A stretch of 64,000 bases of DNA from assembly GCF_003966695.1 (NCBI RefSeq), contig NZ_AP018828.1, positions 402,001 to 466,000 on the forward strand. Reading direction: 5' to 3'. The stretch is from Asticcacaulis excentricus (GTDB lineage Bacteria; Pseudomonadota; Alphaproteobacteria; Caulobacterales; Caulobacteraceae). The notes beneath the pieces are model-generated. The model saw nothing but the letters and a program-made list of their open reading frames with translations, did no database searches and was not told where the DNA came from. A program made the position numbers and the translations under genes. The stretch's first letter is position 1; the number at the start of each line of letters is the position of its first letter. This document shows positions 1-64,000 of this stretch, in pieces.

Positions 1-425
1 CCGCCCAGCTTTTTGACCTCTTCCACGCGCACGCTGATGCGGTTGCTGGCCTGATAGCCGCGCAAGGTCGGCGTGCCGCCGTTTTGCGGATAATCATAGA
101 CGGCGTTGAGGCTGAGGCCCGTTGTTTGCACGTTTTTGTCGGCAATGCCCTGCGCCTTTACGGCGGCGAAGACGCTGTTCATCTTCTGGGCGTTGAGCTT
201 CATGGCCTCTTCGGCGGTTTTGGCCTCGGTGACCACGCCAAAGGTGATGAAGGCGACGTCCGGCGTCGAGCGCACCTCGGCCGTTTCCGACAGGGTGAGC
301 AGGGTGCCCATTTGATGAGGCGCCATGTGTTCGGCCTTGGGCGCATCAGGGGTTTGGGCCATCACCGGCGCGGCGGCGGTCATCAGGGCGAGGGCGGCGG
401 CGGAAACCGCGAACATCCGTTTCAT
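1..425 (-). CDS. SIMPL (DUF541) domain protein, 3' part outside the window
   Basis: Only the first 141 codons are inside the window; the gene reads leftwards from an ATG at 425 and runs off the edge. The protein opens with a signal peptide (KR at residues 2-3, a long Ala/Leu/Met stretch, cleavage after an APVMAQ-type site near residue 24). It continues into a SIMPL-type domain: the LSETAEVRSTPDVAFITFGV segment and the later YDYPQNGG and GYQASN motifs are typical. SIMPL proteins are periplasmic or membrane-anchored and poorly understood; family members have been linked to oxidative stress tolerance. A purine-rich AAGAGAGA lies just upstream of the ATG. Function beyond the family name cannot be given. 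Confidence 0.85.
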   Translation of the reverse strand, partial: MKRMFAVSAAALALMTAAAPVMAQTPDAPKAEHMAPHQMGTLLTLSETAEVRSTPDVAFITFGVVTEAKTAEEAMKLNAQKMNSVFAAVKAQGIADKNVQTTGLSLNAVYDYPQNGGTPTLRGYQASNRISVRVEEVKKLG

Positions 426-677
426 AGGTGTCTCTCTTCTTTCAAAATCTGTCTGGCGCTCCGGCGTGGCCTTTTTGAGTCCCGGCGGGGGCGTCACGGG
501 GCGGAGAATGCCCCGCCTGTGTGTCAATAATCCATGTGCGCGTGTGAATGACGCATGAACCGGACTGACGATCTGGCGTCAGCTTAGTCGCTACCGTGTC
601 TGCATGTTGAAAATCCCGGCAGAGGGCTTTAAATCCGGGCGCGAGCGTGTTAGGCACGCAGCCCCTGCCTCTGGTGC

Positions 678-753
678 GGGCGTGTAGCTCAATGGTTAGA
701 GCCGACCGCTCATAACGGTCTGGTTGGGGGTTCGAGTCCCTCCGCGCCTACCA
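678..753 (+). tRNA. tRNA with CAT anticodon (Met or Ile2)
   Basis: A full cloverleaf of 76 nt with encoded CCA can be drawn: acceptor GGGCGTG pairs with CGCGCCT (two G-U pairs), D arm GCTC/GAGC, anticodon stem GACCG/CGGTC with loop CTCATAA, and a TTCGAGT T-loop on a GGGGG/CCCTC stem. The CAT anticodon can belong to elongator tRNA-Met or to tRNA-Ile2 (C34 later modified to lysidine). The short D-loop AATGGTTA resembles tRNA-Ile2 more than elongator Met, but this was not resolved. Its 3' end is next to a recombinase remnant, so it was probably a phage or island integration site. Confidence 0.93.
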
Positions 754-1043
754 AATTCCCAAAAAGATATTGTTTTTGCATTCTTTTTTGATCGCCGAAG
801 TGAGTTAGACACTTGGGTTAGACACTTTTTCGTCTGAGCTTCGCGTGTGCGGACCTTTTTCATAGCCTCTTTCGTCATGTTTTTCTGGTTCGCTCCTGCG
901 GTGTAAAGCGCGGCTTCTGTGATCGACGATAGGCCTAAGACCGCCATTATTTCTTTCTCAGAGCCCCCGGCCTTGGCCAGACGAGAGCCCGCCAGTTTGC
1001 GAAGGAACTGTGTCGCCGCCATCTTGCCCGCCTTTTGATGCAA
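754..1043 (-). pseudogene. Truncated tyrosine recombinase (integrase) C-terminal remnant
   Basis: The minus frame from about 1043 keeps only the last catalytic part of a phage-type integrase: a LRKLAGSRLAKAG segment matching the usual HGLRKTAATRLAEAG, then SEKEIMAVLGLSSITEAALYT matching the EIMAILGHxxxxxxxxYT box with the catalytic Tyr, then the NQKNMTKEAMKKV tail. The His of the HxLR motif and everything upstream are missing: an in-frame TGA lies at 1050-1052 and the only start is a TTG. On the 3' side the frame runs on into the antisense of the tRNA, which is not real coding sequence. The gene is dead as an integrase; it marks an old integration at the tRNA. Two direct copies of TTAGACACTT lie within its tail at 804-827. 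Confidence 0.75.
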
Positions 1044-1266
1044 CTCGACTCAGGCGAACTTTGGCATTCGGCCGATGGCGATAAGAGCGTACCGTCAAAA
1101 GCCCGGACTAAGCACCTGGTTATGAATGACGATTGGAGAAATTGTGTCGTTATGGACACAATTCTTTCATCTTTGAACGCAAACGCGCAGGTTTATGTCT
1201 TTGCGCTTTTTTTTTGTGAAAACGACGCTAGGTATGCTTCAGGCCATAGATGACTGCGGTTATGAG

Positions 1267-1280
1267 TGACACCGGTGTCA
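1267..1280. promoter_or_regulatory. 14-bp perfect palindrome, LacI/GalR-type operator candidate
   Basis: TGACACCGGTGTCA is a perfect palindrome with a central CG, the layout of LacI/GalR-family operators. It ends 58 bp before the ATG of the TonB receptor, where a repressor could block a promoter. No LacI-family gene is present in the window, so the regulator would be encoded elsewhere. The rest of 1044-1338 contains no convincing gene. Confidence 0.5.
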
Positions 1281-1338
1281 AAAGGCTAAGCGAAAATTAG
1301 GTCACCTAAGTGGCCCGCCAAAAAACAGGGATTCAAAT

Positions 1339-4300
1339 ATGACACATCAGACACCCAAGGGGCGCATTGCGTCTTCGACCCTTCGCAAGACCGTCTCTGT
1401 TTCGGCTGTGGCCACGGCCCTGCTGCTGAGTGCGGCTGCTCAGGCGCAGGAGGCGAGCCCGGGTGCCGAGGAGCCGACCACGGTTATCGTGACGGGGTAT
1501 CGCGCCAGTCTGCAAAGCGCGCTGACGACCAAGCGCAAGGCCGACGTGATGATGGATGCCATCAATGCCGAGGACATTGCCGACTTCCCCGATGCCAACC
1601 TGGCCGAGTCTCTGCAACGCATCCCCGGTATCTCGATCGACCGCGACAATGGCGAAGGCCGCACGATCACCGTGCGCGGTCTGGGGGCTGACTTTACGCG
1701 CGTGCGTATCAACGGCCTCGAAGCCCTGTCCACGGCTGGGGCCAATGACGCCGGTTCCAACCCCAACCGCTCGCGGGCGTTTGACTTCAACACCTTTGCG
1801 TCTGAACTGTTCAACAGCCTGCGTGTGCGCAAAAGCTCGTCGGCCGAAACCGATGAAGGCTCGCTGGGCGCAACGGTGGACCTGATCACCGGCCGTCCGT
1901 TCGACTACAAGAAGGATCAGTACGCCTTTTCGATTCAGGACGCCTATTATGACAATGGCGGTTTCCACAATCCGCGCGTCACAGGGCTGATCTCGAAGCG
2001 CTGGGCCGATGGCAAGCTGGGCTTCCTCGCTTCGGTCGCCTATTCCGAGCGTGACTCTGAAAACGATCAGTACCGCCGCGGTATCGGTCAGTCGGAATAT
2101 CTGTATCGGAACGCCACGTGGCTGACCAATGAAATACCGATGCGGGCGGGCTTCTCTGCGCCCGCAGGCACGACCTTCCCGGCGACCAGCCTTCCCAATG
2201 GGGGCCTGTGCCCTGGTACGACGACGCCAGTGCGTCCGGCGGGCTTTACCTGTCCGTTGCCTATATCGAACACCAACTATGCCAATGCGGTCACGGGGTC
2301 CGATCAGACCGCTTACGATTTGCTGCATAATCCGCTCAATGCATCTCTGGTCCGTATCCCAGCCTTGGGCTCTATTGAACAGCAGGACCTGCATCAGGAA
2401 CGTCTGGGCATAACCGCTTCGTTCCAGATGCAGCCGAATCCCAATACACGCGTCTCTATCGACGGTTTGTATTCCAAGTTCCGTAACGAGAGCACCATCT
2501 ATCAGGTGTCATCGGTGGGTCTGAACCGCGATAATACCAATGCGGGTTACGGCACTGCGGTGAACGATGCCGCAAGAGCAGCCACGAGCAATACGGGCAC
2601 CAATCCCGGTACGGCTCTGAGCCTTGCCAACCGCCGGGCGCTTTATCCCGGCACCTGTACACAGCAGGATGCCACAGACGTGCGCGCGGCTATCGACTGT
2701 GGTCAGACCCTGAATGGTACGACGCTCGTTTCGGGTACCGCCTTCTCGTACAATCCGAACAACCTCGACCCCTACGATTACTACAATGCAGAGTTCGTCA
2801 ATGGTACGCGGAATCCGGGTTATGTGGCGTCTGCCGATCTGCTGGGCTTCCGTGACCGGCTGATCGGGCGTCAGGCCACTGACGTGCTGGCGGCCAATGT
2901 TTCGAATGGCGTGGCAGACTATCTGGTGCTGCGTAACGTCGATTGGCGCTCAGGCGCTGACCGCAATTTCTATACCACGGAATTCAAACAGCTTTCGTTC
3001 AACCTGAATCAGAAGTTCACCGATCGCCTGACGGGGGATTTCACCCTTGGCGCGTCGGAGTCCTACAACGAAAACCAGGGTCTGCTGGTCGAATTCAACC
3101 GCATGGACTCGCCCGAAAGTTTCGTGTTTGACGAACGCGGCGGCGGCGAGATGCCGGTGTTTAACCTCGGTTTCAACGCGGCTGATCCCGCCAACTGGGG
3201 CATGGTCAAGGGCTTCTCGGCCATCCGCCACTTCCAGCGGTTCGTGACCAACAAATACGCCGGCGCCAAGGCCGATTTCGGCTATGAGTTGAACGAAAAT
3301 CTGTCGCTCAAGTTCGGCGTCACCTCGCGCAAGTACGACTTCCAGACCAACCTGCTGGAGCGTGAAAACGACCTGCTCAACCCGACCGAAAAGGAAGCCA
3401 AGGTTTCTGTGGCGTCTCTCGGTCGCGTGGTTCAGTTCGGGCAGGGGCTGGATGTGCCGGGCGGTACGACGACCTCCTTCTTCGCCCCGTCCATCGAAGG
3501 CTTCAATTCGGTCTTCGACTTCACCTGTAACTGTATCAACAAGTGGGGCGACTGGCGCATTCACGGCAAGCGCAATGGCGGCCGCGAAAACTTCAAGGTG
3601 CAGGAGCGCAGCGAAGGCGGCTATCTGCAACTCAACTTCGACTATGACGTGCTGGGCGGTAACGTCTTCGGTAATATCGGCGTGCGTCAGGTCAAGACGG
3701 ACCTGACTTCCTACGGCAACACTTCGGGTGGGCGTCCAATCACTGGGCGCAATGAATATACCGACACCCTGCCGGCGTTTAACGTGGCCTGGCAGGTCGT
3801 CCCGAACGTTTATCTGCGCGCCGCCGCGGCCAAGGTGATGGCGCGCCCGCTTCTGGGCAATCTGTCGCCGTCCATCACCGCGATCAGCATTCCCACGACC
3901 GGTGGTACGACGGGTGCGACCCTGACCATCGGTAACCCGAAGCTGCAACCCTTCCGCGGTAAGACCTACGACCTGTCAGCAGAATGGTACTTCGCCAAGG
4001 GTGGGCTGCTGTCGATGGCGGTATTCAAAAAGGACATCGCTTCCTATCCGCAGACGGTTCTGTTCTCGGCTCCGCTGTCGAACTTCCTGTCGGCGGAGGA
4101 TCTGGCGACCCTGAAGCTTCAGTTCAATACCGGGTCGGTCGCCGACAATGCGCGTCTGGCCTATATCGACGCCAATGGCGAAGCGACCGCGCGTCAGTTC
4201 CGCGATGCGCCCGGTGGCACGCTGGAAGGCTGGGAATTCAGCTATCAGCAGGATTTCACCTTCCTGCCGTGGATTCTCAAAAACACCGGTGTGCAGTTCA

Positions 4301-4773
4301 ACATGACGCACATCGACTCCAAGCTGACCTATATTCTGGACCCCGGCACCGCGACCGTGGCCCCGACCTTTGGTAACGGCCCGTGGCTGGGGGCGTCGCC
4401 CGACGCCATCAACCTGACGCTCTACTACGAAGCGGATATGTTCAGCGCCCGCGTCTCGATGGCCAAGCGCGAAGGCTATTACACCACCTATCCGTTGGCC
4501 GCGGGTTCGTGTTCGCCGGGCCTGAACATTACGGACGGCACCCCCTGTAACTCGCCGCTGATCAACGATTTCGCTGGCTCTTTGCCGACACAAAACGTTG
4601 ACTTCTCGATGAGCTACAAGCCGACCAAGCGTCTGACCATCACGCTTGAGGGTCTGAACATGACCAATGAAACGACCAACCGTTTCGGTTATGGCGCCAC
4701 CAGCCAGACCGTGGTCAGCCAGTACGGCTCGACCGGCCGTCAACTGACGCTGGGCGTGCGGTACAAGTACTAG
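1339..4773 (+). CDS. TonB-dependent receptor, carbohydrate-uptake type
   Basis: This 1144-residue outer-membrane receptor is the likely entry gate for oligosaccharides released by the downstream enzymes. It begins with a signal peptide (SSTLRK, hydrophobic stretch, AQAQ cleavage region near residue 37). A TonB-box-like TTVIVTGYR follows at residues 47-55, and then the plug domain with NLAESLQRIPGISIDRDNGEGR and TVRGLGADFTRVRINGLE. The rest is beta-barrel, ending in LGVRYKY with a terminal aromatic residue as outer-membrane barrels do. The length and the plug signature match the large sugar-type receptors of Caulobacterales, Sphingomonadales and Xanthomonadales. The substrate is inferred only from neighbours: GH43, CE12, CE8 and GH2 genes follow on the same strand. 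A LacI-type palindrome sits upstream and a structured 3' region plus terminator downstream, so it may be transcribed mainly alone. Confidence 0.92.
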   Translation: MTHQTPKGRIASSTLRKTVSVSAVATALLLSAAAQAQEASPGAEEPTTVIVTGYRASLQSALTTKRKADVMMDAINAEDIADFPDANLAESLQRIPGISIDRDNGEGRTITVRGLGADFTRVRINGLEALSTAGANDAGSNPNRSRAFDFNTFASELFNSLRVRKSSSAETDEGSLGATVDLITGRPFDYKKDQYAFSIQDAYYDNGGFHNPRVTGLISKRWADGKLGFLASVAYSERDSENDQYRRGIGQSEYLYRNATWLTNEIPMRAGFSAPAGTTFPATSLPNGGLCPGTTTPVRPAGFTCPLPISNTNYANAVTGSDQTAYDLLHNPLNASLVRIPALGSIEQQDLHQERLGITASFQMQPNPNTRVSIDGLYSKFRNESTIYQVSSVGLNRDNTNAGYGTAVNDAARAATSNTGTNPGTALSLANRRALYPGTCTQQDATDVRAAIDCGQTLNGTTLVSGTAFSYNPNNLDPYDYYNAEFVNGTRNPGYVASADLLGFRDRLIGRQATDVLAANVSNGVADYLVLRNVDWRSGADRNFYTTEFKQLSFNLNQKFTDRLTGDFTLGASESYNENQGLLVEFNRMDSPESFVFDERGGGEMPVFNLGFNAADPANWGMVKGFSAIRHFQRFVTNKYAGAKADFGYELNENLSLKFGVTSRKYDFQTNLLERENDLLNPTEKEAKVSVASLGRVVQFGQGLDVPGGTTTSFFAPSIEGFNSVFDFTCNCINKWGDWRIHGKRNGGRENFKVQERSEGGYLQLNFDYDVLGGNVFGNIGVRQVKTDLTSYGNTSGGRPITGRNEYTDTLPAFNVAWQVVPNVYLRAAAAKVMARPLLGNLSPSITAISIPTTGGTTGATLTIGNPKLQPFRGKTYDLSAEWYFAKGGLLSMAVFKKDIASYPQTVLFSAPLSNFLSAEDLATLKLQFNTGSVADNARLAYIDANGEATARQFRDAPGGTLEGWEFSYQQDFTFLPWILKNTGVQFNMTHIDSKLTYILDPGTATVAPTFGNGPWLGASPDAINLTLYYEADMFSARVSMAKREGYYTTYPLAAGSCSPGLNITDGTPCNSPLINDFAGSLPTQNVDFSMSYKPTKRLTITLEGLNMTNETTNRFGYGATSQTVVSQYGSTGRQLTLGVRYKY

Positions 4774-4785
4774 ATCCGGGTGCTA

Positions 4786-4909
4786 TCCCTGTTCGCAGGG
4801 ATCGCTCTGTTCAGGCTCAGGCGACGCGCTGCTGCGTTTGTAAATATGGGTGCCGTTTACACTCCCTGTGGCGGCACCTTTCAACTGACATCTGAGGGAA
4901 GCCTGAGCC
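4786..4909 (+). other. Structured 3' untranslated region after the TonB receptor
   Basis: Between the receptor stop codon and the terminator the RNA can fold strongly. A small hairpin TCCCTG-TTCG-CAGGGA lies at 4786-4801. A long-range 9-bp stem pairs GGCTCAGGC (4814-4822) with GCCTGAGCC (4901-4909), and inside it GGTGCCG (4849-4855) pairs with CGGCACC (4872-4878). With the terminator at 4924-4962 this makes a compact structured unit of about 180 nt. It could be a 3'-UTR-derived small RNA, an mRNA stabiliser or chance. No coding frame explains it. Confidence 0.4.
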
Positions 4910-4923
4910 CCCTCCTTTGTACA

Positions 4924-4962
4924 GGGCAGGTGTAAGATAAGCTTATCGCCTGCCCTTTTTTT
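4924..4962 (+). terminator. Intrinsic terminator of the TonB receptor gene
   Basis: GGGCAGG (4924-4930) pairs with CCTGCCC (4949-4955), directly followed by seven T. The loop contains its own 12-bp palindrome GATAAGCTTATC. It separates the receptor from the GH43 gene, so downstream genes need read-through or their own promoter. Confidence 0.85.
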
Positions 4963-4995
4963 GTCTCTGGTTTCAATATCCTTGAACGGGATGCC

Positions 4996-5098
4996 AGAGC
5001 GGGATGATCTTAAATCGAAGCGTCATCCCACCCTAAATTTTTGTTTTATTGCGATATTTTGTCGAAAACCGCTCACAATTTTCGACATATCGCTCTAA
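4996..5098. repeat. Intergenic repeat, copy 1 of 3
   Basis: About 103 bp made of two hairpins. Unit A pairs GGGATGA (5001-5007) with TCATCCC (5023-5029). Unit B pairs GCGATA plus TGTCGAAAA with TTTTCGACA plus TATCGC. The units are joined by CTAAATTTTTGTTTTATT, and the element ends in CGCTCTAA. Near-identical copies are at 12029-12132 and 16647-16748. A start codon at 5041 inside this repeat would extend the GH43 frame, but that part is repeat, not protein. Confidence 0.85.
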
Positions 5099-5238
5099 GG
5101 TGGTGTGGACCAACAGACGTCAACCCTGTTTGGCAAAGCCGTAAGGGTGAGGTGGGGCGTAAAGACTCCGCTGCGCAAATCAAACGAGTGCCCTGGAGGC
5201 TTCGGCCATGTCCCTGTCGAGCGGGAAGGAAAGTGAAA

Positions 5239-6852
5239 ATGATCAGTACCCGGCGTAACACAATGAAGGCTCTTGGCCTTGGCGCGTTTCTGTTCGGTGC
5301 CCCCGGTGCGCTGGCCGCTGGCCCAAAGTCGAGACCTGCGACATGGCCCAAGGGCATTGAGGGCCAGCGCCAGCCGGATTTGGGTGACGGCACCTTCCTC
5401 AATCCGATCATGGCCGGTGACCATCCCGATCCGTCCATCCTCAAGGACGGTGACGATTACTATATGACGTTTTCGACCTTCGATGCCTATCCGGGTCTGG
5501 TGATCTGGCATTCGAAGGACCTCGTCAACTGGCGGCCCATCGGTCCGGCCCTGACCCGCAATATCGGCTCGGTCTGGGCCCCGGAACTCTGCAAGCACAA
5601 GGGGCGTTATTATCTCTATATCCCGACCAAAAAGACCTCGGCACCGGGTTCAAAGACCACTTCGTGGGTGATCTGGGCCGATCGTATCGAAGGGCCGTGG
5701 TCCGAGCCGATCGACCTCGATCTGCCGCGCCACATCGACCCCGGCCACGCGGTGGGCGAAGACGGTTCGCGCTGGCTGTTCCTGTCGGGCGGTGACCGCG
5801 TGCGCCTGTCGGACGATGGTCTGTCGAAGGCGGGTGAGGTCGAGCACGTCTATGATCCGTGGCGCTATCCGTCCGACTGGATCGTTGAAGGCTTTGCCCC
5901 GGAAGGGCCAAAGATCACGCGGCACGGTCAATACTACTACATGATCCTCGCCATTGGAGGCACAGCGGGCCCGCCGACGGGTCATATGGTCATTGCGGCG
6001 CGCTCGAAGTCGATCCACGGACCGTGGGAACACCACCCGCGCAATCCGCTGGTACGCACGACCTCGGTCGAGGAAAAGTGGTGGTCGCGCGGCCATGCTA
6101 CGCTGGTCGAAGGGCCGGCGGGCGACTGGTGGGGCGTTTATCACGGCTATGAAAACGGCTTCTGGACGCTGGGGCGGCAGACGCTTCTGGCCCCGGTGAC
6201 GTGGTCAAAGGACGGCTGGTTTGATTTTGGCGGCGGTGATCTGTCGCAGCCTATAAAGAAGCCCAAGGGTGGCAAACCGCATGGCTTTCAGCCGCCGCAC
6301 GGGTTTGCCCTGTCGGACGACTTCACGACCGATAAGTACGGCATCCAGTGGAACTTCTTTAATCCGTCGCCGGACGAGAAAAGCCGCATCCGCCGTGAAA
6401 ATGGCGTGCTGCACCTCACGGCGTCGGGTGAAGCGCCCAGCTCCGGCGCGCCACTGATCACCATAGTCGGTGATCCGGCCTATGAGATCGAGATGGATAT
6501 CGAGATCGACGAGGGCGTGCGTGCGGGGCTGCTGCTGTTCTATGACACCAAACTCTATTGCGGTCTGGGCTTTGATGGCAAAAACTTCGTTACGCATCAG
6601 TACGGTATCGAGCGCGGGCGTCCGGCCAATCCGCACGGCCGCCGGATGTTCATGCGCCTGCGCAACGACCGGCATATTGTGACCTTTGACACCTCGTCTG
6701 ATGGTCAGACCTGGCGACGCTTTGACCGTGGCATGGAGGTGTCGGGCTATCACCACAATGTGCGCGGCGGCTTCCTGATGCTCAAACCCGGCTTCTATGC
6801 CGCCGGACAGGGCGAGGCACGCTTTCGCAACTTCCGCTACCGGGCGCTTTAA
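5239..6852 (+). CDS. GH43 glycoside hydrolase (beta-xylosidase / alpha-L-arabinofuranosidase type)
   Basis: The 537-residue enzyme likely removes xylose or arabinose from hemicellulose or pectin side chains. The start was set at ATG 5239, with GGAAGGA 8 bases upstream and a signal peptide (STRRNTMKALGLGAFLFGAPGALAA); the longer open frame runs back into a repeat. The N-terminal five-bladed propeller of family 43 is recognised by DHPDPS (general base Asp64), WAPELCKHKGRYYLY, the HIDPGH segment with the pKa-modulating Asp, and GFAPEGP holding the probable general acid Glu. The last ~180 residues form a beta-sandwich (ConA-like, DUF1349/GH43_C2 type) common on xylosidases. Exact specificity cannot be read. 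CE12, CE8 and GH2 genes follow closely on the same strand, consistent with one operon. Confidence 0.9.
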   Translation: MISTRRNTMKALGLGAFLFGAPGALAAGPKSRPATWPKGIEGQRQPDLGDGTFLNPIMAGDHPDPSILKDGDDYYMTFSTFDAYPGLVIWHSKDLVNWRPIGPALTRNIGSVWAPELCKHKGRYYLYIPTKKTSAPGSKTTSWVIWADRIEGPWSEPIDLDLPRHIDPGHAVGEDGSRWLFLSGGDRVRLSDDGLSKAGEVEHVYDPWRYPSDWIVEGFAPEGPKITRHGQYYYMILAIGGTAGPPTGHMVIAARSKSIHGPWEHHPRNPLVRTTSVEEKWWSRGHATLVEGPAGDWWGVYHGYENGFWTLGRQTLLAPVTWSKDGWFDFGGGDLSQPIKKPKGGKPHGFQPPHGFALSDDFTTDKYGIQWNFFNPSPDEKSRIRRENGVLHLTASGEAPSSGAPLITIVGDPAYEIEMDIEIDEGVRAGLLLFYDTKLYCGLGFDGKNFVTHQYGIERGRPANPHGRRMFMRLRNDRHIVTFDTSSDGQTWRRFDRGMEVSGYHHNVRGGFLMLKPGFYAAGQGEARFRNFRYRAL

Positions 6853-6875
6853 CGCCGGGAGAAGAAAAAAATCTC

Positions 6876-7820
6876 ATGAGAGAAATGCTCACCATAACTG
6901 TGCCTGCCTCCGGTATGAAAAAGTCCATTGCCTTTGGCTCAGCGATGCTCGCGCTCAGCCTGTTAGCCGCGCCGGCCCTTTCGCAGACCACACCCAATCT
7001 GTCGCCACAGGACATTGAAGCCCGTGCCCAGATCAAGAAGATCAATGCCAAAAAGGTCATTCTGGTCGGCGATTCCACTACGGCGGTTCTGGGGGGCTGG
7101 GGGCCCAGTTTTTGCGGCCATCACCTAAGCTCATTCGTGGCCTGTATAAACCTGGCCAGAGGCGGGCGTTCGACCTTCAACTATATTGCCGAAGGCTCTT
7201 GGGATATTGCTCTGTCTGAAATGAAAAGTGGCGGGTTTTCAAAAACCTACGTCCTCATTCAGTTTGGCCATAATGATCAACCGGGTAAACCCGGCCGTTC
7301 CACAGACCTCGAAAACGAATTTCCGCAGCTTCTGAAGCGCTACGTCAATGAAGCCCGTGCGGTCGGGGCTATACCGGTGCTGGTGACGCCCCTGACGCGT
7401 CGCGGGTTCAAAAATGGCGTGTTGGAGACCGATCTGGCTCCGTGGGCCGCCGCCACGCGCAAGGTGGCGGCGGAACTGAACGTACCCCTTGTGGACCTTT
7501 ACGCGCGCTCACAGAGCGAGGTTCAGGCAATGGGCCCCGTGGCGGCTATGCGATTTGCGCAAAAGCCGCCCAGCCCGGAAGTACTGGAAGCGGGCAAAAC
7601 GGGGACGACGATTTCCGGGGCCACAGGCGTGCCCGTGGCACCGGCGCAGACCCCGCTTACCGAAGAGCAGATACGCAATGCCCAAGAGCCTCTGGGGCAG
7701 GCCAAGCTGAGTTTCGATTACACGCATCTGGGCAGAGAGGGTGCGGACTTTTTTTCCAAAATCGTTGCCTATGAGCTGGCGCGTGCGGTTCCGGAACTGA
7801 AACGGGACCTCATTCCTTGA
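6876..7820 (+). CDS. Rhamnogalacturonan acetylesterase, CE12 (SGNH hydrolase)
   Basis: The 314-residue SGNH/GDSL esterase is predicted to remove acetyl groups from the rhamnogalacturonan backbone of pectin, opening it to lyases. Block I is VGDSTT with nucleophile Ser67. Block II is the NLARGGRS segment, block III is QFGHND, and block V is DYTHL with the Asp/His pair of the triad close to the C-terminus. A signal peptide (MKKSIAFGSAMLALSLLAAPALS) shows export. The start is uncertain: ATG 6876 was kept because GGGAGAAG lies upstream, although ATG 6888 or 6915 would give a more ordinary signal peptide. It lies 23 bp after the GH43 gene and 46 bp before the pectinesterase, so co-transcription is likely. 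Confidence 0.88.
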   Translation: MREMLTITVPASGMKKSIAFGSAMLALSLLAAPALSQTTPNLSPQDIEARAQIKKINAKKVILVGDSTTAVLGGWGPSFCGHHLSSFVACINLARGGRSTFNYIAEGSWDIALSEMKSGGFSKTYVLIQFGHNDQPGKPGRSTDLENEFPQLLKRYVNEARAVGAIPVLVTPLTRRGFKNGVLETDLAPWAAATRKVAAELNVPLVDLYARSQSEVQAMGPVAAMRFAQKPPSPEVLEAGKTGTTISGATGVPVAPAQTPLTEEQIRNAQEPLGQAKLSFDYTHLGREGADFFSKIVAYELARAVPELKRDLIP

Positions 7821-7866
7821 ACAGCTCCAGTCTTACATTTGAACAGCATTTTTTGAGGAAACGCTG

Positions 7867-8850
7867 ATGAGCGCAAAGCAGCCCATGCTGAATCGCCGAC
7901 TGTTCTGCGGGGCGGGCGCGCTGGTCTTGATCGCAGCCCACCCGGTTTTCGCACAGGCGCAGGCGATTGTGCGTGTACCGACGCAGTACAAGACTCTGGC
8001 TGAGGCCTTTGCGGCCCTGCCTGACGCGGGAGGCGTGGTCGAGATTGCACCGGGGACCTACCGCGAAAAACTCAGCCTGTCGAAGCCGGGTGTGCATCTG
8101 GTCGGGACAGGCAAAAAGCCGGAAGACGTGGTCATTGTCTGGGGCGACAGCGCGAAGATGGCCGGTGGCACAGGCAAATCAGCGTCGTTTACAGTCAGTG
8201 GCGATGGCTTTCGCGCCAGTAATCTGACGATCCAGAACGACTACCACCTCACTCAGCCGGACAATCCCTCTCAGGCCGTGGCCTTATCGATAAGCGCTGA
8301 CCGCGCGGTTTTGCGCAATGTCCGCCTTCTGGGGGCGCAGGATACCCTTTATGCGGCGTCAAAAAAACCGACCCTCCCAAGCCGTCAGTACTATAAGGAT
8401 TGCTACATCGAAGGGCATGTCGATTTCATTTTCGGCAATGCCCTGGCCTTCTTTGATCGCTGCCATCTGCATATCATTGAGCGCAATGGCGCCTTCATCA
8501 CGGCCCACAGCCGCACAGCGGAAACTGAAACCACAGCCTATGTCTTCGATCATTGTCGCATTACCACGGCAGGCGAGGGGAGCTATTATTTCGGCCGGGC
8601 GTGGCGACCCTATGCGCAGGTCATTTTCCTCGATACGCGCATCGACGGGCGTATTCATCCGGAAGGCTGGCGCGAATGGACGCCGGGCAAGACCGAGACC
8701 TACGCCACGGCGCATTTTGCGGAATATAATTCCAGTGGACCGGGCGCAGATGTCAGCCAGCGGGTCTTCTGGGCGAAGCGGTTAAGCGCCGATCAGGCCG
8801 CAAAATGGCGACTTGAGAGCGTGTTCCCCGATCGTAGCTGGATGAATTGA
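7867..8850 (+). CDS. Pectinesterase (pectin methylesterase), CE8
   Basis: The 327-residue enzyme hydrolyses methyl esters of polygalacturonate. It has the right-handed beta-helix motifs of family CE8: GxYxE-like GTYREK near residue 63, GAQDTLY with Gln158 and catalytic Asp159, GHVDFIFG with nucleophile Asp186, and GRAWRPYA with the substrate-binding Arg and Trp. These key residues are all present. A signal peptide with an RR pair (LNRRLFCGAGALVLIAAHPVFAQAQ) sends it across the inner membrane. The ribosome site GAGGAA is 6 bases before the ATG. It fits between the rhamnogalacturonan acetylesterase and a GH2-type enzyme; together these suggest attack on methylated, acetylated pectin. Confidence 0.93.
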   Translation: MSAKQPMLNRRLFCGAGALVLIAAHPVFAQAQAIVRVPTQYKTLAEAFAALPDAGGVVEIAPGTYREKLSLSKPGVHLVGTGKKPEDVVIVWGDSAKMAGGTGKSASFTVSGDGFRASNLTIQNDYHLTQPDNPSQAVALSISADRAVLRNVRLLGAQDTLYAASKKPTLPSRQYYKDCYIEGHVDFIFGNALAFFDRCHLHIIERNGAFITAHSRTAETETTAYVFDHCRITTAGEGSYYFGRAWRPYAQVIFLDTRIDGRIHPEGWREWTPGKTETYATAHFAEYNSSGPGADVSQRVFWAKRLSADQAAKWRLESVFPDRSWMN

Positions 8851-8905
8851 AAGAGATAATCCCTTCCCGTTTACGGGGAGGGATGAATGCCAGGATGTCA
8901 GACTC

Positions 8906-11900
8906 ATGACCCAACTCCATCGCCGTAATTTTCTCACCGTTACCGCCGCGAGTGGTGCCGCCGCGGCTGTGGCGGCCCCCTCAGTAGGCGCGGAGACATC
9001 TGCGTGGGGTGTACCCGACGAGGGCTGGAGCCTGTGGATCGACGAAAAAGCCCCCTATAAGGACGATGTCATCTACCTGCCGACGCAGGCGGACCTGAAG
9101 ACCCTTCCGGTCAATCCACCGACCGGAGGGTGGGGGGCGCTGACCCCCGAAGCCACGGTTACCCTTCCGGCCACGGTTGAGCAGCACTTCTGGGGCCGCT
9201 TTGGACTAAGGCCCTATACGGGCGATGAATACCGCTATGCTGAAGACGATCCGGTGCCACAAAACGGCGCGTATCGAGGTGTGTCGTGGTGGTGGCGCGA
9301 GATCACTATTCCTGCCTCAGCCAAGGACCAGCGCGTTCTGTTGCATATCCGGGGGGCGCGGTTGCGCGCCGAGGTGTTCCTCAATGAAAAGCTGGTTGGG
9401 TATTCGATCCTCTCCGAACAGCCCTTCGATTGCGATCTGACGGGTGCCATGGCTCCCGGCGGCACCAACCGTCTGGCCATCCGCATCACCAATCCCGGTG
9501 GACGCTACGACTGGCGCGATTCCACCACCATGATGTGGGGTAAGCTCAAGCTGTTTGCCTCGCACGGGTTCGGCGGGCTGGACCGCGGCATGACCCTCAG
9601 CGTGCACCCGCTGGACAGCCATATCGAGGACGCATGGGTGCTCAATACGCCTGAGCCCCGTAAAGTCACCGCCCATATGCAGGTGCGGCTGACGGATAAA
9701 ATCAGCGCGGAGCAACTCGCCAAACGCGCTTCTGTCCGGTTGCAAGGCCCGGACGGAAAGTCGGTTAAAGTCAAAACCGCTTTAAAAAGTGCCAGGATCG
9801 AAAACGGCGTAGCGACGCTGGTCTATGATCTTCATGCCCCTGATGCGAAGCTGTGGGACCTGGAAAACCGCCACCTCTACCATATGCGCTTCGACTGGAA
9901 GGGTAATACCGGCCTGTCATCAAAGACCGTGCGTTTTGGCTTTCGCTGGTTTGCTGTCGAAGGGATCGGCACCAATGCGCTTTTGCGGCTGAATGGCAAA
10001 CGCATCAAACTCTATTCCGCGATTTCATGGGGCTATTGGGGCTATAACGGCATGTGGCCGACGCCCGCCCTGGCGCGGCGCGAGGTAGAGGCGGCGCAGG
10101 CTCTGGGCCTCAACTGCCTCCATGCGCACCGCAATGTCGGCAAGCACGATGTCTTCGATCGTCAGGACGAACTGGGGCTGATGCGCGTCATGGAACCCGG
10201 CGGCGGGCGCCACGCCATTGGCAAGGACCTGAAACCCGGTGAGAGCCTGTCCGAGGCCGATGCCTTCAGTCGTGCCTATATGATCGAGAAGTGTCGTCTG
10301 ATGGCCAGAACCTTCCGTTCGCATCCGTCACTGGCGCATTACACGCTTCAGAACGAAATCGGGGCCAATCTCAATAATCCTGACGTTCAGAATGTTCTGA
10401 AAATTATTCACGACGAAGACCCGTCGCGCACGGTCATCCTCAATGACGGCTTTGTGAAACGGGGCGCGGCGCAGGCCATGTATCTGGCCTATAATGACCA
10501 CTATTTCCGTTCGGATGTTGAACCTTTCGGCGGCTGGTGGGTGGAGCATCAGGGGGCCGGGGATCAGTGGTACGACAAGTTCTATCAGTCGAAAGACAGC
10601 TATATCCACTATCAGACCGGTAAGCCCTATATCGTCGAATTCGGTGAAATGCAGGGCTGCGCCACGGCGGACAACCATGTGCTGATGGTCGCCGACATTC
10701 TGGCCAATGGCGGTAAGTCCTACGACCTTGAAGACCATAAGGTCATCGTGCAGAATACCGCGGCCTATCTCGATAAATGGGGCTTCCGCAAAGCGTTTCC
10801 GACGACGGAAAGCCTGTTCCTGTCGGTGGGTCGCAAGGTTTATGACGCCTGGCAGAATTATCTGGAAAACATCCGCATCGGGGATGAGGTTGATATTGCC
10901 GCGATTTCGGGCTGGGAGACGACGGCCATCGAGAACCACTCCGGTATTGTCGATAATCTGCGCTATTTCAAATCGCCGCCCGATCTTCTGCGCAATAGCC
11001 TGCTGCCGGTCCGGCCGATCGCCAAGCAACGTCGTCTGGTCTATGCGACGGGCGAAGCGGCCGAACTCGACATCTACCTGCTCAACGATACCGATGCGCA
11101 GATCAGGGGCGAAATGATCCTGAGCCTGATCGCGCCGGATGGGACGACGACCGAGATCGCCCGTTATGCCGCGCCGACGCATGTGAAAGATCAGTTCCGC
11201 TACCTGCTGGCGGAGAAGGTGCTGACGCCCACCCTGACGAAGCCGGGTATCAACAAGGTTCAGATTGAGCTGAAAGGCTACCCGTCTTTTGTGCGCGACC
11301 TGTGGGTTGTGGACAATGCCTCAGGGCTGAAAAAGCCGGTGACGCTGGCCGTATCGGGTGTGGCCAAATCCTTCCGCGATCAGTTGACGGCCATCCCCGG
11401 CCTGACGGTTGAAGACTTCAAGGCCGGTGGGAAATATGATGCCATCATCGCTTCGGGCCTCAAAGCCGAAGAGATCGCGAAGCGTCAGGTGGGGGAGCAG
11501 ACGGGCCTTGAAGCCCAGCCCAAGGCCGGTGAAAAACCCAAGCTCATTCTGGGCGAACTGCCGGCGGACGTGCAGGCAGCAGTGAAGGCGGGGACGCCAC
11601 TGCTGGCCTATGTGCCGGAAGACGGTCTGGCCGAAGGGGTGGCAAAGCAGTTGTCGGCGCTGGGCCTGTTCTCTTACGCCGGTCAGGTGGGTAATCTGCG
11701 CGCGCCGTGGATGGGCAACTGGAACTATCTGCGCGCCCACCCGATCTTCGACGGTCTGCCGGTGGATCAGGCCACTTCGGTCTTCCATCAGGTCGAAGGT
11801 CAGCCCTCGAATGGGTTGCTGATCGACGGCCCCGTCATCGGGCCCGATGGCATTGAGGTTATCGCCGCCTATAGCCGCGACCATGACCGTCAGAATGGCG

Positions 11901-12019
11901 CAGCGTGCTTTACGGTACGCAAGGACGGCATGAAGGTTATCGTACACCGATTACCCGACATGGTGGCCCCGCTTCAGAAACGCTTACTGATCAATGCGAT
12001 TACGTGGCTAATCGAGTAG
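8906..12019 (+). CDS. Large exported GH2-like glycoside hydrolase of unknown specificity
   Basis: The 1037-residue protein starts with a Tat-like signal (HRRNFLTVTAASGAAAAVAAP). Residues ~110-235 resemble the GH2 sugar-binding jelly roll (GVSWWWREITIP, HIRGARLRAEVFLNEKLVGY). Ig-like segments follow, and then a TIM barrel that keeps clan GH-A landmarks: HAHRNVGKHDVFDRQDELGL, TLQNEIGAN with probable acid/base Glu484, and PYIVEFGE with probable nucleophile Glu578. About 300 further residues after the barrel are unlike standard beta-galactosidases; they include beta-sandwich-like and GATase-like segments (LLAYVPEDGL, PIFDGLPV). It lies 55 bp after the pectinesterase, so pectin-derived glycans are the likely substrate. 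It could act on rhamnogalacturonan side chains, but the sequence alone does not settle this. Confidence 0.72.
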   Translation: MTQLHRRNFLTVTAASGAAAAVAAPSVGAETSAWGVPDEGWSLWIDEKAPYKDDVIYLPTQADLKTLPVNPPTGGWGALTPEATVTLPATVEQHFWGRFGLRPYTGDEYRYAEDDPVPQNGAYRGVSWWWREITIPASAKDQRVLLHIRGARLRAEVFLNEKLVGYSILSEQPFDCDLTGAMAPGGTNRLAIRITNPGGRYDWRDSTTMMWGKLKLFASHGFGGLDRGMTLSVHPLDSHIEDAWVLNTPEPRKVTAHMQVRLTDKISAEQLAKRASVRLQGPDGKSVKVKTALKSARIENGVATLVYDLHAPDAKLWDLENRHLYHMRFDWKGNTGLSSKTVRFGFRWFAVEGIGTNALLRLNGKRIKLYSAISWGYWGYNGMWPTPALARREVEAAQALGLNCLHAHRNVGKHDVFDRQDELGLMRVMEPGGGRHAIGKDLKPGESLSEADAFSRAYMIEKCRLMARTFRSHPSLAHYTLQNEIGANLNNPDVQNVLKIIHDEDPSRTVILNDGFVKRGAAQAMYLAYNDHYFRSDVEPFGGWWVEHQGAGDQWYDKFYQSKDSYIHYQTGKPYIVEFGEMQGCATADNHVLMVADILANGGKSYDLEDHKVIVQNTAAYLDKWGFRKAFPTTESLFLSVGRKVYDAWQNYLENIRIGDEVDIAAISGWETTAIENHSGIVDNLRYFKSPPDLLRNSLLPVRPIAKQRRLVYATGEAAELDIYLLNDTDAQIRGEMILSLIAPDGTTTEIARYAAPTHVKDQFRYLLAEKVLTPTLTKPGINKVQIELKGYPSFVRDLWVVDNASGLKKPVTLAVSGVAKSFRDQLTAIPGLTVEDFKAGGKYDAIIASGLKAEEIAKRQVGEQTGLEAQPKAGEKPKLILGELPADVQAAVKAGTPLLAYVPEDGLAEGVAKQLSALGLFSYAGQVGNLRAPWMGNWNYLRAHPIFDGLPVDQATSVFHQVEGQPSNGLLIDGPVIGPDGIEVIAAYSRDHDRQNGAACFTVRKDGMKVIVHRLPDMVAPLQKRLLINAITWLIE

Positions 12020-12028
12020 ATCATTCCT

Positions 12029-12132
12029 AGAGAGGGATGATTTTAAATGGAAGCATCATCCTGCTCTAAATTTCTGTTTTGTCGGGATATTTTTGTCGAA
12101 AACCGCTCACACTTTTCGACACATCGCTCTAA
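12029..12132. repeat. Intergenic repeat, copy 2 of 3
   Basis: Same two-hairpin element as 4996-5098: unit A has GGGATGA...TCATCCT, then CTCTAAATTTCTGTTTTGTCG, then unit B GGATATTTTTGTCGAAAA...CTTTTCGACACATCGC. It starts about 10 bp after the stop codon of the upstream GH2 gene, as expected for an element placed in 3' intergenic space. Confidence 0.85.
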
Positions 12133-12355
12133 AATAATCTGACAGGCATCACTCTGCGCAAATCCCTCTGAATAAAGGGGGCGATGTATTTTGCGGTGAG
12201 TTGTGGCCGTTCTCATTTGCGACAGTGTGCGAACGTCTGAGGCGATGCGCGTCTGATCGACCGCCGCCCTCACATGGGCCAACTGCGCCGGTAGGCAAAA
12301 TCGCAGCTTGATCGGCATCGAATTTGATTGAAATTGATCGTTTGGAACGCTAAAA

Positions 12356-12364
12356 GGTCTTACC
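12356..12364. promoter_or_regulatory. GntR/FadR-type operator candidate before the GH2-GH115 pair
   Basis: GGTCTTACC fits the N-GT-N3-AC-N core bound by FadR-subfamily GntR regulators. A degenerate second copy (AGGTCTGATAAGG) follows at 12377-12389. The site lies 46 bp before the ATG at 12411, close to where a promoter is expected. A FadR-type regulator is encoded at 38743-39438, but a link is only a guess. The rest of 12133-12355 holds no gene that can be supported. Confidence 0.35.
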
Positions 12365-12410
12365 AATAAAATTATTAGGTCTGATAAGGATTGCAGGAGG
12401 GAGAGTGGTC

Positions 12411-14249
12411 ATGCGTTGGGTTTCCACCATTGCGGCGGTATTGGTCCTGTTTGCCCTACCGGCGGTGGCGCAGGATGTGCGGCCGGCCTACCTTTTGACG
12501 GGGGCGGCGTATCGTGAGGTTCAGGATCTGTCGGGCACATGGACCTATTCCAAGGACCTGTATCGCACGGGTCTGACGGACATCAATGGCTGGGTGGCCA
12601 AGTCACGGATGCAGCGTTACCGCGATGTGGATGTGGCCGCCGAAGAGGCCAAAGGTGGGGCGACCTTCTTTGAATTTGACCTTGATCGTGGCCCGCAGAT
12701 GGCGATACCCGGCGCGTGGAATGCTGCCGAACCCGAACTGCGCTATTATGACGGGCTGATCTGGTTTCAGCGCAAGTTTACCCCCAAAGTGTTTGACGGC
12801 AAACGCGCTTTTCTGCGGTTCGAGGCGGTCAATTACAAGGCCTATGTCTATCTGAACGGCAAGGAAATTGGCCGCCACGAAGGCGGTTTCACGCCGTTCG
12901 TTATTGAGGTCACGCAGGCCCTACGCGCCGGTGAAAACCGCCTGAGCGTCGGTGTGGATTCCACCCATGACGCCCAGTCCATTCCGACGGCGATTACCGA
13001 CTGGGACCTCTACGGCGGCATTACCCGTCCTGTGAAGCTGATCTATACACCCGAAACCTTTGTCGATGACGCCACCCTGACCCTGACTCCGGAGGGGCGT
13101 CTGAAAGGTATGGCGCAACTGAACGGCCCCCGCGCCGCCGGGCAAGTCGTTACGCTGAGCATTGCAGGCCTTAAGACCACGGTATCTGCGACCACAGACG
13201 TCAAAGGGCAGGCGGTTTTTGATTTGAAAGCGCCGCGTGCGCTGAAACTGTGGTCACCGGAGACCCCGGTCCTCTATGAGGTGAGCTTTTCAACCGTTGA
13301 TGACAAGCTGAGGGACCGGATTGGCTTTCGTACCATTACGGTTAAGGGGAATCAGATCCTGTTGAATGGTAAGCCTATTTTTCTCAAAGGTGTTTCTCTG
13401 CACGAGGAAGAATTCGGCAGCCATCCGGCACGTAACATGACGGAAGCGGCGTCACGTGCCCTGTTGTCCGAGATCAAATACGGCCTGCACGGCAACTATG
13501 TACGCCTGTCGCACTATCCGCATTCGGAGACGACCCTGCGTCTGGCTGACGAAATGGGGCTGCTGGTATGGAGCGAAATCCCGGTCTATTGGACGGTCGA
13601 TTGGGAAAATCCGGCGGTGCTGCAAAAGGCGCTGAGGATGCAGGCGGAGACGGTTTTCAGGGATCGCAACCGGGCGTCGGTCATCTTGTGGAGCGTCGGG
13701 AATGAAACCCCGGTGTCAGCGCCGCGCACCCAATTCCACGCCGCCATGGCCGATAATGTGCGCGCGCTCGACCCGACGCGCCTGATCAGTGCCGCCCTGC
13801 TGGTCGAGCGTAAGGGCAATGAAATCTATCTGGCCGACCCGCTGGTGGATAAGCTGGATGTGCTGGCGGTCAATACCTATGCCGGCTGGTATGGCGATGA
13901 TCCGCTGTCGGCGTTGCCGGGTCTGCACTGGAATGTGCCGGCGGACCGCCCGCTGATCCTGTCGGAGTTTGGGGCCGATGCGCTGGCGGGCTATCGCGAC
14001 CCGACCGCGACGCATAAGTTTTCCGAGGACTATCAGGCGGCATACTATCGCCAGACCCTGAAAATGGCCGACAGGATACCGACCCTGAACGGCATGTCGC
14101 CGTGGATTTTGAAGGACTTTCAGTCGCCTCGCCGCGAACACCCGATCTATCAGAACGGCTGGAATCGCAAGGGATTGCTCTCGGAAACCGGTGTGCGTAA
14201 ACAGGCCTTCGACGTCCTGGCCACCTATTATCAGGACAAGCAGCCGTGA
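12411..14249 (+). CDS. GH2 glycoside hydrolase, beta-glucuronidase-like
   Basis: The 612-residue enzyme has the full GH2 order: sugar-binding domain (DLSGTWTY, IPGAWNAAEPELRYYDGLIWFQRKF, VYLNGKEIGRHEGGFTPF), Ig-like domain, and TIM barrel (LNGKPIFLKGVSLHEEEF, NYVRLSHYPHS). Its acid/base lies in WSVGNET (Glu432) and its nucleophile in LSEFGAD (Glu519). This pattern is closest to beta-glucuronidases of family 2, though beta-galactosidase activity cannot be excluded. ATG 12411 was chosen over a GTG at 12405 because AGGAGG then sits 10 bases upstream. The signal peptide is MRWVSTIAAVLVLFALPAVA. Its stop overlaps the start of the GH115 gene (GTGA), so the two are translationally coupled. An operator-like site lies upstream. 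Confidence 0.88.
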   Translation: MRWVSTIAAVLVLFALPAVAQDVRPAYLLTGAAYREVQDLSGTWTYSKDLYRTGLTDINGWVAKSRMQRYRDVDVAAEEAKGGATFFEFDLDRGPQMAIPGAWNAAEPELRYYDGLIWFQRKFTPKVFDGKRAFLRFEAVNYKAYVYLNGKEIGRHEGGFTPFVIEVTQALRAGENRLSVGVDSTHDAQSIPTAITDWDLYGGITRPVKLIYTPETFVDDATLTLTPEGRLKGMAQLNGPRAAGQVVTLSIAGLKTTVSATTDVKGQAVFDLKAPRALKLWSPETPVLYEVSFSTVDDKLRDRIGFRTITVKGNQILLNGKPIFLKGVSLHEEEFGSHPARNMTEAASRALLSEIKYGLHGNYVRLSHYPHSETTLRLADEMGLLVWSEIPVYWTVDWENPAVLQKALRMQAETVFRDRNRASVILWSVGNETPVSAPRTQFHAAMADNVRALDPTRLISAALLVERKGNEIYLADPLVDKLDVLAVNTYAGWYGDDPLSALPGLHWNVPADRPLILSEFGADALAGYRDPTATHKFSEDYQAAYYRQTLKMADRIPTLNGMSPWILKDFQSPRREHPIYQNGWNRKGLLSETGVRKQAFDVLATYYQDKQP

Positions 14250-16648
14250 GGGGCTGGCTGATAGCGCTGATGGCCTGTGTGGCCACACCGACTAGCGCTC
14301 AGGTGGTCGTGTCGCCCGCCGCCACGTCGCGCTCGCTGGACCTGACCGGGGCCGCGATTGTCTATGACGCCCGCGATGCCGAGTTGGTGGGCATTGCCGC
14401 ACGTGATCTGGCCGACGATATCGCACGGTTGGGGGGGCAGGCGCAGGCGGTCACAATGGCGTCATCGGCCCGAACACAGGTCTGGGTCGGAACGCCCGGC
14501 CATCATGCCGGTATTGATGCGCTGATCAAGGCGGGCGCACTGGATGTCGGAAGGCTGAAAAACTGCTGGGAATGTTCACTGACGGCGGTGGTATCGAAGC
14601 CTGCGTCAGGCGTTGAGCGCGCCCTGATCATTGTGGGGTCCGATCGGCGGGGTGCCGCCTTTGGCGTCTATGACCTGTCGCGCGCTTTGGGGGTGTCGCC
14701 GTGGGTATGGTGGGCCGATGTGACGCCGGTGAAAAAGGGGCTGAATGTCTCGGTGTCAAAGCCTTATTTCTCCAAACCTTCCGTGACTTATCGCGGTCTT
14801 TTCATAAATGATGAAGACTGGGGTCTCTTCCCTTGGGCGGCACAAACCTTCGATCCGGAAACGGGCAATATCGGTCCGAAAACCTACGAGAAGGTGTTTC
14901 AGCTCTTGCTGCGCCTGAAGGCCAATACCCTGTGGCCGGCCATGCACAAGGTGTCCGCCCCGTTCAACGCCGACCCACGAAACGCGGCTTTAGCCGAACG
15001 TTATGGCATCGTTATGGGCTCGTCTCACGCCGAGCCCATGCTGCGGAACAATGTTGGGGAATGGACCGAACCGGGTGAGCGGTTCAACTACGCGACCCAT
15101 CCGCAGGGTGTCCGCGCCTATTGGGAAGCGCGTCTCAAAACCAATGGCCGTTATGAAAACCTGTACACACTGGGGATGCGTGGCATCCACGATTCCGGCA
15201 TTGTCGGGGCTTCGACGACTGCGGAAAAGCAGGTGCTGCTCAACCGCATTCTGTCGGATCAGCGTCAACTGTTGAAAGATACGGTCGGTGATCCAAAAAC
15301 ACTCCCGCAAGTCTTTGTGCCCTATAAGGAAGTTCTGGATATCTACCGTGCCGGAATAGACCTGCCGGAGGATGTAACCCTGGTGTGGCCCGACGATAAT
15401 TTTGGCTATATCCGCTACTTTCCCAGTGCCGCAGAACAAAAGCGTTCGGGCCGGTCGGGCGTCTATTATCACCTGTCCTATCTGGGTGCCCCGCTCTCCT
15501 ATCTGTGGCTTTCGACCACGCCGCCCGCTCTGGTGACCGAAGAGATGACGCGCGCCTATGACAATGGCGCGGACCGTCTGTGGGTCGTCAATGCTGGAGA
15601 TATCAAGCCGGCAGAGGTCAATCTGACCCACTTTTTCGATCTGGCCTGGGATGTGAAGGGCGTGCGCGCCCTCAGCCAGAAGCAGTATCTGACGCGACTG
15701 GCGGGGGAAACCTTTGGTGCAGACAAGTCGGCGGTGATTGGCGACCTGTGGGATCGCTATTACCGGCTCAATTTCGAACGTCGCCCGGAACACCTGCAAT
15801 ACTACCTGCCCGGAGAGAAGGCGCGGCGCTCCGGCCTGTCGCCGCGGCAGGTGTTTGAGCGGGTGAGCGCTTTTGAAAACCTGATGACCGATGTCGAGGC
15901 GCTGAAAAGCGACGATCCGGGTCTGTTTCAACTGGTCGAATACCCGCTCAAGGCTTCGGCTCTGGCCAACCGGCGGTTTTTCGCGCTGGAGGCCTATGTA
16001 GCGGAATATGAGCGCAATCCGCGTCTGGGCGGGCTCTATGCGGGACGGGCCCGTGTGTTCGACGCGCAGATCAAGGCCCTGACGGCACGCTACAACAGCG
16101 GCAAATGGACGGGCATAATCGCCGAAGAACCCGCCGATGCCCTGTGGACCTCGTTCCGCCTGTCACCGCCCGTTCTACCGGCCGCGACGCTGGCTCAGAC
16201 GGGGGAATTGCCTGTCTATCGCTTGGCCGATGACGGGGTGATCCGCCTTGAAGCCGAAGACGGTGTGGCCAAGGGCTGGCGGCGGATCGAAGGCCTCGGG
16301 CGCGGCGAGGGGAGCCTGCGCGCCTTGCAGGCGGATGCGGTCGTCAGCCTGCGTCCCGATCTACCCAAGGCCGGGACGTGGTGCATCAGTACCCATATCC
16401 TGCCGGTTTTCCCGACCGATGGGGCGTCGGCATGGTCGCTTGATCTCACAACCGAGGGGGTAACCACGCCTTTGACCTACGCCCGCGGACCGCAGGACAA
16501 GGCATGGCAGCAGGGCGTGCTGAATAATCGCCTGACGGTCTCTGTGTCCCTGACACTCGGTGCCGGACCGCGCGAGGTGCAGCTTCGGTCACCGCGCCCG
16601 GATATCATTCTCGACGGTGTGGATTTCACGTCCGGTGCGTGCCCTTAG
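14246..16648 (+). CDS. GH115 xylan alpha-1,2-glucuronidase
   Basis: The 800-residue exported enzyme belongs to family GH115, which removes (4-O-methyl)glucuronic acid from xylan, including internal branches. Diagnostic segments are IIVGSDRRGAAFGVYDLSRALGVSPWVWWADV, then YRGLFINDEDWGLFPWA, then LLLRLKANTLWPAMH, followed by GSSHAEPMLRNN, VWPDDNFGYIRYFP and the GGVYYHLSYLGAPLSYLWL-like block. The C-terminal ~150 residues are the extra beta-sandwich found in this family. The start is a GTG overlapping the stop of the GH2 gene (GTGA), followed by a signal peptide (WLIALMACVATPTSAQ). Together the pair could strip glucuronic acid in both alpha and beta linkage. Its TAG stop is the first base group of the third intergenic repeat. 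Confidence 0.9.
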   Translation: MRGWLIALMACVATPTSAQVVVSPAATSRSLDLTGAAIVYDARDAELVGIAARDLADDIARLGGQAQAVTMASSARTQVWVGTPGHHAGIDALIKAGALDVGRLKNCWECSLTAVVSKPASGVERALIIVGSDRRGAAFGVYDLSRALGVSPWVWWADVTPVKKGLNVSVSKPYFSKPSVTYRGLFINDEDWGLFPWAAQTFDPETGNIGPKTYEKVFQLLLRLKANTLWPAMHKVSAPFNADPRNAALAERYGIVMGSSHAEPMLRNNVGEWTEPGERFNYATHPQGVRAYWEARLKTNGRYENLYTLGMRGIHDSGIVGASTTAEKQVLLNRILSDQRQLLKDTVGDPKTLPQVFVPYKEVLDIYRAGIDLPEDVTLVWPDDNFGYIRYFPSAAEQKRSGRSGVYYHLSYLGAPLSYLWLSTTPPALVTEEMTRAYDNGADRLWVVNAGDIKPAEVNLTHFFDLAWDVKGVRALSQKQYLTRLAGETFGADKSAVIGDLWDRYYRLNFERRPEHLQYYLPGEKARRSGLSPRQVFERVSAFENLMTDVEALKSDDPGLFQLVEYPLKASALANRRFFALEAYVAEYERNPRLGGLYAGRARVFDAQIKALTARYNSGKWTGIIAEEPADALWTSFRLSPPVLPAATLAQTGELPVYRLADDGVIRLEAEDGVAKGWRRIEGLGRGEGSLRALQADAVVSLRPDLPKAGTWCISTHILPVFPTDGASAWSLDLTTEGVTTPLTYARGPQDKAWQQGVLNNRLTVSVSLTLGAGPREVQLRSPRPDIILDGVDFTSGACP

Positions 16649-16748
16649 AGCGAGATGATTTCAAATGGAAACATAATCCCTCTCTAAATTTTTGTTTTAT
16701 CGCGATATTTTTGTCGAAAGCCGCTCACACGTTTCGACATATCGCTCC
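16647..16748. repeat. Intergenic repeat, copy 3 of 3, starting in a stop codon
   Basis: The element TAGAGCGAGATGATTTC...CGCTCC repeats the structure of 4996-5098 and 12029-12132. Here its first AG is also the end of the GH115 stop codon. Unit A is weaker (GATGATT/ATAATCC); unit B keeps CGCGATATTTTTGTCGAAA and GTTTCGACATATCGC. Confidence 0.82.
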
Positions 16749-16916
16749 AGATCATTATGATTTCTGGTAGAAACATAATGATCTAGATTTTTGTTTAGTC
16801 CCTCGCCGGGCGGTGGCTTCGCCACCTTGACCGCCGCCTCAATGGCGGCTTGAGCGGAATGATCTCACTAGAAATCATTCCGCTTGAAACGGTGGACGCA
16901 CAAGCGAAAACCACAG
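16749..16916. repeat. Cluster of hairpins between the GH115 gene and narK
   Basis: No gene. Four inverted repeats follow each other: AGATCATTATG.../...CATAATGATCT at 16749-16784 (followed by AGATTTTTGTTTAG, like the linker in the large repeat); GGTGGC-TTC-GCCACC at 16812-16826; CCGCC/GGCGG at 16831-16848; and AGCGGAATGAT/ATCATTCCGCT at 16853-16884. The last may serve as the 3' end of narK on the minus strand, although no T-run follows. Confidence 0.65.
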
Positions 16917-18128
16917 CTATATCCGTACATTCTCAAGTGCGCCGCCCCAGGTGGTGCGCCAGCGGCGCTTGATCAGGCTCAGGCCGCCAAAGGCGATCAG
17001 GGCCAGCGCCGCAAATCCGATCAGCCCGGGCTGGTAGGAGCCCAGCGCCTGTTTCGACAGGCCCAGACTGGTGGCCAGATAGAAGCCGCCGATGCCGCCA
17101 AACATGCCGACAAGGCCGGTCATCACGCCGATTTCGGCGCGAAAGCGCTGCGGCACCAGTTGGAACACGGCGCCATTGGCCATGCCCAGCGCCCCCATAC
17201 CCACGATCAGGAATAACAGGGCGGTGAATTCGGTCGGCAGGCGGAAGCTGATGATGATGAGGGCAATGGCCGCGACCACGTACATGATCGACAAGGTGCG
17301 AATGCCGCCGATACGGTCGGCAACGCTGCCCCCCACCGGCCGGAAAAGCGAACCGGCAAAGACGCAAGCCGCGGTAAAAAAGCCGGCCTTGACCGGATCG
17401 AGGCCGTATTCAGCGTTAAAATAGATGTTGAGGGAGGAACTGAGGCCCACAAAGCCGCCAAAGGACACACCGTAGAACAACAGGAACCACCACGCATCCT
17501 GTTGTTTGAGGACGCTAAAATACTGATCCAGACGCTTGGGCGCGGGCGGATTGGGCGCATCCTTGGCAAACAGCATGTAAAAGATAAAGGCGGCGATCAG
17601 CGGCAGGGCCGCCAGACCGAAGACGGTGCTCCAGCCAAAGGCCTTGGCCAGCGACGGCGCAAACAGCGAGGCAAACACCGTGCCGGAATTGCCCGCACCG
17701 GCAATGCCCAGAGCCACGCCCTGATACTGCGGCGGATACCAGCGGGATGCCAAGGGCAGGGCGACCGCAAACGACGCCCCGGCGACGCCCAGCACGCCGG
17801 CCAGCATCAGCACACCGGCATAGGAGTCGATTTTCAGCACAAAGGCCGCCAGCAGCCCGCCAATGACGATGGCCTGAGCGATTGCGCCCGTCGTCTTGGG
17901 GCCAATGCGATCGACCATCACCCCCGCCACCAGCCGCAGCAAGGCCCCGGTCAGGATGGGTACGGCGACCATGAAGCCCTTTTGCGCCGGGGTGAGGCCC
18001 AGATCGCTGGCGATCTGCACGCCCAGCGCCCCCAGCAGCACCCAGACCATGAAGCTCATGTCGAAATAGAGAAAGGCCGAGACCAGCGTAGGTGCGTGTC
18101 CGGCTTTGAGGAAGTCTTTGGAAATCAT
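16917..18128 (-). CDS. narK: Nitrate/nitrite transporter of the major facilitator superfamily (NarK/NasA type)
   Basis: The 403-residue inner-membrane protein has about 12 predicted helices. It carries NarK/NasA-family features: FDMSFMVWVLLGALG in helix 1, VPILTGALLRLVAGVMVDRIGPK between helices 2 and 3, GVAGASFAVALPLASRWYP, and GNSGTVFA with the nitrate-signature-like glycine pattern of helix 5. The second-half counterpart is SLFRPVGGSVADRIGG, followed by GMANGAVFQLVPQRF. It imports nitrate, perhaps with nitrite export. It is transcribed away from nasT, and its leader carries an ANTAR-type double hairpin, so it belongs with the nitrate assimilation genes. It duplicates the role of the ABC nitrate importer encoded at 26145-29179. 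Confidence 0.9.
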   Translation of the reverse strand: MISKDFLKAGHAPTLVSAFLYFDMSFMVWVLLGALGVQIASDLGLTPAQKGFMVAVPILTGALLRLVAGVMVDRIGPKTTGAIAQAIVIGGLLAAFVLKIDSYAGVLMLAGVLGVAGASFAVALPLASRWYPPQYQGVALGIAGAGNSGTVFASLFAPSLAKAFGWSTVFGLAALPLIAAFIFYMLFAKDAPNPPAPKRLDQYFSVLKQQDAWWFLLFYGVSFGGFVGLSSSLNIYFNAEYGLDPVKAGFFTAACVFAGSLFRPVGGSVADRIGGIRTLSIMYVVAAIALIIISFRLPTEFTALLFLIVGMGALGMANGAVFQLVPQRFRAEIGVMTGLVGMFGGIGGFYLATSLGLSKQALGSYQPGLIGFAALALIAFGGLSLIKRRWRTTWGGALENVRI

Positions 18129-18207
18129 GGATAAACCTGCGGCGTCGATCCGGGCAGCGCAACGGCCACTTCGGCAATGCGGAGACTTTTTCGGGTGGAG
18201 ACGACGG

Positions 18208-18243
18208 TCCGGTTCGTTCCGGAGGCTGACCGCCGTTGGCCAG
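18208..18243 (-). promoter_or_regulatory. ANTAR-type double hairpin in the narK leader
   Basis: Read on the minus strand, hairpin P1 (18243-18226) has stem CTGGCC/GGTCAG and six-base loop AACGGC. Hairpin P2 (18223-18208) has stem TCCGG/CCGGA and loop AACGAA. Two bases separate them. Both loops have A at position 1 and G at position 4, the signature recognised by ANTAR-domain proteins such as NasT. P2 ends 79 nt before the narK ATG. Unlike the other two leaders, no T-run terminator is visible in between. Confidence 0.65.
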
Positions 18244-18432
18244 TTCCCAAATCGCTACAAAAGGCTAAGTCACTCAGGCAGACCCTGTCAAGGCGCGATT
18301 TTGCGTTGCGGGAAAGGTCAAAATTTTTCGCTTGCGCCCGGCGGCATGTTGGCATTAGCCGTAAGAGCAGAATCGACGCCCCGCAGCGCGGTGGGGCGTA
18401 CCCGATACCCTTTCCCTGCCGGATAATTCCCC

Positions 18433-19026
18433 GTGAATGTGCTGATCATCGATCCCGACGACGCGCGCGCGGCCCTTGTGGCCGAAGGCATGCGGCTGGA
18501 CGACAGCCTGCATGGCGCAACCCTGCACATCTGGCCGCGCTTTGAGCTGGCCCGCCTCAGCGAGATCAACCCGGACATGGTCATCATCGCCTGCGAAAGC
18601 CCGGATCGCGATACGCTGGATGCGCTGCAGATCGCCCATGAGCACGCGCCGCGCCCTGTGGCCATGTTTGTGGACCGTTCGGATGCCAATACGACGGCGC
18701 AGGCGCTGGAGGCCGGGGTGGCGGCCTATGTGGTGGACGGCTATGCGCCCAATCGCGTGGCCTCCATCCTGTCGGTGGCGGCGCATCGTTTCAACCTGAT
18801 GCAGACCCTGCGCCATGACCTGTCGAAGGCGCGGGCCGATCTGGCGGCGCGCAAGACCATTGACCGCGCCAAGGGGGTGCTAATGACCTCACGCGGCATC
18901 GGCGAAGAGGAGGCCTATCGCCTGATGCGTAAGCACGCCATGGACTCAGGCCGCCCCATCGCGGCCATCGCCGAGGACATCCTCGCCATTTCCGACCTGC
19001 TGAAGAAGAGGGACGACGGATGTTGA
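18433..19026 (+). CDS. nasT: NasT, ANTAR-domain antiterminator of nitrate assimilation
   Basis: The 197-residue protein joins an N-terminal receiver-like domain to a C-terminal ANTAR RNA-binding domain (residues ~135-190: LAARKTIDRAKGVLMTSRGIGEEEAYRLMRKHAMDSGRPI). NasT binds paired hairpins in nitrate-gene leaders and prevents termination; without nitrate it is held inactive by NasS. The receiver looks degenerate: where the phospho-accepting Asp is expected, the sequence is MVIIACESPDRD with Ala53, in line with control by protein sequestration. The start is a GTG at 18433. Its stop overlaps the nasS start by 7 bases. Matching ANTAR hairpins precede narK, nirB and the porin-nrt operon in this window. 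Confidence 0.9.
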   Translation: MNVLIIDPDDARAALVAEGMRLDDSLHGATLHIWPRFELARLSEINPDMVIIACESPDRDTLDALQIAHEHAPRPVAMFVDRSDANTTAQALEAGVAAYVVDGYAPNRVASILSVAAHRFNLMQTLRHDLSKARADLAARKTIDRAKGVLMTSRGIGEEEAYRLMRKHAMDSGRPIAAIAEDILAISDLLKKRDDGC

Positions 19027-20164
19027 GTGTACGTATCGGTTTCAGCCCGCTCAACGACGCCGCTCTGGTCGTGCTGGCCGAAGCGCTGGGCTTTTACGGC
19101 GCCGAAGGGCTGGATGTTTCGCTCAGCCGCGAAGCCAATTGGTCGAATATTCGCGACAAGCTGTCCTATGGCCTGCTGGATGGCGCGCACGTGCTGGCGA
19201 CGTTGCCGCTGGCGCGTGGACTGGGGCTTGGGCCTGCCATCGGGCACATCATCGCGCCCATGGCGCTGGGGGCCAATGGCAATTCGGTGGTCATTTCCTC
19301 CAAGCTGAAAGAGGTGTTTGAAGGGTTGGGGGCCTCGACCCTGCTGGAGTCGGCGCGCGCCCTGCGGCTGGTGATCCAGCACCGGCGCGCCGTTAGCGAA
19401 GGCAAGGTGACCCTGGCCATTCCGTTCAACTATTCGCCGCACCATTTCGTGCTGCGTCACTGGCTGGCGGCCGGGGGATCGACCCCGACCGGCAGGTGCA
19501 GTGGGTGGTTCTGCCGCCGTCGCGCATGGCCGACCACCTGCGCGATGGGGTGATTGACGGCTTCTGCTCTGGCTCCCCCTGGCCGCAGATGGCGGAGTTG
19601 AACGGGAATGGGGTTGTGCTGTTCTCCGACCCCGCCTTCTGGACGCTGAAGCCCGAAAAGGTGCTGGCTCTGCGAGGTGTCTGGGCCGAAGAGCACCCGG
19701 AGGCCGCCGTGGCCCTGACGCGCGCCCTGTTGCGGGCCGGGCAGTGGGCGACGGAGCCCTCTCATGCCGAGGAACTGGCCCTGATCCTTAGCCGTGAGGC
19801 CTATGTGCGCGCGCCGCTGGAGGCTATTCAGGCGGCGCTGGCGCCCGGCGGGGCGGGTCTGATCCTTGATCCGCAGACGGCGACCTTCCCGTGGATCAGC
19901 CACGCCAAATGGTTCATCGGGCAGTTTGTGCGCTGGGGCCTGACGGAGGGGAGCCACGATTTCGACGCCATTGCGCGGCGGGTCTATCGACCGGACCTCT
20001 GGCGGCAGGCGGCGGCCCCGCTCAGCCTGTCCCTGCCTGTCGAGGATGAGAAGGACGAGGGTGGGGCCGAAGCGCCGTGGACGCTGCCGGCCGCGCCCGC
20101 CCCGGTCCTGATGCCGCCCAATACCCTGTTCGACGGGGGGGTGTTCCGGGTCAGACGCTCATAG
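19020..20164 (+). pseudogene. nasS: NasS, nitrate-sensing partner of NasT, with a one-base frameshift
   Basis: Two overlapping frames together give one NasS/NrtA-like protein of about 381 residues. The first (19020-19553) begins MLSVRIGFSPLNDAALVVLAEALGFY and is good to RHWLAAGG. After that it turns into nonsense (STPTGRCSGWFCRRR) and stops. The second resumes in another frame with QWVVLPPSRMADHLRDGVIDGFCSGSPWPQMAE and runs to 20164. Adding one G to the GGGGG tract at 19473-19477 restores a continuous reading (AAGG, then IDPDRQVQWVVLPP). So either this strain lost NasS, or the base is a sequencing error in a homopolymer. NasS binds nitrate or nitrite and keeps NasT inactive without them. The gene overlaps the nasT end. 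Confidence 0.85.
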
Positions 20165-20246
20165 GTTTTCGTGGCGGAATCCCAATCTCGCAGGCGCAAA
20201 AATCGCCGATTGACAGGGCGCGCGTCCTGTGGCCCAATAAAGCTAC

Positions 20247-20295
20247 GGATCAAGGTCGATCCACGACATTTGCTCAGAAGCGCCAACGGCGGCGC
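20247..20295 (+). promoter_or_regulatory. ANTAR-type double hairpin in the nirB leader
   Basis: P1 (20247-20262) has stem GGATC/GATCC and six-base loop AAGGTC. P2 (20280-20295) has stem GCGCC/GGCGC and loop AACGGC. Both loops have A at position 1 and G at position 4. The linker is 17 nt, longer than in the other two leaders. A strong terminator begins 27 nt downstream, so NasT binding here would allow transcription into nirB-nirD-nasA. Confidence 0.72.
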
Positions 20296-20322
20296 GTTTG
20301 AGTCTTCATCGGACAAAGATGT

Positions 20323-20371
20323 CCCGCACTCCTGAAACGCTTTGGCGTCAAAGGGGTGCGGGATTTTTTTT
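20323..20371 (+). terminator. Leader terminator (attenuator) ahead of nirB
   Basis: CCCGCACTCC (20323-20332) pairs with GGGGTGCGGG (20353-20362). Inside it ACGC pairs with GCGT, and the stem is followed by A and eight T. It lies before the nirB ribosome site (GGAG at 20397-20400), so unless antitermination occurs it would end transcription before the operon. A longer nirB start inside this stem is excluded for that reason. Confidence 0.88.
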
Positions 20372-20407
20372 GGCTCAATTCCCACGCGCTCGCATTGGAG
20401 CAATCCC

Positions 20408-22894
20408 ATGGCCTTTCATTCTGAGCCTGTGGCCAAACCCCGGATCGTCGTCATTGGCGCGGGCATGGCCGGTGGCCGTATCGTCGAAGAGATTCTCAAA
20501 CGCGATGATCGTATGTTCGACATTTCGATCATCGGTGCCGAGTCTTGCGCCACCTACGACCGTATCCAGCTCTCGCCGGTGCTGGCGGGCGAAAAGACGT
20601 TTGAACAGATCGTCACCCATTCGCAGGACTGGTATGACCTCAATGGCGTGAAGACGCATTTCGGCTGTTGGGTGCAGGGTATTGACCGCGATGCCCGGCG
20701 GGTGGTGCTGCACGACGGTCAGACGATCGCTTACGACTGTCTGATCCTCGCTACCGGTTCTGACCCGATCCGCCTGCCTTTGCCCGGTGCGGATTTGTCG
20801 GGCGTCGTGGCCTTCCGCGACCTGCACGATGTCGATCTGATGCAGAAGGCGGCGGAGGCAGGCGGCGAGGCAGTGGTCATCGGCGGCGGACTTTTGGGGT
20901 TGGAGGCCGCCTACGGTCTGGCCAAACGCGGCATGAAGGCCACGGTGATCCATCTGGTCGATGTGTTGATGGAGCGGCAACTCGATGAGGCCGCCGGACG
21001 GTTGCTGGAAAAGGCGCTGGCCGAACGCGGTGTGTCAGCCGTGCTGAACGCGCAGTCTGAGGCCATACTGGGCGAAACCCACGTAGAAGGGCTGAAACTC
21101 AAGGACGGGCGCGTGATTCCGGCCTCGCTTCTGGTCATGGCGGTGGGTATCCGCCCGCATGTGGAACCGGCGAAGTCGGCCGGTCTGACTGTCGAGCGCG
21201 GCATCGTCGTCGATGACCAGATGCGTACCAGCGACCCCTTCATCTTTGCGGTCGGCGAATGCGTGCAGCACCGCGGGCAGTGCTACGGCCTTGTGGCGCC
21301 CATCTGGGACATGTGCCGCACGCTGGCCGATGTGCTGACCGGTAAGAACCCGCAGGCGGCCTATTTGGGCTCGGAACTGGCGACGCGGCTTAAGGTCTCC
21401 GGCGTCGATCTCTATTCGGCGGGTCAGTTCAATGGTGGCGACGGCTGCGAAGACATCGTGTTCCGTGACCCGGCGCGCGGCGTCTATAAGCGCATCGTCA
21501 TCAAGAATGACCAGCTTGTGGGCGCGGTGCTGTTTGGTGAGGCGGCGGATGGCGGCTGGTACTTTGACCTTATCAAAAAGGGCGAAAGCATTGGTGAGAT
21601 TCGTGACACCCTGATCTTCGGTCAGGCGGTGACGGAGGCGCTGGCTGGCGTGGACCCTAACGCCGCCGTTGCGGCATGGCCCGACGACACGGAAGTGTGC
21701 GGCTGCAACGGCGTGAGCAAGGGTGCGGTGGTCGCGGCCATCAGCGGCGGCGCGGACACGCTGGATAAGGTACGCGGTTGCACCAAGGCGTCGGCGTCGT
21801 GCGGCTCGTGCACCGGCATTGTCGAGCAGTTGCTGAAGGTCACTCTGGGCGATGCCTTCAAGGCGCAGACCGGCCCCAAGCCGATGTGCAAATGCACGCA
21901 TCATGGCCACGCCGTCGTGCGTCAGGCGATTGTCGAGCAAGGACTGAAGACCATCCCCGACGTCATGCAGGCGCTGAAATGGGAGACGCCGGATGGCTGT
22001 TCCTCGTGCCGCCCGGCGCTGAACTACTACCTCCTGTGTGCGTGGCCGCGTGAGTATCAGGATGATCCGCGCTCGCGCTTCGTCAATGAGCGTAACCACG
22101 CCAATATTCAAAAAGATGGCACCTATTCCGTCGTGCCGCGCATGTGGGGCGGCGTCACCTCGGCCAGGGAGTTGCGCGCCATTGCCGATGTCGTCGATAA
22201 GTTCAACCTGCCCATGGTCAAGGTCACGGGCGGCCAGCGTCTCGATATTTTCGGCGTCAAAAAAGAGGACCTGCCCGCCGTCTGGGCCGATCTCAACGCC
22301 GCTGGCATGGTGTCGGGCCACGCCTATGCCAAGGCGCTGCGCACGGTGAAAACTTGTGTCGGGTCGGAATGGTGCCGCTTCGGCACGCAGGACTCGACGG
22401 GGCTGGGTATCCGGCTGGAGCAGGACACCTGGGGCTCATGGATGCCGCACAAGTTCAAGATGGCGGTCTCAGGCTGCCCGCGCAACTGCGCCGAGGCGAC
22501 GATCAAGGACTTCGGCGTCATCTGCGTTGATTCCGGCTATGAGCTGCACGTCGGTGGCAATGGCGGTATCCACCTGCGCGGCACGGACCTGTTGTGCAAG
22601 GTGGCGACCGAGGCCGAGGCCCGCGAATATTCTATGGCCTTCGTGCAATTCTACCGCGAAGACGCCTGGTATCTGGAGCGCACCGCGCCGTGGATCGAGC
22701 GTGTGGGCCTTGAGGCGATCAAGGCCAAACTGTTCGATGAGGAGACCCGAAAGGCCCTGATGGCGCGTTTTCTGGAGTCACAGGCCGTGTTTCAGGTCGA
22801 TCCGTGGGCGGAGCACGCCCCCCAGTCCGAACCGGCCAAGGTGTTTTCACCGCTGGCGGACCTGCGCAGCGAAAAGAAGGAGATGGCGCGATGA
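20408..22894 (+). CDS. nirB: Assimilatory nitrite reductase [NAD(P)H], large subunit
   Basis: The 828-residue cytoplasmic enzyme reduces nitrite to ammonium. The order is an FAD/NAD(P)H reductase (RIVVIGAGMAGGR near residue 14, and VVIGGGLLGLEAAYGLAKRG as the second dinucleotide fold), then a BFD-type [2Fe-2S] domain (CGCNGVSKGAVV...CTKASASCGSC). The siroheme/4Fe-4S region follows, with TCVGSEWC (CX5C) and SGCPRNCAEA (CX3C) as cluster ligands. All ligands are present. ATG 20408 has GGAG seven bases upstream; longer starts fall inside the attenuator. Its stop overlaps nirD (ATGA). The leader shows NasT-type control, and the reductase gene nasA follows nirD, giving a complete path from nitrate to ammonium. 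Confidence 0.95.
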   Translation: MAFHSEPVAKPRIVVIGAGMAGGRIVEEILKRDDRMFDISIIGAESCATYDRIQLSPVLAGEKTFEQIVTHSQDWYDLNGVKTHFGCWVQGIDRDARRVVLHDGQTIAYDCLILATGSDPIRLPLPGADLSGVVAFRDLHDVDLMQKAAEAGGEAVVIGGGLLGLEAAYGLAKRGMKATVIHLVDVLMERQLDEAAGRLLEKALAERGVSAVLNAQSEAILGETHVEGLKLKDGRVIPASLLVMAVGIRPHVEPAKSAGLTVERGIVVDDQMRTSDPFIFAVGECVQHRGQCYGLVAPIWDMCRTLADVLTGKNPQAAYLGSELATRLKVSGVDLYSAGQFNGGDGCEDIVFRDPARGVYKRIVIKNDQLVGAVLFGEAADGGWYFDLIKKGESIGEIRDTLIFGQAVTEALAGVDPNAAVAAWPDDTEVCGCNGVSKGAVVAAISGGADTLDKVRGCTKASASCGSCTGIVEQLLKVTLGDAFKAQTGPKPMCKCTHHGHAVVRQAIVEQGLKTIPDVMQALKWETPDGCSSCRPALNYYLLCAWPREYQDDPRSRFVNERNHANIQKDGTYSVVPRMWGGVTSARELRAIADVVDKFNLPMVKVTGGQRLDIFGVKKEDLPAVWADLNAAGMVSGHAYAKALRTVKTCVGSEWCRFGTQDSTGLGIRLEQDTWGSWMPHKFKMAVSGCPRNCAEATIKDFGVICVDSGYELHVGGNGGIHLRGTDLLCKVATEAEAREYSMAFVQFYREDAWYLERTAPWIERVGLEAIKAKLFDEETRKALMARFLESQAVFQVDPWAEHAPQSEPAKVFSPLADLRSEKKEMAR

Positions 22895-23238
22895 GCGGCG
22901 ATCTGGCTTTGCAAACCCCGCCTTTGACGTGGCTGGACGTCGGGGCGGCGGCGGATGTGCCGTATCAGGGGGCCCGGCGGGTCGAGACGGACAAGGGGGC
23001 CATCGCCGTCTTTCGTACCGTGGATAATGACTATTACGCCGTGATGGACAAATGCCCGCACAAGGGCGGTCCTCTGTCCGAAGGTATCGTGCACGGCCGT
23101 CATATTGCCTGTCCGTTGCACAACTGGTCGTTCAGCCTCGAAACGGGCGAGGCCGTCGGGGTAGATGCGGGGAAGGGCTGTACGCCCACCGTGCCGCTGA
23201 AGATTGAAAACGCCCGGATTTTTCTCGGACTGCGTTGA
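22891..23238 (+). CDS. nirD: Assimilatory nitrite reductase small subunit, Rieske-type
   Basis: The 115-residue protein starts at an ATG overlapping the nirB stop (ATGA), which indicates coupled translation. It has a Rieske fold with both iron-binding pairs intact: KCPHKGGPL (Cys-X-His) and CPLHNWSFSLETGEAVG (Cys-X2-His). The small subunit of E. coli NirBD lacks these ligands; here a real [2Fe-2S] cluster is likely. It would pass electrons within the NirBD complex. A longer frame from 22804 exists but would overlap nirB by about 90 bases and is not needed. Confidence 0.9.
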   Translation: MSGDLALQTPPLTWLDVGAAADVPYQGARRVETDKGAIAVFRTVDNDYYAVMDKCPHKGGPLSEGIVHGRHIACPLHNWSFSLETGEAVGVDAGKGCTPTVPLKIENARIFLGLR

Positions 23239-23273
23239 ACCCCTTTCCCTAAAAAGAGAGGGGGAGAGGTACA

Positions 23274-25934
23274 ATGACCACCACCCAATCCACCACCTGT
23301 CCCTATTGCGGCGTCGGTTGCGGCGTCGAAGCGACGCTTGCTGGTCGTCAGATGACCGTGCGGGGCGATGGGGCGCATCCGGCCAATCAGGGCCGGCTCT
23401 GTTCCAAGGGCACGGCGCTCGGCAAGACCTTCGGGCTGGAGGGGAGGTTGCTCAGCCCGCGCCGTCGCACGCCACAGGGTTTTGTCGATACGACGTGGGA
23501 CGCGGCGCTTAACGAGGTGGCCGGGCGTTTCCGTGACATCATCGCCGAACACGGGCCGGATGCGGTGGCTTTTTATGTCTCCGGTCAGTTGCTGACCGAG
23601 GACTATTACGCGGTCAACAAGCTGGCCAAGGGCTATATCGGTACGGCCAATATCGACACCAATTCGCGCCTGTGCATGAGTTCGGCGGTGGCCGCCCACA
23701 AACTGACCTTCGGGGCCGATCTGGTGCCGGGGGTCTATGATGATCTGACTGAGGCGGACCTGCTGGTCTTTAGCGGCCACAATGCCGCCTGGACCCACCC
23801 GGTTCTTTTTCGCCGCATTGAGGCGCGTCAGGATCAGTTCCGCGTCTGCATCGACCCGCGCCGCACCGATACGGCGAAGGCGGCCAACCTGCATCTGATG
23901 ATTCGCCCTCAGACGGATGTCCGCCTGTGGAATGGCCTGTGCGCGCATCTGATCGCGCGTGATGCGCTCGATCATGACTTTGTGGATCAGCATACGCAGG
24001 GCTTTTCGCGCCTGATGGCCGCGCTCGCCGCCGACGATCAGAGCCTTGAGGCCGTGGCCGCGGATTGCGGTATCTCGCCGGCCGATTTGAAGACTTTTTA
24101 TGATGCCTTTCTGTACACGGATAAGGTGGTGAGCCTGTTCTCCATGGGCTCCAACCAGTCGTCGCAGGGCGTGCACAAGGGGCTCAGCCTGATCAATGCC
24201 CACCTCCTGTCGGGTAAGATCGGCAAGCCGGGGGCCGCGCCGTTTTCGATCACCGGCCAACCCAATGCCATGGGCGGGCGTGAAGTGGGCGGGCTGGCCA
24301 ATATGCTGGCCGCGCATATGGATTTCGATGACTCGTCGAAAGCCCTTGTGCAACGCTACTGGGGCTCACCGACCCTTGCGCCCAAACCCGGCCTGAAAGC
24401 CGTCGATATGTTTGAGGCGGTGCGCACGGGCAAGATCAAGGCTATCTGGATCATGGCCACCAACCCCATGGTGTCCATGCCCGACGCCAACCGCATCCAC
24501 GAAGCCCTGTCGACGTGCGAACTGGTGGTCGTGTCGGACGTCATGGCACGCACCGATACGATGGACATGGCCCATATCCAGCTCCCGGCAGCCGCCTGGG
24601 GCGAAAAGGACGGCACGGTGACCAATTCCGAGCGCGTCATCTCAAGGCAACGCTCCCTGACCGAGCTGCCGGGGCAGGTGCGCCCGGACTGGGCCATCAT
24701 TGCCGAGGTGGCGCGGCGGATGAACCCGGATTGGGCGCAGGCCTTTGACTGGGCCGGGCCGGATGAGGTGTTTGCCGAGCACGCCGGGCTGACGGCCTTT
24801 GAAAATAACGGGCAGCGTTTTCTCGATCTGGGCGGCCTCTGTGGCATGTCAAAGGCCCAATACGACGCGCTGATGCCGGTGCGCTGGCCCTTTCCGGCCG
24901 ATGGCCTGCCGGCGACGCGCCTGTTCGCCGATGGGCGTTTCAACACGCCGAATGGTCGGGCGCGGCTGGTGCCGCCGGTGGTGCGCGGCCCGGCTCAGCC
25001 GCCGACGCCGGACTCTCCGTTCAGTTTCAATTCGTGCCGCGTGCGTGACCACTGGCACACGATGACGCGCACGGCGCTGGCGCCGGAACTGAACCGCCAT
25101 ATCACCGAGCCGACGCTGGACATCCACCCGAAGGATGCGCGGCGGCTGGGGATAGGTGACGGACGGCTGGCGGTTGTGACGACAGCGCAGGGCGAGGCCA
25201 TCTATAAGGCGCGCGTGACCGACGATGTGCGCGTCGGCAACCTGCACGCCCCGATGCACTGGACACAGCAGTTCGCGCCCTTTGGTCGCTCAAACCCGCT
25301 GATCAATCCGGCGGTCGATCCCGTGTCCGGGCAGCCGGAGTTCAAGCACACCCCGGCGCAGGTGCGGGCCTTCGGCGAGGTCTGGCACGGGTTTCTGATG
25401 GTGCCGCGCGATTGCGACGGCGCGCCGCCTGTGTTTCAGCCGGATACGGTCTGGCGTCGCACCGCCTATGCCCACGCCGATGGCTATGAGATGGCGGGTA
25501 CGGGCACGCCGGACAGCGCGGACTTTGACGCCACGGCGACGCTTGAGGACCCGGCCACCGGCATCCGGCGTCAGGTGCGCGTCGAAAACGGCCGTTTGAC
25601 GCGGGTGTTCTTCATAGCACCGATCCACAAAAAACTGCCGCCACGCGACTGGCTGCTCGAGTGCTTCGGAGAGCCGGAACTGAGCGCGCCACAGCGTGCG
25701 GCGTTGTTGATCGGCCGGATGCCGGGTGTGTCGGACAGAGGCCGCATAATCTGCGCCTGCAACAGTGTGGGCGAAAACGCCATCCTAGCCTGCATAGACG
25801 ATGGCGCGGCTACGGTCGAAGCGATCGGCGACGCGACGCGCGCCGGCACGGCCTGCGGCTCGTGCAAGGGCGAACTGAAACAATGCCTGTTGCGCCACGC
25901 TGAGGGCTTAAAAAAGGAAACGGTGCAAGCCTGA
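23274..25934 (+). CDS. nasA: Assimilatory nitrate reductase catalytic subunit (molybdopterin)
   Basis: The 886-residue cytoplasmic enzyme reduces nitrate to nitrite. The N-terminus binds a [4Fe-4S] cluster through CPYCGVGCGV...GRLCSKG. The central molybdopterin oxidoreductase domain holds TANIDTNSRLCMSSAVAAHK with the Cys expected to ligand molybdenum, FSMGSNQSSQGVHKG and GREVGGLANMLAAHM. The C-terminal molybdopterin-dinucleotide domain (HWHTMTRTA) is followed by a BFD-like [2Fe-2S] module (CACNSVGENA...GTACGSCKGEL), as in NasA/NasC types that take electrons from a separate NAD(P)H protein. No signal peptide is present, which fits an assimilatory role. It lies 35 bp after nirD with ribosome site GGGGGAGAGG, so it is the last gene of nirB-nirD-nasA. 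Confidence 0.94.
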   Translation: MTTTQSTTCPYCGVGCGVEATLAGRQMTVRGDGAHPANQGRLCSKGTALGKTFGLEGRLLSPRRRTPQGFVDTTWDAALNEVAGRFRDIIAEHGPDAVAFYVSGQLLTEDYYAVNKLAKGYIGTANIDTNSRLCMSSAVAAHKLTFGADLVPGVYDDLTEADLLVFSGHNAAWTHPVLFRRIEARQDQFRVCIDPRRTDTAKAANLHLMIRPQTDVRLWNGLCAHLIARDALDHDFVDQHTQGFSRLMAALAADDQSLEAVAADCGISPADLKTFYDAFLYTDKVVSLFSMGSNQSSQGVHKGLSLINAHLLSGKIGKPGAAPFSITGQPNAMGGREVGGLANMLAAHMDFDDSSKALVQRYWGSPTLAPKPGLKAVDMFEAVRTGKIKAIWIMATNPMVSMPDANRIHEALSTCELVVVSDVMARTDTMDMAHIQLPAAAWGEKDGTVTNSERVISRQRSLTELPGQVRPDWAIIAEVARRMNPDWAQAFDWAGPDEVFAEHAGLTAFENNGQRFLDLGGLCGMSKAQYDALMPVRWPFPADGLPATRLFADGRFNTPNGRARLVPPVVRGPAQPPTPDSPFSFNSCRVRDHWHTMTRTALAPELNRHITEPTLDIHPKDARRLGIGDGRLAVVTTAQGEAIYKARVTDDVRVGNLHAPMHWTQQFAPFGRSNPLINPAVDPVSGQPEFKHTPAQVRAFGEVWHGFLMVPRDCDGAPPVFQPDTVWRRTAYAHADGYEMAGTGTPDSADFDATATLEDPATGIRRQVRVENGRLTRVFFIAPIHKKLPPRDWLLECFGEPELSAPQRAALLIGRMPGVSDRGRIICACNSVGENAILACIDDGAATVEAIGDATRAGTACGSCKGELKQCLLRHAEGLKKETVQA

Positions 25935-26054
25935 TACCAAGGGTCATTGAAAATGACTCTTGGTATTCCATTCGAGGATGTCTCATGTCACTGACACATA
26001 TGAGAAATCCTCGTTTCTTCAACGGCCGGATGCGGTCAGCATCTTCGGCCGTTG
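25934..26054. repeat. Three tandem inverted repeats after nasA
   Basis: ATACCAAGGGTCATT-GAA-AATGACTCTTGGTAT (25934-25966) begins in the nasA stop codon. CGAGGA...TCTCAT / ATGAGA...TCCTCG follows at about 25973-26013. CAACGGCCG/CGGCCGTTG lies at about 26018-26053. None has its own T-run. They resemble composite intergenic palindromes more than simple terminators. Confidence 0.7.
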
Positions 26055-26075
26055 GTATGAGACAGGCCCAAACGC

Positions 26076-26115
26076 AAAAAAAACGCCGCCCGATCTTTGC
26101 GGGCGGCGTTTTTTT
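26076..26115. terminator. Bidirectional terminator between nasA and nrtD
   Basis: A run of eight A, then CGCCGCCCG (26084-26092) pairing with CGGGCGGCG (26100-26108), then seven T. It works on both strands and serves the convergent nirB-nirD-nasA and porin-nrt operons. Confidence 0.92.
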
Positions 26116-26144
26116 CATGGACGATTGTCTCAGGGCTGAGTGTT

Positions 26145-26954
26145 TCAGGCCGGTTCGGCCAGTGGGATGGGTGCGTGATCGTGGGCTTCGAGGAAGCTGA
26201 CGATGCGACGGCGGCATTCGACAAACTGCGCATCCTGCATCACCACCTTACGGTCGCGCGGGCGCGGCGTCTTCACGTCCACGATCTCCCCGATGCGCGC
26301 CTTCGGGCCATTGGTCATCATCACCACGCGATCCGCCAGTAGAACGGCTTCATCCACATCATGTGTGATCATCAGCACGGTTGAGCGGATGCGTTCGTGC
26401 AGTTCCATCACCGTATCCTGAAGGTGGGCGCGGGTGAGGGCGTCGAGCGCGCCAAAGGGCTCATCCAGCAGCAATACCTTTGGCTCCATAGCCAGGGCAC
26501 GGGCGATGCCGACGCGCTGCTTCATGCCGCCTGAGATTTCGCCGGGACGTTTATCCTTGGCGTGAGTCATCTTGACCAGTTCCAGATTGTGCAGCGTGCG
26601 GTCGTGGAGCTGTTTCAGGTTTTCCCTGGCACCGTAGAGCTTGGCGACGGCCAGACGCACGTTCTCATAGACGGTCATCCACGGCAAAAGCGAATGGTTC
26701 TGAAACACTACGGCGCGTTCGGGGCCGGGGCCTTTGATCTCTTTATTGTCGAGCAGGGCGGCCCCCAGCGTCACGGGCACAAGGCCCGCGACCACGTTCA
26801 GCAGGGTGGACTTGCCGCAACCGGAATGGCCGATGATCGACAGGAATTCGCCCTTATTGACGCTGAGCGAGACGTTGTCGAGCACCTGCGAGATGACGCC
26901 ATCGCGCTCGAAATCGACATAGATGTTTTCAAGGGAAAGAAGCGGTTTGGACAT
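26145..26954 (-). CDS. nrtD: Nitrate ABC transporter ATP-binding protein
   Basis: The 269-residue ATPase energises nitrate uptake with the NrtB permease. Walker A is GHSGCGKST, the signature is [16 protein letters not shown], Walker B is [12 protein letters not shown], and the switch His is in ITHDVDEAV. This form belongs to the nitrate/sulfonate/taurine importer group (NrtD, SsuB, TauB); nitrate is chosen from context. The start at 26954 has AAAGG upstream and lies 11 bases after the permease stop. The open frame continues further upstream in this register, but that part overlaps the permease gene and is not coding. Confidence 0.9.
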
Positions 26955-26965
26955 GAGGTAACCTT

Positions 26966-27874
26966 TTAATCCGCAGTGGTGCCGCGCGAGACGTACTGAC
27001 CCACAAGGGCCACCAGACGGTCGAGCACAAAGCCGACCAGACCGACCCAGACGAGGGCCACGATGATGTCGGACATGCGCGACGAGTTGTACTGATCCCA
27101 GATGAAGAAGCCGATGCCGACGCCGCCCAGCAGCATTTCGGACGCCACAATGGCCAGCCAACTCATACCGACCCCGATGCGCAGGCCTGTGAAAATGTGC
27201 GGCGTGGCGGCGGGCAGCATGATCTTGAAGAAGTATTCGGCGGGCGTCAGGCGTAACACCTTGGCGACATTGACATAGTCCTGCGGGATATTGCGCACGC
27301 CGACCATGGTGTTGATCACGATGGGCCAGATGGAGGTGATAAAGATGACGAACAGGGCCGACGGCTGGGCTTCGCGCAGGGCGGCCAGTGAGATAGGCAG
27401 CCAGGCCAGCGGCGGCACGGTGCGCAGGACCTGAATGATCGGATCGGTCCCCTTGCGCGCCCAATCGACCGTGCCGAGGAAGGCGCCCAGAAGAACACCG
27501 CACACGGCGGCCAGTCCAAAGCCGATACCTACGCGCGACAGGGAGGTCAGGACGTGCCAGAACAGGCCCTTGTCCACGCCGCCCCGGTCATAGAAGGGAT
27601 CAAAGATCAGCTCCTGCGCTTCCATCAGGACCATGGAAGGCGAGGGCAGACCCCCCGGAAAGGCGGTGCCCAGCGCTTCCCACATCAGGAGCAAGGCGCT
27701 CACCGTGAGCAAAGGCATCAGGTAGTTCCCGGCCTTGTCAGCCAGCTTTCGCCGTCTGGAGGCCGCTATCTGTTTGGCCTGCGCCGCCGCCAGAAGGATC
27801 TGGTTATGTTCGGCGACCGGGTCTGCGGAGACATCAGTCTGAGGGGAGGTCATTTTGTGAACTTCAAAGGGCAT
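26966..27874 (-). CDS. nrtB: Nitrate ABC transporter permease
   Basis: The 302-residue inner-membrane protein has about six helices. Its binding-protein-dependent transport signature lies at VRNIPQDYVNVAKVLRLTPAEYFFKIMLPAATPHIFTGLRIGVGMSW, where the EAA-like loop contacts the ATPase. An unusually long polar N-terminus (~45 residues) precedes the first helix. ATG 27874 was chosen because GAGG lies 7 bases upstream; an alternative is Met at 27853. It follows nrtA after a perfect hairpin at 27889-27912, which may lower its expression relative to the binding protein. Confidence 0.9.
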   Translation of the reverse strand: MPFEVHKMTSPQTDVSADPVAEHNQILLAAAQAKQIAASRRRKLADKAGNYLMPLLTVSALLLMWEALGTAFPGGLPSPSMVLMEAQELIFDPFYDRGGVDKGLFWHVLTSLSRVGIGFGLAAVCGVLLGAFLGTVDWARKGTDPIIQVLRTVPPLAWLPISLAALREAQPSALFVIFITSIWPIVINTMVGVRNIPQDYVNVAKVLRLTPAEYFFKIMLPAATPHIFTGLRIGVGMSWLAIVASEMLLGGVGIGFFIWDQYNSSRMSDIIVALVWVGLVGFVLDRLVALVGQYVSRGTTAD

Positions 27875-27888
27875 GGAAACCTCAATAT

Positions 27889-27912
27889 CCCTCTCCCCTG
27901 ACGGGGAGAGGG
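27889..27912. repeat. Perfect hairpin between nrtA and nrtB
   Basis: CCCTCTCCCC, loop TGAC, GGGGAGAGGG: a 10-bp stem without a T-run. It sits in the only sizeable gap inside the porin-nrt operon. It could protect the upstream nrtA mRNA end or partly stop transcription, a common way to make more binding protein than permease. Confidence 0.7.
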
Positions 27913-27928
27913 TTGGGAGGGGCTTAAA

Positions 27929-29179
27929 TCAGGCCAGCTTCTTGACGGGCTGGCTGGCGAGGTAGGCATTCGGGTTGGTCCAGTCGAAGGTCTTGCCATC
28001 GAAGAAGCGCTCGACACCGCGGGAATCTGCCGGGGCCGGGATGCCATACTGTTTGGCCACTTCGCGCCACAGGTCGGAGCGGTTGACCTTGTTGACCAGC
28101 GCCTTGGTATCCACGTCGTTGTCGATAATGCCCCAGCGCTTGTTTTCGGTGACGAACCAGGTGTCGTGCGACTTGAACGGGAAGCCGGCATTGTCGGCCC
28201 AGAATTTCATCAGATGCGCTGAACCGGAGACATTACGGCCATCGCCGTAATTGATCTTGCCCTGAAGGCGCGGCAGGATGTCGTTGATCGGGACGTTGAT
28301 ATACTGACGCCCGGCGGTGATGGCGCACATGGCGGGACGGTTCTTGTCGCACCATTGCTGGGCTTCCATGACCGCCGCGATCAGGCCCTTGGCGGCATTC
28401 GGGTACTTATCGACCCAGTCGGCACGCATCCCCAGCGCCTTTTCCGGATGGTTCATCCAGATTTCGGAGGTGGTGGTGGCGGTATAGCCGATCTTTTGAT
28501 TGACCAACTGACCGTTCCACGGCTCACCGACGCAGAAGACGTCCTGCGTCCCGGCCTTCATATTGGCCACCATCTGCGGCGGCGGGATGACGATGGTGGA
28601 GACATCCGTATCCGGGTTGATCCCGGCGGCCGCCAGCCAGTAACGCACCCAAAGATCATGCGTACCGCCGCGATAGGTCATGGCCACCTTGGCCAGATTG
28701 CCGGCGGCCTTCATCTGGGCAAACTTGGCCTTGGCACCGGCGGCGTTCAGCCCGACCTGCACGTTTTTCAGATCGTTGCCGACGCTGATACCCTGACCAT
28801 TGGTGTTTAGCCGCGCCAGAATATACATCGGTGTTTTGCGCGCCCCGACGCCGAGCGTGAACTGATAGGGCATGGGGCTGAGGATATGCGCCCCGTCGAT
28901 GCCGCCGCCCTGTGAGCCCAGCACGATATTGTCGCGCGTGGCCCCCCATGAGGCCTGTTTCAGCACCTCGACATTGGGCAGGCCGTATTTGGCAAACAGG
29001 CCCTTCTCTTTGGCGATGATGAGGGGGGAGGCATCGGTCAGGGCAATAAAGCCCAGCTTGGCACCGGAAACCTCAGGCCCCTTACCGGCGGCAAAGGCCC
29101 CTGAGGGGAAAAGCCCTTTAGCGGCGGCGACGGTGGCGGCGGCCCCGATCAGGGCCTGACGGCGGGAAAAGGTGGTCAT
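27929..29179 (-). CDS. nrtA: Nitrate ABC transporter substrate-binding protein (NrtA/CmpA family)
   Basis: The 416-residue periplasmic protein binds nitrate for the NrtBD importer. A Tat signal is clear (FSRRQALIGAAATVAAAKGLFPSGAFAA). The mature part has family features: KLGFIALTDASPLIIAKEKGLFAKYGL, SWGATRDNIVLG, GGIDGAHILSPMPY, GEPWNGQLV and HPEKALGMRADW. Met at 29179 was chosen because the Tat signal starts there and AGGGAC lies upstream; the frame extends 31 codons further but overlaps the porin gene. NasS-type sensors evolved from the same family, and the broken nasS here shows related segments. It follows the porin by 13 bases. Confidence 0.92.
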   Translation of the reverse strand: MTTFSRRQALIGAAATVAAAKGLFPSGAFAAGKGPEVSGAKLGFIALTDASPLIIAKEKGLFAKYGLPNVEVLKQASWGATRDNIVLGSQGGGIDGAHILSPMPYQFTLGVGARKTPMYILARLNTNGQGISVGNDLKNVQVGLNAAGAKAKFAQMKAAGNLAKVAMTYRGGTHDLWVRYWLAAAGINPDTDVSTIVIPPPQMVANMKAGTQDVFCVGEPWNGQLVNQKIGYTATTTSEIWMNHPEKALGMRADWVDKYPNAAKGLIAAVMEAQQWCDKNRPAMCAITAGRQYINVPINDILPRLQGKINYGDGRNVSGSAHLMKFWADNAGFPFKSHDTWFVTENKRWGIIDNDVDTKALVNKVNRSDLWREVAKQYGIPAPADSRGVERFFDGKTFDWTNPNAYLASQPVKKLA

Positions 29180-29192
29180 ATCAGTCGGTCCC

Positions 29193-30446
29193 TTAAAGTT
29201 TGTATTCGAAGCCGACCCACACCTTGGTGCGCGAGGCGGGCATGAGGGTGTTGGCGCGCTCAAAGTCGGCATATTTCAGCAGCAGCGACAGGTTCTTGGT
29301 CAGGCCAGAGGCAAACTGCGCGTCAAACTCCGTGCCGATCGACTGGCTGAGGCGATCTGTCTCAAAATCGTGGTAGGCGAGCGTCAGGGTCGGGTTCTTG
29401 ATCAGCGGGAAGGACGGATGGGTGTAGCCCGCCACCGTCAGGGTGTAGCTGAGGTTCTTGAACCCGTTGGCCATGGTCTTGTTGCCATTGAAGGCCAGCG
29501 CATCGGACCAGCCATTAAAGGCGTGCGCCGTAGCCAGCGGCGTAATAAAGCCGCGCGTGCCGTCGCCTTCAAAGGTCTCGTAACCAACCTTGAAGGTGTA
29601 CATGTCCCAAGTCACCGCCCCGTCGATATTGGAAGCGGACAGCTCGAAATCGGCCGGGTTATAGCCATAGTCCGTCTGCTTGGCATAATAGCCGGAATAG
29701 GCCAGCTTGAAGGATGACACCCAGGCCGAACCTGACGCCTTGAGACCGATGGTATTGGTCGAGTTCGCCTTGGCATTCTCAAAATCGAGCGCGTAATCAA
29801 AAGCCTGAATCTTCAGGGCTTCATTGATCGGCAGGGTGACATTCAACAGGTGGCTGTCGGAATCCCAGTCGGCGCTTTCACCAAGGATACGGTTGACCTG
29901 AAACACATAGGCGTAGGTGACGGCCAGCTTGCCCACCGTGGTATCGACGCGCAAGGCATCGAAGGTCTGTTCGTCCTGACGCCAGCCGATATTGCCGATG
30001 AAGCGTGCATCATCGAGGAGGAGGCGCTGACGACCGGCGGTGACGGTGGTGAAGCTTGAGGGCGTCCACACCACCTGCGCGCGGTTCAGTTCGGTCACTG
30101 TAGGATCAGGAACGGTCGGATATTGCGTCTTGCCGTTGGTCGTCGAGTTATAGTCGTCATCCAGAGCGCGGACATCGTCGAATTCCACGAGGAATTTCAG
30201 GTTCTTCCAGTCCGCCGACTGAAAGCCGATGCGATTGCGCAGGGTCAGGGCTGACCCCTTTTTCAGCCCCGCCTGATCAACGCCCTCGTAGCGCAGACGG
30301 CTTTCCAGCAGGGGCTTACCCATGGCCAGCGCCTCGCCAAACGTCTCCTGAGCGAAAGCGGGGGCATACACCCCGCTTAAAAATGTTGCGCCGCACAAAA
30401 TTAAAGGCGCGCTTTTCCGACGCAGCTTGAGATGGGCCACGGTCAT
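29193..30446 (-). CDS. Outer-membrane porin of the alginate-export (AlgE-like) family in a nitrate operon
   Basis: The ~417-residue protein has a signal peptide (HLKLRRKSAPLILCGATFLSGVYAPAFAQ). The remainder consists of alternating beta-strand segments (SRLRYEGVDQ, LTLRNRIGFQSADWKNLKFLVEFDDVRAL, TVTAGRQRLLLDDARFIGNIGWRQDEQTFDALRV). This matches the alginate_exp porin family and ends in WVGFEYKL. It is the first gene of the operon, so a role as outer-membrane channel for nitrate is inferred from position; the name of the family does not mean alginate here. ATG 30446 is preferred, with AGGGG very close; a TTG at 30464 is the alternative. The leader carries an ANTAR double hairpin and a terminator. 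Confidence 0.8.
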   Translation of the reverse strand: MTVAHLKLRRKSAPLILCGATFLSGVYAPAFAQETFGEALAMGKPLLESRLRYEGVDQAGLKKGSALTLRNRIGFQSADWKNLKFLVEFDDVRALDDDYNSTTNGKTQYPTVPDPTVTELNRAQVVWTPSSFTTVTAGRQRLLLDDARFIGNIGWRQDEQTFDALRVDTTVGKLAVTYAYVFQVNRILGESADWDSDSHLLNVTLPINEALKIQAFDYALDFENAKANSTNTIGLKASGSAWVSSFKLAYSGYYAKQTDYGYNPADFELSASNIDGAVTWDMYTFKVGYETFEGDGTRGFITPLATAHAFNGWSDALAFNGNKTMANGFKNLSYTLTVAGYTHPSFPLIKNPTLTLAYHDFETDRLSQSIGTEFDAQFASGLTKNLSLLLKYADFERANTLMPASRTKVWVGFEYKL

Positions 30447-30462
30447 ATCCCCTGAAAAGAGC

Positions 30463-30522
30463 AAAAAAAAACGCCCCAGACTAAACCGCAGGTTCCCCTT
30501 GTGCGGTAATGGTCTGAGACGT
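30463..30522 (-). terminator. Leader terminator (attenuator) ahead of the porin-nrt operon
   Basis: On the minus strand ACGTCTCAGAC (30522-30512) pairs with GTCTGGGGCGT (30481-30471), 11 bp with three G-U pairs. An inner stem ACCGCA/TGCGGT lies inside, and a run of nine T follows. It ends about 16 nt before the porin ATG, so transcription must read through it to express the operon. Confidence 0.85.
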
Positions 30523-30537
30523 CGTTGTCCGGTGATG

Positions 30538-30587
30538 GGCGAAGCCTTCTATGGCCTCGCCGTGTGTTATCCGCCTTTGGATAACAC
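30538..30587 (-). promoter_or_regulatory. ANTAR-type double hairpin in the porin-nrt leader
   Basis: On the minus strand P1 (30587-30564) has stem GTGTTATCC/GGATAACAC with loop AAAGGC. P2 (30561-30538) has stem GGCGAGGCC/GGCTTCGCC with loop ATAGAA. The linker is 2 nt. Both loops have A1 and G4. The terminator starts 15 nt after P2. This is the best-formed of the three sites in the window. Confidence 0.8.
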
Positions 30588-31252
30588 CGTCAGCGTCATA
30601 TAACATTCATTGAGCGTCAATCTTTTTTTCGCATCTGCGTAAACTTTATGCAAAGCTACAAAGTTGTGATGTATTTTCGCCACGTTCATTCCGTGGCGTG
30701 TGAAGACGGTTTCAGCGGCTATAAACGCGCACGGTTTGCCGCCTCTATGAGTTCCCTAACTTTATTTTAGATAATATAGTCAGACAAATATTGCTCGCGT
30801 CGAGGGCGACGCCGTTGCTAGCATAGAGCCCAGTTGATGGGCACGTGCGGCTCTGCGCGGTCAGGGGCGGGTGTTCGTGTAGAGTGCGAAACGCCGTTCG
30901 GGCGCGTCTTGCCCCGGTGCGATCGGCGGGCCTGTGGCGTATCAAAAAGCTTAAAAGAGGGCAGGGTGTTACTGAAAAAACGTGTCAGGCGGCTGCGTTC
31001 GCGGTGCCCGTCTCCGCGCCCTCGATCCGTCGCGCGCGGAGACGCAAGAGGTGAGTGCCGACCCGACTCTGAGCGATGCGCAGTTCGCCGTACTGGACGC
31101 CGCGGGACTGATCCGGGGCGTGCAGTCCGTTCACTTCGTTTCGACCGTCAAGCATTTCTCGATCAATCCGCAGGAGACGGGGCGCACCACACTGAGTGCA
31201 CAAATCTCGGAGCCGGCCCTGCGCATGAGCGACAATCTGGCCTTTGAACTGG
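30588..31252. other. Intergenic region with no well-supported gene
   Basis: The left part must hold the promoter of the porin-nrt operon. On the plus strand a frame from about 30982 (or a GTG near 31051) to 31284 gives up to 100 residues (VSADPTLSDAQFAVLDAAGLIRGVQSVHF...SDNLAFELARHPD). It has fairly protein-like composition but no recognisable family, no good ribosome site, and its end overlaps the ABC permease end by 32 bases. It may be a small hypothetical gene or the 3' end of a lost one. Confidence 0.4.
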
Positions 31253-33637
31253 CTAGGCATCCTGACGCAGAAGGGACGTCCTGACGCTGCGGTTTGACCA
31301 TACGGCGTGCAGAAGGATGGCCCCGCCGGCGCAGGCACTGGTCGCCAGACTGGCCAGCACAAAGGGCAGGGGCGTCAGGGGCGCGTGCGCCGCGAACGTC
31401 CCCAGCCACTTTTGCAGGACGAACCCGGCCAGCGGCCAGGCGGTGATATTGGCGATCAGCAGGGGCAGCCAGAAGGGTCTGAGGCGGTGCCTCAAAAGAT
31501 CGCCAAAATGCGCCCCCAAGGCCTTGCGGATCGCCAGTTCCCGGCTCTGGTGGCGAGTCAGGAAGACGCACAGCCCCATCAGCCCCAGAGCCGAGAGGAC
31601 AATGGCAGCGGCGGCGACAAGGCGGCTGACGGCCACCTGCTGATGAAGGTCGTGATATTGCGAGGTCAGATAGTCCCGAAACGCTTGTCGGGCGATGGGT
31701 TCGGTCCCGCCAGTGTGACGCAGCCAGACCTGATCGATCTGTCTCAGGGTTTCGACCTCTCCCTGAGCTTTGACGCGGATGCTGAAATGCGTGAAAAACC
31801 GGTCGAAGCCGTCAAACATCATGGGGGCGACGGCATAATGAACGGTAGAAAAGCGGATATCCGGCACCACGCCGATAATGCGTGACTGCATGTGCGTGCG
31901 GTCGGTTTCGTATTCGAGCGTTTGCCCCAGCGCCTCCTGAGCCGACGCGAAGCCCAGGGCGCGCACAGCGGTCTCATTGATCAGGACGTCTCTGGGCGCA
32001 ATAATCTCGGAAAACGTACTGTTTAGCCCGTGTCCGGCGCGCAGCTTGACCCCATAAACTTCAAAAAAGTCAGGGGAAACCGAGTTTCGGGTAAAGGACC
32101 GAACCCGTCCGTCCTTACCCTTCACCAGAGCGGGGCGCACGAAATTCGAGGTCGGGGCTCCGAAGGCCTCAGCGACGCCCGAAACCCCGTCCATCTGCTC
32201 GATTTCGTTGAGAAAAGCCCGGTTTATCCAAGGGTTGTCATGGCGCGGCACGATGTACAGATGATCTCCGTCAAACCCCGGCGCGGTGTAAAGCGCATAG
32301 TCCCATTGCCGCGAGACGACCTGCGCGGCGATCAGCAGGCTGATGACCAGCGTAAACTGCGCGATGATCCATCCCTGCCACCTTTGCGGCGGCTGTGTGC
32401 GCATCCGGGCCCGGCGCACCGCCGAAGGGGCGGTGACGATAATCGCCGGCAGCAGGGCCGATAACACGGCGAGGGCGGTGGTAATCAGCGCCATAATCGC
32501 GATCAGGCTTAGCGGAGAGGCCCACAGTTTCAGGTCCAGATTGAGGCTGTGGTTCAGATAGGGCAACAGCCGCTCGGTCAGGGCCAGCGCCACCAGAAGG
32601 CTGATCAGATGCACGATCAGGCTTTCGCGCAGCACCGTGGCCAGAAGATGCGCCCGCCCGGCGCCCAGCGCGGACAACAACGCCATTTCGGCTCCGCGTT
32701 CATTGGTTTCCGCCAGCACAAGCCCCGCATAGTTGGCACAGGCAATCGACAGGATAACCAAGGCAACCAGCGACAGGGCCACAAGCGTATCCACGTGTCC
32801 GCGCGCCTTCATCTGAAGGTCACCCCGTTCGTGCAGGTGCAGGTCTTTGAGGGCGATCAGTTCGTAGCTGACGGGGATGTTGTTCGGCCCCTGCCAGTTC
32901 TGATGCGTGAGCCGGCTGAGGGTTTGCGCCACCGTCTCCGGCCGGACGCCGGGGGCCATCTTCACATAGGTATAGCAGATACTCCACAGATAGCTGGGGT
33001 TGGCGTCGTGCAGCGCCAGCACGCTGTAGGCAGAACGCCCGGAAACGAAAAGTTCGCGGTCCAGATGCGTATTGGACGGAAAATCCTTCAGTATGGCCGT
33101 GACGCGCAGACGCTGATTATCCCGCGTCGTCAGGGTGCGGCCGAGCGCGTTCTGATCGCCGAAATAGGCTTTGGCCATGCGCTGCGTCAGGACGATGCTG
33201 TCGGGTGCGTTTAGTGCGGTCTTCAGGTCTCCGGCGACGGCGGGCAGGTCAAGCACCTCGAACAGGTTGGGGTCGGCCCAGAAAAAGCGCTCGCGGGCGA
33301 TGCGGCGCGGCGTCGAAAAAGCCCATTCGACGGGGAGGAGACGCGCCACCTGCCGCGCTTCGGGCATATCCGACCGCATCCAGCGGGCTACGCCAGCGGG
33401 GGTGATGTCGCTGCCCACCAGAGGCTTGTTTTCCAGCCCGTACAGGGCCGACACCAGATAGACACGGTCGGAATCGCGGATAAAGCGATCAAAACTCAAC
33501 TCGCTGCGGATAAACAGGCCGACGATCAGGGTCAGGGTCAGCGCGAGGCCCGTTCCGGCGATCATCAGGCCATAGACGCCCCAGCGGCGCGTCACGCTGC
33601 GCAAAACATAACCAAAGTCGCGTTGGGTCTGCCTCAT
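31253..33637 (-). CDS. ABC transporter permease, MacB/FtsX family
   Basis: The 794-residue inner-membrane protein has the duplicated layout of single-chain MacB-like permeases. There is an N-terminal helix (RRWGVYGLMIAGTGLALTLTLIVGLFI), a large periplasmic domain, an FtsX block with three helices (DTLVALSLVALVILSIACANYAGLVLAETNERGAEMALLSALGAGR), a second periplasmic domain, and a C-terminal FtsX block (LVAAAAIVLSALGLMGLCVFLTRHQSRELAIRKALGA). Such transporters drive export or mechanotransmission rather than import. It overlaps the ATPase gene by 4 bases, and a kinase and regulator follow upstream, so it may expel an antimicrobial or envelope compound sensed by them. The substrate is unknown. 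Confidence 0.88.
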   Translation of the reverse strand: MRQTQRDFGYVLRSVTRRWGVYGLMIAGTGLALTLTLIVGLFIRSELSFDRFIRDSDRVYLVSALYGLENKPLVGSDITPAGVARWMRSDMPEARQVARLLPVEWAFSTPRRIARERFFWADPNLFEVLDLPAVAGDLKTALNAPDSIVLTQRMAKAYFGDQNALGRTLTTRDNQRLRVTAILKDFPSNTHLDRELFVSGRSAYSVLALHDANPSYLWSICYTYVKMAPGVRPETVAQTLSRLTHQNWQGPNNIPVSYELIALKDLHLHERGDLQMKARGHVDTLVALSLVALVILSIACANYAGLVLAETNERGAEMALLSALGAGRAHLLATVLRESLIVHLISLLVALALTERLLPYLNHSLNLDLKLWASPLSLIAIMALITTALAVLSALLPAIIVTAPSAVRRARMRTQPPQRWQGWIIAQFTLVISLLIAAQVVSRQWDYALYTAPGFDGDHLYIVPRHDNPWINRAFLNEIEQMDGVSGVAEAFGAPTSNFVRPALVKGKDGRVRSFTRNSVSPDFFEVYGVKLRAGHGLNSTFSEIIAPRDVLINETAVRALGFASAQEALGQTLEYETDRTHMQSRIIGVVPDIRFSTVHYAVAPMMFDGFDRFFTHFSIRVKAQGEVETLRQIDQVWLRHTGGTEPIARQAFRDYLTSQYHDLHQQVAVSRLVAAAAIVLSALGLMGLCVFLTRHQSRELAIRKALGAHFGDLLRHRLRPFWLPLLIANITAWPLAGFVLQKWLGTFAAHAPLTPLPFVLASLATSACAGGAILLHAVWSNRSVRTSLLRQDA

Positions 33638-34320
33638 GCCAGACGTCGGGTCGAAAGATGGATGCGGCCATCGTGCATTTCGACCACCCGTCCGGCGCGG
33701 TCGGCCTGACGGGGGGCGTGCGTCACGATGACCAGCGTGGTGCCGCGGCTGTTGAGTTCCGCCAGAATGCCCAGCACCTGAGCGGCATTTTGAGAGTCGA
33801 GACTGCCCGTCGGTTCGTCGGCCAGCACGATCTGCGGGTCGCCCACGATGGCGCGGGCAATGGCGCAGCGCTGCTGCTGCCCGCCGGACAATTCGCGCGG
33901 CAGATGGTCGGCCCGGTGCGCCAGACCGACCTTGTCCATGGCGCTCAGTATCCGTTCGTTTTCGTTTTTCAGATGATCACGCCGATAACGCAGCCCCAGC
34001 CGGATGTTTTCAAACACCGTCAGGTGGTCGATCAGGTTGAAGTTCTGGAAGACGAAGCCGATGCGCGAGGCCCGCAACAGGGCCCGTTCACGCCCCGACA
34101 TTTCGGCAACGGCCCGGCCGTCAAAGCGATAGTCGCCGTGACTGGGGCTTTCCAGCGTGCCGATGATATTGAGCAGGGTGGATTTTCCGCTGCCCGACGG
34201 CCCGACAATGGCGACAAATTCACCCGCTTCGATGTCCAGACTGACGCCGCGCAGGGCGTTCACCGGGCGCGCATTTTCGGCATAGGTATGATGAATGTGC
34301 GTGAGCTGGATCAGCGGCAT
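33634..34320 (-). CDS. ABC transporter ATP-binding protein, LolD/MacB type
   Basis: The 228-residue ATPase is the partner of the adjacent permease. Walker A is GPSGSGKST, the Q-loop is FQNFNLI, the signature is [15 protein letters not shown], Walker B is [13 protein letters not shown], and the switch His is in [32 protein letters not shown] and the short C-terminus are typical of the LolD/MacB/FtsE group. Its stop overlaps the permease start by 4 bases; it lies 5 bases after the kinase gene, so the four genes form one operon. Confidence 0.92.
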
Positions 34321-34325
34321 GGGGT

Positions 34326-35498
34326 CTATCCGGTGACCGGGAAGGTGAAAGCAAAGACCGTAGAGGCGGACGGCTCATCAAGCAAACCGAGATTGCCGCC
34401 GTGCGCCAGCGCGATCTGACGGGCCAGGTTGAGGCCCGTACCGGACCCGTGCGGCTTAGTGGAGGTGAAGGTCATAAACAGTCCGGCGCGCACGCTTTCG
34501 GCAATACCTTCGCCATTATCCGCGATGCGAATGACCACATCGTGTGGCGTATGGGATACGCGGACGCTGACCTGACGCAGACCGGCATTGGACTCGGTGG
34601 CTTCGACGGCATTGGTGATGATATTGATCAGGGCCTGACCGACCTGCGCCTCATCCAGCGCCACCCAGGGCACGCCTGCCTCGACCTCAAGGTCGAAACG
34701 GATACCGGCCATGGCGGGATTGCGTGTGAAAAAACGGAGCACGTCCTCGACCAGACGGCCGGGATGCACCGGCTGCAACTGCGGGGCGGGTAAACGGGCC
34801 AGCGCGCGATAGGCGTCGATAAAGCGGGTCAGGCTGGCCGAACGGCGCGACAGGGTGGTGAGGGCGTCGCGCGCGTGGTCGGCGGCTTCGCCTGACATCG
34901 GGCTGAGATAGTCCCGCGCGATATCGGCCAGCGATGAGATGGGCGTCAGGGAGTTCATGATTTCATGGCCCAGCACCTGAAGCGTATCGCGCAAGGTGGC
35001 GGCTTCGACGCGATAGATTTCCGACTGCACATCGGTCAGGGTGGCCAGCCGGAAGGCACCGTCCTCCGTCTGTACCTCGTTGAGGGTGAGGGCGTAGCGT
35101 CGCCCGAAGAGATCGAGCCGCGGCTCGTTCGGGGGCGTCAGGGCCGACAGCAGGGCTTCGCGACCGCGCACAATGGCGTCGTCGGTTTCAAACAGGGCGC
35201 GCGCCGCCCGGTTGACGGCCTGCGGCATCCCGCCGGGGGCCAGACTGATCAGGGGCAGGGGAATCTGATCCAGAAAGACGTGGACGGGATCGCTATGGCC
35301 CGTCGGCGCAGAGGCGGGCGGGAGCGCCGCGGCCGCCCGGTTTCCGCTCATCAGATAGGCAAACAGGATCAGACAGACGAGCGCCCCCAGCGCGGCATTG
35401 GCCCATAGCGCCCGGTTGACAGCGTCTCCGATAAAGGCAGCGCTCAGGGCCAGTGCCAGAAGGGCCAGCCCCTGCCTCAGGCGGGGCTCAGAGGCCAT
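34326..35498 (-). CDS. Sensor histidine kinase (NtrB/NtrY-like)
   Basis: The 390-residue kinase starts with two short membrane helices (residues ~8-25 and 31-50) and almost no periplasmic loop, suggesting sensing within the membrane or cytosol. A PAS-like segment follows (residues 71-160: FLDQIPLPLISLAPGGMPQAVNRAARALFE). The phospho-accepting His178 is in LGHEIMNSLTPISS, the N box is NIITNAVEATES, and the G boxes are IADNGEGI and GSGTGLNLARQIALAHGG. It overlaps the regulator gene by 11 bases. The pair probably controls the ABC exporter encoded just downstream. Confidence 0.9.
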   Translation of the reverse strand: MASEPRLRQGLALLALALSAAFIGDAVNRALWANAALGALVCLILFAYLMSGNRAAAALPPASAPTGHSDPVHVFLDQIPLPLISLAPGGMPQAVNRAARALFETDDAIVRGREALLSALTPPNEPRLDLFGRRYALTLNEVQTEDGAFRLATLTDVQSEIYRVEAATLRDTLQVLGHEIMNSLTPISSLADIARDYLSPMSGEAADHARDALTTLSRRSASLTRFIDAYRALARLPAPQLQPVHPGRLVEDVLRFFTRNPAMAGIRFDLEVEAGVPWVALDEAQVGQALINIITNAVEATESNAGLRQVSVRVSHTPHDVVIRIADNGEGIAESVRAGLFMTFTSTKPHGSGTGLNLARQIALAHGGNLGLLDEPSASTVFAFTFPVTG

Positions 35499-36699
35499 GT
35501 TTGGCCATCCTTCGATAAAGCGAAGGCCGGGTCAGACCCAGTTCTGCCGCTGCGGCAGACACATTGAAGTTATGCCGGTTAAGCGCTTCTTCAATCAGAC
35601 TTTTTTCTGATTGCGCCAGATTGCCTCTGGGGGCGTCGCCGGCCGCGTCGGGGCGATCGTGCAGGCGCAGGTCGTCAGGCGTCAGGGTCGGATGGTCCGA
35701 CAGGATGATGGCGCGTTCAATCACGTGTTTCAGGGCGTGGACATTATCGGTCCACGCTTCGGCCTGAAGACTGGCGCGGGCTTCCGGCGACAGGGTGCGC
35801 GGGTGAAAGCCGTGCAAATGACAGGTGGTCAGAATAAAATGCTCGGCCAGAGGCACGATGTCTTCGACCCGTTCACGCAGGGGAACGAGGGCGATATCCA
35901 TGGTGCTGAGGGCGTACATCAGTCCGCGGTCCAGCCCGATTTCGCCGCGGGGTCTGGCGCTGGTGGAGATGACGCGGCTGTTGGAACGCGGGGCGCGATG
36001 CAGATAGCTCAGCAGGGCGGGAATGATCTTGTCCGGCAGGCGGTCGATATTTTCGAGGATCAGCGTGCGGTTGGGCGTATCGTCAAGGTCTTCGGGGCAC
36101 AAGGTGGCGCATTCCACCACGCTGAGGCTTGAGCGGCGCGACTGATGATGCAGGACCGTCGCCGCCAGCGACTTGCCCGTTCCGGTTTCGCCGCTGAACA
36201 ACACGGGGATGGTCAGGGCGGCGCAGCGGTCCATGGCCGCCATGATGCGGCGCATGGGCTCGGACAGGCCGATCAGGGCCGGGGGGCGGGTGGGGGCGAG
36301 CGTGTCGGTACGCCGCGACGCAAGGGTCGCTTCCACGGTCGCCAGCAGGCGCTCATTGTTCCACGGCTTCATCACGAAGTCGCGCGCCCCGGCCCGCAAG
36401 GCCTGAACGGCGATCTGAAGCCCGCTATGCCCGGTGACGACAATGACGCTGAGGCTCGGATCGTGGCGCAGCATATCCGCCAGACCGTCAAGGCCCTCCT
36501 GACCGGAGGTCTGCGATTTGGAAAAGTTCAGATCGAGCAGCACCAGATCGACCGGCCTGGTGGCCAGCAGGCTGAGGGCGCTGACGGGCGACGCGGCCTC
36601 CAGATAGGCGTATCCGGCCCGTCGGAACAGAAGCTCGGCCGTTTTGCGTACATCCGCGTCGTCATCAACAAACAGAAGGGTGCGAGAGGCTTCGGACAT
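35488..36699 (-). CDS. NtrC-like response regulator with degenerate AAA+ domain
   Basis: The 403-residue regulator has a receiver domain (DDD at 12-14, phospho-Asp56 in VLLDLNF, Lys111 in VMKPWNN). An AAA+ domain with intact Walker A (GETGTGKS, 170-177) follows, then a Fis-type helix-turn-helix (NVSAAAAELGLTRPSLYRRMAKHGL). The GAFTGA loop that touches sigma-54 is missing: the region between VVECATL and RTLILENID is much shorter than usual. Walker B lacks the usual DE pair (LILENI). It is therefore unlikely to activate sigma-54 promoters and probably acts as a DNA-binding repressor or activator of ordinary promoters. It is the first gene of the kinase-ABC operon. Confidence 0.88.
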   Translation of the reverse strand: MSEASRTLLFVDDDADVRKTAELLFRRAGYAYLEAASPVSALSLLATRPVDLVLLDLNFSKSQTSGQEGLDGLADMLRHDPSLSVIVVTGHSGLQIAVQALRAGARDFVMKPWNNERLLATVEATLASRRTDTLAPTRPPALIGLSEPMRRIMAAMDRCAALTIPVLFSGETGTGKSLAATVLHHQSRRSSLSVVECATLCPEDLDDTPNRTLILENIDRLPDKIIPALLSYLHRAPRSNSRVISTSARPRGEIGLDRGLMYALSTMDIALVPLRERVEDIVPLAEHFILTTCHLHGFHPRTLSPEARASLQAEAWTDNVHALKHVIERAIILSDHPTLTPDDLRLHDRPDAAGDAPRGNLAQSEKSLIEEALNRHNFNVSAAAAELGLTRPSLYRRMAKHGL

Positions 36700-37108
36700 G
36701 TACGCTTTCGGACGGAGCGGTCAATTGAGCGGACACCTTGTGGGCGCCCTTGAAAAAAGTCAACCAATACTGTCTGTTATCTATGGTGGAGGCGTCTGGT
36801 AAACTGCGTGGGTCAACGCTGACGATTCGATGCGGCGACGGACGAAACGCGCGGATGTCAAAAAATGCGCAGCCACACACGCAGAGGCCGATTGCTCTCT
36901 GTGTTGGTCTGACAATAATCTAAAAATCCGGTCTGTGCGCGTCAAGGTCGCCGCTAAAGGACCATGGACCAAGGGAGACGTAGTCGGGGCTTGAATCTGG
37001 AGGCGGAGGGCGTTGATATAGTTCCTTAGCCCCTGTTGTCTGGCCGGATTTCTCGGTGTTCTCACCCCCTTCCGAACCTCAAAAATAACGTTTTACACAG
37101 GAGACTCT
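36700..37108. other. Divergent intergenic region with promoters, no gene seen
   Basis: Between the regulator gene (minus) and the GH39 gene (plus). It must contain both promoters. No frame with protein-like features and no strong hairpin was found. The GH39 ribosome site CAGGAGA lies 7 bases before its ATG. Confidence 0.6.
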
Positions 37109-38686
37109 ATGCCCGTTAAAGCTTCCCGCAGAACCCTCGCGGCCCTGATCGCCGGCGCCCTGCTGGTGCCCTCTGCTGTGCTGGCCGCCCCCGCCGCGCG
37201 TCAGGTCACGCTCGACGTCACCAAGGCCACACAGCCGGTTGACCGCTTTTATGATCTGTCGGTCGGGGCCGATTATCCGGGCACGACGATCCGTGAGGCC
37301 AATCTGGCGCAACTGGAAATCGCGGCTAAGGAACTGGGGTTCCGCTATATCCGCTTCCACGACATCTTCCACGACGATTTGGGCACGGTGAAGACGGTTG
37401 ATAACAAGCTGGTCTATGACTGGACAAAGATCGACTATCTGTACGACCGCCTGCTGAAGATGAAGATCAAGCCCTTTGTCGAGCTGGGCTTTACGCCCTC
37501 GGCGCTGAAGACCTCGGATCAGACCATCTTTTACTGGAAGGGCAATACCTCGCCGCCGCGCCTCGATCTGTGGAAGCAACTGGTGCATGATTTCACCAAA
37601 CACCTGATTGATCGTTACGGCATTGAAGAGGTGCGTAGCTGGTATTTCGAGGTGTGGAACGAACCCAATCTCGACGGCTTCTTCCAATATGCCGATCAGG
37701 AGCAGTATTTCGCCCTTTATGGTGTCACGGCCCGCACCCTGAAAGCCATCGACCCGCAACTGCGCGTCGGCGGCCCGTCTACCGCCGGGGCGGCCTGGGT
37801 GCCGGAGCTTCTGGCCTATGCCAAGGCGACGAACACGCCTGTCGATTTCGCCACCACCCACACCTATGGCGTCGATTACGGCTATCTCGACGAAGAGGGC
37901 AAGATGGACCTTCAGTTATCGAAGAGCCCGAACGCCATCATTGGTGACGTCAAAAAGGTGCGTGCCGAGATCGAAGCCTCGCACCTGCCCGGCCTGCCGC
38001 TGATCTTCACCGAATGGAGCACCAGCTATAACCCGCGCGACCTCAGCCACGATTCCTACGTCGCTGCCCCCTACATCCTCAGCAAGCTGAAGGGCACCAA
38101 GGGGGTGGCGCAGGGCATGAGCTACTGGGTCTATTCCGACCTGTTCGAGGAAGCCGGCCCCCCCAACGCCCCCTTCCACGGCGGTTTTGGCCTGATGAAC
38201 CGCGAAGGCATCCGCAAGGCTTCGTGGTTTGCCTATAAGTATCTCAACACCCTGAGCGGCAAAGAAATACCTACGTCTGATGATCAGGTGTGGGCGGCCT
38301 ATGACGGCAAGGGGGCTTCGGCGGTTATCTGGGACTTCCAGTTGCCGGACCAGAAGGGTTCAAGCAACAAGACCTTCTTCTCGAAGCTGGTCCCCAACGC
38401 CAGATCGGCCCCGGTCAGCCTGAAGCTGACAGGCCTGAAACCGGGTGCCTACCGACTGACGGTGCAGCGCACGGGCTATAAGAAGAACGATGCCTATTCC
38501 GCCTATATCGAGCTGGGGGCACCGGACACACTGACGCCGGCGCAGATCGAAAAGATGCAGGCCCTGACGGCCGACGCTCCCGAAACCGACCGCAAGGTGA
38601 CGGTTGGGGCAAACGGGACAGTGTCGCTCAGCGTCCCGATGTCGAGCAATGATGTGGTGCTGGTAAAGGTGCAACCCGCGTCCTGA
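37109..38686 (+). CDS. GH39 glycoside hydrolase (beta-xylosidase type)
   Basis: The 525-residue enzyme has a signal peptide (RRTLAALIAGALLVPSAVLAAP) and a clan GH-A barrel. FRYIRFHDIFHDDLG near residue 80 is a family 39 landmark; acid/base Glu185 is in FEVWNEPNLDGF, and nucleophile Glu302 is in IFTEWSTSYNPRD. A C-terminal beta-sandwich (residues ~390-525) completes the usual GH39 fold. Beta-xylosidase is the commonest activity, but the family also has alpha-L-iduronidases and others, so the substrate is not certain. The closest regulator gene is the convergent GntR/FCD protein downstream, which makes local control by it possible. Confidence 0.9.
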   Translation: MPVKASRRTLAALIAGALLVPSAVLAAPAARQVTLDVTKATQPVDRFYDLSVGADYPGTTIREANLAQLEIAAKELGFRYIRFHDIFHDDLGTVKTVDNKLVYDWTKIDYLYDRLLKMKIKPFVELGFTPSALKTSDQTIFYWKGNTSPPRLDLWKQLVHDFTKHLIDRYGIEEVRSWYFEVWNEPNLDGFFQYADQEQYFALYGVTARTLKAIDPQLRVGGPSTAGAAWVPELLAYAKATNTPVDFATTHTYGVDYGYLDEEGKMDLQLSKSPNAIIGDVKKVRAEIEASHLPGLPLIFTEWSTSYNPRDLSHDSYVAAPYILSKLKGTKGVAQGMSYWVYSDLFEEAGPPNAPFHGGFGLMNREGIRKASWFAYKYLNTLSGKEIPTSDDQVWAAYDGKGASAVIWDFQLPDQKGSSNKTFFSKLVPNARSAPVSLKLTGLKPGAYRLTVQRTGYKKNDAYSAYIELGAPDTLTPAQIEKMQALTADAPETDRKVTVGANGTVSLSVPMSSNDVVLVKVQPAS

Positions 38687-38695
38687 TGCGGTCAT

Positions 38696-38733
38696 CCTGT
38701 GGGCCGGTCTTCCGGCCGGCTCACAGGCATTTT
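38696..38733. terminator. Hairpin between GH39 and the GntR gene
   Basis: CCTGTG-GGCCGG (38696-38707), loop TCTT, CCGGCC-GGCT-CACAGG (38712-38727) with a small bulge, then CATTTT. It is a probable terminator for the plus-strand gene and may also end the convergent gene. Confidence 0.6.
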
Positions 38734-38742
38734 GCGGGGGCG

Positions 38743-39438
38743 TCAGGCTTCGATGGGGGCCGCTTCGACCTGCCGCAGCGTCGCGCGCAGCAATTCCCGC
38801 ATCATGCCCTCGGCCCCGGCGGCATCGCCATTCGCAATGCAGGTCATGATCTGCTGCTGGAAGGAGAGGGTGAGCGGGCTGGGCTGGGCGTGGGTATGTT
38901 CCATGTGCAGGGCGGTGCTGATCAGGGCCAGCAGGCGCGTGAAAAACGCATTGCCGGATTCCAGCACGATCGTCTGGTGAAACTGGATCGCCGCCGTCAG
39001 GCGCGCTTCCGACTGAGCCGGAGCTGCTTCGAGCGCCGCAAAGAGAGTCTGAAGCGATTTTACCACCGCCGCATCACCTCGCGCCGCCGTCAGACCGGCC
39101 GCCACGGGCTCGACCGCCAGACGCATCTGGATGAATTCCCGGAAAATCTCCAGAGAGAAGGGCCGGCGGCGCAGCCAAAAGCTGATTTCGGGATCGAGAA
39201 GGTTCCAGGCGGCCAGCGGCTGAATACGGTCGGCGCGCTGACGCATACTGATCAGGCCCTTGCCCATCAGCATACGGATGGCTTCGCGGATCACCGTGCG
39301 GCTGGCCCCATAGCGTGTGCTCAGTTCGGCTTCGTTGGGCAGGCCCGAACCGTCAAACTCACCGGCGACAATGGCTTCACCGAGCAGGCGGTGAACATGG
39401 ACGGCCATCTTGGCCCCCGTCTCCATAAGGTCAGTCAT
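38743..39438 (-). CDS. GntR-family transcriptional regulator, FadR/FCD subfamily
   Basis: The 231-residue regulator has an N-terminal winged helix (LLGEAIVAGEFDGSGLPNEAELSTRYGASRTVIREAIRMLMGKGLI) and a C-terminal all-helical FCD ligand domain. A metal-binding His in AAIQFHQTIV and the C-terminal block HMEHTHAQPSPLTLSFQQQIM suggest recognition of an acidic sugar or organic acid, often a uronate, in this subfamily. The ATG at 39438 has GAGGG close upstream; starts at 39465 and 39498 are less likely. It is encoded between GH39 and GH5 genes, so control of hemicellulose or uronate use is plausible. A FadR-type operator candidate lies far away at 12356-12364. Confidence 0.87.
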   Translation of the reverse strand: MTDLMETGAKMAVHVHRLLGEAIVAGEFDGSGLPNEAELSTRYGASRTVIREAIRMLMGKGLISMRQRADRIQPLAAWNLLDPEISFWLRRRPFSLEIFREFIQMRLAVEPVAAGLTAARGDAAVVKSLQTLFAALEAAPAQSEARLTAAIQFHQTIVLESGNAFFTRLLALISTALHMEHTHAQPSPLTLSFQQQIMTCIANGDAAGAEGMMRELLRATLRQVEAAPIEA

Positions 39439-39716
39439 TGCGCCCTCAGATCGTGCCGCATTCATTCTCCTTGTACGTCTAACGCATTCAATGTGCACTT
39501 CAAAGCACTATGGCGCATTTGCAAAGGTGACCGTGTGGAGGGGCCTTCGGGAGTCGCGATGTGTCCGTATTCGGACGCTGCGAACAGTTTCGATCATGCT
39601 GGATGTGCCATATGGGAAATAATCGCATATATTCAGATTGTTAGCTGAGGCGCGGTGGCGCGTTATACTGCTGAAAAACGGTTGCGCAAACGCCACCGAT
39701 GTTCAGGGGAACGGGA

Positions 39717-40121
39717 ATGTACGACGACGCCTTGCGGATCACAGACGCTCATCACGAGTCCTTGCGTTATGGACCGCCGCGCCTGTGCGTGAATGAAGGG
39801 CAGGTGTTCCTGTCGTTTCAGGTCGATAACCCCACCCCGTGGCATATCACCGAATACGTCCAGATCTACGCCCGGCTGAGACAGGCCGATGGCGGGGTGT
39901 GCGAAAGGCTGATCGGGTGGGAAGGGTGCTCTGTGGCGCCGGGTCAGCAGCGGACCCTGCATTTTTACGCCGAGGCCCTGAGTGGTCAGGAGTCGAGCAA
40001 GGCTCTAAGCGCGGTATCCGGGCTGTTGGAGGTGCAGATACGCAGCCTGTCTCAGCTCCGTTCCAGACTGGTCTGTCAACCGGCGGTTTCGAGCCGACTG
40101 ACCGTCTTAGGCGATGCTTGA
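39717..40121 (+). CDS. Hypothetical protein of 134 residues
   Basis: The start was set at ATG 39717 because AGGGGAACGGGA lies just upstream; an earlier start at 39699 is possible. The protein (MYDDALRITDAHHESLRYGPPRLCVNEGQVFLSFQVDNPTP...) has no signal peptide or membrane segment. It alternates hydrophobic and polar residues in the middle like a small beta-sandwich (VFLSFQV, ITEYVQIYARLRQ, RTLHFYAEAL). No family was recognised. It stands alone between the GntR gene and the GH5 gene. The composition and start site support a real gene, but nothing shows its role. Confidence 0.55.
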   Translation: MYDDALRITDAHHESLRYGPPRLCVNEGQVFLSFQVDNPTPWHITEYVQIYARLRQADGGVCERLIGWEGCSVAPGQQRTLHFYAEALSGQESSKALSAVSGLLEVQIRSLSQLRSRLVCQPAVSSRLTVLGDA

Positions 40122-40193
40122 CAGTGAGTAAGCGGCATTATCATATAATCATTCAATTAAACGATGCCTGAGGTGATCTCAGCCGAACTGTCA

Positions 40194-40264
40194 GCAGGCG
40201 GAGGTATGTGGATCACCCGTTTTCGGGCCGAGGCTGTCAAAGCGCCTGCGCCAGATCGTTTTTT
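40194..40264 (+). other. Possible structured leader before the GH5 gene
   Basis: GCAGGCG (40194-40200) pairs with CGCCTGC (40243-40249) around an inner CCCG-TTTT-CGGG hairpin (40216-40227). Nine bases after the stem come six T (40259-40264). A smaller CTGAG/CTCAG hairpin lies just upstream at about 40168-40182. It could be a terminator for the small gene before it or a regulatory leader for GH5. No known riboswitch class was recognised. Confidence 0.35.
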
Positions 40265-40332
40265 AACTCACTGAAATATCTAAATACTCACAAATAGAGC
40301 CGTAAACGGCCTGTAAAACGAGGAAGTACCCT

Positions 40333-41625
40333 ATGACAAAACAAACCGGCAAGACGCCCAAGGTTCTGAACCGTCGCCATCTGATCATGGCTACCGCCTG
40401 CGTGGTGCCCCTATCGGTCGTGGCCTGCGGTGGGGGCGGCGGTGGTGGTGTATCGACGGCCTCCGCGGGTGGCACTTCGTCTTCGTCGTCTTCCTCCTCC
40501 TCCTCATCATCATCGTCTTCATCCACGAGCGGTTTGTATCCCAGCTATAATACAAATCCGCTGTCGGCGAATGCGGTGGGGATGAGCAGCACGGCGGCCG
40601 AGATTGCCGGCAAAATCAAGCTGGCCATCAATATCGGTAATACGATGGAAGCCATAGGTGGTGAGACCGCCTGGGGTAATCCGCTTATCACCCAGGCGCT
40701 TGTCAACACGTATAAGGCTCTGGGATTTGACGCCATTCGGCTGCCGTGCGCCTGGGACCAGTATGCGGATAAGACAACGGCAAAGATTTCGAACACCTGG
40801 CTGGATCGCGTCAGGACGGTTGTCCAGTATTGCATCAACGCCGACCTCTATGTGGTGCTGAACATCCACTGGGATGGGGGCTGGCTTGAGAAGCACGTAG
40901 ATGAGGCCAGCAAGGATGCCGTCAACGCCAGGCAGAAAGCGTTCTGGGAGCAGATCGCCACACACCTGCGCGACTTCGACGAACGCCTGATCTTCGCCAG
41001 CGCTAACGAGCCGGACGCCAGCACGGCGCCGAACACCAGGGTCCTCCTCAGTTATCACCAAACGTTCATTGACGCAGTGCGGGCGACCGGTGGCCGAAAC
41101 GCCTATCGCACCCTCATCGTGCAGGCCCCTCAAACCAATACCGAACTTGCCGTTTCGGTGTGGCCGGGTATGCCTACCGACACCGCGACGAACCGTCTGA
41201 TGTTCGAAGTCCACTACTACGCGCCGGCGCAATTCATGATCATCGATCAGGATGCGTCCTGGGGCAAGATGTTCTATTACTGGGGCCGCGACAACCATTC
41301 GACGATCGAGCCAGACCGCAACGCGACCCACAGCGAGGAGCCCTATGTCGATCAGCAGATGCTGGCGATGAAGACCCACTTCATCGATAAGGGCATCCCC
41401 GTCATCATTGGTGAGTACGGTGCCTGGCGCAAAACCCAGCCGCTGGACATGCCCAAGCACAACGCCTCGGTGGATTTCTGGAACCGGTATGTCACCCAGC
41501 AGGCGCGGGCCAATGGCGCCGTGCCCTTCTTCTGGGACACCGGAGCCCTCATCGACCGCACGACGCTTGCGGTCAAGGATCAGGCGATGCTGGACGCTCT
41601 GCTCATCGGGGCCGGTAAGAAATAA
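40333..41625 (+). CDS. GH5 glycoside hydrolase (endoglucanase-like) lipoprotein
   Basis: The 430-residue protein is predicted to be a surface or periplasmic lipoprotein. A twin-arginine-like signal (NRRHLIMATACVVPLSVV) ends in a lipobox with Cys32, then seven Gly. A linker with 16 consecutive Ser (codons all TCN) separates the anchor from the catalytic barrel. The GH5 motifs are GFDAIRLPCAWDQY, YVVLNIHWDGGW, FASANEPD with acid/base Glu226, HYYAP, and IIGEYGAW with nucleophile Glu361. Cellulase or related beta-glucanase activity is the usual assignment; mannanase or xyloglucanase cannot be excluded. A decayed GH2 gene lies directly downstream on the opposite strand. Confidence 0.9.
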   Translation: MTKQTGKTPKVLNRRHLIMATACVVPLSVVACGGGGGGGVSTASAGGTSSSSSSSSSSSSSSSSTSGLYPSYNTNPLSANAVGMSSTAAEIAGKIKLAINIGNTMEAIGGETAWGNPLITQALVNTYKALGFDAIRLPCAWDQYADKTTAKISNTWLDRVRTVVQYCINADLYVVLNIHWDGGWLEKHVDEASKDAVNARQKAFWEQIATHLRDFDERLIFASANEPDASTAPNTRVLLSYHQTFIDAVRATGGRNAYRTLIVQAPQTNTELAVSVWPGMPTDTATNRLMFEVHYYAPAQFMIIDQDASWGKMFYYWGRDNHSTIEPDRNATHSEEPYVDQQMLAMKTHFIDKGIPVIIGEYGAWRKTQPLDMPKHNASVDFWNRYVTQQARANGAVPFFWDTGALIDRTTLAVKDQAMLDALLIGAGKK

Positions 41626-41639
41626 CAGATTAGATCGGA

Positions 41640-42212
41640 AAGGGGCCGCTCGGCTATGGCTTTCCAGCCGACGCGCTGCGTGGTGCCCCAGTCGGCGGCG
41701 TCATCGTCATAGGCGGCGATGATGGGCTTGTCCTTTATGGTCTTGTATTCCCCGCGCGTCATAAAGGCGGAGCAGTCTTCGGACGAGGTGATGGGCAGGG
41801 TCGGCTGCGCCTTATGGAAGGTGTCGTAATTCTGATACTGATAGTTGAAACCAACCACATCGACGGCCTGAGACACATTGACGGGCGTGAACAGGCCGTC
41901 ATTCATGGCCGCCGTCACCGAACGGGTGGCGTCGAGCGATTTGACCTTTGCCACCATGCGCCGGACCATCTGAGAGCCCTGTTTCGTGCCCTGCATCGGT
42001 TCTTCGTTGAAGACCGACCACAGGACGATCGAGGGGTGGTTGCGATCGCGGCGCACCAACCGCTCCAGCTCGGCCATTGAGGAAGGAGCCCCTGTCCGGA
42101 TCAAAGCTCTGGCTGCGGAACCCGGCGGGGGTCCCACCTCGTCAAGGACACGCCCCTGCTGGATAAGCTGGGTGCGCACCTGATACAGATAAGGAGAGTC
42201 GATATCCCACAA
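41640..42212 (-). pseudogene. Decayed GH2 beta-galactosidase-like gene
   Basis: The minus frame holds pieces of a GH2 enzyme without its ends. LWDIDSPYLYQVRTQL (end of the Ig-like domain) is followed at once by RLVRRDRNHPSIVLWSVFNEEPMQG, the acid/base region. The roughly 100 residues normally between them, including the start of the barrel, are deleted. The frame then continues through VDVVGFNYQYQNYD and KPIIAAYDDDAADWGTTQRVGWKAIAERP and is cut off about 15 bp after the GH5 stop. Where a GH2 enzyme would have its nucleophile Glu (SEx), the sequence is IIAAYDDD. No signal peptide or C-terminus is left, so this is a non-functional remnant. Confidence 0.8.
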
Positions 42213-42395
42213 GGTCGCCGTACAAAACGTCAGCACCACGGCCACACCGGCGGCCGCGGGCAACTGAGGCTGGTGTCATCGGGCCTGACGACGGCCACAG
42301 TCGATTTTCAGGCGGAGTAGGCGTCACACGATTTTGCATGACCCGTGCGGGGAAAGAGCGTAAGCCTTGCGGCAGATCAGCCATCGGGTGCCTTC

Positions 42396-43268
42396 ATGAC
42401 CGACGCCATCGCACTTCTTATTCCGCCGCGCGAAAAGGACCTGGGCGGCTTTACCGTCAAGCGCATCCTGCCGTTTGCCAAACACCGTATGGTCGGGCCG
42501 TGGATCTTCTTTGATCATATGGGGCCGGCGGTATTTGAGCCGGGCAAGGGCACCAATGTCCGCCCGCACCCGCATATCAACCTAGCCACCGTCACCTATC
42601 TGTTTGAAGGCCATATCCACCACCGCGACTCGCTGGGTTCGGATCAGGTCATCACACCGGGGGCTATCAATCTGATGGTGGCGGGCAAGGGCATCGTCCA
42701 TTCCGAACGCGAGCCGCTGGAGGGCATAGACACCACGCGGCAACTGCACGGGCTGCAATTGTGGCACGCCCTGCCGGAGGCCGATGAAGAGATCGACGCC
42801 GCCTTTTTCCACTATGACGCCGAAGAGATTCCGGCACTGACGGTCGAAGGTGTGCCGGTGCGCGTGATGATGGGCTCGGCCTATGGCGTCACCTCGCCGG
42901 TCAAGACCTATGCCGAAACGCTGTATCTGGAGGCGCGCCTGAGCGCCGGGCAGGCGCTGGTCCTGCCGGATCATGTGGCTGAGCGCGCGCTCTACGTCGT
43001 GTCGGGCCGCGCAGCGGTCAATGGCACGCCGGTCGAAGCCTCGCACATGGTCATTCTCAACGCCGGTGCGACGGTCAGCGTCACGACCGACGCGGAGGCG
43101 CAACTGGCCCTGATCGGCGGGGAGCCCTTTACCGAGCGCCACATCTACTGGAACTTCGTTTCGTCGCGCAAAGAGCGCATCGTGCAGGCCAAGGCCGACT
43201 GGCGCGAAGGGCGCTTCCCCAAGGTGCCGGGCGACGAGATCGAATTCATCCCGCTGCCGGTCGAATGA
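42396..43268 (+). CDS. Pirin family protein
   Basis: The 290-residue bicupin is in the pirin family. The N-terminal metal site is visible: RPHPHINLATVTYLFEGHIHHRDSLG (His ligands) and HSERE (Glu). It begins IPPREKDLGGFTVKRILPFAKHRMVGPWIFFDHMGP as pirins do. Bacterial pirins include quercetinase-like enzymes and regulators; the function here is open. ATG 42396 is the natural family start; the ribosome site is weak. Its stop overlaps the start of the OsmC gene (ATGATG), so the two are coupled. Confidence 0.9.
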   Translation: MTDAIALLIPPREKDLGGFTVKRILPFAKHRMVGPWIFFDHMGPAVFEPGKGTNVRPHPHINLATVTYLFEGHIHHRDSLGSDQVITPGAINLMVAGKGIVHSEREPLEGIDTTRQLHGLQLWHALPEADEEIDAAFFHYDAEEIPALTVEGVPVRVMMGSAYGVTSPVKTYAETLYLEARLSAGQALVLPDHVAERALYVVSGRAAVNGTPVEASHMVILNAGATVSVTTDAEAQLALIGGEPFTERHIYWNFVSSRKERIVQAKADWREGRFPKVPGDEIEFIPLPVE

Positions 43269-43696
43269 TGTCAGATATAATCTCTGCACGGGTCGAAGAG
43301 ACCCATATCTCCGATTTCAGCGTGGCTATCGAGGTCAGCGGTCACCGCCTGAGCGGCGACGAACCTGAATCGCAGGGCGGGATGAACCTTGCCCCGTCGC
43401 CCTATGACTATCTGACGGCGGCGCTGGGCGAATGCACGGCCATGACCGTGCGCTGGTACGCCAGACAGAAGAACTGGCCCTTGCAGGATGTGCGGGTGGA
43501 GCTGACCCACGAAAAGGTCGCCGGTCACGAATCGGGCAAGGCCGATATCTTCCGCAAGTCGGTAACGATTATCGGCGACCAGCTCAGCGACCAGCAACGG
43601 CAAAGACTGCACGACATCGCTGCCAAATGTCCGGTGCACAAAACCCTGACGGGTGGCGCGTTTATTGAGACAGTGTCAGGACTCGCAGAGCGCTGA
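43265..43696 (+). CDS. OsmC/Ohr family protein
   Basis: The 143-residue protein has the OsmC layout. The first reactive Cys is in [20 protein letters not shown], and the second is in [13 protein letters not shown]. The [18 protein letters not shown] stretch is characteristic of the YhfA-like OsmC branch. Family members detoxify organic hydroperoxides with thiols. It is translated with the upstream pirin gene, which suggests a shared stress-related role. The last 35 bases overlap the convergent zincin-like gene. Confidence 0.9.
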
Positions 43697-44444
43697 GGTC
43701 GGACTTGCTGAGTTCTTTTATGGCCTGACGTAATTGTTTGGCCAGATGGGGTTTGAGAGAGGTCTCGGCTGCGGCACAGTCTTTACCGCTCAGGGTCAGA
43801 AACAAGGCCGTAGCGAAAACCAGTTCAGTTTCCGACAGGTAACCGCTGCGCTTGTAGCTCCAGCCTTGTGATGCACCGAGGCCTTCGTCTCGCCATTGCT
43901 CAAACGTAAAGGCACTGTTGGCCAGAAAGACACCGAATCCCAGAAACACCGCCGTCAAATCGGTCAGATGTTCTTCATGCGTGTCGTCGCAGGCCCGTTC
44001 ATCCGGCACAGTGGCAAGCAGGTAGTGCGCCAGTTCGTGCGCCATGGTGGTGATGAAGTCGTGCGGGGTGTCAAGTAAGGCGGGATCATAGGTGATAACC
44101 GCGGCATTGCCATCGGTAGCAAAAGTGCCTGAAAAGCCAAGATTGCGGTCTGGAACCTGAATCAGATCACGGTTGCGTTTAGGGGCTGCCCCTTCGCTTA
44201 TGAGTTCGACAGGCCAATCAGCCATGCCGCAGTAGGCTTTGACTTGATTGAAAAGGCTTTGGGCAAGGGCGTCCCCTTTTAGGCCGTGACTGTCAAAAAA
44301 GCCGGGACGCGGCAGGATCAGCCTTGTCTTGGCGAAGTCATTTTCAGTTGGAAGGACCTTCAGCAACCATTCGAAATTGTCCACGTGCCATGCCGTGGTG
44401 TCGGCATCGAGCAGAGTCTTATTGCCAAATGGCCACATATCCAA
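43662..44444 (-). CDS. Hypothetical zincin-like protein with HExxH motif
   Basis: The 260-residue protein has TTMAHELAHYLLATVPDE, an HExxH zinc motif, followed 30 residues later by HEEHLTDLTAVFLGFGVF, where Glu or Asp could give the third ligand. No signal peptide is visible, so it is probably cytoplasmic. The N-terminus (MDMWPFGNKTLLDADTTAWHVDNFEWLL) and the remainder match no family I recognise. The gene stands alone and overlaps the OsmC gene end by 35 bases. Its third-codon use is less GC-biased than neighbours, which could mean recent acquisition. Metalloprotease activity is an inference from the motif. Confidence 0.7.
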   Translation of the reverse strand: MDMWPFGNKTLLDADTTAWHVDNFEWLLKVLPTENDFAKTRLILPRPGFFDSHGLKGDALAQSLFNQVKAYCGMADWPVELISEGAAPKRNRDLIQVPDRNLGFSGTFATDGNAAVITYDPALLDTPHDFITTMAHELAHYLLATVPDERACDDTHEEHLTDLTAVFLGFGVFLANSAFTFEQWRDEGLGASQGWSYKRSGYLSETELVFATALFLTLSGKDCAAAETSLKPHLAKQLRQAIKELSKSDLSALRVLTLSQ

Positions 44445-44587
44445 TCCCTCCCATTCCGGTTTCCCGTACCCGCTTTCTTTGTCGCAAACGGCTCCGTCTG
44501 AGGCAAGCTTTCGTTTGAAACAATTATGACTTTACAGGGCGCGCCGGGCCTCTTTAATGTCCCCACGACATGAAAAAGGTAGCGTCC

Positions 44588-46516
44588 ATGAAAAAAGGCA
44601 TGATGGTCAGCGCGGCGGTTTTGGCGGCGGCTCTGTTTTCGGTTCCGGTTTCGGCTCAGGTGTCGGCGCCTCTGCCGCCCCCCCTGCCGGTGTCGGCGCA
44701 GGTCGATTATCCCGGCACGCTGAAAGTCTATGTCGATGCCACCGACACGCAGCAGCGCGTCATGCGCGTGCGGCAGGTCATTCCGGTGGCCAAATCCGGC
44801 CCCTTCACCCTGATCATGCCGCGCTGGCTGCCCGGCAAGCACGCCCCGCGCCCTCAGGCCGACAAGATCGCCAATGTGCGCTTTTCGGCGGGTGGTCAGA
44901 ACCTGAGCTGGTTGCGCGATCCCGTTGAAGTGACAGCCTTTCATATCGACGTGCCCGCCGGTACCAAAGAAGTGGTGGCGGAGTTCGACTTCCTGACCCC
45001 CATGACCACGGCCGCCGGCCGCGTGGTGGTCACCGACGTCATGGCCAACCTGCAATGGGAAAACCTGTCCATGTATCCGGCAGGCTATGCAGTGACGCGC
45101 GTGCCGGTCGAACTGACGCTGAAACTGCCGGAAGGCTGGGACTATGCGGCGGCGCTTGATGTGGCGTCGAAGAATGCCGACGGCACCGTCACCTTCAAGC
45201 CGCTGCCCTATGAGCACTTTATCGACTCGCCGATGTTTGCGGGTAAGTTCAGCAAGACCTTCGACCTCAGCGTCGACCCTAAGGTGCCGGTGCGCATGCA
45301 CGTCTTTGCCGACAAGCCGGGCGATCTGGCCGCCACCGATGAACAGATTGCCATTCATAAGAAGATGGTGGCGCAGGCGGTCAAGGTCTTCAAATCGCAG
45401 CACTACGACCATTACGACTTCCTCGTCCACCTGTCGGAAGAACTGGGCGATATCGGGCTTGAGCACCACCGCTCGTCCGAAAATGGCCACGACTCCACCT
45501 ATTTTACTGAGTGGAAGACCAACTATGTCGGGCGCGACCTGCTGGCGCATGAATACACCCATTCCTGGGACGGCAAGTTCCGCCGCGGTGCCGACCTGTA
45601 TAATCCCGACTTCCACACCCCCATGCGCAACAGCCTGTTGTGGGTCTATGAAGGTCAGACGCAGTTCTGGGGCTATGTCCTGTCGGCGCGCTCGGGCCTC
45701 TACACGCCGGAGCAGGCCAAGCAGGCCATCGCGCTGATCGCCGCACAATACGACAACTTCTCCGGTTCGCAGTGGCGTCCGGTGCTTGATACCACCAATG
45801 ATCCGATCCTGTCGGCGCGTCAGCCCAAGAACTGGCTGAGCCAGCAGCGCAACGAAGACTATTACAGCGTGGGACTGCTGATCTGGCTCGACGCCGATAC
45901 GCTGATCCGTGAAAAGACCAATAACAAGAAGTCGCTGGATGATTTCGCGGGTCTGTTCTTCGGCATCAAGGACGGCTCGTGGACGCCAGAAACCTATGAA
46001 TTCAAGGACGTGGTGGCTGCGCTCAACAGTGTCTACGCCTATGACTGGGACACCTTCCTCAGGATGCGCGTCAATGAGACCTCAAAAGGCACCTTCCTCG
46101 ACGGACTGGAGCGCGGGGGGTATAGGCTGACCTATAGCGACACGCCGACCGACTGGTTCAAGGCGCGCGAAAAGAAAACCAAGGTAACGGACCTCAGCTA
46201 TTCGCTGGGGCTGTCATTGACCGCCACGGGCGATATCGGCAGCGTCTTCTGGGACAGCCCGGCCTTCAAGGCCGGACTGGGGCAGGGGATGAGCGTGGTC
46301 GCCGTCAACGGCACCGCCTATGAGGCGGATGGTCTTAAAGCCGCCATTGCCGACGCCACCAAGCCAAACGGCAAGCCGGTCGAACTGCTGATCAAACGCG
46401 GCAAGACCTATAAGACGGTGACGCTCGACTATACGGGCGGGCTGCGCTATCCGCGCCTTGAGCGCATCGACGGCAAGAAGGCCTATCTGGACGATATTCT
46501 GGCCGAAAAGAAGTAG
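44588..46516 (+). CDS. M61 family metallopeptidase (glycyl aminopeptidase type) with PDZ domain
   Basis: The 642-residue exported peptidase has a signal peptide (KKGMMVSAAVLAAALFSVPVSAQ). Its N-terminal beta domain (MPRWLPGKHAPRP) is followed by an M61 catalytic domain with HEYTHSW (zinc ligands His321 and His325) and LLWVYEGQTQFWGYVL (third ligand Glu). The C-terminus has a PDZ-like segment (FWDSPAFKAGLGQGMSVVAVNG). Family members remove N-terminal Gly or Ala. ATG 44588 is preferred over 44570 because AAGG lies 8 bases before it. The gene appears to be monocistronic. Confidence 0.9.
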   Translation: MKKGMMVSAAVLAAALFSVPVSAQVSAPLPPPLPVSAQVDYPGTLKVYVDATDTQQRVMRVRQVIPVAKSGPFTLIMPRWLPGKHAPRPQADKIANVRFSAGGQNLSWLRDPVEVTAFHIDVPAGTKEVVAEFDFLTPMTTAAGRVVVTDVMANLQWENLSMYPAGYAVTRVPVELTLKLPEGWDYAAALDVASKNADGTVTFKPLPYEHFIDSPMFAGKFSKTFDLSVDPKVPVRMHVFADKPGDLAATDEQIAIHKKMVAQAVKVFKSQHYDHYDFLVHLSEELGDIGLEHHRSSENGHDSTYFTEWKTNYVGRDLLAHEYTHSWDGKFRRGADLYNPDFHTPMRNSLLWVYEGQTQFWGYVLSARSGLYTPEQAKQAIALIAAQYDNFSGSQWRPVLDTTNDPILSARQPKNWLSQQRNEDYYSVGLLIWLDADTLIREKTNNKKSLDDFAGLFFGIKDGSWTPETYEFKDVVAALNSVYAYDWDTFLRMRVNETSKGTFLDGLERGGYRLTYSDTPTDWFKAREKKTKVTDLSYSLGLSLTATGDIGSVFWDSPAFKAGLGQGMSVVAVNGTAYEADGLKAAIADATKPNGKPVELLIKRGKTYKTVTLDYTGGLRYPRLERIDGKKAYLDDILAEKK

Positions 46517-46537
46517 GCAGGGTTATGCGGGTTTATA

Positions 46538-46559
46538 CCTCCCCGGCGTGCTGGGGAGG
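46538..46559. repeat. Small hairpin after the M61 gene
   Basis: CCTCCCC, eight-base loop, GGGGAGG, followed by GGGACCGC. It lies between convergent genes and may act as a weak terminator. Similar CCTCCCC/GGGGAGG palindromes occur between other genes here (for example near 8870-8885). Confidence 0.5.
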
Positions 46560-46606
46560 GGGACCGCACGAAGGGGCGAAAGCCGCTGAGATGCGGTGGC
46601 GGGGGC

Positions 46607-47734
46607 TTACCTCTTTACCCGCGCTTTCCACGCCGGATACTCCACCTCGATCAGCTTTTGCGGCCACTGCCCATACCAGCCATAGCCTGAGCGCCGTTCC
46701 GGGTGAATGTCGGCATAGGTAGCGACCCGCACGCCGTCGCGGTTGGCCAGGATCACCGAATTGTCGCTGATATCATAGAATCGCGCCCACAGAGGCGGCG
46801 CCGAGGGATCATCCACCAGCCGGTTATCGGTGGTCGCTGTGTGATAGTCGTACTTGACCGGGGCGGGCAGGGCGAAGGTCTCCAGCCGTTTGCCGTGGAT
46901 GGCCGAACGCTTCATCCACGCTACGGCGCCCTCGACCGCAGCAATCACCTCAGGCGAGGGGTTTGGAATGGACATCAGATAGCGGGTGTTTTCCACGCTT
47001 TCCTGAGAGACAATCGACACCAGTTCAAAGCTGCGCCCCTTGACGGGCTGCAAGGTCACGGGATCGTACTGACCGGCCCAACCGGTGAGCTGCCCGTTCT
47101 GACGGATTTGCAGCCTGAGCAGACAGGCATCGCCAGCGGCCACCGCCGATGCTGACGACTTGCGCATGTCTTTATTCATAGAATCAAAAGGATATTCGCC
47201 TGTGCTGATGCGACGCAGCAGGCGCAGATTGCCCGATGTCACCTCATCGGCCATGGTGATCTTGTCATGAAAGCTGCTCTTGGCCGGCACGGTGTGGGGC
47301 CAGCCGCCGCAGCTTTTGATCTGCTGCGACAGGATCAGCTCAAGACCCCGCAAGGCGGCGGTACGGTAGTCTGACCGCCGTGTCCGTTCATAGGCCGCCA
47401 TCAGATACTCGACCTGCGTATAGATGTTGCGATTGTCGAAGCTGAAGGCCGGGTCGCTCTTTTCTTTCAGCGCCGCCGCCTTTTCCGCCTCGGACAGGAT
47501 GCGCGCCGGGTCGCGGTTCTCGATCCAGCCGCCATTATCCCGTTGCAGCAGAAGCAGATTGTCGGCGATGGCCGTCACGTCGTCGTCCGCATAGCGCGCA
47601 TAGGTCTTGCCGTTCTTGTTCTGCCAATGGTGAACCGCGTCGTAAAACCCGTCCAGCGACGGTGCAGACGCTGGCGGTGGTGTGGCGCAAGCCGACAGGG
47701 TGAGGGCGGCAATAAGGGCGGGCATTGTCTTCAT
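46607..47734 (-). CDS. Pectate lyase, PL10 family, lipoprotein
   Basis: The 375-residue enzyme cleaves polygalacturonate by beta-elimination. It begins with a lipoprotein signal (MKTMPALIAALTLSAC, lipobox Cys16). The (alpha/alpha)3 PL10 motifs include LLLLQRDNGGWIENRDP, ATYERT-like YLMAAYERTRRSDYRTAALRGLELILSQQ, CGGWPHTVP, IRQNGQLTGWAGQYD, PLWARFYDI and RRSGYGWYGQWPQKL near the end. ATG 47734 has AGGA 7 bases upstream; the longer frame lacks support. It would make oligogalacturonides from pectin already de-esterified by the CE8/CE12 enzymes encoded at 6876-8850. It is divergent from an esterase gene. Confidence 0.9.
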   Translation of the reverse strand: MKTMPALIAALTLSACATPPPASAPSLDGFYDAVHHWQNKNGKTYARYADDDVTAIADNLLLLQRDNGGWIENRDPARILSEAEKAAALKEKSDPAFSFDNRNIYTQVEYLMAAYERTRRSDYRTAALRGLELILSQQIKSCGGWPHTVPAKSSFHDKITMADEVTSGNLRLLRRISTGEYPFDSMNKDMRKSSASAVAAGDACLLRLQIRQNGQLTGWAGQYDPVTLQPVKGRSFELVSIVSQESVENTRYLMSIPNPSPEVIAAVEGAVAWMKRSAIHGKRLETFALPAPVKYDYHTATTDNRLVDDPSAPPLWARFYDISDNSVILANRDGVRVATYADIHPERRSGYGWYGQWPQKLIEVEYPAWKARVKR

Positions 47735-47839
47735 GGTGTTTCCTTTTTTGGCCAACTTAGCACGGCCGGGATTTTTCGCCACTGCCGCAGGGTCCGGTCC
47801 GAACCAGGCGTATCAGCCCTGACATAACGGAGATTTGCC

Positions 47840-48766
47840 ATGCGCCTGACCCCTGTCCTGCTGAGCCTTCTGATGCTGGCGTCTGTGCCGGCCCATGCGG
47901 AGGGGCCGCTGCGTGAGCGTTTGAAAGCGCGCTATATGGAGCGGCTTCAGGACGGGGAGTCAGCGGAAGAAGGGGCGCGTGTGTATAAGGCCGTGCTGCC
48001 CGGAACCCAAAAGCAGACCGTCAGTTATGGGGCGGATCCTTTGCAGGCCATGGATGTCTACAGTCCGGTTAATGCCCGCAACGCGCCGATGATCGTCATG
48101 GTGCATGGCGGTGGCTGGCGGACGGGTGACAAGGCCCATAGCGGCGTGGTCGAGAACAAGGTCAAGCACTGGCTGCCCCAGGGCTACATCGTCGTCAGCG
48201 TCAATTATCGCCTGTTGCCGCAGGCGGATGCCTATGCGCAGGCCGAGGATGTGGCAGCCGCGCTGGTCTATGTTCAAAAGAATGCCGCCACCTGGGGCGG
48301 GGATGCCTCGCGCCTGATCCTGATGGGGCACAGCGCCGGGGCGCAACTGGTGGCCGTGACGTCTGCCGATCCGTCGGTGGTGACGGCCAGAGGCGGGCGA
48401 CTGTGGGCCGGGACGGTGGTGCTGGACTCGGCGACGCTCGATCTTCGGGCGATGATGACGCAAAAGCGCGTGCTGCCCCTCTATTCCAACGCCTTTGGCA
48501 GCGATCCGAAGCGTTGGGCGCAGGCCTCGCCGCTGGAGCGTTTGACGCCGCAGGCCGTCCCCATGATGATGGTCTGTTCGACCCAGCGCAAGGACCGGCC
48601 CTGCGATCAGGCCGACACCTTCAGCCGGGCTCTGCGGCAACTGGGCAAGCCGGCCCCGGTGCAGAAGGAAGACAAAAGCCACGGCGAAATCAACAAGATG
48701 GTCGGCGTGCCCGGTCCCTATACCGATGCCATCGACGCCTTTGTCGCGGCGCGTCTTGGCAAATAG
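47840..48766 (+). CDS. Exported alpha/beta-hydrolase (esterase)
   Basis: The 308-residue protein has a signal peptide (LTPVLLSLLMLASVPAHA). Its hydrolase motifs fit the hormone-sensitive-lipase-like or feruloyl/acetyl-esterase group: oxyanion-hole MVHGGGWRTGDK, nucleophile elbow MGHSAGAQL, and acid and His near DQADTF and KSHGEINKM. It is divergent from the pectate lyase, so a role in removing acyl groups from plant polysaccharide is possible, but this is inference from position. Confidence 0.85.
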   Translation: MRLTPVLLSLLMLASVPAHAEGPLRERLKARYMERLQDGESAEEGARVYKAVLPGTQKQTVSYGADPLQAMDVYSPVNARNAPMIVMVHGGGWRTGDKAHSGVVENKVKHWLPQGYIVVSVNYRLLPQADAYAQAEDVAAALVYVQKNAATWGGDASRLILMGHSAGAQLVAVTSADPSVVTARGGRLWAGTVVLDSATLDLRAMMTQKRVLPLYSNAFGSDPKRWAQASPLERLTPQAVPMMMVCSTQRKDRPCDQADTFSRALRQLGKPAPVQKEDKSHGEINKMVGVPGPYTDAIDAFVAARLGK

Positions 48767-48790
48767 CCGGTCGGGGTTTATCACCCGGTC

Positions 48791-49537
48791 ATGATCCGAC
48801 TGTTTATCGCCGAAACTACGCCGCCCTTTGCCGGAGGGCTGATCTTCCCGCTCAATCCCGATCAGGCGCGCTATGTCGCCGCTGTGATGCGGCTGGGGGA
48901 GGGCGATGAGATCAGCGTCTTTAATGGCCGCGATGGCGAATGGCGTGGCCGTTTGCAGAGCGTCAGCAAAAAGCACGTCCATGTCGAACTGATCGTGCAG
49001 ACGCGCGCGCAACCGGCCGCAGGACATGCCCCGAAGCTATTGATTGCGCTGGTGAAACGTGCCCGGCTGGAGACGATTATCGAGAAAGCAACCGAGCTGG
49101 GGGCCGGTGAAATTCAACTGTTGATCACGCACCGTACCAATGCCGACCACACCAATGTCGGGCGACTGCAACTGATCGCGCAGGAGGCGGCGGAGCAGAC
49201 CGAGCGCCTCGACGTGCCGCAGGTTCTGGCCCCCGTCAAACTGGAGGTCTATCTGAAAACCGCAACGGAAATCCTGATCTATGGCGACGAGGATTCCACC
49301 CACGAAGCAGGGGAACGCACCATCCCGCCCATGCTGGAGGCTCTGAGCGGGCTGGGCGAAGGGGCTGTGTCTATCCTGATCGGCCCGGAAGGCGGGTTCG
49401 ACGCGGTCGAGCGCCAGACCCTGAGTGCCCTGCCGAACGCCGTGGCCGTCAATCTGGGGCCGCGCATCCTGCGCGCCGATACGGCGGCCATCTCGGCCCT
49501 GACCCTTTATCAGGCCGCAAAGGGCGACTGGAAATGA
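48791..49537 (+). CDS. rsmE: 16S rRNA (uracil(1498)-N(3))-methyltransferase
   Basis: The 248-residue SPOUT methyltransferase modifies U1498 of 16S rRNA. The N-terminal PUA-like part (HYVAAVMRLGEGDEISVFNGRDGEW) and the C-terminal trefoil-knot motifs are clear: KRARLETIIEKATELGAGEI, ILIGPEGGFDAVE, and NLGPRILRADTAAISAL. Length is normal. It lies immediately before a hairpin and the glutamate-cysteine ligase gene, an order common in Alphaproteobacteria. Confidence 0.95.
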   Translation: MIRLFIAETTPPFAGGLIFPLNPDQARYVAAVMRLGEGDEISVFNGRDGEWRGRLQSVSKKHVHVELIVQTRAQPAAGHAPKLLIALVKRARLETIIEKATELGAGEIQLLITHRTNADHTNVGRLQLIAQEAAEQTERLDVPQVLAPVKLEVYLKTATEILIYGDEDSTHEAGERTIPPMLEALSGLGEGAVSILIGPEGGFDAVERQTLSALPNAVAVNLGPRILRADTAAISALTLYQAAKGDWK

Positions 49538-49583
49538 GCCTCATGCCGAAAAGTGGATACCACTTTTCGGAAAAACATGAGGC
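49538..49583. repeat. Composite palindrome after rsmE
   Basis: GCCTCATG + CCGAAAAGTGG, loop ATA, CCACTTTTCGG + AAAAA + CATGAGGC: an 11-bp inner and 8-bp outer stem starting at the base after the rsmE stop. This GAAAAGTGG/CCACTTTTC type is a widespread alphaproteobacterial intergenic repeat (from general knowledge). The remaining gap to 49716 has no gene. Confidence 0.8.
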
Positions 49584-49716
49584 GTCACAAAAGACTAGGG
49601 CTCTTTGGTGGCTCCGTTGAGCCGCCGAAGGGCTCTAGTTTAGTCTAATTCGCTTGTGCGGTTCGACGCGAACGCCCATATACCCGTAAATTGCAATTGA
49701 GCCTGTTACTTTAGGG

Positions 49717-51090
49717 ATGGGGCGCGTGGTCAAGATTTCGGAACCCATTCAATCGTTTTCGCAGCTTACCGACTATTTTGCGTCGGGTGAAAAGCCGTCT
49801 GAGCGCTGGCGCATCGGGGCCGAGCACGAGAAGTTCGTCTTTCACCTGAGCGATCTGCGTCGCCCTGCCTATGCAGGTCCGGACGGCATCGAAGCCCTGC
49901 TGAAAGGGCTGATGCGCTTTGGCTGGAGCGGCGTCTATGAAGACGACCACCTGATCGCGCTGGAACGCGACGGCGCGTCGGTGTCGCTGGAACCCGGCGG
50001 GCAGTTCGAGCTGTCGGGCGCACCGCTTTCGACCATTCACGAGATTTGCAGCGAGACGGGTCAGCACCTTGAGGAGGTCAAGGCCGTGGCCTCCGAACTG
50101 GGGCTGGGCTTCCTGGGCGTCGGCTTCTCGCCTCTGTGGACGCGGGCCGAAACGCCGGTCATGCCCAAGGGCCGCTATAATATCATGCGCGCCTATATGC
50201 CGAAGGTCGGCACGCTTGGCCTTGACATGATGCTGCGCACCTCGACCATTCAGGCCAATCTCGATTTTTCGTCCGAAGACGATATGGTGCTGAAATTCCG
50301 CACCTCTCTGGCCCTGCAACCCATCGCCACGGCGCTGTTTGCCAATTCGCCCTTCACGGAAGGCAAGCTCAACGGTTTTCTGTCGGCGCGCGCCAATGTG
50401 TGGACTGATACCGATGCCGCCCGCACGGGGATGCTCGGTTTCGTGTTCGAAGACGGCTTCGGTTACGAAAAATATGCCCAATACGCCCTTGATGTCCCTA
50501 TGTATTTCGTCAAGCGCAAGGGCGCGCCCAATGGCGGCTATATCGACGCCTCGGGGCAGTCGTTCCGTGACTTTATGGACGGTAAGCTGCCCGCCCTGCC
50601 GGGGGAGCGCCCGACGATGGACGACTGGGCCGACCACCTGACGACGCTGTTCCCTGAAGTGCGCCTCAAAAAGTATCTCGAAATGCGTGGGGCCGACGGT
50701 GGCCCATGGTCGCGCATCTGCGCCCTGCCGGCCCTGTGGGCGGGGCTCCTCTATGATCAGGCGGCGCTGGAAGCGACCTGGGATCTGGTCAAGGGCTGGC
50801 GCATCGAAGACCACGATACCCTGCGCGGCATGGCGGCCAAAACCGGCCTGAAGGGCGAGATCGCCGGGCGTCCGGTGAAGGACTGGGCGCTCGATACCCT
50901 GACCATCGCGCGTGAGGGCTTGAAGCGCCGTCAGCGTCTGTCCGGCGGGCTGGTCGATGAAACCGGCTATCTCAGCGAACTGTTTGAAATCGCGGAAAGC
51001 GGCGTCACCCCGGCCGAACGTCTGATTGAAAAATATCAGGGGATATGGGCGGGCGACCTTCGTAAATTGTACACAGAAGAAGCCTATTAA
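49717..51090 (+). CDS. gshA: Glutamate-cysteine ligase (type 2)
   Basis: The 457-residue enzyme makes gamma-glutamylcysteine in glutathione synthesis. The GCS2-type motifs are WRIGAEHEKFVF, SVSLEPGGQFELSGAPL, LGVGFSPLW, MRTSTIQANLDF-like LRTSTIQANLDFSSE, and ANSPFTEGK. The length fits the alphaproteobacterial/plant type rather than E. coli GshA. The start is ATG 49717. It follows rsmE by 179 bases across a palindrome, so it may have its own promoter. Confidence 0.95.
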   Translation: MGRVVKISEPIQSFSQLTDYFASGEKPSERWRIGAEHEKFVFHLSDLRRPAYAGPDGIEALLKGLMRFGWSGVYEDDHLIALERDGASVSLEPGGQFELSGAPLSTIHEICSETGQHLEEVKAVASELGLGFLGVGFSPLWTRAETPVMPKGRYNIMRAYMPKVGTLGLDMMLRTSTIQANLDFSSEDDMVLKFRTSLALQPIATALFANSPFTEGKLNGFLSARANVWTDTDAARTGMLGFVFEDGFGYEKYAQYALDVPMYFVKRKGAPNGGYIDASGQSFRDFMDGKLPALPGERPTMDDWADHLTTLFPEVRLKKYLEMRGADGGPWSRICALPALWAGLLYDQAALEATWDLVKGWRIEDHDTLRGMAAKTGLKGEIAGRPVKDWALDTLTIAREGLKRRQRLSGGLVDETGYLSELFEIAESGVTPAERLIEKYQGIWAGDLRKLYTEEAY

Positions 51091-51229
51091 AACCGTATAC
51101 CGTTTCCCCTGAAACGGAAGTGCGCTTGCCAACCGGTTAATTTGCTGCTCCTATCGCCGCAAATTAACCGTCTGCTGTCCGATTGTGGCCCGAATGGTGC
51201 CCCGGCACAGGCCTTACGGGGCAAGTTCC

Positions 51230-53116
51230 ATGATCAATATCGTTATCGCCGCAGGGATTTTGATCACCCTGCTGACGGCCATTCCGGTCGTTACCCAAAT
51301 GCGGCATCATCCGCGCGGGCTGATCGTCTGCTTCTTCGCCGAGATGTGGGAGCGCTTCTCCTATTACGGGATGCGCGCGCTCCTCATCTATTATCTGACG
51401 CGTCACTTCCTCTTTTCGGATGACCGGGCCAATGCGCAGTACGGTTCCTATACCTCGCTGGTCTATCTGTTGCCGCTGATCGGCGGTCTGGTGGCCGACC
51501 GCTATATCGGCACACGTAAGGCGATCGTGTTCGGGGGGCTGCTGCTGGTCGCCGGGCATACGGGCATGGCGCTGGAAGGCACGCCCAACCAGTCTGTTCT
51601 GAACTATCAGGGCAAGACCTATGAGTACGCCATCCGTGACGTGGAGTCGGGCAATGCTCCGCCGCGTCTGAAGGTCGGTGACAGCTATTACGAAGTCGTG
51701 GGCACGCCGGATGGCGGCCGCGAAATCAAGGGCCTGCCGGCGGATGCGCCCCTGCCAGCAGTTCTGCCGAAGGGGCAGTTTGTTGAGAGCGTGCGCAGCG
51801 CTACGCCGTGGGCTGAAAACGCCTTCTATCTGTCGATTGCCCTGATCGCCATGGGCGTCGGTTTCCTCAAGCCGAACATCTCGTCTCTGGTGGGGCAGTT
51901 GTACCGCGACAAGGACCCGCGCCGGGATTCGGGCTTCCAACTCTATTATTTCGGCATCAATATGGGGTCGTTCTGGGCCACCATCCTGTGCGGCATTCTG
52001 GGCGAACGTGTCGGCTGGTGGGCCGGGTTCGGTCTGGCCGGCGTCGGGATGCTGGTGGGGCTTCTGGTGTTTGTACTCGGTAAGAAGTTGCTGGACGGCA
52101 AGGGCGAACCGCCCAATCCTGAAGCTATCCGCCAGAAGGTCGGCGGGGTGATTTCCAAGGAAAACCTGATCTATCTGCTGGGTCTGGCCGGTGTGCCGCT
52201 GATCTACTTCGTCATTCAGCGCAACGATATCGTCGGCTGGGCGCTGCTGGCGTCTACCGTCTGTATATTGGCTTACGTCTTCACGCAGATGTTCACCAAA
52301 TTCAGTAAGGTGGAAAATTATCGCCTCGGTCTGGCCATGGTGCTGACCCTGTCGTCGGTCGTCTTCTGGACCCTGTTCGAGCAGGCCGGTTCGTCGCTCA
52401 GTCTGTTTGCCGAGCGCAATACCGACCTCAACCTGATCGCCGAGCCGCTGCGTCTGGGGGCCCTGCTGCTGGCCACGCCGGATCAGATCAAGGCCATGGG
52501 CGGCGTGCCGGAAGGCGCTTTCTGGATCGACATGGGCTTTAATGCCTCGCAGACCCAGAGCTTCAACCCCTTCTTCATTCTGGTCTTCGCGCCGATCTTT
52601 GCCGGTATCTTCACCTTCCTCGCCAAGCGTGGCAAGGACCCGGACCCAGTCAAGAAGTTTGCCTTCGGTCTGGTCATGGCCGGGCTTGGCTTCTTTGTGC
52701 TGGTTTGGGCGGCGCCTCTGGCCGGGCCTGATTTCCGCGTGCCGCTGTTCTGCCTGTTCCTGACCTACATGTTCCACACCTGGGGCGAACTGTCGGTGTC
52801 GCCGGTTGGCTTGTCGCAGCAAACCAAGCTGTCACCGGCGGTGCTGATCTCGACCATGATGGCCATCTGGTTCCTCGGCACCTCAGGGGCGCAGTATCTG
52901 GCAGCCATTATCGCCAAGCTCGCTTCGACTGAGACGGTGGGTGGTCAGGTACTGGATCCGGCTGCTGCGCTCCAGGCTTCGCTCCAGACTTTCAACACCA
53001 TCGGCTGGGCGGGCGTTATCCTCGGCGGTGTCCTGTTCCTGTTGTCCTTTGTCCTCAAGGGCTGGGCGCACGGGGCCTCGGATACGGTGGACGATACGCC
53101 TAAGACCGGTCACTGA
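51230..53116 (+). CDS. Proton-dependent oligopeptide transporter (POT family)
   Basis: The ~628-residue inner-membrane carrier imports di- and tripeptides with protons. The family signature FFAEMWERFSYYGMRALLIYYL is at the N-terminus, with the PTR2 motif in YGSYTSLVYLLPLIGGLVADRYIGTRKAI. FQLYYFGINMGSFWA lies in the helix 5 region. A soluble stretch of about 90 residues (residues ~115-205) between helices is longer than in bacterial DtpA and hints at a periplasmic loop. The start ATG 51230 gives a normal first helix; the longer frame is not supported. A bidirectional terminator follows. Confidence 0.92.
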   Translation: MINIVIAAGILITLLTAIPVVTQMRHHPRGLIVCFFAEMWERFSYYGMRALLIYYLTRHFLFSDDRANAQYGSYTSLVYLLPLIGGLVADRYIGTRKAIVFGGLLLVAGHTGMALEGTPNQSVLNYQGKTYEYAIRDVESGNAPPRLKVGDSYYEVVGTPDGGREIKGLPADAPLPAVLPKGQFVESVRSATPWAENAFYLSIALIAMGVGFLKPNISSLVGQLYRDKDPRRDSGFQLYYFGINMGSFWATILCGILGERVGWWAGFGLAGVGMLVGLLVFVLGKKLLDGKGEPPNPEAIRQKVGGVISKENLIYLLGLAGVPLIYFVIQRNDIVGWALLASTVCILAYVFTQMFTKFSKVENYRLGLAMVLTLSSVVFWTLFEQAGSSLSLFAERNTDLNLIAEPLRLGALLLATPDQIKAMGGVPEGAFWIDMGFNASQTQSFNPFFILVFAPIFAGIFTFLAKRGKDPDPVKKFAFGLVMAGLGFFVLVWAAPLAGPDFRVPLFCLFLTYMFHTWGELSVSPVGLSQQTKLSPAVLISTMMAIWFLGTSGAQYLAAIIAKLASTETVGGQVLDPAAALQASLQTFNTIGWAGVILGGVLFLLSFVLKGWAHGASDTVDDTPKTGH

Positions 53117-53132
53117 TCGGTCAGATGACACG

Positions 53133-53167
53133 AAAACCCCCGGCGGTGCGTACCGCCGGGGGTTTTT
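53133..53167. terminator. Bidirectional terminator between the POT gene and the TonB receptor
   Basis: AAAA, CCCCCGGCGG (53137-53146), loop TGCGTA, CCGCCGGGGG (53153-53162), TTTTT. The perfect 10-bp stem with A- and T-runs serves both convergent genes. Confidence 0.95.
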
Positions 53168-53185
53168 GTTTTGAATGTGAAGGGC

Positions 53186-55159
53186 TTAAAGCTCGTTCCG
53201 GATGCGCAGATAGAGCTTCGGTTCGGAGTCACGCTGCGTCGATTCCTCATAAGACAGCGCGCTACCCGACCGCAGACCTTCATAGCGCGTCACGTCATAG
53301 CGCGTGGTGCGCGCCCCAAGGTTCTGCAATTCCGTGCGTACCGACAGCTTGGGTGACGGCTTGAATTCCGCATAGAGGCTGACCCAGGGTGAGCCCTCGG
53401 ACTGGCTGATCTCTCTGGCGCGCCAGCTTGTATTGTTCCAGCCGCTGTCCACCGACCAGCCCCACGACATGCCCGGCCGGTCCTGATTGAAGCTCAATGA
53501 CAAGGTGCGCGGCGTCTGTCCGGAGATGCGGCGTTTCAGCCCCGTTATCGGATCGGTGATTTCGGAATCGTACCAGGTGGCATTTAGCCGGATCATACCG
53601 TTTTCGAGATAGTCATCTATCGGCACGCTGAGGCGCGTCGAAATCTGCTGATTGGCGCCATCGCCGACATTGCCGATGATGTCCTCAATATTCCCTTTCT
53701 GAGTATAGAGGGGCACGCGCTCGACGGCATCGTCAATGTCGTTGCGTTCAAAGCTGAGCGCCAACTGACCCTTTTCCCAGAAGCGATAATCGACGCTGAA
53801 GGCGTTCGACCACTGGCGATAGGGGACGAGGTTGAGCGGATAGAGCAACTGATCGGGGCGCTCATACTGCCACTCGGCAATCGACACAAAGTCCCAGTAC
53901 CCCATGTAGCCGACTTCGCGGGCACGGCTGAGGCGCACCTGAAACACCTTGTCAGGCTTCCATTGCAGGCTGAGGCGCGGCTTGGGGTACTCATAGCTGC
54001 GTTCGGCCGCATAGGTGCCGCGATGGCGGAAGGTCATGCTTTCGACGGCCAGCCCGCTGTCGATGCTGAGCGTCTCGTTCGGTCGCCAATTACCTGAGAC
54101 GTAGAGCGACCCGCGCTGTTCCTCACCGCGCGTGCGTCCGGTTTCCGGATTTGTGTTCTCGTCCAGCCAGGACCCGATAGACAGGCTTTCGGCGTCGAAG
54201 CGGTTAAAGCGACTCTCGGCCCCGGCCTGAAGCATCAGGGCCTTGGAATAGTGCCACGTGGCCTGCGCCGCCAGCGACCCTTCCCGGGTGTCCTTGTCCT
54301 CGCTATAGGTCGAAACCTCGTCCGGCTTCTGATGGTCGGTGCGGCTGTCGCTGACATTGCGCTTGCCCCACAGGTTGAGGTTCAGCTTGAACCTTTTGTT
54401 TAGCGCCTTTTCGTAACGCCCGGACACTTCCTGCGTCAGGTTGGCGTTCTGGCGCTGCTCGTACTCGGTGACGCCGTTTTCATAGACGGCATCAAAGGCC
54501 GAGCGGTTGTAGCGCATGGCCCCATTGACATCGAGGCGGCCGCCGCTGGCCGGGCCACCCCAGGCCGCGCGCACCTCAGCCCCTTCGCTCTGCCCCTTGG
54601 AATCAAGCGCCTGATGCCGCGTCGTGCCATCGGCATAGGTGGTGTATTTGTCGCCGTGGCCCGTGCCTTCGTCATGGTTCTGATAGAGGTCCAGACCGGC
54701 TTCGAGATTGCGGCCGTTCTGGTTCTTCTGCCACGTAAAGCCGACCTGCGGCTTGATCTTACCGTCCGGATAGATATTGGCCGAGGAGTGGATGGTGATA
54801 ACGGGCTTCGACATCGACTTGCGCACGATGTTGATCAGCTCGCTATGGCCCTGCATGTCGTAATTGCCGTTGCCGGCGGCGATGCGTTCAATGCGCTCAA
54901 TCTGGTTCAGCGGCAGACGCGTCAGGGCGTCATTGGTGTCCGACGGGCGCTGACCGTCGATCAGCACATTGGAAGACCCGCCCGATCCGGTGACGATGAA
55001 GTTGGGAATGTATTTCAGCGCGTCGGCGGCCGATTGCACCGGCTTACCGACAAAGTCCGAGGCCGTATAGCTGGCCGCCGTGCTCAGTGCGTCCGCCGCA
55101 TTAGCCTGAACCGGCAATAAAGCCAGCGCACACACCGATGTCAGCCACAACAGCCGCAT
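53186..55159 (-). CDS. TonB-dependent receptor, small type
   Basis: The 657-residue outer-membrane receptor has a signal peptide (RLLWLTSVCALALLPVQANA). Its short plug (QSAADALKYIPNFIVTGSGGSSNVLIDGQRPS, RLPLNQIERIERIAAGNGNYDMQGHSELINI) is followed by the barrel. The terminal strand is YLRIRNEL, without the usual final aromatic residue. No clear TonB box was found before the plug. The substrate is unknown: neighbours are a POT peptide transporter (convergent) and tldD, which do not point to sugar uptake. Its promoter would lie in the 154-bp gap after tldD. Confidence 0.88.
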   Translation of the reverse strand: MRLLWLTSVCALALLPVQANAADALSTAASYTASDFVGKPVQSAADALKYIPNFIVTGSGGSSNVLIDGQRPSDTNDALTRLPLNQIERIERIAAGNGNYDMQGHSELINIVRKSMSKPVITIHSSANIYPDGKIKPQVGFTWQKNQNGRNLEAGLDLYQNHDEGTGHGDKYTTYADGTTRHQALDSKGQSEGAEVRAAWGGPASGGRLDVNGAMRYNRSAFDAVYENGVTEYEQRQNANLTQEVSGRYEKALNKRFKLNLNLWGKRNVSDSRTDHQKPDEVSTYSEDKDTREGSLAAQATWHYSKALMLQAGAESRFNRFDAESLSIGSWLDENTNPETGRTRGEEQRGSLYVSGNWRPNETLSIDSGLAVESMTFRHRGTYAAERSYEYPKPRLSLQWKPDKVFQVRLSRAREVGYMGYWDFVSIAEWQYERPDQLLYPLNLVPYRQWSNAFSVDYRFWEKGQLALSFERNDIDDAVERVPLYTQKGNIEDIIGNVGDGANQQISTRLSVPIDDYLENGMIRLNATWYDSEITDPITGLKRRISGQTPRTLSLSFNQDRPGMSWGWSVDSGWNNTSWRAREISQSEGSPWVSLYAEFKPSPKLSVRTELQNLGARTTRYDVTRYEGLRSGSALSYEESTQRDSEPKLYLRIRNEL

Positions 55160-55313
55160 AAGACCTCATCACGCTTGCAGAGAAACCAGCGCGATATTGC
55201 GCCTTGTGCGGACAATATGCCGCCTTAAACGCCAAATGACAAGTTCACCCGTGCGTAAAGTGACCAATAGGCAAAGTATAACAAGGCTTTACCATACCCG
55301 TGGCGGATCACGG

Positions 55314-56753
55314 TTACGCCGCCGTGCCCCCCACCGTCAGGCCGCCGATCTTCAGGCTGGGCTGGCCGATGCCGACCGGCAGGCTTTGACCCGCCTTGCC
55401 GCAGGTGCCGACGCCGGGATCGAATTTGAAATCATCGCCGATCATCTCGACCTGACGCATCACCGCCGGGCCGTCACCGATCAGCGACGCGCCCTTGACC
55501 GGGGCCGTCACCTGACCGTCTTCGATCAGATAGGCCTCGGTGCACTGAAAGACGAACTTGCCATTGGTGATATCGACCTGACCGCCGCCGAAATTGACCG
55601 CATAGAGGCCGCGTTTGGTCGAGGCGATCATGTCGGACAGTTTGTCCTGACCGCCCTTCATGAAGGTATTGGTCATGCGGGGCAGGGGGGGATGGGCGTA
55701 GGACTGACGCCGGCCATTGCCGGTCGGGGCCACCCCCATCTGACGCGCCGACAGCCGGTCGTGCATGTAACCGACCAGAATGCCGTCCTCGATCAGCGTC
55801 GTGGCGTGGGTCGGCGTGCCTTCGTCGTCCATATTGAGCGAGCCGCGCGCGTCGGCAATCGTGCCGTCATCGACCACGGTGACGCCCTTTGCAGCCACCT
55901 GCTGGCCCATCTTGCCGGAAAAGGCCGAGGTGCCCTTGCGGTTGAAATCGCCCTCAAGGCCGTGGCCCACCGCCTCGTGCAGCAGCACGCCGGGCCAGCC
56001 GGGCCCCAGCACAATATCCATTTCGCCCGTCGGGGCCGGTTTGGCCTCCAGGCTGATCAGGGCCTGCCGCAGGGCCTCATCGACCTGTGCCTGCCAGTAT
56101 GTCGGATCGCTCAGCAGATCGAGCGCGATGCGTCCGCCGCCACCCGCCGACGCGCTTTCGCGGTGGCCGTCCTTTTCAACCGACACCCCGACCGACAGGC
56201 GCACCAGCGGGCGGTAGTCGTGATAGACCTCGCCACCCGCCCGCAGGATGGTGATGTGGCGCTGATCGGCGGCGACCGAGGCCGAGACCTGCACGACGCC
56301 CGGGTGCCGGCTGCGGGCATAGTCATTAATGGCCTCCAGCAGCGCGATCTTGTCGACGAACGGCATCGAGCCGATGGGATCGTGGTCACCATAGTGGTGG
56401 CTGTTGGAGCGCGCCGGGGCCGTGGACAGGCTCAGACTGACCGCTTGCCCTTGCTTGGCCAGCACGGCGGCGGCGGCGGCGCGCCGAACGGCCGCGACCG
56501 ACAGTTCGGCCGCATTGGCAAAACCGACCGTTTCTCCGGCGACCACGCGCAGGCCGAAGCCCTGATCGGCGCCATAGGTCGAATGTTTCAGCCGCCCGTC
56601 GTCAAAGACCAGTGATTCGCTTTCGCGCGTTTCAAAATAGATTTCCCCATCGTCGGCCCCGTTCAGGGCCTCTTCCAGAATCGTCTGACAGGCGGAAAGG
56701 TCGAGATCACGCAGCGAGTCGGGCAGGGTGACGGCGAGGGGGGAGGCGGACAT
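55314..56753 (-). CDS. tldD: TldD metalloprotease subunit
   Basis: The 479-residue cytoplasmic protein is the metal-binding half of the TldD/TldE (PmbA) protease, which processes small modified peptides and degrades antitoxins. The zinc motif is LLHEAVGHGLEGD (HExxxH), with a Cys ligand expected near GTCGKAGQSLPVGIGQPSL. Other family segments are QGFGLRVV and RMTNTFMKGG. The start ATG 56753 is the conserved N-terminus; the frame runs on upstream but without family-like sequence. It lies divergent from the cytochrome oxidase operon, the gene order seen in Caulobacter. Confidence 0.93.
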   Translation of the reverse strand: MSASPLAVTLPDSLRDLDLSACQTILEEALNGADDGEIYFETRESESLVFDDGRLKHSTYGADQGFGLRVVAGETVGFANAAELSVAAVRRAAAAAVLAKQGQAVSLSLSTAPARSNSHHYGDHDPIGSMPFVDKIALLEAINDYARSRHPGVVQVSASVAADQRHITILRAGGEVYHDYRPLVRLSVGVSVEKDGHRESASAGGGGRIALDLLSDPTYWQAQVDEALRQALISLEAKPAPTGEMDIVLGPGWPGVLLHEAVGHGLEGDFNRKGTSAFSGKMGQQVAAKGVTVVDDGTIADARGSLNMDDEGTPTHATTLIEDGILVGYMHDRLSARQMGVAPTGNGRRQSYAHPPLPRMTNTFMKGGQDKLSDMIASTKRGLYAVNFGGGQVDITNGKFVFQCTEAYLIEDGQVTAPVKGASLIGDGPAVMRQVEMIGDDFKFDPGVGTCGKAGQSLPVGIGQPSLKIGGLTVGGTAA

Positions 56754-57135
56754 AAGCACATACCAAATGAAACACTGCCCCCTATGTAGGACGCCGTGCG
56801 GCGCTTGAACAGAGACTATGAACCCGAGATTCGCGCGCTTAGCTCTGAAGGGTGAGGGGGCGCGACAAAAGCGCGCAGGTGCGGCCTGTGCAAAAGCCAT
56901 ATTCGCCCCTGGGCCGTATGAGAACGCACCTGTCTTTGCAGACAGTGGTGTTGCCTTGCTTTTAGGCCTTTGCATTTTGCAAATATGGCATTAATGGGGA
57001 AGAACGGGGTGAGACCATGTGTCCCATTGGGACCCATTGTCGCGCCCGAAGACCGAGGATTAAACGGGACTGCGCGGAAACTCCTGCTCACGAGAAGGCA
57101 GGCGCGCCGGGCACCCACAGTTAGGGATTGAAGGA
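56754..57135. other. Divergent promoter region between tldD and the oxidase operon
   Basis: No gene can be supported. The region should contain both promoters. A GTCCCATTGGGAC palindrome (CCCAATGGGAC on the other strand) lies at about 57022-57034 and is a candidate operator for the operon. Confidence 0.45.
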
Positions 57136-58053
57136 ATGCGCATCCGAAGGCTGATGGCAGGGACCGCCGCCGTGATGACTGCCCTTGCAGGAGCATTGGG
57201 GGCCGGAGCCGTCTGGGCTCAGGAAAAACTGGGGCAACCGACCGACAAGTCGCTCGGTCTTCAGCCGGGCGCCGCCCCGCTGAAACACGACGCCATCTGG
57301 TTCCACGACGTCATCTTGCTGCCGATCATCACGGTTATCGTGCTGTTCGTGCTGGCGCTGCTGATCTGGATCGTGGTGCGCTACAACAAGCGCGCCAATC
57401 CGAAGCCGGCCAGCTTCTCGCACAATACGGCTATCGAGATTCTGTGGACGGTTATCCCGGTCCTGATCCTCGTCTTCATCGCCTTCTTCTCCTTCTCGCT
57501 GCTGCGCAAATATAACGACATGCCGACCCCGGATGTTGTGGTGAAGGCTACGGGCTATCAGTGGTACTGGGCTTATGACTATCCGGAGCTGGGCGTCGAA
57601 GGTGTCGAATCGCGCCTGCTGCCCGAAGCGCGCGAACTGAAGACGTCCGATCCCAAAACCAAGCCCTTCCTGCTGGCGGTTGACAACGAGTTGATCGTGC
57701 CGGTCAACAAGGTCGTTCAGGTGCAGGTCACCGGCTATGACGTCATCCACTCCTTCGCCCTGCCGGCCTTCGGTCTGAAGACCGACGCCATTCCCGGTCG
57801 TCTGAACTCGACCTGGTTCAAGGCCGAAAAGCCCGGCATCTACTACGGTCAGTGCTCGGAACTGTGCGGCGTCGATCACGCCTATATGCCGATCGCCATA
57901 CGCGTGGTCAGCGAAAAGGAATTCGACGCCTACATCATCAAGGCGGGTGGCAAGACCAAGGCCATGATCGCCGCCGAAGAAGCGGCGGCCGCAGCGGCAG
58001 CCCCGGCAGAAGCGGACGCAGCGGCCTCGGCCGCGGCTCCCGCCGTTCAATAA
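57136..58053 (+). CDS. ctaC: Cytochrome c oxidase subunit II
   Basis: The 305-residue subunit accepts electrons from cytochrome c. After a signal peptide ([23 protein letters not shown]) come two helices (residues ~58-80 and ~100-122). The periplasmic cupredoxin domain carries the CuA centre intact: [11 protein letters not shown] with the first His, and [12 protein letters not shown] with Cys240, Cys244, His248 and Met251. The aromatic electron-entry motif [11 protein letters not shown] is present. The last ~25 residues are nearly only Ala, Glu and Pro, a common variable tail. It is the first gene of the oxidase operon. Confidence 0.97.
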
Positions 58054-58076
58054 TTCAGGTAAGAGAGACGCTCGTC

Positions 58077-59759
58077 ATGGCATCGAATGCTTCTGTCGTT
58101 CACGATCATCATCACGACGATCACGACCACAAACCCGGCTTCTTCGCGCGCTGGTTTTTGTCCACCAACCATAAGGACATCGGCACGCTCTACCTGATCT
58201 TCGCCATCTTCGCCGGTCTTCTGGGCGGCGCGCTGTCGGGCCTGATCCGCTGGGAGCTTTATGAACCCGGTCTTCAGGTCTTCGTACAGGGCTCGCTGCT
58301 CGATCAGCTCAATGTCTTCGAAGGCAAGCACGGCTATAACTCGGTCGTCACCGCTCACGCCGTTCTGATGATCTTCTTCATGGTCATGCCGGCCATGATC
58401 GGGGGCTTTGGCAACTGGTTTGTGCCGATCATGATCGGTGCGCCGGACATGGCCTTCCCGCGCCTCAACAACATCTCCTTCTGGCTGCTGGTCGCCTCCT
58501 TCATCCTGCTGATGGTGTCGATCTTCGTGCCGGGCGGACCGGGCGGCGCCTCGGAGCACGGCTTCGGCGGCGGCTGGACCATGTATCCGCCGATGTCGGC
58601 CAATAAGGGCAGCCCCGGCGCGGCCTTTGACCTGATCATCTTCTCCTTCCACCTGTCGGGCGCGTCGTCGATTCTGGGGGCGATCAACTTCATCACCACC
58701 ATCTTCAACATGCGCGCGCCGGGCATGACTCTGCACCGTATGCCGCTGTTTGCGTGGTCGGTGCTGGTCACCGCCTTCCTGCTGCTGCTGTCGCTGCCGG
58801 TCTTCGCCGGTGCCATCACCATGCTGCTGACCGACCGTAACTTCGGCACCGCCTTCTTCGATCCGGCGGGCGGTGGGGATCCGGTCATGTACCAGCACCT
58901 GTTCTGGTTCTTCGGCCACCCGGAAGTGTATATCCTCATCCTGCCGGGCTTCGGTATCATCAGCCACGTGGTTTCGACCTTCTCGAAAAAGCCCGTCTTC
59001 GGCTATCTCGCCATGGCCTACGCCATGGTCGCCATCGGCTTCGTCGGCTTCATCGTGTGGGCCCACCACATGTACACGGTTGGCATGGGCTTCAACCTGC
59101 GCGCCTATTTCGTGATGGCGACCATGGTCATCGCGGTGCCGACGGGTGTGAAGATCTTCTCGTGGATCGCCACCATGTGGGGCGGCTCGCTGGACTTCAA
59201 AGTGCCCATGCTGTGGGCCATCGGCTTCATCTTCCTGTTCACCGTCGGTGGCGTTACGGGCGTGGTTCTCTCCAACGCCGGTATCGACTACAGCCTGCAC
59301 GACACCTACTATGTCGTGGCGCACTTCCACTACGTGCTGTCGCTGGGGGCGGTGTTCGCCATCTTCTGCGGCTTCTACTACTGGTACGAGAAGATGTTCG
59401 GCATCAAGTACAACGAGCTTCTGGGTCAGATTCACTTCTGGCTGATGTTCGTCGGCGTCAATGTCGTCTTCTTCCCGCAGCACTTCCTGGGCCTTCAGGG
59501 GATGCCGCGCCGTTACGTCGATTATCCGGAAGGCTACACCTACTGGAACCAGATTTCGTCGATCGGTTATGTCATCACCGCTATCGGTGTCCTGGTCTTC
59601 CTGGTCATGATCGTCGAGTCGGTCATCCGCCGCCGCAAGGCCGAGGCCAATCCGTGGGGTGAGGGCGCTACCACGCTCGAATGGACCCTGTCGTCTCCGC
59701 CGCCCTATCACCAGTTCTCTGAACTGCCGGTGATCAAGGACGAAGACGGCCATCACTAA
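58077..59759 (+). CDS. ctaD: Cytochrome c oxidase subunit I (aa3-type)
   Basis: The 560-residue catalytic subunit has 12 membrane helices with the haem-copper ligands. The low-spin haem His is in [23 protein letters not shown]. CuB His and the cross-linked Tyr are in [18 protein letters not shown], followed by WAHHMYTVG (two CuB His). The last haem ligands are in [20 protein letters not shown]. The GHPEVY form with the D-channel motif NWFVP makes this a type A1 oxidase. The start ATG 58077 follows AAGAGAGA; the frame is open further upstream, but that overlaps ctaC. A His/Asp-rich N-terminus ([12 protein letters not shown]) is unusual but harmless. Confidence 0.97.
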
Positions 59760-59794
59760 GCGCTTCGCCCGAACGGGCGGCAGGCTATAGTATG

Positions 59795-59831
59795 GGGGAT
59801 GAAGGCCGGAGGTCGTCATCCCCTTTATTTT
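59795..59831 (+). terminator. Terminator-like hairpin between ctaD and ctaB
   Basis: GGGGATGA (59795-59802) pairs with TCATCCCC (59816-59823), followed by TTTATTTT. It may partly end transcription after ctaD, so that oxidase core subunits exceed assembly proteins. Confidence 0.6.
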
Positions 59832-59844
59832 ACGAGTACCCACT

Positions 59845-60849
59845 GTGAACCCTGAGCCCGTGACCCCAAAGCCGGTGAATATGACAACGCCCAAGTCCGA
59901 ACCGAGCCACCCCGCCTACGGGGAGAAGGCCCTGCGCGGCCTGCCGGCGGACTATTTTCAACTGCTGAAACCGCGCGTCATGTCGCTGGTGGTGTTCACC
60001 GGCCTGACCGGTCTGGTCGTCGCGCCGCAGAAGATGGACCCGTTTCTGGCCTTTATCGCAGTTCTGTGTATTGCGTTAGGGGCCGGGGCCGCCGGTGCGC
60101 TGAACATGGCGATTGAGGGCGAAACCGATGCCCTGATGCGCCGCACCCGCGGTCGCCCGGTGGCTTCGGGCCGCGTCACCAAGTCCGACGCTATGGCCTT
60201 TGGCGGCGTGCTGGCCTTTTTGTCGGTGGCCATGATGTGGCTGGCCATCAATGCGGTGGCCGCCGGTCTCCTGGCCCTGACTATCCTTTACTATGTTGTT
60301 TTTTATACGATTGTTCTGAAGCGCCGCACGCCGCAGAATATCGTCATCGGGGGGGCGGCCGGGGCCTTTCCACCGGTGATCGGCTGGGCCGCCGCCACGG
60401 GCCACGCGCCTGTGGAGGCTTGGGTGCTGTTCGCCATCATCTTCCTGTGGACGCCGCCGCATAGCTGGGCGCTGGCCCTCTACACCGCCGAAGATTACGC
60501 CAAGGCCGGTATCCCGATGATGCCGGTGGCCAGGGGTGCCAAATCGACCCGTCTGCAAATCCTGATCTACAGCCTGATCATGGCCCCGGTGGCCTGTCTG
60601 CCCATTGCGTTCAGCATGGGCGGCATGATCTACGCAGTCGTGTCGGTTCTGGGCGGGGCCTTTTTCATCTTTCTGGCCGTGCGTCTGTTCCTGTCGCGGG
60701 CGGGTGATCATCCCGAAGGGGGTGAAAATTCGCTCTATGACGTCAAGAAGGAAGCGCTGGCCGCGCGCAACCTGTTTGCCTTTTCTATCCTGTATCTGAC
60801 GGCGCTTTTCGCCGCCCTGTTGATCCATCACGCCTTCATGGGAGCCTGA
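59845..60849 (+). CDS. ctaB: Protoheme IX farnesyltransferase (haem O synthase)
   Basis: The 334-residue polytopic enzyme adds farnesyl to haem B, the first step to haem A for the oxidase. It has the UbiA-type Asp-rich loop NMAIEGETDALMRRTRGRPVASGRV (first motif, with Glu in place of a usual Asp) and the second YTAEDYAKAGIPMMPVARG. FLWTPPHSWALAL is the family hallmark. GTG 59845 is one start; ATG 59881 gives a shorter and perhaps more natural N-terminus. Four bases separate it from the following small gene. Confidence 0.93.
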   Translation: MNPEPVTPKPVNMTTPKSEPSHPAYGEKALRGLPADYFQLLKPRVMSLVVFTGLTGLVVAPQKMDPFLAFIAVLCIALGAGAAGALNMAIEGETDALMRRTRGRPVASGRVTKSDAMAFGGVLAFLSVAMMWLAINAVAAGLLALTILYYVVFYTIVLKRRTPQNIVIGGAAGAFPPVIGWAAATGHAPVEAWVLFAIIFLWTPPHSWALALYTAEDYAKAGIPMMPVARGAKSTRLQILIYSLIMAPVACLPIAFSMGGMIYAVVSVLGGAFFIFLAVRLFLSRAGDHPEGGENSLYDVKKEALAARNLFAFSILYLTALFAALLIHHAFMGA

Positions 60850-60853
60850 GCCA

Positions 60854-61027
60854 ATGGTTGACAAGGACGTTCTGACCACCCCCGAAGATGACAAGAAAGC
60901 CTATCTGGCCGCCCAGAAGCGCCGCAACATCGCCATAGGGCTGGGCCTCCTGGCCTTTGTGGTGCTGGTGTTTCTGGTTTCGATCATCCGTATGACGCAA
61001 GGCGTACAGGCGGCGCACGGCGGATGA
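60854..61027 (+). CDS. Small single-helix protein in the cytochrome oxidase operon (CoxF-like)
   Basis: This 57-residue gene lies between ctaB and ctaG and shares ATGA with the ctaG start. The protein begins MVDKDVLTTPEDDKKAYLAAQKRRN, then has one helix (IAIGLGLLAFVVLVFLVSII) and a short periplasmic tail. A small membrane protein in this position is common in alphaproteobacterial oxidase operons and is often called CoxF; it may help haem or copper insertion. The tight overlap is strong evidence that it is translated. Confidence 0.8.
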   Translation: MVDKDVLTTPEDDKKAYLAAQKRRNIAIGLGLLAFVVLVFLVSIIRMTQGVQAAHGG

Positions 61028-61560
61028 AAAAGCTGACCCGTAATCAGAAGGTTGCCGCGTGGTGTCTGGCCGGTCTGTTGGGTATGTTCGGTCTGGCCTA
61101 TGCCTCGGTGCCCCTTTATCGCCTGTTTTGTCAGGTGACAGGCTTTGATGGCACGACGCAGCGCGTGGAAACCGAGTCCTCGGTGGTGCTCGACCGCAAG
61201 ATTCGCGTCTATTTCGACACCAATGCCAACAACATTCCTTGGAGTTTCAAGGTCGAACGCCCGGTGCAGAACACGCTGCTCGGCAAGACCAATATGATCT
61301 ATTTCACGGTGCGCAACGATGCGGATGTGCCGCTCACCGGTCGCGCCAGCTACAATGTGTTGCCCGAAGCCATGGGCGGCTACTTCATGAAATTGCAGTG
61401 CTTCTGCTTTACGGATCAGACCTTGCAGCCCGGCGAGGAACGCACCTTCCCCGTCGTCTATTATGTTGATCCGAAGATGCTGGAAAACATTGACGCAAAG
61501 AACACTAAGGACGTGACCCTGTCCTATACCTTCTTTCCGTCTCAGGGGGCTAAAAAGTAA
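61024..61560 (+). CDS. ctaG: Cytochrome c oxidase assembly protein, CuB insertion (Cox11)
   Basis: The 178-residue protein inserts copper into the CuB site of subunit I. One N-terminal helix (VAAWCLAGLLGMFGLAYASVPLYRLFCQVTGFDGTTQ) anchors a periplasmic domain with the copper motif LQCFCFTDQTLQPGE and PVVYYVDP. The FCQVTGFDGT block is the family signature. It overlaps the small upstream gene (ATGA). A 183-bp gap with a GGGGC-CACA-GCCCC hairpin (61604-61619 region) separates it from ctaE; that gap may hold a second promoter. Confidence 0.95.
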   Translation: MKKLTRNQKVAAWCLAGLLGMFGLAYASVPLYRLFCQVTGFDGTTQRVETESSVVLDRKIRVYFDTNANNIPWSFKVERPVQNTLLGKTNMIYFTVRNDADVPLTGRASYNVLPEAMGGYFMKLQCFCFTDQTLQPGEERTFPVVYYVDPKMLENIDAKNTKDVTLSYTFFPSQGAKK

Positions 61561-61743
61561 AGCGTTTCAGTCTCTTGTAAAGCGTAGTTGAATTTGTTTG
61601 CTACGGGGCCACAGCCCCATAAAAACAGGGTGGCCGGATTGTGTTCACAGCCGATTTGCCCTAAGACTCAAGGTCTAATCATATAACGGAACCGTCAGTG
61701 TCCGATACAGGGGGACACGGCGCATCGAGGTGAGTTGCCGACT

Positions 61744-62634
61744 ATGTCTAACGACGCCGTCAAACACGATTATCACATTATCAACCCCAGCCCGTGGCCG
61801 CTGCTCGGTTCGCTGTTCTCCGTGGTCATGTTCATCGGTCTGGTGATCTGGATGAAGGGCCTGTTCGGCATCGAAAAGACCCCGGTGGTCTTCGGTATCG
61901 GTCTGCTGGGCGTGCTTTACGTGATGTGGGGCTGGTGGGCCGATGTGATCAAGGAATCGCGCGCCGGTGACCATACGCCGGTTGTGCAGATCGGCCTGCG
62001 TTATGGCATGATCATGTTCATCGCCTCGGAAGTGATGTTCTTCGTGGCGTGGTTCTGGGTCTTCTTCGAAATGGCCCTGTTCCACGAACACCGCGCGGGT
62101 GTGGCCTCGGCCATCGAAGAGGTCCGCACGGCGTGGGCCTCGACGGGCAGCACCGATCCGAATGGCTGGATGCCGGCGGGCGTTGAGGCTGTTTCGGCCT
62201 GGCAATTGCCGCTGCTCAACACGCTTCTCCTGCTGCTGTCGGGCACGACCGTAACCTGGGCGCACCACGCGCTTCAGGAGGGCGATCGCAATGGTGCCAA
62301 GTGGGGCCTGTTCCTGACTGTGGTGCTGGGGGCTATCTTCACCAGCGTACAGGCCTTTGAATATTATCACATTCTCCACCATCACCTGTTCTTCAACGAA
62401 GAAGCCGCCAATGCCGGTCTTTACGGCTCGGCCTTCTTCATGGCCACGGGTTTCCATGGCTTCCACGTCCTGATCGGCACCATCTTCCTGCTGATCTGTC
62501 TGATCCGCCTGATGCGCGGTGGCTTCACGCCGCAAAAGCACTTCGGTTTCGAAGCGGCGGCCTGGTACTGGCACTTCGTTGACGTGGTGTGGCTGTTCCT
62601 GTTCGCCTTCATCTACGTCATCTTCGGAGCCTAA
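61744..62634 (+). CDS. ctaE: Cytochrome c oxidase subunit III
   Basis: The 296-residue subunit has seven helices and no cofactor. Landmarks are [14 protein letters not shown] at the N-terminus, [32 protein letters not shown] with the conserved Glu, [45 protein letters not shown] and [20 protein letters not shown] 61744 follows GAGGTGAG at a good distance; an upstream TTG at 61735 is not needed. It is followed after two bases by a DUF983 gene. Confidence 0.96.
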
Positions 62635-62636
62635 GC

Positions 62637-63008
62637 ATGGCCGGTCCCGATAGCCGCGAGGTCAATTTCCTCGCGGCGGCGCGGGGCCGCTGCCCCGTCT
62701 GCGGTCAGGGTAAGCTCTTTAAGGGCTTCCTCAAGGTCGCGCCGGAATGCAGCCAATGTCACACAGATTTTCAGGCGGCGGATACCGGAGACGGTCCCGT
62801 CGTCTTTGTCATTCTGATCGTCGGCTTTATCGTCTGTTTCGGCTTCATGATCACGGCCCTGAGCCATGACTGGCCCCTGTGGCTGCATATGATCATCTGG
62901 CTGCCTATGGCGCTTTTCCTCAGTCTGGGGCTGATGCCGCCGCTCAAGGGGCTGATGGTGGCGTCGCAGCTCAAAAACCGCGTCAGTGACAAGGACCGCT
63001 TTAAATGA
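62637..63008 (+). CDS. DUF983 family membrane protein
   Basis: The 123-residue protein has a zinc-ribbon-like CPVCGQGKLFKGFLKVAPECSQC (two CxxC pairs) and then two membrane helices (PVVFVILIVGFIVCFGFMITA and WLHMIIWLPMALFLSLGLMPPLKGLM). DUF983 genes nearly always sit beside oxidase subunit III and surf1, so an assembly role is likely but not proven. ATG 62637 begins 3 bases after the ctaE stop. Its end overlaps the surf1 start (ATGA). Confidence 0.9.
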   Translation: MAGPDSREVNFLAAARGRCPVCGQGKLFKGFLKVAPECSQCHTDFQAADTGDGPVVFVILIVGFIVCFGFMITALSHDWPLWLHMIIWLPMALFLSLGLMPPLKGLMVASQLKNRVSDKDRFK

Positions 63009-63697
63009 AGCGATTGCCTGTCGGTTTGACCCTCGCCGTCGGCGTGGCCCTGCTGATCCTGCTGGGGCTCGGCACCTGGCAGATGCAGCGCCTGCACTGG
63101 AAAGAGCAGTTGCTGGCCGATCTGGCGCGGACGCGGGCCATAGCCCCAGTGGCGCTGGACAGCCTTCTATCTCAGCCCGGCGATCACGTCTGGCGGCAGG
63201 TGACGCTCGATTGCCGCAGTGATCCGCGCGATTTTGTCTATATGCACGGCGTGTCGGACGGCGTGGCCGGGTTCCACGTCCTGACTGTGTGCGCAACGGG
63301 GCAGGAGGGGGGGCAGGGGGTGATCCTTGCCGATTTGGGCTTTACGGCGCAACAGCCGCTGACCGGTGCGGTCGCTCTCACCGCCCTGACCGGGCGGCTA
63401 CGGCGCTTTGAAACGCCCAACGCTTTCGTGCCGCCGAACGATCCTAAGGCCGACGACTGGTACACGCGCTCGGTGCCCGACCTCTCGAAGCGCTGGAACG
63501 TTACATTACGATCGGACTATTTTGTAGCCGCGACCCAGCCCGTGGCACCCGGCCTGACGCCGGTCGATGCGGCGGCCAACCTGTCCAATCGCCATCTGGA
63601 ATACGCCCTCACCTGGTATGGGCTGGCGGCGGCGCTGATCGGTGTCTATATAGCGCTCCTGTATTCGCGCCCAAGAGCTATTTCCCAAAGGAAATAG
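63005..63697 (+). CDS. SURF1 family cytochrome oxidase assembly protein
   Basis: The 230-residue protein has two helices at the ends and a periplasmic domain between, as in SURF1/Shy1. Signatures are GTWQMQRLHWKEQLL after the first helix, WRQVTLDC, and the C-terminal NRHLEYALTWYGLAAALIGVYIALLYSR. SURF1 helps haem A insertion into subunit I. The start overlaps the DUF983 end. The stop lies inside the 3' arm of a perfect 16-bp hairpin that ends the operon. Confidence 0.93.
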   Translation: MKRLPVGLTLAVGVALLILLGLGTWQMQRLHWKEQLLADLARTRAIAPVALDSLLSQPGDHVWRQVTLDCRSDPRDFVYMHGVSDGVAGFHVLTVCATGQEGGQGVILADLGFTAQQPLTGAVALTALTGRLRRFETPNAFVPPNDPKADDWYTRSVPDLSKRWNVTLRSDYFVAATQPVAPGLTPVDAAANLSNRHLEYALTWYGLAAALIGVYIALLYSRPRAISQRK

Positions 63698-63709
63698 CTC
63701 TTGGGTTTT
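63670..63709 (+). terminator. Terminator overlapping the surf1 stop
   Basis: CCCAAGAGCTATTTCC (63670-63685), loop CAAA, GGAAATAGCTCTTGGG (63690-63705), TTTT. The stop codon TAG is inside the second arm. The motif (CCAAGAG...CTCTTGG) also resembles the palindrome at the nasA stop. Confidence 0.85.
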
Positions 63710-63717
63710 ATCTGGTC

Positions 63718-63761
63718 GCGCATTGGATTCCAAAAACCGCAGGGCACTTTTTGGAATGCGC
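63718..63761. repeat. Half-copy of the intergenic repeat (unit B)
   Basis: GCGCA, bulge, TTCCAAAAA, loop with CCGC, TTTTTGGAA, TGCGC. The layout equals unit B of the large repeats (GCGATA, bulge, TGTCGAAAA, CCGCTCACA, TTTTCGACA, TATCGC) with compensating changes in both arms. Confidence 0.6.
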
Positions 63762-63783
63762 TTGCGCCGAACAAAGGCATAGC

Positions 63784-64000
63784 ATGAGTTTCACCCCTCT
63801 TGGCGTGGGTAACGCCTCAGTCGCCACCCTGAGCAACGGCCTGCGGGTGGTTCACGACCCCATCCCCGGCCTGCACACCTTCGCCCTGACGGCCATCATC
63901 CACGGCGGGGCGCGCTACGAAGCGCCGCATCAATCGGGCTGGGCCCACCTCAGCGAGCATATGGTGTTCAAGGGGGCAGGCGGGCGCAGCGCGCGCGAAC
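63784..64000 (+). CDS. M16 family zinc peptidase, N-terminal part only
   Basis: The first 72 codons are inside the window. LSNGLRVVHDPIPGLHTFALTAIIHGGARYEAP is the usual M16 beginning, and GWAHLSEHMVFKGAGGRSARE contains the inverted zinc motif HxxEH (His55, Glu58, His59). Such genes encode mitochondrial-processing-peptidase-like enzymes (PqqL/PtrA relatives) and often follow the oxidase operon in Alphaproteobacteria. The gene continues beyond the window. There is no signal peptide at this start. Confidence 0.88.
   Translation, partial: MSFTPLGVGNASVATLSNGLRVVHDPIPGLHTFALTAIIHGGARYEAPHQSGWAHLSEHMVFKGAGGRSARE

Follow-up and report, generated by a model that had tools for sequence, protein, structure and literature searches.

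The stretch analysed here (the window) comprises 64,000 nt of the Asticcacaulis excentricus genome (GCF_003966695.1, contig NZ_AP018828.1, positions 402,001-466,000 of the forward strand) and contains a block of nitrate assimilation genes (Table 1). In this block narK and nasT are divergent and nasS adjoins nasT; the nasS frame is interrupted in the assembly, and PF13379 is found in both pieces. Pfam reports ANTAR as the one domain of NasT (PF03861, E 1.4e-20, residues 132-184 of 197, at the C-terminus), the N-terminal part having weak response-regulator matches that are all under their cut-offs. Two leader-bearing operons, nirB-nirD-nasA and porin-nrtABD, complete the block. The gene for an outer-membrane barrel (porin) is the first after the second leader, with nrtA, nrtB and nrtD downstream; the names of nrtA and nrtD rest on domain and place. 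The suggested two-way choice of nitrate importer is, at this stage, a matter of gene content, NarK plus NrtABD.

Table 1. Genes and leader elements of the nitrate assimilation block (positions in the window)
Feature	Position	Strand	Remarks
narK, MFS nitrate/nitrite transporter	16917..18128	-	PF07690; TIGR00886 match below its cut-off
narK leader hairpin 2, loop AACGAA, G:C closing pair, palindromic	18208..18223	-	no terminator after it
narK leader hairpin 1, loop AACGGC, C:G closing pair	18226..18243	-	pair scan, alignment
nasT, ANTAR protein	18433..19026	+	sole ANTAR domain found in genome
nasS, nitrate sensor, NrtA-like (NMT1_2) family	19020..20164	+	two frames in assembly
nirB leader H1, loop AAGGTC, upstream ("recruitment")	20247..20262	+	pair scan, covariation
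nirB leader H2, loop AACGGC	20280..20295	+	pair scan, covariation
nirB leader H3, loop AAAGAT, putative antiterminator	20311..20324	+	missed by initial annotation
nirB leader intrinsic terminator, G+C-rich hairpin + 8 T	20321..20371	+	leader z -6.6
nirB, nitrite reductase large subunit	20408..22894	+	TIGR02374
nirD-like Rieske protein	22891..23238	+	start judged from sequence
nasA, assimilatory nitrate reductase	23274..25934	+	named by context; NCBIfam nitrate-reductase models below cut-offs
nrtA, nrtB, nrtD, nitrate ABC importer	26145..29182	-	nrtB above TIGR01183 cut-off
Outer-membrane barrel ("porin")	29193..30446	-	PF13372 Alginate_exp; start 30446 judged from sequence
porin-nrt leader intrinsic terminator, hairpin + 9 T	30463..30523	-	leader z -7.3
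porin-nrt leader H3, loop AACGAC, putative antiterminator overlapping terminator	30517..30530	-	missed by initial annotation
porin-nrt leader H2, loop ATAGAA, 9 bp	30538..30561	-	pair scan
porin-nrt leader H1, loop AAAGGC, 9 bp	30564..30587	-	pair scan

An initial annotation had proposed that narK, nirB and porin-nrt are each preceded by two tandem hairpins of the type bound by ANTAR proteins and that all three units are controlled by NasT. We scanned both strands of the window for tandem hairpins with 6-nt loops having A at position 1 and G at position 4 (stems of at least 4 bp each and at least 10 bp in total, at most two G-U pairs per stem, linker of at most 25 nt). Exactly three sites were found, 20247-20295 (+), 30538-30587 (-) and 18208-18243 (-), which are the three pairs described, and the six hexaloops quoted (AACGGC, AACGAA, AAGGTC, AACGGC, AAAGGC, ATAGAA) are all there. 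Ten first-order Markov sequences of equal length gave a mean of 0.6 sites; with the total stem length set at 9 bp, 4 sites were observed and 1.4 expected, and at 11 bp, 2 and 0.2. The raw count is thus modest evidence on its own; the weight is carried by leader placement, conservation and covariation.

The two-hairpin description proved incomplete. The nirB and porin-nrt leaders each have a third hexaloop hairpin (H3), again with A at position 1 and G at position 4, whose 3' arm doubles as the base of the terminator stem. This arrangement recurs in all 36 terminator-type leaders examined in Asticcacaulis (12 nirB, 20 porin and 4 narK leaders, the last from a second clade). The unit is accordingly a three-hairpin array in which H3, the counterpart of the published antiterminator hairpin, is the predicted switch and the pair first noticed lies upstream of it. 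Removal of seven near duplicates left 29 leaders (alignment A1). Loop position 1 is A in 29 of 29 (H1), 28 of 29 (H2) and 27 of 29 (H3), and position 4 is G in all 29 for each hairpin (87/87); since motifs derived from earlier hits served to place H3 and the start of H1, the loop figures for these two carry some selection. The second-clade narK leaders L010 and L011 have G at position 1 of the H3 loop. The loop-closing pair is C:G in 87 of 87, as in the pair that emerged from in vitro selection with NasR (PMC7496416, in part). Linkers measure 2-20 nt between H1 and H2 and 7-22 nt between H2 and H3, within the 2-25 nt used as a criterion for ANTAR RNAs (PMC8164766), and successive loops lie 23-37 nt apart. 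H1-H3 covary: both sides had changed in 90 cells, whereas shuffling gave 30.5 and sliding the partners no more than 17; the three inner pairs of H3 are invariant.

With at least two tandem hairpins taken as the mark of an ANTAR target, nirB and porin-nrt have three each and narK two; in nirB and porin-nrt the last hairpin also overlaps the 5' arm of the terminator, at the stem base. These two leaders are thus predicted antitermination leaders of the ANTAR/NasT type. Folding of the leaders, a check proposed in the initial annotation, gave z -6.6 for nirB and -7.3 for porin-nrt (Table 1). Of the 133 hairpin loops in the MFE structures of 45 leaders, 93 are hexaloops with A at position 1 and G at position 4, compared with 68 of 4963 in shuffles. 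The other proposed check, a scan with Rfam 15, was uninformative: at the gathering score, over the whole window, it matched none of the three leaders, and at E values up to 10 none of its 11 matches between 18000 and 31000 fell on them. Models built in this analysis were therefore used instead. A held-out model (R2), from which the window and its closest relatives had been left out, recovers both leaders (E 7.2e-17 and 4.4e-13; next match, E 0.56). Model R1 includes the window's own leaders and many others of the genus, and scores strongly there by construction. The view that the regulon lies within one block stands, in that no further terminator-type leader was found outside it among the first-look candidates scored (150 of 1777 and 150 of 1488).

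Which protein acts on these leaders? The ANTAR domain of NasT is the only one found in the genome. Leaders occur in 22 of the 25 genomes of the genus and ANTAR hits in 21, and all three leaderless genomes are without an ANTAR hit; the exception is G023, an assembly of 370 contigs with a leader and no ANTAR hit. Because NasT has the sole ANTAR domain found and the leaderless genomes all lack an ANTAR hit, NasT is the likely controller of the nirB and porin-nrt leaders. Outside the genus, however, 7 of the 14 genomes matched by R1 (E 2.8e-5 to 0.0092) gave no ANTAR hit. A comparable array precedes nas genes at 18 loci, in Roseibium and others, that were selected with an H3 motif. These also have three hairpins, with G at position 4 in 17, 18 and 18 of 18; position 1 of the H1 loop is G in 9 of 18.

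As the best explanation of the whole, we hold with considerable confidence that nirB-nirD-nasA and porin-nrtABD are kept off by intrinsic terminators within the leaders until NasT releases them; we predict that both are very probably switched on by NasT through the leaders. The nascent leader would fold three successive hairpins whose hexaloops, closed by a C:G pair, have A (rarely G) at position 1 and G at position 4. Since the 3' arm of H3 is also the base of the terminator stem, beside the U-run, H3 and the complete terminator would be mutually exclusive; alongside H3 the upper stem could still form, though at some distance from the U-run. When nitrate is absent, NasS would hold NasT, and the terminator, as the more stable fold, would prevail. 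With nitrate, free NasT would bind H1 or H2 on emergence from the polymerase, pass to H3, about 30 nt off loop to loop, and keep H3 folded until the polymerase clears the U-run.

The folding models bear on this scheme in several ways. Forcing H3 costs 7.6 (nirB) and 6.5 kcal/mol (porin-nrt) when the leader is complete; until the 3' arm of the terminator is made, the cost is just about 0.6-0.7 kcal/mol. With H3 forced, 9 of 13 (nirB) and 5 of 12 (porin-nrt) lower-stem terminator pairs still form, plus the inner stem; on these models H3 would remove just the terminator's base, which counts against the antitermination explanation. In MFE structures of the nascent RNA H3 is not always a hexaloop: in nirB it is a tetraloop through an A-U closure, and in the window's porin leader it is absent. 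H1 and H2 are both present in the MFE structures of the complete nirB and porin leaders, as would suit the reading of the initial annotation, in which NasT acts through this pair and H3 is incidental. We judge that reading very improbable, because neither H1 nor H2 overlaps the terminator, leaving no obvious antitermination from binding them alone, whereas H3 does so in every leader of the set.

A second alternative keeps H3 as the switch but reads the array as the canonical dual motif with one extra hairpin: H2 and H3 alone would act, as the published P1-P2, and H1 would stabilise the 5' end or be an ornament unconnected with NasT. Known ANTAR leaders do have two hairpins, the second of which (P2) overlaps the terminator (PMC3369931, in part), and in other Alphaproteobacteria there are leaders (for example L152 and L159) with two hexaloop hairpins by eye and a similar H3. 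Against this, H1 obeys the loop rule in 29 of 29 leaders at both positions (its start being motif-chosen), has the C:G closure and shows both-side changes in 6 of its 7 pairs, more than a mere stability hairpin would need; moreover, the distance between the H1 and H2 loops is held at 26-36 nt although the linker itself varies from 2 to 20 nt. We consider this alternative rather unlikely, the covariation suggesting that H1 is functional.

The leader of narK is related to these two but differs in kind, and NasT, made the controller of all three units in the initial annotation, is a possible regulator here. In nine leaders (the window and eight relatives with narK divergent to nasT) the sequence from hairpin 2 to the start codon has no run of five or more T (longest run, four), so that the overlap with a terminator seen in antitermination-type ANTAR RNAs is missing. 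The closing pair is C:G in 9 of 9 for hairpin 1 and, reversed, G:C in 9 of 9 for hairpin 2. The leader folds no better than shuffles (z +0.88), and R1 gives it a background score (8.1 bits, E 0.15) in which hairpin 1 is the only part scored. The chances seem to us evenly balanced that NasT nevertheless controls narK, acting on the two-hairpin leader of this gene by a non-terminator route (translation, RNA stability or Rho). The hairpins are present in 9 of 9 aligned leaders, loop 1 having A at position 1 and G at position 4 in all nine and loop 2 having G in nine and A in six; only about 30% of published hits within ANTAR-bearing genomes have an overlapping terminator (PMC3369931, in part); and in the second clade narK has a complete three-hairpin leader with terminator at 4 of 5 loci. 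On the other hand, the background score and fold, the G:C closure and the invariant inner pairs of hairpin 2 argue against such control, and forming the hairpins, which end about 80 nt upstream of the start codon, is predicted to change Shine-Dalgarno accessibility little in the nine leaders. Under denitrifying conditions a nasT mutant of Bradyrhizobium diazoefficiens showed a rise, and no fall, of narK, for which NasT hairpins are predicted (PMC6759348, in part), although a narK-lacZ fusion required NasT under aerobic nitrate assimilation (PMC4724949, in part). The palindrome of hairpin 2, CCGGAACGAACCGG, might instead be a regulator's DNA site between the divergent genes and not an RNA hairpin. 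It is a near-invariant inverted repeat whose inner pairs lack covariation, and the 23-base pattern around it occurs at one place in the genome with up to three mismatches; it is, however, downstream of a -35-like TTGACA of narK, as seen in the sequence, and adjoins a hairpin that obeys the full loop rule, and we think a DNA site unlikely.

Returning to the nirB and porin-nrt leaders, we tentatively propose, at somewhat less than an even chance, that alphaproteobacterial NasT leaders work as a relay of three stations: two hexaloop hairpins, their pitch constrained to about 30 nt, would load NasT cotranscriptionally and hand it to H3, and the number and spacing of loaders would set the response of each operon. 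In that case two hairpins would be the least that an ANTAR target requires, not what defines it, and any purine would do as the first loop base. The structural literature asks why two hairpins are needed when one is enough for an ANTAR dimer to hold (PMC8934654, in part). Three-hairpin leaders of constrained pitch, in one genome with one ANTAR protein, offer a direct system for testing successive hand-over station by station. The present case also illustrates that searching for exactly two hairpins can select a pair other than the switch, and it adds an outer-membrane porin to the predicted NasT regulon.

The closest known systems are the dual-hairpin antiterminators that are targets of EutV, NasR and AmiR (Ramesh et al. 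2012, PMC3369931, in part). These likewise have tandem hairpins whose hexaloops carry A at position 1 and G at position 4, and their last hairpin overlaps an intrinsic terminator as H3 does here. The Asticcacaulis leaders differ in having three hairpins, with position 1 relaxed to G in some relatives, and in that two such operons and the odd narK leader lie within one block. The actinobacterial ANTAR RNAs, which are partly translational, resemble the narK leader in having a hairpin pair without an intrinsic terminator, but about 37% of them overlap the ribosome site or start codon (PMC8164766), whereas the hairpins of narK stop about 80 nt short of the start codon. In Paracoccus denitrificans, where NasS-NasT control nasA (PMC3795266, PMC5424462, both in part), nasT-nasS similarly lies beside the assimilatory genes, with leader hairpins ahead of the first structural gene. 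There, mutation of hairpin I abolishes growth on nitrate; "a series of regulatory hairpins" was mentioned in 2013 (data not shown), and HI and HII were named in 2017, whereas Asticcacaulis has three defined hairpins and an outer-membrane porin-nrt operon. Finally, the successive-binding model for EutV (PMC8934654, in part) shares with our scheme a recruitment hairpin followed by an antitermination hairpin, a spacing constraint and G at position 4 as the key loop contact, the difference being that in Asticcacaulis two upstream hairpins precede the antitermination hairpin.

The initial annotation had reported that narK, nirB and the porin-nrt unit each begin with two tandem hairpins whose six-base loops carry A at position 1 and G at position 4 (A1/G4). 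The three pairs lie exactly where it put them; the 64 kb contains no others whose stems total at least 10 bp, and a scan for tandem A1/G4 pairs gave three sites in the window versus 0.6 expected from Markov sequences. What escaped it is a third hairpin overlapping the terminator in the nirB and porin leaders. Comparison of relatives' leaders and a scan upstream of U-runs located this third A1/G4 hexaloop hairpin (H3, following H1 and H2), whose 3' arm doubles as the base of the terminator 5' arm in both leaders; the terminator U-runs are 8 T (nirB) and 9 T (porin).

Features of the nitrate assimilation region (window positions)
Feature	Position	Strand
Three large consecutive genes upstream of narK	8906-16648	
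GGAC-CGUC-GUCU in narK leader	18198-18211	-
nasS	19020-20164	+
H3, nirB leader	20311-20324	+
nirB terminator edge	20321	+
nirD start, as finally placed	22891	+
Inverted repeat between nasA and nrtD	26030-26115	
nrt-linked barrel	29193-30446	
porin terminator edge	30523	-
H3, porin leader	30530-30517	-

H3 was located in all 36 terminator-type leaders: 12 of nirB, 20 of porin and four of narK from a second clade (other Asticcacaulis species). The 36 exclude three genes that adjoin the preceding gene and have no such leader (nirB in L008 and in L009, narK in L012), as well as porin loci L100-L109 (other genera plus a 37% match in G005), the window copy L080 and the Caulobacter loci. Removing seven near duplicates gave an alignment of 29 leaders, and a smaller one (A6) omits eight of these, the window's own two and six from close relatives. 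H1, H2 and H3 comprise 15 pairs; across them, 91.7% of cells in the 29-leader alignment are standard pairs and 90 cells are changed on both sides, versus a shuffled mean of 30.5 and at most 17 when the structure is slid by 1-3 columns. Ten of the 15 pairs have at least one double-sided change; variation in H3 is confined to its outer pair (AU 11, GC 10, GU 7, other 1). Loop position 4 is G in 29/29 for every hairpin and position 1 is A in 29, 28 and 27 of 29 for H1, H2 and H3, with positions 2, 3, 5 and 6 variable. Since H1 starts and H3 were picked by motifs and H2 was not, H2 is the cleanest case (28/29 A1, 29/29 G4). The narK H3 loops of two relatives, L010 (16867-16994) and L011 (17155-17280), have G at position 1, making these leaders natural tests of the A1 rule.

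Minimum free energy (MFE) folding of 45 leaders (the 36 and nine first-clade narK leaders), in which the loop rule was not used, gave A1/G4 hexaloops in 93 of 133 hairpin loops, versus 68 of 4963 in 2250 dinucleotide shuffles; two of the 45 had none. Folded as had been proposed, the nirB (z -6.6) and porin (z -7.3) leaders are far better than shuffles, whereas narK (z +0.88) is not. The Rfam check proposed alongside, a search for a ready-made ANTAR model, gave no match at any leader.

How might the three hairpins act? In the full leader the terminator form beats the H3 form by 7.6 kcal/mol in nirB and by 6.5 in porin. When the nascent transcript reaches just 14-26 nt past H3, the penalty for H3 drops to about 0.6-0.7 kcal/mol. 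A bound protein would presumably tip the balance from terminator to H3. Of the lower-stem terminator pairs, H3 takes 4 of 13 (nirB) or 7 of 12 (porin); what is left of the lower stem, together with the inner stem, still pairs alongside H3, displaced from the U-run, and from the way intrinsic terminators work this upper hairpin would presumably no longer terminate. We consider NasT antitermination very probably the explanation of the nirB and porin leaders, tempered slightly by the fact that a forced H3 opens the terminator stem at its base and no further.

The genome (3.79 Mb in three contigs, the window within contig 2) has a single ANTAR domain found, that of nasT. The NasT matches nearest to it bear names of Asticcacaulis, which belongs to Caulobacteraceae. 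The three-hairpin model R1, which contains the window's own leaders, recovered the two known leaders and next a match at E 0.26 (150 of 1777 first-look candidates scored); R3, made for H2-H3-terminator leaders, gave the same two and next E 0.21 (150 of 1488). Bare two-hairpin sites lacking a terminator may still occur elsewhere in the genome. Model R2, built from 21 leaders with the window's two and six close relatives held out, recovered the window leaders at E 7.2e-17 and 4.4e-13, the next being 0.56. A leader was present in 22 of 25 genomes in the genus and an ANTAR protein in 21; because many genus leaders were in the model the leaderless genomes are the informative ones, and all three also lack an ANTAR match. 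There is one mismatch, G023 (370 contigs), which has a leader and no ANTAR match. In G020 the ANTAR gene lies some 400 kb from the leaders, and NasT is therefore expected to act in trans.

The gene order is narK(-), nasT(+), nasS(+), nirB-nirD-nasA(+), then nrtD, nrtB, nrtA and porin, all (-). In the window nasS is in two reading frames, broken where a short G run near 19473 differs in length by one base; some relatives have uninterrupted copies, and the break may be an assembly error. If real, it would leave NasT without its brake. The stretch between the convergent nasA and nrtD contains a strong inverted repeat that has a T-run on either strand and is likely a two-way terminator; it was picked up as Rfam leader-family matches below the gathering score. 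The nrt-linked barrel scores 35.1 bits with PF13372 (alginate export; cut-off 25.2); its paralogue (58% identity, G000 C1:725883-727067) has no NasT leader nearby among the R1 and R3 matches listed. The three large genes upstream of narK look glycoside-hydrolase-like when their translations are read by eye.

The first-clade narK leader, divergent to nasT, is conserved in 9/9 aligned sequences (window and eight relatives). Loop 1 is A1/G4 in all nine, and loop 2 has G4 in all nine with G at position 1 in three (L003, L004 and L007: GACGAA). Covariation is slight (one pair), the closing pair of hairpin 2 is G:C, and no run of five T precedes the start codon. R1 without filters matched hairpin 1 alone (8.1 bits, E 0.15). 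Second-clade narK sits downstream of transporter genes and has a full three-hairpin leader in 4/5 loci (L008-L011), that of L012 coming directly after porin. The assertion that NasT controls all three units is supported as likely for nirB and porin, with their H3 arrays, and is no more than plausible for the window narK, where the terminator is absent and the R1 score is background. Given results in Bradyrhizobium, any NasT effect there could be of either sign.

Two other ideas about this leader were rejected. Against translation control by unmasking of the ribosome site, the unpaired probability changes little, from 0.47 to 0.43 when both window hairpins are forced, the largest change among nine leaders being 0.44 to 0.35 (L001). 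A helix closing around the two hairpins (UUGGGGA/UCCCCAA), visible by eye in several relatives, is broken in the window. Seen by eye, GGAC-CGUC-GUCU could fold into a short rival of hairpin 2, with 4 bp around a 4-nt loop, and is possibly a decayed H3.

Outside the genus, 18 loci (13 titled Roseibium or Labrenzia) were picked from 64 by an H3 sequence motif. The three hairpins align, with 98.1% of cells paired versus 94.1% shuffled and 10 double-sided changes versus a shuffled mean of 2.3; H3 is invariant, its columns being conserved by selection because the loci were chosen by that motif. G4 is present in 17, 18 and 18 of 18 (H1, H2, H3), and position 1 is G in 9/18 (H1) and 5/18 (H2). An automatic folding census of those 64 loci, from other Alphaproteobacteria, found 32 lacking H3 plus terminator by a strict rule; in the other 32, constrained MFE gave one A1/G4 hexaloop in 17, two in 11 and three in four. 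These counts are too low, since a hexaloop closed by an A-U pair registers as a tetraloop. Counting by stems over 67 loci (L013-L079, of which L015 is Asticcacaulis) gave three hairpins in 12, two in 14 and none in 41, and some of these matches may be chance. Three hairpins are therefore not established for most non-Asticcacaulis loci. By eye, Caulobacter L013 and L014 have an H3-like hairpin between nasS and narK; the full array is absent. Class-wide, R1 with stricter filters matched 14 of 240 genomes at E ≤0.01, our own counted; seven of these lack an ANTAR match, so the weak matches are not trusted. The two strong matches outside the genus (E 7.4e-10 and 1.4e-9) have an ANTAR gene less than 2 kb away. 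The nasT genes in records titled Oceanobacillus (L022) and Mesoflavibacter (L061) are close to alphaproteobacterial nasT, and these are probably mislabelled or mixed assemblies.

Earlier work has established dual hexaloop antiterminators, their overlap with terminators and the existence of ANTAR regulons for nitrogen metabolism (PMC3369931). For Paracoccus it has established that NasT binds the nasA leader and that NasS exerts control (PMC3795266, PMC5424462). Dual leaders (L152, L159) carry, by eye, the same kind of terminator-overlapping hairpin, and for this reason we identify H3 with the published P2. The apparently new element is the three-hairpin array, of which we recognised no description among the papers listed by searches of open-licence PubMed Central; an additional single hexaloop is mentioned for EutX RNA in the EutV structure report (PMC8934654). 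Over the 29 leaders linker length ranges over 2-20 nt (H1-H2) and 7-22 nt (H2-H3), with loop-to-loop distances of 26-36 and 23-37 nt; in the window, linkers of 17/15 (nirB) and 2/7 (porin) give 33/30 and 26/26. This constrained loop spacing fits the spatial limit between successive binding sites reported for EutV (PMC8934654). In the EutV structure G4 is stacked against a tyrosine, with no specific contact made by A1, and the relaxation of position 1 to G in the 18 loci agrees with contact at G4 rather than A1 (PMC8934654).
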